Below are positions 1 through 24,531 of a DNA stretch of 24,531 nucleotides, piece after piece. Source of the DNA: a virus; IMG/VR virus record IMGVR_UViG_3300021962_009186, positions 1 through 24,531 of that record, one strand, 5' to 3'. Within the stretch, counting starts at the first letter, position 1, and each line of letters starts with the position of its first letter. Made by a program: the position numbers and the translations under genes. The notes beneath the pieces were generated by a model. The model had not been told where the DNA came from. It did no database searches and saw nothing but the letters and a program-made list of their open reading frames with translations.

Positions 1-57
1 GTAGTGGGGGGCATGGTGGGGCCATGGTGGGGGGCGTTAGTGTTAGTGTGTACTAAC
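1..57. repeat. G-rich edge with direct repeat and small hairpin
   Basis: CATGGTGGGG occurs twice, at 12-21 and 23-32, within a stretch holding three G-runs of six, four and six bases (6-11, 18-21, 29-34). This could form a G-quadruplex-like structure on the plus strand if a GG pair completes the fourth tract. Just downstream GTTAGT (42-47) and ACTAAC (52-57) form a 6-bp stem with a 4-nt loop. The composition is unlike the rest of the window. Both strands are open across it: plus-strand frame 1 runs from the edge to a TAA at 103-105, and a minus-strand frame starts at an ATG at 95 and runs off the edge. It may therefore be the end of a gene whose remainder lies outside, and I cannot say which strand. 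Confidence 0.45.
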
Positions 58-95
58 GTATTATACTGTGGTATGGGGTACAGAATCACCACCAT
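1..95 (-). CDS. possible partial ORF running off the window edge
   Basis: A minus-strand ATG at 95-93 opens a frame that begins MVVILYPIPQYNTLV and stays open to the edge (about 31 residues visible), ending in a His/Pro/Gly-rich stretch from the repeat region. The neighbouring genes to the right are on the minus strand, which favours this strand, but no convincing ribosome binding site precedes it. The plus strand is also open from the edge to a TAA at 103. No function can be assigned and it may not be a gene. Confidence 0.2.
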   Translation of the reverse strand, partial: MVVILYPIPQYNTLVHTNTNAPHHGPTMPPT

Positions 96-164
96 GAATC
101 TGTAAGTACTTCACCCTAAAAAATTTGCACCGTATTTTTTTACCCTTGCGGACCCATTTCGGGC

Positions 165-455
165 TTAACTGTTTTCGTAGCGTAGTCTCGGAAGATCTTC
201 TATTTTAGGCACGAATCCCCGCTTATACCATTCGGGCAAGTTATAGGTTCTCCACCAGTGCATGAACCGTTCTCTATTGTTGTTGAACAGTCTAGCCTGT
301 AGTTCTTCAGTTACAGCTAGGCAACTGTTCATATCCTGTCCACCCATTTCGCCTTTCATGTAGGCTGTGTCGCAGTCCCAATAGTATTGTTCTAGCTGCT
401 GTGTAGTAAGTGTGTCTACTGTTAGGGCTGCTACTAAAACGATTCCCAGTAGCAT
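165..455 (-). CDS. small probable exported protein, unknown function
   Basis: A 96-residue protein. Residues 1-13 (MLLGIVLVAALTV) are a short hydrophobic segment like a signal peptide or membrane anchor, with no charged n-region. The rest is polar, with two cysteines (C28, C45) that could form a disulfide, and several Trp and Tyr. The start is well supported: an AAGGAG ribosome binding site lies about 9 nt before the ATG, and a late-promoter-like GTTAAATA (minus strand, 473-480) sits 17 nt before it. I recognise no family. The promoter suggests late expression, so a small envelope-acting or virion-associated role is possible, but that is inference only. Confidence 0.7.
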   Translation of the reverse strand: MLLGIVLVAALTVDTLTTQQLEQYYWDCDTAYMKGEMGGQDMNSCLAVTEELQARLFNNNRERFMHWWRTYNLPEWYKRGFVPKIEDLPRLRYENS

Positions 456-472
456 AGTAGTCTCCTTGTCTA

Positions 473-480
473 TTATTTAA
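473..480 (-). promoter_or_regulatory. late-promoter-like element for the 165-455 gene
   Basis: On the minus strand this reads GTTAAATA, close to the T4-type late promoter TATAAATA. An AAGGAG ribosome binding site and the ATG at 455 follow within 17 nt, so transcription starting about 6 nt downstream would give a short leader containing the ribosome binding site. Confidence 0.45.
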
Positions 481-488
481 CAGCCTAG

Positions 489-719
489 CTAGTCTTGTTC
501 CAGTCTATATCTAGGTGTTTCCCACTGCCACGTTAACACGAATATAGTGTAACCTTCGGGTCGTAGCAGTTCTACGTGTGCTTTATAGTAGTAGAGTGTT
601 TTGGTATAAGGGCACTGATAGCGTGAGCTCCACTCTTGAAGTTCACGATCCAGCACAGTATTGAAATAGTGTGCTGCCTGTCCACCCGCTCCTGTGGGCA
701 ATTTAAACTCTATGTGCAT
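489..719 (-). CDS. conserved small phage protein (GAGG motif), unknown function
   Basis: A 76-residue protein beginning MHIEFKLPTGAGGQAAHYF. I recall similar short proteins from marine T4-like phages that start with M-x-IEF-x-LP-x-GAGG, which is why I choose the ATG at 719. An in-frame ATG at 752 would add 11 residues but would overlap the start codon of the divergent gene at 751 and lacks a ribosome binding site. The protein is rich in aromatics (YYY, WQW) and looks globular and cytoplasmic. A late-promoter-like TTTAAATA lies 5 nt before the chosen ATG, predicting a nearly leaderless late mRNA. The function is unknown. Confidence 0.65.
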   Translation of the reverse strand: MHIEFKLPTGAGGQAAHYFNTVLDRELQEWSSRYQCPYTKTLYYYKAHVELLRPEGYTIFVLTWQWETPRYRLEQD

Positions 720-724
720 GCTAT

Positions 725-732
725 TATTTAAA
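725..732 (-). promoter_or_regulatory. late-promoter-like TTTAAATA
   Basis: The minus strand reads TTTAAATA, then ATAGC, then the ATG at 719. If transcription starts 5-7 nt after the element as in T4, the mRNA would begin at or next to the start codon. The motif lies in an A/T-rich run, so chance is possible. Confidence 0.35.
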
Positions 733-737
733 AAATC

Positions 738-745
738 TGTAAATA
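738..745 (+). promoter_or_regulatory. late-promoter-like TGTAAATA
   Basis: The plus strand reads TGTAAATA, then ATTGC, then the ATG at 751. It is back-to-back with the minus-strand element at 725-732, making a compact divergent pair. The spacing again predicts an mRNA starting at the ATG. Confidence 0.35.
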
Positions 746-750
746 ATTGC

Positions 751-1182
751 ATGACTACACGTGCACAGTTCTTTAAGCTCTTAGTCGATCACAGTTCAGA
801 AACGGGTTTTGAATGTCCAGAGCCCTTGTACTACTATCTTTCAGAGCTATTAGACAGCCGCTTAACTCGTGTAGATCTAATCCCAGATCCTTCATTTGCT
901 GAACGTTATCTACAGCTCTACACAGAGCTTAATGCCAGTCTAATCAAAGACTATGCTGATTCAGCACTGTTTTTCTGTAGTCTACTACCTGAGTATGGAC
1001 AGCGTAGAGGGCTGAGCATGGACTATTATGCTACTCTAGGAATCAGCAGCTATTACACACTAGCTGATCTAGTTGAAGATCCTAGATTCACACAGCTGGG
1101 CAATTGGTTCTATTCGTTACAGAAGTTCTTGAACTCTGCTATAAAGCCAGAGCAAAAACTCCAGTTATTCCCAATATTATAA
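751..1182 (+). CDS. conserved phage hypothetical protein
   Basis: A 143-residue protein starting MTTRAQFFKLLVDHSSETGF. An upstream in-frame ATG at 694 exists, but it would run through the divergent promoter region and the other gene's start, so 751 is preferred. The protein appears mostly helical and acidic, with many Leu and Tyr (EPLYYYLSELLD, FYSLQKFLNSA) and no transmembrane segment. I cannot assign a domain. It is the only clear plus-strand gene in the first 7.9 kb, divergent from 489-719, and is preceded by a late-promoter-like element, so late expression is likely. Confidence 0.65.
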   Translation: MTTRAQFFKLLVDHSSETGFECPEPLYYYLSELLDSRLTRVDLIPDPSFAERYLQLYTELNASLIKDYADSALFFCSLLPEYGQRRGLSMDYYATLGISSYYTLADLVEDPRFTQLGNWFYSLQKFLNSAIKPEQKLQLFPIL

Positions 1183-1252
1183 GGGTAGGTTTTGTCAGTT
1201 GATACAGTGTCCATAGTGTCACTGTTACTGCTAGTATTAGACTGTTTCGCAT
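1139..1252 (-). CDS. possible 37-aa membrane peptide
   Basis: A minus-strand ATG at 1252 opens 37 codons beginning MRNSLILAVTVTLW and ending ITGVFALAL, with two hydrophobic stretches split by a short polar turn. It overlaps the 3' end of the plus-strand gene by 44 nt. No ribosome binding site or convincing promoter is seen, although GATAAT lies 7 nt before the ATG. Hydrophobic short ORFs can arise by chance opposite coding DNA, so this is only a candidate. Confidence 0.25.
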   Translation of the reverse strand: MRNSLILAVTVTLWTLYQLTKPTLIILGITGVFALAL

Positions 1253-1385
1253 ACTAGTAATTATCACTCGAGCAAGGTAGGGCACAGTGAGCGACCTAGT
1301 CTGCGAGCATGAATAATATGCGTAGATTAAGCCAAGGAAAAAATGCTTGCACTTCTATCGCTACCGCTGCTGCTTCGCAGCTCAG
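1183..1385. other. spacer between convergent genes
   Basis: About 200 nt between the plus-strand gene ending at 1182 and the terminator of the minus-strand gene at 1407. I see no tRNA cloverleaf. It holds part of the possible membrane peptide (1139-1252), a short plus-strand frame at 1309-1410, and a small hairpin (1369-1381: GCTGC, loop TTC, GCAGC). Confidence 0.5.
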
Positions 1386-1406
1386 AAAAATCGCGGAGGC
1401 TCCGCC
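1386..1406 (-). terminator. rho-independent terminator after the SGNH gene
   Basis: Directly after the TAA at 1407-1409, the minus strand reads GGCGGAGCCTCCGCG then ATTTTT. GCGGA and TCCGC pair around a 3-nt loop and are followed by a five-T run. It closes the minus-strand transcription unit. A second small hairpin (1369-1381) follows and may back it up. Confidence 0.65.
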
Positions 1407-2246
1407 TTAATCAAAATAGCGGGCCTTGATGACCTCAGCGAAATTCCTGTGATGTGTCTCACTGGGATGCATGTCGTTTTCTGCGGGTGGAATACTGGGA
1501 TCTAGTATGGTGTAGGCTGAGTCATAGTCTACATCTAGGGTATACCAAGTCTCGGGATCGGGTATGGTGTAGGGATCACGCAGGCTGGGTTCTAGATCAG
1601 ATCTAGCGAATTCCAACTGACGCAGCACTGGCTGTGTTTCCACTGATAGGTGTATGACCCTGGCACCTGTGTTTTCTAACAGACCCGAGACAGTCTGCTG
1701 CAGCACTAGATTGTTGTAGTATCTATTATAGACACCTCGGGGATCCAACTGATTCTTGGCCGTGGCTTCTACGTAGTCCTGTATGAGTTGATCTTCGTCG
1801 GGGCTGCTGGCCGTGCTTTTGCTGACTCCAAACAGTTTGTTAAATCCCAGCATCACTGTACGCCAACCCCAGTCGGGATGTGCGATGTTACAAAAGGGCA
1901 CTGCGGTTCTTGCGGGCCATTGTAGGCTGAGTCTGCTCAAATAGGTCCACATCACTATCACTGTGTCTTCGGGCTTGATGTCTCGAACGTTCACCACACA
2001 CTGCCGTGCTATCTGCTGGAAACAGCTGCCGCGACGAGCATAGTTTACCACGTCTAGGCCCAAAGATCTAGCCAGCACAGCGGGCCAAGCATACTCACTG
2101 GGCTGATATAGGTGTATGTCCGACCAATCTACATCTACATCCGCAAGGCTGGTCATGGGACGGCCTTGGCTGTCCAGCACGGGTTTGACCACATCGGGCA
2201 GGGCAAAGCCCTGGGTTATAGAACAGCCAAAGGTACGCAGCGTCAT
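1407..2246 (-). CDS. SGNH/GDSL-like hydrolase
   Basis: A 279-residue protein with N-terminal FGCSITQGF, matching the SGNH block I nucleophile motif with Ser9 in GCS rather than GDS, and C-terminal ENDMHPS (about 256-261), matching the block V Asp/His region, followed by THHRNFAE. A hydrophobic strand VIVMWTYLSRL (about 95-105) sits where block III is expected. Family members are esterases, lipases or carbohydrate deacetylases. In a phage this could act on host polysaccharide or modify a virion glycan, but the substrate cannot be read from sequence. No signal peptide is visible. The start codon overlaps the previous gene's stop by 4 nt (ATGA), so it is translationally coupled to the 2243-2680 gene and ends at a terminator. 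Confidence 0.7.
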   Translation of the reverse strand: MTLRTFGCSITQGFALPDVVKPVLDSQGRPMTSLADVDVDWSDIHLYQPSEYAWPAVLARSLGLDVVNYARRGSCFQQIARQCVVNVRDIKPEDTVIVMWTYLSRLSLQWPARTAVPFCNIAHPDWGWRTVMLGFNKLFGVSKSTASSPDEDQLIQDYVEATAKNQLDPRGVYNRYYNNLVLQQTVSGLLENTGARVIHLSVETQPVLRQLEFARSDLEPSLRDPYTIPDPETWYTLDVDYDSAYTILDPSIPPAENDMHPSETHHRNFAEVIKARYFD

Positions 2247-2680
2247 CTATAGAGATAGTTCACCGACGTTTCATTTTCACGCCACTTTTCCGCACCGTTT
2301 TTAAGGTGGAAGCGTTCAGCCATTTCTGTCTTGGGACTCAGTGTGACGTAGGTCATGACTTCGGGATGTGTTTTTTTAATTTCGGCCTGTGCTTCTTCTA
2401 TCAGCCTACGGCCCGCACCCGCAGCATATGACCATATGGTATAGAACACCGCAGTATTGGTGTTCACAACTGTGTCTACCAGTTCTTCTACTCGAGTGGG
2501 CACAGATTCTAGGAATTTCACACAGACCACTGCGGTGGGCTCCTGTGAAACATCGTCTTTGAGCACGAAGATAGTGCTGTTTGAATTGATTCTTTGTTCT
2601 AGGGGAATCTCAGGTCTCACAGGGTCGTCCTTGACTAATCTTGTGAGATCGTCCCCTAGGTCTCTGATGATGTGTAGCAT
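2243..2680 (-). CDS. GNAT-like acetyltransferase, probable
   Basis: A 145-residue protein, within the usual size range for GNAT proteins. The central part AVVCVKFLESVP resembles the beta4 strand. YAAGAGRRLIEEAQ (about 85-98) resembles the acetyl-CoA-binding R/Q-x-x-G-x-G/A loop and following helix. TYVTLSPKTEMAERFHLKNGAEKW resembles the closing 'A..fY...GF' region. The acetyl-acceptor is unknown. A perfect late promoter and a strong ribosome binding site (AGGGGG, about 6 nt before the ATG) precede it. It is followed with a 4-nt overlap by the SGNH hydrolase, an acetyltransferase-hydrolase pair in one late unit, which would fit addition and removal of an acyl group. That pairing is inference. 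Confidence 0.55.
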   Translation of the reverse strand: MLHIIRDLGDDLTRLVKDDPVRPEIPLEQRINSNSTIFVLKDDVSQEPTAVVCVKFLESVPTRVEELVDTVVNTNTAVFYTIWSYAAGAGRRLIEEAQAEIKKTHPEVMTYVTLSPKTEMAERFHLKNGAEKWRENETSVNYLYR

Positions 2681-2701
2681 GTTTTCCCCCTGTTATACGG
2701 G

Positions 2702-2709
2702 TATTTATA
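2702..2709 (-). promoter_or_regulatory. consensus T4-type late promoter TATAAATA
   Basis: The minus strand reads TATAAATA, an exact match to the T4-type late promoter read by the gp55-gp33-gp45 system. The ATG at 2680 is 21 nt downstream, leaving room for a short leader with an AGGGGG ribosome binding site. It drives the GNAT-like and SGNH genes as late genes and overlaps no coding sequence. Confidence 0.75.
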
Positions 2710-2720
2710 ATCTGCTACTA

Positions 2721-3419
2721 TTATCTGCGATTTTCTAGGCTCAGCTCTTGATCTTCCAGTTCGCGTATACGATTGGCCAACTGATCTATGACACCTTCAC
2801 GACGTAGTTCTTTGAACACGAGATTTTCTGTGCTCCACTCCCCAGCACGTTCTAGGCCCGCTTTTCGCATCTTGGTGATCTTGTCTTTGACACGTTCTAT
2901 GTCTGCGAGTTCGCCCTGATCTAAGACTCGACGTGCGATCCTGACCAGATCTTGATATTTGGCATCTACGGCATTGTCGTCGAATGTAGGGCGGGTTTTT
3001 TCAGGTTTGATCACCCACTGATCATTGACTAGGCTGTAGACGCCCGTTGAATGATGTGGTTCATCTTCGCCCTGTACATAACACTCTACTTCGTGTCCAC
3101 GGATACGTATGTCATGCTGTTCTGACCAAAGGGTTTTCTTGGCAGAGTAAAGTTCACGTTCTTCGTCTGTGGGAGTGCCGGGTACTATGAGATGCAGGTC
3201 TAGATCACTGTGCTGAGTCCAGGTATAGTTGGCGTTTGAGCCTGTTACAGTAAGATCTTGGATGTCTAGATCTACACCCACGAAATCTCGGAAATGCTTC
3301 GCGATCTGTACTAGATGCTGTTTTACTTCGGGCTCCAGTTCTCCATCACGCCACAGACGGGGATTTAGCTCACGATTTACCGTGGCTGTAACAGATTCAA
3401 ACATTTCTCTCAGCAGCAT
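2721..3419 (-). CDS. nucleotidyltransferase-fold protein
   Basis: A 232-residue protein with the nucleotidyltransferase signature: GS at 60-61 (TGSNANYTW), then S71-D72-L-D74 (HSDLDLHLIV), the helical-turn GS and two metal-binding carboxylates of the Pol beta-like superfamily. E112 in HEVECYV may supply the third carboxylate. The C-terminal third is helical and charged (ARRVLDQGELADIERVKDKITKM, IRELEDQEL). Members transfer NMP to protein, RNA or small molecules; the target here is unknown. The N-terminus MLLREMFES has a possible prohead-protease-like site (M-F-E before S), raising the chance that it is packaged in the head. The gene starts immediately after the stop of the 3420-3764 gene (TAAATG) and ends about 40 nt before the next gene's ATG. 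Confidence 0.7.
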   Translation of the reverse strand: MLLREMFESVTATVNRELNPRLWRDGELEPEVKQHLVQIAKHFRDFVGVDLDIQDLTVTGSNANYTWTQHSDLDLHLIVPGTPTDEERELYSAKKTLWSEQHDIRIRGHEVECYVQGEDEPHHSTGVYSLVNDQWVIKPEKTRPTFDDNAVDAKYQDLVRIARRVLDQGELADIERVKDKITKMRKAGLERAGEWSTENLVFKELRREGVIDQLANRIRELEDQELSLENRR

Positions 3420-3764
3420 TTAGACTCCGTAACGATTCTTTTTGGGTTGGGCCACAGGGCTGATGTTATTGGTGTCCTGTGGTTCATGGCTGGTTCTATC
3501 TGCTACAGGAACACCCCGTTTGCCAGTCTGTCGTTCGGCGCCCTTGATGATATCCTCATCGCCCTGAGAATAGGCCACGACCACGGCATTTCTACTGGTA
3601 GGACCCTGAGCGTGTGTTAGAGTGTGATCAGCCATGGCCAAGCCAAATCTATAGATCTGATAAGGGTCGCTGCTGGGCATTCCGGGATACTGATAGGTGG
3701 CGCTCATGGGCCCACTCTTGGAGTTAGGGAATGCTCTTTCAGTGATGAATTCTTTTGCTCGCAT
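3420..3764 (-). CDS. MRAKEFITE-leader protein, possible head-internal protein
   Basis: A 114-residue protein rich in Ser, Pro, Gln, Asn and Thr with little predicted hydrophobic core. Its N-terminus MRAKEFITE strongly resembles the capsid-targeting sequence of T4 internal proteins (T4 IPIII begins MKTYQEFIAE). I-T-E fits the (I/L)-x-E site cut by the T4 prohead protease gp21. I infer that the protein may be packaged in the capsid and processed. Late expression is consistent: GCTAAATA lies only 4 nt before the ATG. No enzymatic motif is visible. It lies between the 78-aa unknown upstream and the nucleotidyltransferase downstream. Confidence 0.6.
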   Translation of the reverse strand: MRAKEFITERAFPNSKSGPMSATYQYPGMPSSDPYQIYRFGLAMADHTLTHAQGPTSRNAVVVAYSQGDEDIIKGAERQTGKRGVPVADRTSHEPQDTNNISPVAQPKKNRYGV

Positions 3765-3767
3765 CCA

Positions 3768-4004
3768 TTATTTAGCCCATCTCAGGTGATAGTTTAATAA
3801 TGTCTGATCATTGTAGAATTCCGCGATCAAACGGCAGTACATGTCGCGACGCTCTAGCATTAGCTGGCAGTTTTCACGCTGTTGATCCAGCAGCCACCGG
3901 GTCTGTGCCAGTCCTATGGTTTTGTGTACTTTGGGCCAATCTATTTCTATGTTTTCGCCTTCGGAAGGTAGCCAACGATACAATTCTACTGCTTTACTCT
4001 TCAT
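3768..4004 (-). CDS. small unknown protein after gp41
   Basis: A 78-residue protein, mostly helical and charged, with an N-terminal acidic segment (SEGENIEIDWPKVHKTIGLAQTRW) and a Gln/Arg-rich helix (LLDQQRENCQLMLERRDMYCRLIAEFY). It overlaps the 3' end of the helicase gene by 11 nt, so it is probably cotranscribed and coupled with gp41. I recognise no family. A role next to the replisome is possible from position only. Confidence 0.6.
   Translation of the reverse strand: MKSKAVELYRWLPSEGENIEIDWPKVHKTIGLAQTRWLLDQQRENCQLMLERRDMYCRLIAEFYNDQTLLNYHLRWAK
3769..3776 (-). promoter_or_regulatory. late-promoter-like GCTAAATA
   Basis: The minus strand reads GCTAAATA, then ATGG, then the ATG at 3764. 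The element overlaps the last codons and stop of the 3768-4004 gene. The spacing predicts transcription starting at or beside the start codon. Confidence 0.4.
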
Positions 4005-5418
4005 CTTGTGTTAGGTTATTGATAAACTGTTTGAGCTTGGTGCTTTCTACGATGGCTTTGGGTGCGGGTCCTAGGCTAGATCCTCTGCTGGGGTCTATGA
4101 CACCGTCTTCATCTACTACTGTTGAAGTACGGCTCTTGATCTGGCTGATGATCTGGCTGCTACGTGCCTGTGATTCCTGCTCCTGCTGATCTTCGGGTAG
4201 ATCAGTGATCCTTAGCGTTTCTATGTTGTACTCTAGATCTATCTTTTGTCCTACACCCGATGATGAACGAGTCTTCATCAACTGTAGCTGATAGCGTCCA
4301 CGCTCACGCATAGCCCTGGAGGTAAAGATACCAAAAACGTTGTCTGCGGTCTGGATCTTTGAAAGTCCGCCGGATATATGGCTGTGATCGAATTCCACTT
4401 CTTCCACAGCACCGCGATTCAGCTGTGCGGCAGTGACAAACACACACTGTTTTTCCATGGCCAAGTTACGCAACTCTTCTGACACAAACTTGTCTTTGAT
4501 GAATAGATCTGCGGGGCTAATCTTCTTAGAGATAGGCATCAATAGATCCATGTAGTCTACTAGGAGTACATCTACCCTGCGTCCAACTTGTATTTCATAC
4601 TCTTTGAGATAGGCACGTATGTCATTGACAGTCTTGCCTGAGGGCATATACTTGACCTGGAATAGGCCTGCTTTCTTACCCACCAGTTTGACCTTCATTT
4701 CAATGTCATCGATGTTGCGGAAAATCTCTTTAGTGCTGACACCTGTGAGCATGGAATCGATACGCATACTGACCAATGCTTCTGAAAGTTCCAGGGTTAG
4801 ATAGACCACGTTCATGCCGTTCAACGCCCAGTTAACACCAAGGTTGGCTAAGAACAGACTTTTACCCGCACCTGAGCCACCTGCGAAAATGTTCAGTTCT
4901 CCGCGGTTCATTCCGCCGAACAGTCTACGATCCATGCTAGACCAACCTGTACTGACCTGTCCATTCTTGTCTTTGAGCCCCATCAGACGTGCTCTGGGAT
5001 CAGCAAAATAGTCAGTGCCCATATCACGAGCAAGGCCAATCTGTACCGCTTCTTTGATCTTGGCCTCCACTTGACCATAATCATGTTTTTCTAAGAGATC
5101 CGCAGATTCAATAATCGCACGTTCTAGACTCTTGTGTCTAGTGAACTGTTCGAACTCATCCATAAACCAATTTAGATGCCCATCTTTAAGATCACCAGGA
5201 TCTTTGAGTTCGGTACCGCAGGTAGCATTGACCATTTCAAACTCTGGCAATACTGTATACTGTTCTGCGTACTTGTGTAGGAATTCAGCAGCTTCTTGTA
5301 GTTTCCTATCGAACAGAGTGTAGTCAAAGATGCCTTGACAGCGTACAAATGTTTCTGCGTCAGACATCATTATTTCTAGATACAACTTCTGTACGTCATA
5401 ATCGTAATTCTTAGACAT
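3994..5418 (-). CDS. 41: replicative DNA helicase, T4 gp41-like (DnaB family)
   Basis: A 474-residue protein, matching the length of T4 gp41 (about 475). Hexameric 5'-3' helicase that unwinds the fork and partners with primase gp61. The N-terminal helical domain spans about 1-130. The RecA-like core has TGWSSMDRRLFGGMNRGEL (about 157-175), Walker A GGSGAGKS (180-187, K186), the DnaB-type catalytic Glu E210 in YLTLE, Walker B VDVLLVDYMD (282-291, D288), TAAQLNRG and HISGGLSKIQTADNVFGI typical of DnaB proteins. The C-terminus is Gln/Ser-rich and acidic. It has its own sigma70-type promoter inside the end of the carbamoyltransferase gene and lies downstream of the primase in the same orientation. 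Confidence 0.95.
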   Translation of the reverse strand: MSKNYDYDVQKLYLEIMMSDAETFVRCQGIFDYTLFDRKLQEAAEFLHKYAEQYTVLPEFEMVNATCGTELKDPGDLKDGHLNWFMDEFEQFTRHKSLERAIIESADLLEKHDYGQVEAKIKEAVQIGLARDMGTDYFADPRARLMGLKDKNGQVSTGWSSMDRRLFGGMNRGELNIFAGGSGAGKSLFLANLGVNWALNGMNVVYLTLELSEALVSMRIDSMLTGVSTKEIFRNIDDIEMKVKLVGKKAGLFQVKYMPSGKTVNDIRAYLKEYEIQVGRRVDVLLVDYMDLLMPISKKISPADLFIKDKFVSEELRNLAMEKQCVFVTAAQLNRGAVEEVEFDHSHISGGLSKIQTADNVFGIFTSRAMRERGRYQLQLMKTRSSSGVGQKIDLEYNIETLRITDLPEDQQEQESQARSSQIISQIKSRTSTVVDEDGVIDPSRGSSLGPAPKAIVESTKLKQFINNLTQDEE

Positions 5419-5441
5419 GTTTAATCTTCACTTTAATTTAT

Positions 5442-5470
5442 ATTATACACTCTTATAAGTTGGTCAGCAA
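5442..5470 (-). promoter_or_regulatory. sigma70-type early promoter for gp41
   Basis: On the minus strand TTGCTG (5465-5470) and TATAAT (5442-5447) are separated by exactly 17 nt. The -10 element is a perfect consensus and lies 23 nt before the ATG at 5418, giving a leader of about 16 nt. The -35 region lies inside the 3' end of the carbamoyltransferase gene. This looks like an early promoter used by host RNA polymerase. Confidence 0.7.
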
Positions 5471-6391
5471 CCGTTCATCAATCCGTATCCTGGTATCCAA
5501 TGACAGTAGAGCAGCACCGATGGCACTGCTGGGATCACCGGGATTAGACAACCGCCATACGCGGTCCCATTGTTTATCTAGGTATTGATTGTATTGGCTG
5601 TTCATAGCACAGCCGCCCATATATACCAAATTCTTGCTGTCAGATAAACGCCGGGCTATCAACATGACCATGTCTGCCTGTTCTTCGAATACTCGTTGTA
5701 CGGCAGCGGCGATGTCGTATTTGTCCTGCTCTGTAACGATAGGCCACGGCCAATCTAACACACCACAGTGTAGATTATATCTTAGACTAACAACACCGTT
5801 GAAATAATCTTTTACAGTTTCGTAGTATTTTTTTGGATCGCCTCGTTGGCTGTCTTTCTGTAATAAATGTTCTTCGGCTACGGGCTTATAACCAATTAAC
5901 TGGGTGAACGCTGAATAGAACATGCCTAGGCTATCTGGATAACTGCGACTCCATAATTTCTTAAGTTCTTTGCCCTGCCCTTGCCAAATAGATGCTGATT
6001 CCCATTCCCCCATGGCATCTAACACTACGATAGTCGCAGAATCGAACGGGCTAGTATAGAATCCTGCGGCAGCGTGACTTTTGTGATGAGGAAAATATCT
6101 GACCTTAGCATAGCCTAGATTGCTTTTCTTTAACCATCTGCTAGGCAATACATTCATGTCAAAGGCCGCGGCATATTGGCCCGCATACAACTGACGAGTT
6201 TTCTTTAGCCAAGGTCTTTCATACCATGCGATTACGCTAGGACCACGACCACCTGAACCATCGATGGATCTGCGTATAAGGTCAGAATCTCTGTCACGAC
6301 CTTTGACAGATTCAAATCTTTTTAATTGATACCCTTCAAACACCGCTATGCTGATATCGTGATTGAGAGCGTTTATTCCCCAGGTAATCAT
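5453..6391 (-). CDS. single-domain carbamoyltransferase (NodU/TobZ Kae1-like domain)
   Basis: A 312-residue protein matching the N-terminal Kae1-like domain of NodU/CmcH/TobZ O-carbamoyltransferases. HHKSH (102-106) fits the metal-binding His motif, followed by VVLDAMGEWESASIW (D125). GYKPVAEEHLLQKDSQRGDP (167-185) aligns with the family's GEGKxMGLAxYG segment but is diverged. DIAAAVQRVFEE (226-237), YMGGCAMNSQYN (257-268) and NPGDPSSAIGAALL (283-296) fit the other core motifs. Full-length relatives have about 550-600 residues with a C-terminal YrdC-like domain that makes carbamoyl-adenylate. That domain is absent here and no room for it remains before gp41. The gene lies in the primase-helicase block, so a DNA or nucleotide acceptor is more plausible than an antibiotic. 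The start overlaps the 30-aa peptide by ATGA. Confidence 0.8.
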   Translation of the reverse strand: MITWGINALNHDISIAVFEGYQLKRFESVKGRDRDSDLIRRSIDGSGGRGPSVIAWYERPWLKKTRQLYAGQYAAAFDMNVLPSRWLKKSNLGYAKVRYFPHHKSHAAAGFYTSPFDSATIVVLDAMGEWESASIWQGQGKELKKLWSRSYPDSLGMFYSAFTQLIGYKPVAEEHLLQKDSQRGDPKKYYETVKDYFNGVVSLRYNLHCGVLDWPWPIVTEQDKYDIAAAVQRVFEEQADMVMLIARRLSDSKNLVYMGGCAMNSQYNQYLDKQWDRVWRLSNPGDPSSAIGAALLSLDTRIRIDERLLTNL

Positions 6392-6480
6392 TTGTAGATA
6401 AAAGGATCTCTTTTACGCAGTTCTTTAATGCGTTTACGATACCTTAGCCAATCTCTAAATCTTCTCCATAATTTAAACAT
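6388..6480 (-). CDS. 30-aa highly basic peptide between primase and carbamoyltransferase
   Basis: The minus-strand ATG at 6480 opens 30 codons that begin MFKLWRRFRDW and end RKRDPFIYK, with 13 Lys/Arg against 3 Asp/Glu. It exactly fills the gap between two genes: it overlaps the primase stop by 8 nt, and its TGA overlaps the carbamoyltransferase ATG (ATGA). From memory, marine T4-like phages carry similar tiny proteins ending in a KRDPFIY-like tail, but I cannot check this. The amphipathic, Arg/Trp-rich sequence suggests binding to nucleic acid, membrane or a replisome protein. Its position suggests cotranscription with primase from the promoter at 7487-7515. Confidence 0.7.
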   Translation of the reverse strand: MFKLWRRFRDWLRYRKRIKELRKRDPFIYK

Positions 6481-7480
6481 TATCTTGTACCTTTTTATCA
6501 AACTTGTTCTTATATAAATTTATCCGTATCGCTCCCTGCTGTGCTGTTTTAATAGCATCAACGATCACAAACAGACTACCATATTTTTTCACAGCATCCG
6601 AGCAGTCTTTTACATCATCGCTCCAATTAGGAAAGGCCACTGACCAATCCCACTTTAGAGCATGTTCGATCAACTTGCTGCCTGCTCGATCTTGGTCGGG
6701 AATCACTATGACTTCTTTACCCATCTTATTGATCAGTCTAGCCTGATTCTCAGATATTTCATTATGTAACAATGCTACACCGTTGACTGCCATAGCATCG
6801 AACGGGCCTTCGACTACGAATAGATATCGTTGGTCTTGTGTTATAGCATCTAGATTAAACACGAAATTAGGATGTTGGTCTGACAGGTATTTAGGTTTGC
6901 CGTCACGGACTTTTCTAGCAGTCCAACCTACAACTCTACCACCGTAGGTAAATGGAACGATAACTCTATCTTTGATATCCAGCGGCGTCCAGTAGAATCT
7001 AGGATCTAACGGATCACAGTCCCTACCTACGAGATAACTGACTACTTCTGCTAGCTGTGCGTCAAGTTCTTGATCTAGTTCTTGATCTATCCATTCAGAT
7101 ATGGGTAAGGCACCTTCTGGTAATGCTTTGTTGGCAAAGTCAATGAGCTCACGATCTGGTGTACGATCTTCTGCGCCGCCTTCGGATTTCATAGCTTCAA
7201 AGACCATCATATTGATGTCATCATCTGGGGCACCTAGCCAAATCATCAATTGCCTTAATTTTTGGCTGATCTGTCTACCAGGTTTCCAACTAGCTGTATA
7301 GCCGCAGTTAAAACAGTTAAAGACTAACCCGTCAGAAAATTTCACTCCGCCACGCTGCCGTGTATCAGTGTTTTCTCCTCTATGATGACAACAAGGAGCA
7401 TCAAAACTGATCCAGCCACTAGGAGTCTGCTTCTTTTTATAAGGAAGATGTTTGCGAAAGATGTCTACGACCAGAGCCAT
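6473..7480 (-). CDS. 61: DNA primase, T4 gp61-like
   Basis: A 335-residue protein, close to T4 gp61 (342). It makes RNA primers at the fork with helicase gp41. The N-terminal zinc ribbon has ligands in PCCHH (C30/C31, H32/H33) and CFNC (C56, C59). The TOPRIM domain has E224 in FVVEGPFDAM and D262/D264 in VIPDQDRAG; YLSDQHPNFVFNLDA upstream is typical of DnaG-type primases in phages. The start at 7480 is preceded by a perfect sigma70-type promoter whose -10 lies 6 nt before the ATG, so the mRNA is probably leaderless; no ribosome binding site is visible. It is followed by the 30-aa peptide with an 8-nt overlap. Confidence 0.93.
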   Translation of the reverse strand: MALVVDIFRKHLPYKKKQTPSGWISFDAPCCHHRGENTDTRQRGGVKFSDGLVFNCFNCGYTASWKPGRQISQKLRQLMIWLGAPDDDINMMVFEAMKSEGGAEDRTPDRELIDFANKALPEGALPISEWIDQELDQELDAQLAEVVSYLVGRDCDPLDPRFYWTPLDIKDRVIVPFTYGGRVVGWTARKVRDGKPKYLSDQHPNFVFNLDAITQDQRYLFVVEGPFDAMAVNGVALLHNEISENQARLINKMGKEVIVIPDQDRAGSKLIEHALKWDWSVAFPNWSDDVKDCSDAVKKYGSLFVIVDAIKTAQQGAIRINLYKNKFDKKVQDNV

Positions 7481-7486
7481 AGACTA

Positions 7487-7515
7487 ATTATACTATATCT
7501 GTGTAGTGCTGTCAA
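7487..7515 (-). promoter_or_regulatory. perfect sigma70 promoter for primase; leaderless geometry
   Basis: On the minus strand TTGACA (7510-7515) and TATAAT (7487-7492), both full consensus, are separated by 17 nt. TAGTCT follows, then the primase ATG at 7480. With transcription normally starting about 7 nt after the -10, the mRNA would begin at the A of the ATG. The promoter sits across the 3' end of the 7493-7954 gene. It is the strongest early promoter visible in the window. Confidence 0.85.
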
Positions 7516-7954
7516 CATCAAAAGCACCATCGATTACCTGTAATTGACCCAAAGCATCATATTGGCTATCGCCATATAACGGGAATCTATTTCCATCACC
7601 GTCGGTGTAGAACATGCTGAATTGGTAGTATCCGCGTTCTAAATCCTGAATGTCTGATTCGGTTAACAGCACGTACATTTTTCCATCGCCGGCTGTTTCG
7701 ATTGTCACTGCTTTTTGTAACTGTATTCCCTTGGTATCTACCGCAACTATATTGAATGTTACGCTGACTAGTGTGCTGATATCCTTGGGTTTGTTGTCGT
7801 TGTTTCGGACCTGGAAGTCGAGACGATTATCCACGCCCTTGTAGATTTTCATTGTTCTTTGATACACTTTTCTAACCCTCTCCTTAGTCCAAGAGCCAAG
7901 ATTAGTATATATGGTCATTCGATTCGAATATAAATAACACGGATTGAGCTGCAT
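7493..7954 (-). CDS. probable virion structural protein
   Basis: A 153-residue protein, mainly beta in character. From about residue 35 (MKIYKGVDNRLDFQVRNNDNKPKDISTLVSVTFNIVA) it resembles phage structural domains with a ligand-like 'kGdd..l.f.v...dgkp.dlsg..v.f.i' pattern, as in the BppU/baseplate N-terminal fold and cyanophage virion proteins. YYQFSMFYTDGDGNRFPLYGDSQYDALGQLQV supports a beta-sandwich. GATAAATA 23 nt upstream suggests late expression, but I see no ribosome binding site at 7954. In-frame ATGs at 7918 and near 7852 are alternatives, so the start is uncertain. It is read towards the primase promoter and divergent from the 7987 gene. Confidence 0.55.
   Translation of the reverse strand: MQLNPCYLYSNRMTIYTNLGSWTKERVRKVYQRTMKIYKGVDNRLDFQVRNNDNKPKDISTLVSVTFNIVAVDTKGIQLQKAVTIETAGDGKMYVLLTESDIQDLERGYYQFSMFYTDGDGNRFPLYGDSQYDALGQLQVIDGAFDVDSTTQI
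7929..7936 (+). promoter_or_regulatory. TATAAATA late promoter (plus strand)
   Basis: An exact TATAAATA on the plus strand, 50 nt before the ATG at 7987. It lies inside the first codons of the divergent 7493-7954 gene as annotated, which slightly favours the shorter start of that gene. It would give a leader of about 44 nt without an obvious ribosome binding site. Confidence 0.5.
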
Positions 7955-7977
7955 ATTTTAGTGGCCCTATAGACTAG

Positions 7978-7985
7978 TATTTATC
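7978..7985 (-). promoter_or_regulatory. late-promoter-like GATAAATA (minus strand)
   Basis: The minus strand reads GATAAATA, one mismatch from TATAAATA and fitting the NATAAATA form reported for T4-like cyanophages. It lies 23 nt before the ATG at 7954. With the plus-strand TATAAATA at 7929-7936 it makes a divergent overlapping late promoter region. Confidence 0.5.
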
Positions 7986-7986
7986 G

Positions 7987-8358
7987 ATGAGAATAAGCCA
8001 AAATTTACAAGAGAACTTTCCCTTTATATCTGTGATCACGTATGTGGATCGAGAATATGTGGGAATTATAATAAACCAAGATTCTGCTATCACTAGCATC
8101 TATGACTATAGCTCACTAAAAACAGAATCAGAAAAAACTAAATTTCTAGAATTAGGTGAAGTTTGGTGGTGGGAATCAAATAGACAGATTCCTATCAGCA
8201 TATTCCTAGCCAAAGAAATGATAAATTTTAGATATGTTATTAGGAACTTCAGTACCAAAGATGTTAAAGTGATGTTTGGTCCTGTGACCAGTCTTAATGA
8301 TATTATGACCAAACGTGTTAAACGAAAGTCTATAACACTGATTAGAAAAGCAAAATAG
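7987..8358 (+). CDS. conserved phage hypothetical protein
   Basis: A 123-residue protein starting MRISQNLQENFPFISVITYVDREYVGII. An in-frame TAG at 7975-7977 fixes the start at or after 7987. The sequence looks like a mixed alpha/beta fold, with EVWWWESNRQIPISIFL in the middle and a basic C-terminus (TKRVKRKSITLIRKAK) that could bind nucleic acid or a partner. I recall homologues in marine T4-like phages but no function. It has a candidate late promoter at 7929. Its stop abuts the end of the convergent mini-DnaE gene with no spacing and no terminator. Confidence 0.65.
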   Translation: MRISQNLQENFPFISVITYVDREYVGIIINQDSAITSIYDYSSLKTESEKTKFLELGEVWWWESNRQIPISIFLAKEMINFRYVIRNFSTKDVKVMFGPVTSLNDIMTKRVKRKSITLIRKAK

Positions 8359-8937
8359 TCAACTGTATCCGTAGCTGATCTTTTCGCAGATCAAGTTCAT
8401 TTGTACTACGATAGCAGTAGCATAGGCTATAGCGTGGCTTTTCTTAAAATAGTAGTCATCGTTCTCCGGTTTCGTCCACACTTCCTTCATCACCGTAGTC
8501 CATTCTTTCCCAATCAGATAACGTTTCGCTGGTCTGATCATTGCCAGTACTGCGGCTAATTGCTCTATAGATCTTGGTTTGCTTTGTCTCAGAATAGACC
8601 CATGCCCATTCACATGAAATAGGAGTTGGGTAAAGTCGTCTTGTTCCAATAAGTCCCATAGCGGTTCTGTCTCCATAAGTTGAATGAGATGCTCTTCATC
8701 TCGTACATCTTTGTAAACGCTTACATTTAAAAAGTCGATCTTAAAATATTCTTTTTCTTCTGCCGTTTCATATTCAAAAGAACAGATATTTTTGACAGCA
8801 TCAACCGGTACAGCGTGTAAGTACACACCTGTGTTGTGCGGCACTAGTTCTGATCGATCAAGCCGGCTAGCCTTGACATGTTTAATAACAGACAGGGCCT
8901 TGTTACGGTCTTCAAAGTCGATATCGATATCTGGCAT
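8359..8937 (-). CDS. miniature DnaE (DNA polymerase III alpha) core-like protein
   Basis: A 192-residue protein that reads like a compressed DnaE catalytic region in the right order. MPDIDIDFEDRNK (1-13) matches the DnaE PDxDxDF motif carrying two catalytic Asp. HNTGVY (34-39) matches HAGGVV. YFKIDFLNV (64-72) matches KFDFLGL, with D68 at the third catalytic position. LWDLLEQ...LFHVNGHG...KPRSIEQLAAVLAMIRP (93-136) matches the fLxxxxTxgvFQleS...pxxfedliAlvALyRPGP stretch. YFKKSHAIAYATAIVVQMN (163-181) matches FNKSHAAAYA. Real DnaE has about 1,100 residues; the PHP, most fingers and C-terminal domains are missing. Whether it polymerises is unknown. It is the last gene of the nine-gene early operon and overlaps the previous stop by one base (TAATG). 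I recall similar phage proteins annotated as hypothetical. Confidence 0.75.
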   Translation of the reverse strand: MPDIDIDFEDRNKALSVIKHVKASRLDRSELVPHNTGVYLHAVPVDAVKNICSFEYETAEEKEYFKIDFLNVSVYKDVRDEEHLIQLMETEPLWDLLEQDDFTQLLFHVNGHGSILRQSKPRSIEQLAAVLAMIRPAKRYLIGKEWTTVMKEVWTKPENDDYYFKKSHAIAYATAIVVQMNLICEKISYGYS

Positions 8938-9149
8938 TACTGTAATCTCGTGCTTTCAAACAACAATAGTGGCAGCGTTGATGCTAGAAATTCTGCGTAC
9001 TCTTGGGCATCTTCGTCATCATTGAAACCAGAAAACATTACCATGACTCTATTACTTTCCTCGTCAATACGCACTTCTATGTCAATGTCGTCTCGAGAAA
9101 GATATTCTTCATTCTCGGCCAACTCTTCTGTGATTTCTTCTTTTTTCAT
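8937..9149 (-). CDS. small acidic protein, unknown function
   Basis: A 70-residue very acidic protein (MKKEEITEELAENEEYLSRD at the N-terminus) with a predicted beta-alpha unit (IDIEVRIDEESNRVMVMFSGF then DDEDAQEYAEFLASTLPLLLF). Acidic phage proteins of this kind often bind another protein or mimic DNA, but nothing here is specific. It overlaps its neighbours by one base on each side, so it is coupled to the zinc-finger gene upstream and the DnaE-like gene downstream. Confidence 0.65.
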   Translation of the reverse strand: MKKEEITEELAENEEYLSRDDIDIEVRIDEESNRVMVMFSGFNDDEDAQEYAEFLASTLPLLLFESTRLQ

Positions 9150-9832
9150 TATGGTATCCTAGCTTCTTTGATAATTTCTTTAACTAATTCAAAATCACCG
9201 GGGCTGTTCTTAAATCTTCTATTCCAATGGTCCGGATCTAATACAGTAGAAATAATTTCTATCTGTTCGCTATTTAACTTCGTTAGCATCTTACGACCAC
9301 TATTACAGTTTAAAATGATCCAAGGACTGATCAATCCATCGCGTATGTGCTGGGTAATTCTATTCATATTAGCATATAGGAAATAATGTTCCCATTCGGC
9401 AGCGTTTTCCTCTGCCCAGGCCAACATAGTATTCATTGTACGCTGTATGGCACCGTCAGCGGGTTCTGATTTTACCAGATCTACTAGATATTGATCATAT
9501 AATTCATCTCGGCACCAATGATCTAACTTTACTCCGCTTTTGATAACCCATTCTATATATTGTTCTGGATAGATAGGGTTGGCGTTAGATAAGAAACTGC
9601 CAAATTTGATAAAAGCATTGTAATAGGGACTATCAACAAATTCTTCAAATGTTTTTTGTCGAGTAGCTCGTTGTGCTATCTGATAAAACTTTTGGTATGC
9701 GATCAACGCAGCCTGTACATGTTTTTCATTCCTACTAAGATGCCTACGTTTTTTCTCGCAGACGTGTACAGCCAAAGTTTTTTCTTTGGTGAATTCTTTA
9801 CCGCAATATCCGCACTTATAACTTGAAGTCAT
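9149..9832 (-). CDS. zinc-finger protein of the replication operon, unknown function
   Basis: A 227-residue protein from the ATG at 9832; an in-frame ATG at 9856 would add 8 residues and increase the overlap with the preceding gene from 17 to 41 nt. YKCGYCGKEFTKEKTLAVHVC near the N-terminus has the spacing of a C2H2/C2HC zinc finger (C-x2-C-x12-H-x-C) followed by a basic stretch EKKRRH, suggesting nucleic-acid binding. The remaining 190 residues are helical with many aromatics (WAEENAAEWEHYFLYANMNRI; DHWNRRFKN). It does not read as T4 gp59, gp33 or gp55. A DNA-binding replication or recombination accessory role fits the operon but is inferred. Confidence 0.6.
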   Translation of the reverse strand: MTSSYKCGYCGKEFTKEKTLAVHVCEKKRRHLSRNEKHVQAALIAYQKFYQIAQRATRQKTFEEFVDSPYYNAFIKFGSFLSNANPIYPEQYIEWVIKSGVKLDHWCRDELYDQYLVDLVKSEPADGAIQRTMNTMLAWAEENAAEWEHYFLYANMNRITQHIRDGLISPWIILNCNSGRKMLTKLNSEQIEIISTVLDPDHWNRRFKNSPGDFELVKEIIKEARIP

Positions 9833-10289
9833 TAATCTGCTTGTCCGTATAGCCATGATCTCTAGCTAATCGTTTCAGTTCTTTGGTATCCATCATTTTA
9901 GATAAAACTTCGAGGTCATCTAATTTAGCAGTAGGATAGATTGTCTGTAAAAACTGATTCTTCTTGTTACTAGGATCAGCTTTTCTTTTTAATGCCATCC
10001 ACTCGTGGAAGTGTATCTTTTTGCTTTCATGCCCGCAGGCACACATCAACTGCCACATCAACTTAGGATGCTTAGATATCAAATAAAAATTCTTATTGAC
10101 GAATTCGTTAACTAAAATCAAATAGTGCTCTGCTAGATCTTGATTGTTTGTTCTAACATTGCTGACATACCTATTCAACAGGAAGAATGCTACAGATTTT
10201 TTTTCTTCGTCTGAAAATTCGTCCCAAGATTCTTTCGATCCTAGATCTATCGCGGCCAATATAGTTTTAAGTTCGAGTTTCGCTGTCAT
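9816..10289 (-). CDS. conserved phage protein, unknown function
   Basis: A 157-residue mostly helical protein. It has an N-terminal KLELKTILAAIDLGSKESWDEFSDEEKKSVAFFLLNRY segment, a middle with CACGHESKKIHFHEW (two Cys and His residues that might bind a metal), and a C-terminal helix pair LDDLEVLSKMMDTKELKRLARDHGYTDKQI. I recall related proteins in marine T4-like phage replication regions without a function. It overlaps the upstream gene by 23 nt and the zinc-finger gene downstream by 17-41 nt. That chain of overlaps suggests joint regulation and perhaps a common complex. Confidence 0.6.
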   Translation of the reverse strand: MTAKLELKTILAAIDLGSKESWDEFSDEEKKSVAFFLLNRYVSNVRTNNQDLAEHYLILVNEFVNKNFYLISKHPKLMWQLMCACGHESKKIHFHEWMALKRKADPSNKKNQFLQTIYPTAKLDDLEVLSKMMDTKELKRLARDHGYTDKQINDFKL

Positions 10290-10560
10290 CGTTTTTACTC
10301 AGATAATATAATAGTTTAGCACGTTCTAAGAGATTTTTCAACTCCTCATTGCCTAAAGATGCTCGTCTGATATCGTGCCATAATTGATTTTCTAAAACAT
10401 CATCCAAACTGGCACCTCGAACTCTCGCAGGATTATCGTCGAGTTTCCAATCGTAGCCTATAACTATTCGATCTTCGGCTGGTGCTCCCATTTCTCGAGC
10501 ATATACAGTACCGCCTTGTCTTTCATAGATATAAGTAGCACCAGGTTTAAGAGATCCCAT
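10267..10560 (-). CDS. conserved small phage protein (SLKPGATYIYER)
   Basis: A 97-residue protein starting MGSLKPGATYIYERQGGTVYAREMGA, followed by RIVIGYDW and a helical C-terminal half (LDDVLENQLWHDIRRASLGNEELKNLLERAKLLYYLSKN). I recall close relatives in many marine T4-like phages, where a 'KPGATYIYE' start is typical; no function is known to me. It overlaps the previous stop by one base. The beta-rich start and helical end suggest a small adaptor rather than an enzyme. Confidence 0.65.
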   Translation of the reverse strand: MGSLKPGATYIYERQGGTVYAREMGAPAEDRIVIGYDWKLDDNPARVRGASLDDVLENQLWHDIRRASLGNEELKNLLERAKLLYYLSKNDDSETRT

Positions 10561-10799
10561 TATAGTTCTCCTTTGATTTTTTTAATAAGGAATTCATCCC
10601 TGTCGACCCACCTAGTTTCAAAGGCAGGGTCTCCCGGCCCAGTCCACATGGCCACTACACGATATGCCCGTTTTAACCACAACGATCTATTTGAATAATG
10701 GCATCTGCGTGGCCAAAGAGAAAGTTTTAGATTTTGTCCGATACAGTTCCTACGAAAAGAGTCTTCTCTCCAATCCATGTTAAGTCCCGGTATCGGCAT
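10560..10799 (-). CDS. conserved small phage protein, unknown function
   Basis: A 79-residue basic protein with many Trp and Arg (WREDSFRRNC, SLWPRRCHYSNRSLWLKRAYRVVAMWTGPGDPAFETRWVDRDEFLIKKIKG). The segment LWLKRAYR...MWTGPGDP...RWVDRDEFL looks like the conserved core of a phage family I recall from marine T4-like genomes, with no known role. Its start overlaps the upstream gene's stop by ATGA. It contains two Cys but no paired zinc motif. Confidence 0.6.
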   Translation of the reverse strand: MPIPGLNMDWREDSFRRNCIGQNLKLSLWPRRCHYSNRSLWLKRAYRVVAMWTGPGDPAFETRWVDRDEFLIKKIKGEL

Positions 10800-11305
10800 C
10801 AGAATAACTTGTCCAATTGTAGTACTTCACTCTGTCTAGAAATTTCTTTGACAAAAAATACACATGGTGGTGATTCTCCGTCCCTGATAGGTACAGTTAG
10901 CAGTTGATTGTTTTTCATCTTAGGAAAATACCATTTAACATCATTGTATATATTGATGATTTCGATAGGCAGATACTCTGGCCTAAATCCGTTGATCGGA
11001 TTCAAACTAAATGCTTCAAACCCTCGCTCATTAATACTAGTCAACGGCAAGACTTCGGGATCCATGCCACACTCTTTATCACCGACTACCATACTCCAAT
11101 CTAAAGGCATCTGTATCTCGTGGCCTCCGATTTTCATAACGATAGCAGGTGCGTTGAAAGATTCTAAAAAGATAAGAGGGACAAAATAAAAATCCGGATC
11201 ACTGGTATTGCTATTGTCTAATACTGAAAATCTCGTATCTTCTTCTACTTCTTCCGGCAATTCGTTTAAATCGAATGCTTCATTTTTTAATGTTAATATT
11301 CTCAT
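10799..11305 (-). CDS. conserved phage protein downstream of UvsW
   Basis: A 168-residue acidic protein with an N-terminal FDLNELPEEVEEDTRFSVLDNS and beta-rich segments (YFVPLIFLESFNAPAIVMKIGGHEIQMPLDWSMVVGD; VKWYFPKMKNNQLLTVPIRDGESPPCVFFVKEI). I recall the pattern 'PLDWS..v.d' in proteins of marine T4-like phages with no function. It overlaps the 3' end of UvsW by 4 nt, so translation is coupled. It may be a partner or regulator of replication or late transcription, but nothing in the sequence proves that. Confidence 0.6.
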   Translation of the reverse strand: MRILTLKNEAFDLNELPEEVEEDTRFSVLDNSNTSDPDFYFVPLIFLESFNAPAIVMKIGGHEIQMPLDWSMVVGDKECGMDPEVLPLTSINERGFEAFSLNPINGFRPEYLPIEIINIYNDVKWYFPKMKNNQLLTVPIRDGESPPCVFFVKEISRQSEVLQLDKLF

Positions 11306-12759
11306 ATGGTTACCTTGTTAATATTGAAAGGATAGTGAGCATCCTTGTAAAATTTCTTTCGCTCTGTTAAATGACGCTTGGCATATTTCGTACCCCCGGT
11401 TATGTCCCAGATTTGTACGAAGTCTTTGTCTTCTGCTTTTCTAATACCTCGCCCAATGCTTTGTATAACGCGGACAAAGCTCTTTCCGGGTTCCACAAGA
11501 ACCAGATTAAAAATCCTAGGGATATTAATACCCACAGCGGCCACACCGTAAGTCGCCACAATAATCTTGTTATCACTTGTTTTAATTTCATCATAGCTTT
11601 CTTTTCTGTCTTTGGTCTTGACGGACCCGCTGATAAAGTCCACATCTTTTAACCTTTCTTGTAACATCTTTCCTGTTTCTATACGATCGATCAATACTAG
11701 AGTATTTCCTGATGAGGATATACTTTTGATCCTTTCTGCCATCCAATCTATACGTGAGGAATCGGTAACTAGATATTTCAATTCTTCGGCATAACTTCTA
11801 AACTCTTTAATTTCAATAGTCTGTAGTACTTCAACGTGACATTGTGCTAATACATTTTTCTGTTGTAATTCGTGTGCTGAAATCTTGTTAATAACAGGCC
11901 CTATGCTGGCTAAGATACTCTGGAACTCAAATTTTTCTTTAGGGATAGTTCCAGTCAGTCCCCATCTTATAGGACAGGTTGCTAGATCTCTAGTTAATAT
12001 ATTTTTCAATACTTCTGCTTTGGCTTGATGAACTTCATCAACGATAAAAGCAACAACTCCGTTTAGAAAATCTGCTAAAGTCATCGCGTCCGGATCATCT
12101 TTACTTTTCTTATCTAATACATTTAGACTCTGCCAAGTACAGATAGTGTGTGTTTTTCCTAGTTCTTTTCTATCACCGTAATAGACACCTACGTCTAGGC
12201 CAACGTTGCGGAAATCTTCTTCAGTCTGTTCGACTAATGATTTATTAGGCACAACTACCACAGACCTGCCATACTTTTCACAGCAATGACTCAGGGTCGC
12301 AGTAGTAATCGTTTTACCAGCACCAGTTGCGATTTCCTGTAGGCATTGTGGGTTCTCTAAAAACTTGTTGATAGCGTCATATTGATAATCTCTCAACATG
12401 ATAGGCTTGCCTGCCTCGGGATGTCCCTTAGGCCAAGTTACTCCTTGGTCGGCCCAATAGGTTTCTGTGACTTTTTTGAACTCTAGTTGTACAGACCTAC
12501 GTTGATCCTCAACGTCTATTTCATAGCCATCATTGGTTACTATTTCTAAGATTTCTTCAAGGTGGCACATATAGCCTGTACCGCCTATGCCAAAGAAAGC
12601 CACAGTGCCATCCCAACGTCCCAACCTGTAGGAAGGTTGATATCTTGCCCACGGCACGTCGACTTTAAACTTATTGGCTAACTTACGTCTTGTTTCTAAC
12701 GATAGCCCTTCGAGTTTGACATTTACCTCATCTCGGATTATTAATTTACAACTCGACAA
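11302..12759 (-). CDS. uvsW: UvsW-like superfamily 2 helicase
   Basis: A 485-residue protein, near T4 UvsW (about 500). UvsW remodels branched DNA and R-loops, shifting replication from origin-dependent to recombination-dependent initiation. The N-terminal domain (1-115) includes YRLGRWDGTVAFFGIGGTGYM. Motifs: Q-like RDYQYDAI (123-130), Walker A TGAGKT (145-150), motif Ia VVVVPNKSLVEQ, DEVH box (241-244), motif III GLTGT (267-271), motif V VATYGVAAVGINIP (401-414), motif VI VIQSIGRGIRK (431-441). It overlaps the upstream 399-aa gene by 14 nt and the downstream gene by 4 nt. Confidence 0.93.
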   Translation of the reverse strand: MSSCKLIIRDEVNVKLEGLSLETRRKLANKFKVDVPWARYQPSYRLGRWDGTVAFFGIGGTGYMCHLEEILEIVTNDGYEIDVEDQRRSVQLEFKKVTETYWADQGVTWPKGHPEAGKPIMLRDYQYDAINKFLENPQCLQEIATGAGKTITTATLSHCCEKYGRSVVVVPNKSLVEQTEEDFRNVGLDVGVYYGDRKELGKTHTICTWQSLNVLDKKSKDDPDAMTLADFLNGVVAFIVDEVHQAKAEVLKNILTRDLATCPIRWGLTGTIPKEKFEFQSILASIGPVINKISAHELQQKNVLAQCHVEVLQTIEIKEFRSYAEELKYLVTDSSRIDWMAERIKSISSSGNTLVLIDRIETGKMLQERLKDVDFISGSVKTKDRKESYDEIKTSDNKIIVATYGVAAVGINIPRIFNLVLVEPGKSFVRVIQSIGRGIRKAEDKDFVQIWDITGGTKYAKRHLTERKKFYKDAHYPFNINKVTI

Positions 12760-13945
12760 TTTTATTTTCCTTGTTCATTGAAGGCTTAACATTGCCAACG
12801 TAAAAAACCGTATGGTGATGTTTGATGAATGTTGATGTTTGTTTACTGGTAGCAGGATAGAGACTATTACTTATCAGGATTTTCGGTGAAAAATCACCCG
12901 AGGTCATCCATTTCGGTGGTTTATGTTGACAAATGAAAATCTTTCCTGTAGACACTGATCCACCGAGATTATTATTTTTTATCCACTGGTTGAATTTTTT
13001 TCCGCCTTCTTCTTCATTGCTAAATCTAAAACACACTCGTATGGCATTTTCGTCAAATCCGGCCTCTTTGAATGCCATAATATATCTGTTAACATCTTCG
13101 ATGAGATCGCTGGCACGATCCAAAAACAATACCACAGGGTAGGCATCCAACGACTGTATGAACGAAAAACATTCAGATAAATCTCTAAGCCAGAAGTTGG
13201 TTTCCTTGGTGGCAAAAAAACGTTCTAGTCTGGAATTTTTGTCAAAATTTACCAGACAATAGCCCATGCTCCGTGCTAGAAATAAATCTTTGATCTTATC
13301 ATTGATTCGATGTTCATCGAAATAATTTTTTGCTGTCTGTGTATAATTGTTAATTTCAACTACATCGTTGAGTACCTGAGAATGCGGAGAAAAATCCTCC
13401 TCTCTACCCCAAATTTCTTCGACTTCTGCGACCACGGCTAAAAATTCCTCTGAAATTTCAAAACCATTGTTTCTAACGAAATCGTGAAGCCGAATCAAAT
13501 TTATATCATGTAATTTGATTTTCTGTACTCGTAATTCGTCATCCCACACAGCAGGAGATTTTTCGTTTTTACTGGTAAATTCTTGGAGAAAACTTTCTTT
13601 AAGGGCGAATGGAAATTTTAGATAGACGTAGGTCGTACCTGATGCCTCAGTGACTATCGAAACACTCTTAGTATAGTCTAAGGTTCTAAAATTACTTTTC
13701 CATACCGGCGATGCGATGATCGCAGAAATGTCATTTCCAGTGATATTTTTATAGGAATTTTGGTATTTGGTTAATATCCTTATCAAGTAGTCAGCTTGTT
13801 TTTTGGTCAACTGCTTACCTGAAGTCAAAGTGGTATAGAAACTGGAAACAGCACTATAGTCAGTGCTTTGAGTGATGATACTTCCATCCAACAATTTTTC
13901 AGCTAGATCAAGGAAAACGTCTTCGATGTAGGTGTTATATGACAT
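12746..13945 (-). CDS. first gene of the UvsW operon, unknown function
   Basis: A 399-residue protein I do not recognise. N-terminal third: SGKQLTKKQADYLIRILTKYQNSYKNI, a helical segment like those in phage DNA-metabolism proteins. The middle is acidic and helical (ISEEFLAVVAEVEEIWGREEDF). The C-terminal part looks like a Rossmann or helicase-C-like alpha/beta fold (AYPVVLFLDRASDLIEDVNRYIMAFKEAGF; IRVCFRFSNEEEGGKKFNQWI; GKIFICQHKPPKWM; SPKILISNSLYP), without Walker motifs. Its ATG lies 6 nt after a TATTAT -10 element with no ribosome binding site, so its mRNA is probably leaderless. It opens the nine-gene early operon with UvsW, which points to replication or recombination. Confidence 0.65.
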   Translation of the reverse strand: MSYNTYIEDVFLDLAEKLLDGSIITQSTDYSAVSSFYTTLTSGKQLTKKQADYLIRILTKYQNSYKNITGNDISAIIASPVWKSNFRTLDYTKSVSIVTEASGTTYVYLKFPFALKESFLQEFTSKNEKSPAVWDDELRVQKIKLHDINLIRLHDFVRNNGFEISEEFLAVVAEVEEIWGREEDFSPHSQVLNDVVEINNYTQTAKNYFDEHRINDKIKDLFLARSMGYCLVNFDKNSRLERFFATKETNFWLRDLSECFSFIQSLDAYPVVLFLDRASDLIEDVNRYIMAFKEAGFDENAIRVCFRFSNEEEGGKKFNQWIKNNNLGGSVSTGKIFICQHKPPKWMTSGDFSPKILISNSLYPATSKQTSTFIKHHHTVFYVGNVKPSMNKENKIVEL

Positions 13946-13951
13946 TGTATA

Positions 13952-13980
13952 ATAATAACAGATTCACTATAAAAAAGCAA
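13952..13980 (-). promoter_or_regulatory. sigma70-like promoter of the nine-gene UvsW operon
   Basis: On the minus strand TTGCTT (13975-13980) and TATTAT (13952-13957) are separated by 17 nt. TATACA follows, then the ATG at 13945. The 6-nt gap between the -10 and ATG is the same as in the primase promoter and predicts a leaderless transcript. The -35 hexamer is one arm of an inverted repeat (13975-13990). Confidence 0.65.
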
Positions 13981-13990
13981 GTCTTTGCTT
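13975..13990. promoter_or_regulatory. inverted repeat AAGCAA-GTCT-TTGCTT in the divergent promoter region
   Basis: A perfect 6-bp dyad with a 4-nt centre lies between the early promoter of the minus operon and the late promoter of the plus sugar operon. It could be an operator for a regulator. On the minus strand it is followed by six T (TTGCTTTTTT), so it also has the form of a rho-independent terminator that would stop transcription entering from the plus-gene side. Its left arm doubles as the -35 of the minus promoter. Confidence 0.45.
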
Positions 13991-13993
13991 GCC

Positions 13994-14001
13994 AATAAAT
14001 A
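13994..14001 (+). promoter_or_regulatory. late promoter AATAAATA for the plus sugar operon
   Basis: The plus strand reads AATAAATA, fitting the NATAAATA late consensus of T4-like cyanophages. The ATG at 14018 follows after 16 nt that include a strong GGAGG ribosome binding site (14008-14012). It predicts late expression of the five or six genes to 18085. Confidence 0.6.
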
Positions 14002-14017
14002 TCAATTGGAGGATCAT

Positions 14018-14833
14018 ATGAGCAGAAAATTCGCTGTAGTTACAACATTCCACGAAGCAGGATATAAGAAATACGGTCGTAGGATGATTGAAACCTACCT
14101 AAAAAACTGGCCTTCAGAGGTCACTCTTTATCTATATCCCGAAAAAGTCAATCCGACTGTGCCCGACCATTCCAGGATAGTATTGACAGACTTAGATACA
14201 GGAGTTCCGGACTTGAAAGCATTCAAAGACAAGTGGCGAGATGTGCCACATGCCAATGGTGACATTTCAGGAGTACCGAGACTAGCATCGAGAAAAGACA
14301 GCCACAAGCCGTTTAAGTGGGATGCTGTGAGATTCGCTCACAAAGTCTATTCAATTTTCCACTGTGCTAAAAATTGTGACGCCGATGTGTTGATTTGGAT
14401 GGATGCCGATACCATATGCCATAGTCCTATAACTATGGAGCAGATAAATTCTCTAATTCCCGAAGACCGAGATATCTGCTTCCTAGGTCGAAAAGGTAAA
14501 TTTTCAGAATGCGGTTTGTATTCTATGAATCTGCGTTCCCTACAGACAACAAGTTTCTTAAGAGAATTCCAACGCATGTATGATCGAGCAGAAACTGGAA
14601 TTTTTTATCTCGACGAATGGCATGACAGTTTTGTGTTTGATGCTGTGCGCCGAAAGCTGCCCTTCCTACAGTCCTTAGACTGGAGCAGCCATCTAATCAT
14701 AGGTGAAGGACATCCGCTGATCAACAGTGCGTGGGGAGCATATCTTGATCATCTCAAGGGAGATCGAAAAGACCTAGGCAAGAGCCTTAAAAAGGACCTC
14801 AGGATCGCAAGGAAAGAAGCATACTGGCAATGA
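14018..14833 (+). CDS. glycosyltransferase with DxD motif
   Basis: A 271-residue protein starting MSRKFAVVTTFHEAGYKKYG. The GGAGG ribosome binding site 5 nt upstream fixes the start here rather than at the in-frame ATG at 13985. VLIWMDADTICHSP (124-137) carries the DxD metal/nucleotide-sugar motif (D129, D131) of a GT-A fold. CGLYSMNLRS and the C-terminal GHPLINSAWGAYLDHLKGDRKDLGKS are features I recall from phage-borne glycosyltransferases. The donor and acceptor sugars are unknown. It resembles the gene at 16864 (same N-terminal logic, LxWLDADxxTxxxI core). It overlaps the next gene by ATGA. Confidence 0.75.
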   Translation: MSRKFAVVTTFHEAGYKKYGRRMIETYLKNWPSEVTLYLYPEKVNPTVPDHSRIVLTDLDTGVPDLKAFKDKWRDVPHANGDISGVPRLASRKDSHKPFKWDAVRFAHKVYSIFHCAKNCDADVLIWMDADTICHSPITMEQINSLIPEDRDICFLGRKGKFSECGLYSMNLRSLQTTSFLREFQRMYDRAETGIFYLDEWHDSFVFDAVRRKLPFLQSLDWSSHLIIGEGHPLINSAWGAYLDHLKGDRKDLGKSLKKDLRIARKEAYWQ

Positions 14834-15507
14834 AAAGTTTTGTGATCTTTCAAAATCAGATCGACATGAGTGTAAAATTCGCTCAGGAAGCCGTCGAAGA
14901 GGCAGGTAAATTTGGTATTTTTCTTAGGGGGTGGGTAGGCAGCGATGGTCTCAAAGATCAACATAAGTTTGAGCAGTATGGTATCAAGAATTTCCTCCAG
15001 GACAAGATAGAAAAATTGCCAGGAGTCAAAGGTTGCTTTCTTAGTCACTACGAATTGTGGAAAAAATGCCTAGATGAAGGCGAAACTTTTCTAATTCTTG
15101 AGCACGACGGAATTTTTATCAGAGAACTTCCTAAAGACATAGAGGATCATTTTGATCATGTACTAAATCTTGATCCTTATGATCAGTTCAGCGAGGACTA
15201 CAACGAAAAAATTGAAAAAAGTCTGTCAATGCCGGTAAAAATACAAGAAGCCAAGACATATGATCATGACAAGGCAGGTATGTATCTTCGCGGTGCTTAT
15301 GGTTATCTAATTAAACCTCAAGGTGCTGAAAGATTGATCAACTTTGCTCATGATAAAGGTGCGTTGCCCACTGACAAACACATAGGCACCGCAGTCGTTG
15401 ACATAAAAACCACTTCTGTGCCTGTGGTTAGGCTACATAAATTTTTTAATATGAAAAATTTGAGAAAATTTAGTCTTACAAAAAACTTAGAGAAATTTAC
15501 AATATGA
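14830..15507 (+). CDS. GT25-family-like glycosyltransferase
   Basis: A 225-residue protein. GVKGCFLSHYELWKKCLDEGETFLILEHDGIFIREL (65-100) matches the core of glycosyltransferase family 25 (LPS galactosyltransferase type: G..GC..SH...W......... .iLEDDa), with EHDG in place of EDDA. GAYGYLIKPQGAERLINF and the aspartate after ALPTDKHIG match the second half of the family domain. The substrate is unknown; family members add Gal or Glc to LPS. It overlaps both neighbours by ATGA, so the plus arm is translated as one unit. Confidence 0.75.
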   Translation: MKSFVIFQNQIDMSVKFAQEAVEEAGKFGIFLRGWVGSDGLKDQHKFEQYGIKNFLQDKIEKLPGVKGCFLSHYELWKKCLDEGETFLILEHDGIFIRELPKDIEDHFDHVLNLDPYDQFSEDYNEKIEKSLSMPVKIQEAKTYDHDKAGMYLRGAYGYLIKPQGAERLINFAHDKGALPTDKHIGTAVVDIKTTSVPVVRLHKFFNMKNLRKFSLTKNLEKFTI

Positions 15508-16211
15508 ATTACGAAAAAAAAATTTATAGTCAACACGGAGAAGATGGCATTATTGAGTTTTTAATCTCTAAATTAAAAAAATCAGAAAAAACTTTTTTAG
15601 AAATAGGTTATAGTGCAGGCTTACAAAATAATACACTAAACTTGTCAAAAAACCATGATTGGACAGGAGTTGGTTTTGATTACCGAAAACAAATCGTGGC
15701 TCCGCCGAAGGGCGTGACGGTTATTACAAAATGGTTAGACATAGATTCTATTGATTTTATTTTGAGTCAAAGCGGAACTGATATAGACTTTTATTCTATA
15801 GATATAGATAGTATTGATTTTTGGTTAACGGTAGGTTTATTAGACAAGGGGTTAAACCCGAAATTTGTTTGTGTAGAAATATGCGGAAGTGCTGGGCCTA
15901 ATGTGTCAGTGGCTCCACCGATTAGAGAAGGGATCAGATATAATAAATTTTATATAAATGGTGCTTCAATAGCTGCTTGGAAGAAATTTTGGAATCACCG
16001 AGGATACGATTTTTTAACTGTAGATTCTAGCGGTATCAACGCATTTTTTTATAAAAAAGAATACTTTGACGATAGTATAGATACATACCCAACAATCGAT
16101 TGGATCCAACCTAAAAAGTTTTTAGATTTTGAAGAATGGAAGAAAGTTTTTACTGCTCAGGCGACTTTAGAAGAATCTTCGATAACTGGCAATGAGAGAT
16201 TATTTAAATGA
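15504..16211 (+). CDS. FkbM-related methyltransferase-like protein
   Basis: A 235-residue protein opening with IYSQHGEDGIIEFL (7-20) and FLEIGYSAG (31-39), the form seen in FkbM-related 'SQ.gED' proteins that often sit in surface-polysaccharide clusters. The usual SAM-binding glycine loop is weak (EIGYSAG), while FYSIDIDSIDFWL (97-108) matches the internal acidic strand. IDSIDF occurs twice (80-85, 101-106). The DNA is markedly AT-rich compared with the first arm genes, suggesting separate origin. It probably methylates a sugar or is an inactive relative. Confidence 0.6.
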   Translation: MNYEKKIYSQHGEDGIIEFLISKLKKSEKTFLEIGYSAGLQNNTLNLSKNHDWTGVGFDYRKQIVAPPKGVTVITKWLDIDSIDFILSQSGTDIDFYSIDIDSIDFWLTVGLLDKGLNPKFVCVEICGSAGPNVSVAPPIREGIRYNKFYINGASIAAWKKFWNHRGYDFLTVDSSGINAFFYKKEYFDDSIDTYPTIDWIQPKKFLDFEEWKKVFTAQATLEESSITGNERLFK

Positions 16212-16867
16212 TTAAATTAAACGAATATTGGCATGTACCAGAAATCGACTTTATATCAGAAAAAGTAAAAAATTCTAACGAAGAATCAAATTACGAAATG
16301 GTGTTTAGAAAATTTGTTAAAGAAAATCATCCTAATAAAAATGTAATGATTGATATTGGAGCAAACATCGGAATTTACTCTAGATCATGCTCGTCGTTTT
16401 TTAAGGAAGTCCATGCGTTTGAACCGGTTGAAAAAATTTTTAATTGTTTGAAAAAAAATACCGAAAACTGTAATAATGTTTTTTTATATAAATGCGGTAT
16501 AGGTACACGAGAAACAGATGCTAGATTCTTATATAATAAAAAGAATTGTGGAAACACAAAACAAATAACAGAATCAAACATAACAAATGAAAATATTTTT
16601 TTATCAGAAATATATCCACTTAATACATTTAAATTTGATGATGTTAATTATATTAAAATCGATGTAGAAGGATTTGAAATTCAAGTACTAAAAAACTCTA
16701 AAGAAATCATCGAAAGATTTATGCCATGGATACAGGTAGAAGTTAACACAGACTTAGCTGAAATTCAGAATGTAATAAAATCCTTCGGCAATTTCGATAT
16801 TATTGACTTAAAAAATAAACATAACAAACTTTTTGTACCGACAACCGGAAAAAATATTTTAATATGA
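16208..16867 (+). CDS. FkbM-family SAM methyltransferase
   Basis: A 219-residue protein with a complete FkbM pattern: VMIDIGANIGIYS (46-58) for SAM binding, VHAFEPVEKIF (68-78), LYKCGIGT, and YIKIDVEGFEIQVLKNS (148-164). These enzymes usually O-methylate sugars or natural products. The 4-nt overlap with both flanking genes, and a second FkbM-like gene directly upstream, suggest methyl capping or decoration of the glycan built by the neighbouring glycosyltransferases. AT-rich, like the adjacent genes. Confidence 0.8.
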   Translation: MIKLNEYWHVPEIDFISEKVKNSNEESNYEMVFRKFVKENHPNKNVMIDIGANIGIYSRSCSSFFKEVHAFEPVEKIFNCLKKNTENCNNVFLYKCGIGTRETDARFLYNKKNCGNTKQITESNITNENIFLSEIYPLNTFKFDDVNYIKIDVEGFEIQVLKNSKEIIERFMPWIQVEVNTDLAEIQNVIKSFGNFDIIDLKNKHNKLFVPTTGKNILI

Positions 16868-17571
16868 AGTATCAAATAATTACAGGAATGTCAAAAATCT
16901 ATTTTGAAAGTATCGGACAACATATGATCGATTCTTGGCTTAGACATTGGCCTTCTAATTTTAATTTAAAAATTTATTCCGAAGACAATTTAAATATATC
17001 TAATAAAAGATTAGAAATAATATCGTTAGACAAGTTTGGTATAGAATATCATAATTTTCAAAACTCTAATATTGTTAAATTAAATGCTAGATCAAAAACA
17101 TTCGCTAAAAAAGCATGGCCGATAATGTCACACTTAGAAAAGAATACTGGTAGATTAATATGGTTAGATGCTGATGTTATAACTCAAGATACTATCACAG
17201 AAGAATGGTTAGACTCTCTCTTACAGCCTAATGATTTTAGTTGCCACTTAGGGGTTCCTCAAGACCAATACTATTCTGTAGAGACCGGCTTTTTTATTAT
17301 TAATTTAGAAAATAAATTTAAAGACGAATTTCTTAAAAAATACAAAGAAATTTATTATAACAGAGATTTTTCAAATATGAAAAAACCATTTGACGGTGAT
17401 GTCTTTGGTCGAATAATAACTGAAATGAAGACTGATAAGAATTTTGTGTTTAATGATTTAAGTCCGTCTCTTGACAGTTTCAGTCCATTTAACAAAGTGT
17501 TTAAAAATAAAATGAAACACTACAAAGCAAAGAAAAAGCTATCTTTTATAAGTGATGATCATGCCGTCTAG
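16864..17571 (+). CDS. glycosyltransferase, paralogue-like to the 14018 gene
   Basis: A 235-residue protein. GRLIWLDADVITQDTITEEWL (96-116) contains the DxD motif (D102, D104) and matches the WMDADTICHSPIT segment of the 14018 gene. Both start with a short strand and then a Y..y....idsWl.hWP motif (GQHMIDSWLRHWPSNFNLKIYSE here). GVPQDQYYSVETGFFIINLEN continues the GT-A pattern. The sugar is unknown. It is AT-rich and overlaps the methyltransferase after it by 11-20 nt depending on that gene's start. Confidence 0.7.
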   Translation: MKYQIITGMSKIYFESIGQHMIDSWLRHWPSNFNLKIYSEDNLNISNKRLEIISLDKFGIEYHNFQNSNIVKLNARSKTFAKKAWPIMSHLEKNTGRLIWLDADVITQDTITEEWLDSLLQPNDFSCHLGVPQDQYYSVETGFFIINLENKFKDEFLKKYKEIYYNRDFSNMKKPFDGDVFGRIITEMKTDKNFVFNDLSPSLDSFSPFNKVFKNKMKHYKAKKKLSFISDDHAV

Positions 17572-18085
17572 TTCAAAAGAAGGAAAATCTGAAATCGTCG
17601 AATGGTGTCGTCAACTTTCTAATGTTGACAATATTTTAGACATAGGTGTAGGAAAAGGAACATATATACACCTCCTAAAAAAGAAAAAACTTTTTAGAGA
17701 ATCATCCTGGTCTGGTATCGAAGTCTGGACACCCTATATAGAAAATTATAATCTTAAAGAATTCTATAACACGATCATAAACGAAGATGTTAGGAAAGTA
17801 AATTTTGACAAATTAAAATTTGATCTGGTTTTCATGGGAGATATTTTAGAACATATGACCAAGGAAGAGGCTATCCAGTTAGTTACAAAACTTTCTAATA
17901 TATCAACTTATTGTGTTATTAGCATCCCTATCGTACATTATCCCCAAGGAGAAGCATTCAATAATCCTTTTGAAAAACACGTCAAAGACGATTGGAGTCA
18001 TCAGGAAGTCTTAGAATCTTTTCCTAATATAATAAAGACTTTTCAAGGAAAAAAGATAGGTTGCTATCTATTGAAATTTAAATAA
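17561..18085 (+). CDS. class I SAM-dependent methyltransferase
   Basis: A 174-residue protein from the ATG at 17561; an in-frame ATG at 17552 would extend the overlap with the previous gene from 11 to 20 nt. NILDIGVGKGTYIHLL is motif I. FDLVFMGDILEHMTKEEAIQLV fits the motif III/IV region with the 'D.lEH' pattern of small-molecule methyltransferases. CVISIPIVHYPQG follows. The substrate is unknown, probably sugar or lipid-linked given the cluster. Its 3' end overlaps by 8 nt the convergent gene at 18078, so the two arms of the sugar cluster meet with no spacer or terminator. Confidence 0.7.
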   Translation: MPSSSKEGKSEIVEWCRQLSNVDNILDIGVGKGTYIHLLKKKKLFRESSWSGIEVWTPYIENYNLKEFYNTIINEDVRKVNFDKLKFDLVFMGDILEHMTKEEAIQLVTKLSNISTYCVISIPIVHYPQGEAFNNPFEKHVKDDWSHQEVLESFPNIIKTFQGKKIGCYLLKFK

Positions 18086-19001
18086 ATTTTTTGATGTGTT
18101 GCCAGGCTTGGCCACTAGCCGCTTCTTCGTTGTTCCAGTGGCTCATAGCAATCTTCTCAACCCACTGCTGTCTTTCTGGCAGTATCGGAGTTTCTATCAT
18201 TGAGAGATTATGATTACTTACTTCGAATGCTTGACTGACTCTAGGATTAGGATCTGTTACGAAAACCGGTATTCCTTCTATAGCAGCAGCTACCGCTGGG
18301 CTACTGTTATATGTGATAACTGACCAAGCATTCCTAAAATCATCGACTATAGAACTGTTTGAGCTCACAGTATATAAACCTTGTTTGTTGTTTGACATCG
18401 CAGTTTCCTTAGAACCTTTAGCACCTGGATGCGACCTAACAACTATCGGTCTATCAGAATATTTTCTGATCTCTGATATAGTGTTATTCAACCATTGATA
18501 GACATCTAGTCCGCCCATCGACCAACCCCCGGGCCTCTGCGTACATATCAATATATGATTTCCGTTGGTATGCCAATCTTTAAGACTTATACGTTGATCA
18601 CGACTGATCTGTTTCCAACGATTGGGATCTACTTCGTCCCAGAAATAGTTAGCTGTTGTAGGAAACACTCCATCAAAGCTGTATCTTAGATATCTATCTT
18701 TATTCGTAGGATCTGAATAGTTGAACAGATTGCTATCAACTACCAGTGTATGTTTTCTTTTTATTTTTTGATGCTGTATGGCAGCTTTCCTGACTAGTAA
18801 ATGCGGACTGTTGTCGCTGCCTTGATGTACCCATCCTTGGATGAAAGCAACATCACAGTCTATCATGGTCCTTGCCTGTTGTAGATATCCATCGTCGCCG
18901 GTTTTTTGAACGCCTGAAATAAATCGAGAGATTATTTCTCTTTTGTGTTGATTTTTAATACCCGGCGGTATTCCAGAAATATAACCAACTACCTTAATCA
19001 T
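18078..19001 (-). CDS. capsule-type polysaccharide biosynthesis protein
   Basis: A 307-residue protein that reads like a capsule/Kdo-type glycosyltransferase (GT-B-like): IRKYSDRPIVVRSHPGAKGS, SSIVDDFRNAWSVITYNSSPAVAAAIEGIPVFVTDPNPRVSQA and a C-terminal 'W....a...W...E...G..W'. The NSSPAVAAAIEGIPVF stretch is the donor-site-like loop also found in the 19905 gene (FNSVAAVESIFHGIPVF), so the two are probably paralogues. The N-terminal MIKVVGYISGIPPGIKNQHKREI suggests an alpha/beta start. The sugar is unknown. It overlaps the pyruvyl transferase by 4 nt and is the last gene of the minus arm. Confidence 0.65.
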   Translation of the reverse strand: MIKVVGYISGIPPGIKNQHKREIISRFISGVQKTGDDGYLQQARTMIDCDVAFIQGWVHQGSDNSPHLLVRKAAIQHQKIKRKHTLVVDSNLFNYSDPTNKDRYLRYSFDGVFPTTANYFWDEVDPNRWKQISRDQRISLKDWHTNGNHILICTQRPGGWSMGGLDVYQWLNNTISEIRKYSDRPIVVRSHPGAKGSKETAMSNNKQGLYTVSSNSSIVDDFRNAWSVITYNSSPAVAAAIEGIPVFVTDPNPRVSQAFEVSNHNLSMIETPILPERQQWVEKIAMSHWNNEEAASGQAWQHIKKFI

Positions 19002-19912
19002 AGTCGTTGAACTTTTTTCCAGAATTCTTCAGTAACAGACACACACTCGTCTATAGCATATTCATATGTTTTTGTTTTGTCGATAGCATCAGCTATTTTT
19101 TCATTCTTTAACAATACATACGGTTTGTGTTTTAATAATTGGAATTTAGAACTCCACACATCAGTTAAAATCACACGCTTACCTAATAATGTTCCCCAAT
19201 ATACACCGTGGAAACTATTAGTTACGATGATATTCGCAGATCCTAATATTTCAATAGTTTGCTCTATATTACTACCTGTGTTCATAAATCTCGGCATAGG
19301 AATATCTCCGAAATCTTTAGTCAACTGCTTCTTGTGTTCAAACCAGATAATATCATTTTTAATTTCGTATTTTTTTCTTAATGCCGGATGCATACAACTA
19401 GCACAAGGTGCCCATTCATAAGTTTGTCCAAAATCTCTAATTCCTACGAGATCGAAATAATTGAGATATTCAGGATAGGTTATCAATGATGCTTTCTTAG
19501 AAGGATCATCGTTGTGTCCAGCACCCCAAATGATTTTTTTAGATTTATCGGAGGATAAACTTTTCAGTGTATGATTTACTAGATTAGAAAATTGTTCAGT
19601 GAATTGTCGATGAAGTTCTGAATTTTTCGGATCATTTAGCAGCCATGAATTTTTTCTAAATGTTGATAACTGAGCACGATCACCACCGCCTATGACTGAT
19701 AAAAGTTTATCAAAATTACTGTTAGAAATTAGGCCACCTCCGCCTACGATTATCTTTGTATCAGGATTGATTTTAAAATCAACGGGCCATTCGTCTAAAT
19801 CGATACTATGATATTGATCTTTAGTTAAAAAATATTGTAAAGGATCTGACGCCATGTCTCCTACATTATTTTTGTCTTTTCTATGTATTACTAGATATTT
19901 TATATCAGCCAT
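18998..19912 (-). CDS. polysaccharide pyruvyl transferase family protein
   Basis: A 304-residue protein typical of the polysaccharide pyruvyl transferase family (WcaK/CsaB-like). NNVGDMASDP (15-24) near the N-terminus, KIIVGGGGLI (53-62), IIWGAGHN (127-134), FDLVGIRD (153-160) and IIVTNSFHGVYWGTLLGKRVI (228-248) appear in the family order. Members move pyruvate from phosphoenolpyruvate onto a sugar to form a ketal, giving a negatively charged glycan. It is surrounded by glycosyltransferases, so capping or decoration of the phage-encoded glycan is likely. It overlaps the 18078 gene by 4 nt and the upstream gene by 8 nt. Confidence 0.8.
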   Translation of the reverse strand: MADIKYLVIHRKDKNNVGDMASDPLQYFLTKDQYHSIDLDEWPVDFKINPDTKIIVGGGGLISNSNFDKLLSVIGGGDRAQLSTFRKNSWLLNDPKNSELHRQFTEQFSNLVNHTLKSLSSDKSKKIIWGAGHNDDPSKKASLITYPEYLNYFDLVGIRDFGQTYEWAPCASCMHPALRKKYEIKNDIIWFEHKKQLTKDFGDIPMPRFMNTGSNIEQTIEILGSANIIVTNSFHGVYWGTLLGKRVILTDVWSSKFQLLKHKPYVLLKNEKIADAIDKTKTYEYAIDECVSVTEEFWKKVQRL

Positions 19913-20696
19913 TTAATATTCTCCACACACTGCCGTCTTTCATTTCATTGTAACTAAACTGACCATAGGCCAAATGACAACCCCAGGCAAATAATTTATC
20001 ACTGTCAGGGTAATAGGGTTCTTCGATACGGCTCAGATCCTGTAAGCTCACTGGACTAGCAGCGTTACAAGGTGCTAGTGTAAACACTGGTATGCCGTGG
20101 AAGATGCTTTCTACAGCAGCTACGCTATTAAATGTGACTAGAGCAAATACATCGTTGTCGAGCGCCTGTTGTAGTGTGTCTGTGGTAATTCTATCTATTC
20201 TAAGTTTAGCACGTTCCCTGATTTGTACAGGTCGATCAGTGTATTGTTTAATCTTTTCTACAGTTTCTTTAACCCACATGTCTTTATCTATGCCATAAAA
20301 TTTACAGGGTTTTTCATCGGGAGCAGCGATTAATATCTTACTGCCTGTCTTTTTCCAAGGTTGGAATTTTTTATTGAATCGTTGGAATCGATCAGCAGGT
20401 CTAGGAATTATGTCGCTGTGCTGTAGATTATTCTTGACTATGCGGTGCCATAATTTCCAACCGTTGGGATTAGATTTGGTTTTCTCGTTCCCGAAGTAGC
20501 CTGTGTCAACATAATAAAAATCTCGATGGTCTCTCCAACAATTTTTCATTATCTTGTCTTTGAGAATTCCTCTAAGGACGATTGGATCTTTACTATGCTC
20601 GTAGACAAAATCGTCGGTGTTAACTAATGTTCCTTTAGAACCTCGACAAAATTGATTGATGTATTCGTCTTGTCCGTTCTTACTTAAGAATATCAT
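19905..20696 (-). CDS. capsule-type polysaccharide biosynthesis protein
   Basis: A 263-residue protein related to the 18078 product. IKQYTDRPVQIRERAK matches IRKYSDRPIVVRSH. FALVTFNSVAAVESIFHGIPVFTLAPCNAASPVSLQDLSRIEEPYYP matches the ITYNSSPAVAAAIEGIPVFVTDPNPRVSQ region, and the C-terminal FSYNEMKDGSVWRIL matches the 'E..sG.aW' end. Probably a GT-B-fold transferase acting on a capsule-like sugar. It overlaps the GT8 gene upstream by 17 nt and the pyruvyl transferase downstream by 8 nt. Confidence 0.65.
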   Translation of the reverse strand: MIFLSKNGQDEYINQFCRGSKGTLVNTDDFVYEHSKDPIVLRGILKDKIMKNCWRDHRDFYYVDTGYFGNEKTKSNPNGWKLWHRIVKNNLQHSDIIPRPADRFQRFNKKFQPWKKTGSKILIAAPDEKPCKFYGIDKDMWVKETVEKIKQYTDRPVQIRERAKLRIDRITTDTLQQALDNDVFALVTFNSVAAVESIFHGIPVFTLAPCNAASPVSLQDLSRIEEPYYPDSDKLFAWGCHLAYGQFSYNEMKDGSVWRILNG

Positions 20697-21366
20697 GCTG
20701 TTGGCAATGTTCCGTTAACACACGTTCTCTATGCCATTCGTTGGCAAAACTTCCTTGTGTGGCGAATTCATGGAAGCATGGAGTTCCTAACGTGTAGTGT
20801 ACTAATTTAGCGTTAGGATTATAGTCATATTCGACATCTAGCCAATTCCACTCGGGAGGTAATTCACCGATGCGATCATCGTCTAACCAAGTGAATCTAT
20901 GTAAATCTGCTCCTGTGGCTTTCATCACAAATTCTGGTGTTAACTTTCTATTAGGAAAACTATTACAGTTCCATAGTATAACACTTGACCAATTTTTTCT
21001 AGGATAGTCTTCATTTTTTGAACCTAGATACTTTACAGGCATTTTTGTTTTATAATCGTGCTTGACAACTTGTACATCCTTGCCCATTTGCCTAGCGTCC
21101 CATAATTCTGCGATATCGCCTCGAACTATCATGTCGCCGTCGATGAATATAGCATGTCCTGTCCAGTTCATAAGATAAGGAACTAGAAATCTAGTATAGA
21201 TAAAATGATTACTACCGTCGGTATGTGTTTCTGTGTAATCTTTAAAAAGATTAAGTGCTACTGGTATGATGCTTACTGGCCTACTGGCATTTCTAATAAT
21301 ACTGTTTACACAGGTATGATATGCGATCGCTTCTCTAGGATCGTATCCAATAAAAATCGGTATCAT
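20680..21366 (-). CDS. GT8-like glycosyltransferase
   Basis: A 228-residue protein with the glycogenin/LgtC-type (GT8) pattern. IPIFIGYDPREAIAYHTCVNSI is the N-terminal nucleotide-binding strand. TRFLVPYLMNWTGHAIFIDGDMIVRGDIAELWD (58-90) has the D76-G-D78 metal motif. VILWNCNSFPNRKL, RIGELPPEWNW and KLVHYTLGTPCFHEFA (H190 as the second metal ligand) complete the fold. These enzymes move hexoses with retention from UDP-sugars. GT8 proteins of this form are, from memory, common in marine T4-like phages. It overlaps the upstream methyltransferase by 4 nt. Confidence 0.8.
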   Translation of the reverse strand: MIPIFIGYDPREAIAYHTCVNSIIRNASRPVSIIPVALNLFKDYTETHTDGSNHFIYTRFLVPYLMNWTGHAIFIDGDMIVRGDIAELWDARQMGKDVQVVKHDYKTKMPVKYLGSKNEDYPRKNWSSVILWNCNSFPNRKLTPEFVMKATGADLHRFTWLDDDRIGELPPEWNWLDVEYDYNPNAKLVHYTLGTPCFHEFATQGSFANEWHRERVLTEHCQQHDILK

Positions 21367-21794
21367 GCTTCCCCCACTGATAAAATATAACTATCGTGTC
21401 TAAAATGTGTTACTTTTTTAAAATGATTTCTTAACAAACTATCAATGCTAGCTTCAGTAAATGCTCGCTGCCACTCGGGTTTTTTCTTTACAATCAACGA
21501 TAATATAATAAATTTATCTGCGAAGTTTTTAATATTAGACAACGTAAAGTCGGGGTCTTTAAGATATTCTAAAACACCCAACAACAACCCTACATCAAAC
21601 TTTTCATCTAATTTAAAATCTAAATTTAGATCTACATGTAAATCAGCAGTGTCAACAACATCAATACCTAAGTATCTAGATGGGTGACAAAAATCTAAAA
21701 TTTCTTTGTTTCCACAACCGAAATCTATTATTGATATGTTATTATCAATATAATCTTTTACAAATAGATTCCGTTGACTCCAAGGATTTTTCAT
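21363..21794 (-). CDS. small class I SAM methyltransferase
   Basis: A 143-residue protein, short for the family. SIIDFGCGNKEIL is the SAM motif I, YLGIDVVD (acidic residue after the second strand) is motif II, and FDVGLLLGVLEYLKDPDFTLSNI is motif IV and the following helix, like type 11 methyltransferases. The terminal strands are abbreviated. The substrate is unknown. It overlaps the cupin fusion gene upstream and the GT8 gene downstream by 4 nt each. AT-rich relative to neighbours. Confidence 0.65.
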   Translation of the reverse strand: MKNPWSQRNLFVKDYIDNNISIIDFGCGNKEILDFCHPSRYLGIDVVDTADLHVDLNLDFKLDEKFDVGLLLGVLEYLKDPDFTLSNIKNFADKFIILSLIVKKKPEWQRAFTEASIDSLLRNHFKKVTHFRHDSYILSVGEA

Positions 21795-22534
21795 CTTCTT
21801 TCGATATCCTCTTCCTCACATCGTTCACCGTATTGTATCTCTATTACTTTTAACGGCATATCGGTAGGGTTATATAATTGATGCCACTCTCCGGGATTGA
21901 TCGTTTCTGTCTTAAATGGTTTGATAGTTTCTTTACCAAATTCCCAATTATTGCCGGCTAACCCTTCAGCAACAAACCATAGTTCAGATCTATACTTGTG
22001 TCTTTGCATAGACAATGTCTTACCGGGGTCGACTGTGAGTTCTTTTACTTTTACATGCGGTCCTACAGTATGTAGTACACGATAATAACCCCAGGGCCGT
22101 TCTGTTTTAGGTGTTTTCCATTCTTGTAAAATCCACGAGCTGGAATTCATTTTGTCTGAACCCCCGACGCCAAACACAAACTCCAGATTGTCATCCACGA
22201 TGTCCATTTCCGGAATATTCTTATCTGTTCGATCACCACCGTTGGCGAATACGATAGTCGAGTCTGGAAACATTCGACGGACATTTTTAATGGCTTCTTT
22301 TGCTGAACCGTCATTGTCATCGAACAAGATGACAGCATCTACACATTTGATATTTTCGATTATTTGAACACGTTCGTGACCGGGCATAAAGGCAGCACCT
22401 TTTTTACGTGCTAGCCATGCGTCGGAATTAACACCGACTATTAACTTGTCACCAAGTTCTTTAGCTGCCTTAAAATATGATATGTGTCCGGAATGGATGG
22501 GGTCAAAACCGCCTGTAACTAAGACTATTTTCAT
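21791..22534 (-). CDS. nucleotidylyltransferase-cupin fusion (sugar activation/isomerisation)
   Basis: A 247-residue protein from the ATG at 22534. An in-frame ATG at 22540 overlaps the late promoter and is less likely. N-terminal domain (1-135): VTGGFDPIHSGHISYF contains the HxGH motif (H14-S-G-H17) of the cytidylyl/adenylyltransferase family (TagD, RfaE/HldE C-domain); NSDAWLARKKG and MPGHERVQII fit the family. C-terminal domain (145-247): ERPWGYY, QRHKYRSELWFV (H179, E184) and GEWHQLYNP (H218) match the type II mannose-6-phosphate isomerase-like cupin, and the protein ends just after EEDIERR. Probably activates a sugar- or polyol-phosphate and isomerises or binds a related sugar. Confidence 0.75.
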   Translation of the reverse strand: MKIVLVTGGFDPIHSGHISYFKAAKELGDKLIVGVNSDAWLARKKGAAFMPGHERVQIIENIKCVDAVILFDDNDGSAKEAIKNVRRMFPDSTIVFANGGDRTDKNIPEMDIVDDNLEFVFGVGGSDKMNSSSWILQEWKTPKTERPWGYYRVLHTVGPHVKVKELTVDPGKTLSMQRHKYRSELWFVAEGLAGNNWEFGKETIKPFKTETINPGEWHQLYNPTDMPLKVIEIQYGERCEEEDIERR

Positions 22535-22539
22535 AGTCA

Positions 22540-22547
22540 TATTTATA
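22540..22547 (-). promoter_or_regulatory. consensus late promoter TATAAATA within the sugar operon
   Basis: The minus strand reads TATAAATA, exact T4-type late consensus, then TGACT, then the ATG at 22534. It lies in the 25-nt gap between the epimerase stop (22566) and the fusion gene. The mRNA would start at or next to the ATG, again leaderless. It can drive the minus sugar arm as late genes independently of the epimerase. Confidence 0.7.
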
Positions 22548-22565
22548 AGGGCAGTTTATTGGCTT

Positions 22566-23531
22566 TTAAAGATTAGATTGCCAATAAGAAGAATTCTTCA
22601 ACCAGTTGTAGTAGATTTCAAAGCCTTCATCGATATCTATTTTTGGATCAAAATTGAAATCTCGTCGTGCTCTGGTAATGTCTAATGCTCCGCGACTAGG
22701 GAAATCAGCATCTTTATCGCGAACTTCAATAGATCCTTTGCCTACTAATTTTACAGCCAATTCGGCCGCGGCTAACAGTGTCTTACTATGGCTTTTTGTG
22801 ATGTTGTAGGTGCCGTTGGCTGCTTTCTCGGAAAGTGTAGCGTTTACAAACCCATCTGCCGCATCATCAACATAAGTGAAGTCTAAGGTTTCATTACGAC
22901 CGTTAACTTTTAATGTTTCGCCCCGCATGGCAGTCAATAAGAATTTAGATATGACCCTATCTTCTACGTCTAACGGACCATAAACCGCACTAGGTCTCAG
23001 GATCGTATGTTCGATACCATGTTTGCGTGTATAGTCTTTGAGCAACCATTCGCCAGCAAGTTTAAGGATGCCATATTGTCCCTGTGGACGGCAAACAGCA
23101 TCTTCTGTGACATAATCTTTAAAGTCACCGTAGACCATACTGGAACTGGCATAGGTAAATCTACGAACACCGTGTTTAACCGCTGCTTCTAACAACACCA
23201 GTAGACCTGTGCTCATCACAGTACTGCCCCAACTTGGATTAGCGTTGACTACTTTTTGTCTAGGAAAACTAGCGAGGTGTATGATCGCTTCTATCTTATG
23301 ATGGGGTAAGAGATAATCAAACATACTACCCTGTAAGATATCCATTTCGTGGATTTCGACATCGCTGATTAGTTTTTTACGCTCAGTGAGAAGGTAGTTT
23401 AATTCTGCTTCAGGGATTATTCCGTAATTAGTACAGTTATCATATACAATTACTGTATGTCCGAGTTTTTTTAGTTTTTGAACAATGTTGTGTCCTATTA
23501 GACCTAAACCACCGGTTACTAATATATTCAT
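22566..23531 (-). CDS. NAD-dependent sugar epimerase/dehydratase (SDR extended)
   Basis: A 321-residue protein of the UDP-glucose 4-epimerase type. MNILVTGGLGLIGHNIVQKL has the GxxGxxG Rossmann motif (G7-G13). ASSSMVYG (128-135) supplies the catalytic Ser, and YGILK (Y153, K157) the catalytic pair. LRPSAVYGPLD and NETLDFTYVDDAADGFVNA match the sugar-binding half. It makes or interconverts a nucleotide-sugar for the glycosyltransferases downstream; the exact sugar (Gal, GalNAc, Fuc-like) cannot be read. Its ATG overlaps the 23528 gene's stop by 4 nt, so it is transcribed with the small phage proteins upstream. Confidence 0.85.
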   Translation of the reverse strand: MNILVTGGLGLIGHNIVQKLKKLGHTVIVYDNCTNYGIIPEAELNYLLTERKKLISDVEIHEMDILQGSMFDYLLPHHKIEAIIHLASFPRQKVVNANPSWGSTVMSTGLLVLLEAAVKHGVRRFTYASSSMVYGDFKDYVTEDAVCRPQGQYGILKLAGEWLLKDYTRKHGIEHTILRPSAVYGPLDVEDRVISKFLLTAMRGETLKVNGRNETLDFTYVDDAADGFVNATLSEKAANGTYNITKSHSKTLLAAAELAVKLVGKGSIEVRDKDADFPSRGALDITRARRDFNFDPKIDIDEGFEIYYNWLKNSSYWQSNL

Positions 23532-23983
23532 AGAGAAGCGTCTTCCATGCCTGCTACACGGAGTTTAACTATATTTGTCAGCTGCCACTGTTTCTGATCT
23601 AGTGCTTTGATAACACCTAACCATTTGTTTCTTAACAGAGCGAATTCGTTGATAATCTTTTCAAAATCTACAACGTCGGCTTCGCCTTCAACAAACTTTT
23701 CACAGTCTCTTGAGCTTAGACTACGCTGATAATTTTCTAGATATTTGCGGAAATGTTGGCTACGAAGTCTACGTAGTTCAATATTGAGATATTCGAGAAT
23801 CGCTTCAATCTCTTGTAGTTGATTAAAACGATTCTCGACTACGCCCGGCATTGATGCTGATACTTTTTCAATATTACCAAAAATCTTACATTCTATCTTA
23901 GCAGCCTGTAATTCTTTTTCATAGAATTCAGCCGCGTCAGGAATGTTACTAATATCTTTGCTAACCTTGTCGTACCAACTCAC
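23528..23983 (-). CDS. conserved phage protein, mostly helical
   Basis: A 151-residue charged, helical protein: NRFNQLQEIEAILEYLNIELRRLRSQHFRKYLENYQRSL forms a long predicted coiled or helical stretch, followed by DVVDFEKIINEFALLRNKWLGVIKALDQKQWQL. From memory, very similar proteins occur in marine T4-like phages near DNA metabolism genes, annotated hypothetical. It has the length of a recombination mediator such as UvsY, but I do not see UvsY sequence features. It overlaps both neighbours by 4 nt. Confidence 0.65.
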   Translation of the reverse strand: MSWYDKVSKDISNIPDAAEFYEKELQAAKIECKIFGNIEKVSASMPGVVENRFNQLQEIEAILEYLNIELRRLRSQHFRKYLENYQRSLSSRDCEKFVEGEADVVDFEKIINEFALLRNKWLGVIKALDQKQWQLTNIVKLRVAGMEDASL

Positions 23984-24222
23984 TCGTCATCCTCTTTATA
24001 GTCGTCGTATTCTTCGTACTCTGCTTCATCTTCAGCGTCTAGTGAATACTCGATAGCTTCGTCAAGATGAGGATCAATACCTAACATGCTACTCAGCACC
24101 GATTCCTTGATGCCGTAGTCCAAAAGAACATTAACAAAATCAAATGCTACATCCTTCTTTTGTTTCTCTGGGATGTGCTCGCTCATCACGTGCCAAAGAT
24201 CGGCAATCAAATCTTCTTTCAT
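23980..24222 (-). CDS. conserved acidic phage protein (MKEDLIADLWHV)
   Basis: An 80-residue acidic protein starting MKEDLIADLWHVMSEHIPEKQKKDVAFDFVNVLLDYGIKE, with a poly-acidic C-tail (LDAEDEAEYEEYDDYKEDDE). I recall near-identical small proteins in many marine T4-like phages, without known function. The tail could bind a basic protein. It overlaps the next gene by ATGA and follows the 24222-24521 gene with a one-base overlap. Confidence 0.7.
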   Translation of the reverse strand: MKEDLIADLWHVMSEHIPEKQKKDVAFDFVNVLLDYGIKESVLSSMLGIDPHLDEAIEYSLDAEDEAEYEEYDDYKEDDE

Positions 24223-24521
24223 TATACAGTCTCCGGTTGTGGTTCAACATTATTAGTTATCTCAGAATCTAATTTTACCGTACCTTTAGAAACTTCTTCC
24301 ATAACTTTGTCGAGACACCCTTCTTCGTTTCGTTCCCACTCTTTGCGATAGAATTTAATGATCTCACCATCGGCGGTTACAAAACTTAATCTGTTACCGT
24401 CTTTCTTAAGCAGAGACTTTCCTTCAAACAAGTCGACCAGTCCACTATATGGATTCATACCTGTTTCGTAAGGAATTTTAACTTGTACTGATTCAAATGG
24501 TTTAGCGTAACGTGTTTTCAT
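24222..24521 (-). CDS. small conserved phage protein near the window edge
   Basis: A 99-residue protein starting MKTRYAKPFESVQVKIPYETGMNPYSGLVDLFEGKSLLKKDGNRLSF; the ATG is at 24521, 10 nt from the window end, so its promoter is not visible. The middle (RLSFVTADGEIIKFYRKEWERNEEGCLDKVMEE) looks like a small beta-hairpin plus helix domain. The C-terminus is polar. It is the first visible gene of the unit that continues through the 80-aa and 151-aa proteins into the epimerase. The function is unknown. Confidence 0.6.
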   Translation of the reverse strand: MKTRYAKPFESVQVKIPYETGMNPYSGLVDLFEGKSLLKKDGNRLSFVTADGEIIKFYRKEWERNEEGCLDKVMEEVSKGTVKLDSEITNNVEPQPETV

Positions 24522-24531
24522 AATCTTACAG

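Follow-up and report, generated by a model that had tools for sequence, protein, structure and literature searches.

Family C DNA polymerases are usually regarded as large, single-chain bacterial replicases. The locus analyzed here, therefore, raises the question of what a protein of only 192 amino acids that displays the motifs of the bacterial replicase DnaE is doing among the replication genes of a virus. The protein is encoded in a 24,531-nucleotide stretch of viral DNA (hereinafter, the window), and both the window phage and its relatives are T4-like. The initial annotation, made from the sequence alone, took this protein for a miniature of the DnaE catalytic core. The homology to the DnaE core holds but the protein encompasses only half of that core, and in related phages the remaining part, the one with the GxGRGS motif, is the product of a distant gene. 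The open reading frame (ORF) most likely encodes the C-terminal one of the two proteins that together make up a minimal Pol III alpha specific to phages (hereinafter, these proteins are called the N half and the C half; Table 1).

Table 1. Features of the replication gene block in the window
Feature	Position	Strand	Remarks
T4 gp41-like DnaB-family replicative helicase	3994..5418	-	
T4 gp61-like Toprim primase	6473..7480	-	
Protein, 153 aa	7493..7954	-	Slot annotated as 'virion structural protein' in several relatives
Convergent ORF, 123 aa	7987..8358	+	phrog_11637; abuts the 3' end of the C half
Probable C half of split minimal Pol III alpha	8359..8937	-	192 aa; DxDxD metal motif, third Asp in KIDFL, finger motifs IRP and FKKSHA
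PDIDIDF motif at the extreme N-terminus of the C half	8913..8937	-	D3 and D5 correspond to E. coli D401 and D403; marks the split point
ORF, 70 aa	8937..9149	-	Directly upstream, overlaps the C-half start (TAATG); small ORF in this position in most relatives
Zinc-finger-like protein, 235 aa	9149..9856	-	phrog_11058; in the conserved block
Protein, 157 aa	9816..10289	-	phrog_11758
Protein, 168 aa	10799..11305	-	phrog_11279; adjoins UvsW
UvsW-type helicase	11302..12759	-	One end of the conserved block

Homology of the C half to DnaE

The protein starts with MPDIDIDFEDR, and all the DnaE motifs quoted in the initial annotation are present in the translation. Searches with the single sequence produce only weak signals in Pfam (PF07733, E=0.029; PF17657, E=0.074) and in the PDB (phmmer, 0.23); among the PHROGs, the protein matches phrog_11778, annotated as 'DNA polymerase' (2.1e-68), and phrog_405 (1.5e-9). 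The profile search against DnaE that the initial annotation proposed as a check was performed with hhalign, which aligned the C half with a seven-sequence DnaE profile (E=2.8e-8) across positions 510-643 of E. coli DnaE, with PDxDxDF (399) and FNKSHSAAYA (738-768) in the same linear order as in DnaE. The AlphaFold2 model of the C half (mean pLDDT 91.1) is related to DnaE as well: in a Foldseek search of the PDB, each of the best 14 matches is the alpha chain of a family C polymerase (Pol III alpha), and beyond these, there is only noise (probability <=0.03). The TMq values of the Pol III alpha matches reach only ~0.4-0.5, which reflects the loss of the thumb and of most of the finger region of DnaE: 29 residues separate D5 from H34, compared with ~108 in E. 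coli DnaE. The likeness of this protein to DnaE is real, a chance motif match being ruled out by the profile, structure and conservation tests.

The conservation of the C half was assessed with 94 homologues drawn from phages and viral contigs, among which identity to the window protein drops to ~35%. The three catalytic-type aspartates, D3, D5 and D68 (D401, D403 and D555 of E. coli DnaE), are invariant in all 94 sequences, as are K66 (K553), R135 (R639) and H168 (H760) as well as the equivalents of E. coli D405, H511, G514 and P640, and the finger motifs IRP and FKKSHA are largely invariant. The median pairwise dN/dS is 0.08. The C half, thus, evolves under strong purifying selection, and its active-site residues are important.

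Relatives of the C half are found in at least 550 stretches of viral contigs and, as initially suspected, sit in databases as hypothetical proteins; the C halves of phages Atu_ph07 and Phosso are 53-55% identical to the window protein. A close bacterial source was rejected: bacterial genome contigs yielded no close parent, only full-length DnaE with identity of 31% or less. The annotation of Atu_ph07 places the start of the C half further downstream, so that the DxDxD motif is cut off.

The N half and the breakpoint

In DnaE, the pol beta-type nucleotidyltransferase signature comprises GxGRGS and, ~40 residues downstream, DxD. The chain of the 192-residue protein starts right at PDIDIDF and lacks the part of the palm with GxGRGS, which binds the triphosphate. 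Searches with PF07733 detected a second protein, of ~155-210 amino acids and containing GxGRGS, in 17 of the 18 large records with a C half. This N half matches PF07733 with E~1e-11, aligning to profile positions ~12-97, that is, the part just before the DxD, and carries GVGRGSSVASYVLYLIG, with GxGRGS invariant. In all 17 N halves examined, the C-terminus lies 35-37 residues past the start of the GxGRGS motif. The N half ends at the equivalent of N393 of E. coli DnaE (hhalign, E=1.3e-11) and the C half starts at the equivalent of position 399, which places the breakpoint between FLN (393) and MPDFDVDF (399) in every phage. Without the GxGRGS part of the palm, which is separately encoded in the relatives, the 192-residue protein is not expected to be a polymerase on its own, so that the stand-alone minimal polymerase, one of the options offered in the initial annotation, was discarded.

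The genes for the two halves are 11-224 kb apart, and none of the 105 C-half loci contains a fused N+C frame, which disposes of the possibility that a fused version exists in some of these phages. In the 24.5-kb window, neither GxGRG[SAC] nor GRG[SA] occurs in any frame; the window is a fragment, and its own N half may lie outside. When modelled alone, the N half reaches a pLDDT of 70, with the worst values in the GxGRGS tail (mostly below 65), and this model, too poor for a fold search, gave no fold match. The poor folding of the lone chain suggests that the N half might depend on the C half, whose beta-sheet it would complete. However, the alignment depth was also modest, so that the model is only suggestive in this respect.

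Co-occurrence of the two halves

In the phage collection, 63 records have a C half and 60 have an N half by tblastn. The three records with the C half only are Slicko01, where an HMM search does detect the N half, its relative Slickus01, the status of which comes from tblastn alone, and the 109-kb W12-3, which is probably a partial record. Three large contigs (238-353 kb) were tested starting from the N half, and each of them carries the C half as well; in one 280-kb contig with a C half, which may be incomplete, the N half was not detectable. Given the long distance between the halves, searches for the N half in contigs shorter than ~200 kb are not informative. The split pair, together with part of the gene block, is also present in the 141-kb Alishewanella phage OQ508956 and, therefore, is not confined to jumbo genomes.

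In RefSeq, both halves are named simply 'DNA polymerase' in the annotated phages (NC_042013, NC_019526), so that automatic counts would assign extra polymerases to such phages.

Gene neighborhood and the accompanying replication genes

The C half belongs to a block with the conserved order uvsW ... zinc-finger protein, small ORF, C half, convergent ORF, 'structural' protein, primase, helicase. This order is kept across phages of Agrobacterium, Sinorhizobium, Pseudomonas, Klebsiella, Salmonella, Vibrio and Salicola, that is, from alphaproteobacterial to enterobacterial hosts, with XacN1 as a partial exception. The 70-residue ORF upstream of the C half has no PHROG match. The convergent phrog_11637 ORF is on the opposite strand within an otherwise one-directional replication block, and its position and orientation are kept in nearly all relatives examined.

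A family B polymerase of the T4/gp43 type is encoded in all 18 large related records, as the initial annotation expected of T4-like phages; in the window, which is a fragment, none is visible. The loss of the PHP and other DnaE domains, also noted at the outset, extends beyond this single ORF: PHP (PF02811) and HHH_6 (PF14579) are absent from 17 related records, so that PHP or tandem-HhH fragments were dropped from consideration as further pieces of the enzyme. Of 17 records, 10 encode an epsilon-like exonuclease, and none of the four that belong to the same clade as the window does, which argues against an obligatory epsilon partner.

Relationship to known family C polymerases

The initial annotation considered a family C fragment unexpected in such a phage. 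Such a protein is not new: a phage-specific minimal Pol III alpha has already been described in group 2.2 jumbo phages by Iyer et al. 2021 (PMC7824862) as an enzyme split into an NTP-binding and a Mg2+/template-binding protein encoded by distant genes. These authors proposed, from sequence, that the halves likely reconstitute the enzyme, which perhaps cooperates with the family B polymerase, either in repair or in synthesizing one of the strands. The earlier genome papers on CBB (PMC5259590) and Atu_ph07 (PMC6102473) noticed the N half alone, as a truncated alpha subunit, and the PHROGs list both halves as DNA polymerase (phrog_11778 for the C half and phrog_11127 for the N half). A search of the later literature, with most subscription papers outside its reach, found no biochemical test of the split enzyme. 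What is known as the 'split DNA polymerase' in phage MIJ3 (PMC6892783) belongs to a different system, a family B enzyme split by an intein.

The window gene, which comes from an uncultured relative, is a further member of this published family, and the idea is already known. As in the system of Iyer et al., the C-terminal protein contains only the Mg2+-ligand aspartates and the template-binding subdomain, the N half is encoded separately and far away (17 of 18 large relatives; not in the window fragment), other Pol III alpha domains are lacking (in 17 related records) and a family B polymerase is encoded alongside (18 of 18 related records). Unlike the jumbo phages of that study, the Alishewanella phages that also carry the pair have 141-kb genomes, below the jumbo size. 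The present analysis adds the constant breakpoint, the co-occurrence of the halves, the lack of a fused frame, the conservation and purifying selection, the synteny with uvsW, gp61 and gp41, and the occurrence in 141-kb phages.

The split enzyme shares with bacterial DnaE and PolC the palm fold and the key motifs (D401/D403/D555, K553, R639, FNKSH and GxGRGS), but the set is complete only across two chains, with the Asp triad in the C half and GxGRGS in the N half. In contrast to DnaE and PolC, it lacks the PHP, thumb, tandem HhH, OB and clamp-binding domains; the chain is broken between positions 393 and 399 of E. coli DnaE, and the two halves together amount to about one-third of DnaE. Phage G and c-st, which Iyer et al. 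place in group 3.2, likewise encode a family C polymerase, in their case a full-length DnaE. These DnaE proteins are, however, host-like, contain the PHP domain and serve as the main replicase according to PMC7824862, whereas phages with split Pol III alpha also encode a family B polymerase.

Proposed mechanism and alternatives

Considering the homology of both halves to DnaE, the constant breakpoint, the co-occurrence, the intact active-site residues, the purifying selection and the shared replication gene block, the N and C halves probably assemble into a single active site. The triphosphate-binding segment with GxGRGS (hG[GS]-type) would come from the N-terminal protein, the gene for which lies elsewhere on the genome. 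The C half would contribute the two metal ligands of DxD along with the third catalytic Asp, the lysine of KxD and a truncated fingers/template region. Each half would be inactive alone, and the assembled enzyme would be a family C catalytic core of ~350 amino acids without the PHP, thumb and C-terminal domains. Given that the gene belongs to a block with the gp61 primase, the gp41 helicase and UvsW, and that gp43 is the replicase, the pair might extend primers or fill gaps in short, non-processive stretches (in lagging-strand start-up or repair) and then hand over to gp43. Such templated extension or gap filling near the primase and helicase, followed by hand-over, is a tentative proposal to which we give somewhat less than even weight; templated synthesis is not assured because the pair lacks the DnaE regions that form the thumb and bind the clamp. 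The patchy distribution of the epsilon-like exonuclease and the 280-kb contig with a C half but no detectable N half also weigh against the two-protein polymerase.

The deletion of the thumb and the greater part of the fingers speaks for a non-templated nucleotidyltransferase formed by the two halves, which would add nucleotides to primer ends, RNA or another small or protein substrate, and many stand-alone pol beta-fold transferases resemble such a minimal core. This alternative appears rather unlikely considering that the pair retains, largely invariant, the IRP and FKKSHA motifs, the DnaE counterparts of which make contact with the template or the incoming nucleotide, and that the gene is located beside the primase and helicase genes.

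The initial annotation also entertained a decoy, an inhibitor or a protein that binds primer ends, none of which is favored given that the metal-site and NTP-site residues are invariant in both halves. Shut-off of host DNA synthesis is a feature of T4-like phages, and the protein does mimic part of the host DnaE, so that a mimic of the DnaE palm could conceivably sequester the beta clamp, tau, DNA ends or dNTPs. This seems quite improbable because the catalytic residues are invariant in the 94 homologues and the dN/dS is low, the clamp-binding and tau-binding surfaces of DnaE lie in domains absent here, and a decoy has no need for a co-inherited complementary half with GxGRGS. A decaying relic of a captured bacterial dnaE, to which the missing domains and the broken gene might point, is barely credible in view of the strong purifying selection on the C half, the retention of both halves with the same breakpoint across very different phage genera, and the lack of any bacterial relative other than the distant full-length DnaE.

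The split minimal Pol III alpha, then, is the preferred reading, and its most far-reaching version is that the two ~20-kDa proteins comprise the smallest known template-directed family C polymerase, one that starts strands for the family B replicase at phage forks. In this version, which is possible but which we consider doubtful, the pair would be dedicated to primer extension or gap filling, by analogy with the hand-over from DnaE to PolC or from Pol alpha to Pol delta. If true, the two-chain core of ~350 amino acids would define the minimum for family C catalysis, and two unrelated replicative polymerases would share one viral fork. The fixed breakpoint and the full conservation of the active site make reconstitution a clear experiment.

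Other genes in the window

Several genes outside the polymerase locus deserve mention. Between the gp61 primase and the gp41 helicase, which are directly adjacent in most annotated relatives, the window encodes a protein with a NodU/Nol-like carbamoyltransferase N-domain (5453-6391, minus strand). A 145-residue ORF (2243-2680, minus strand) matches, above the cut-off, the malonyl-CoA decarboxylase C-terminal (acetyltransferase-like) domain, which is unusual in a phage. Adjoining the replication genes is a glycan gene block of ~9.5 kb (13985-23531) that encodes GT25, GT8 and GT2-like transferases, an FkbM methyltransferase, a pyruvyl transferase, a cytidylyltransferase-cupin fusion and an NAD epimerase, which suggests a phage-carried surface-sugar or glycosylation pathway.
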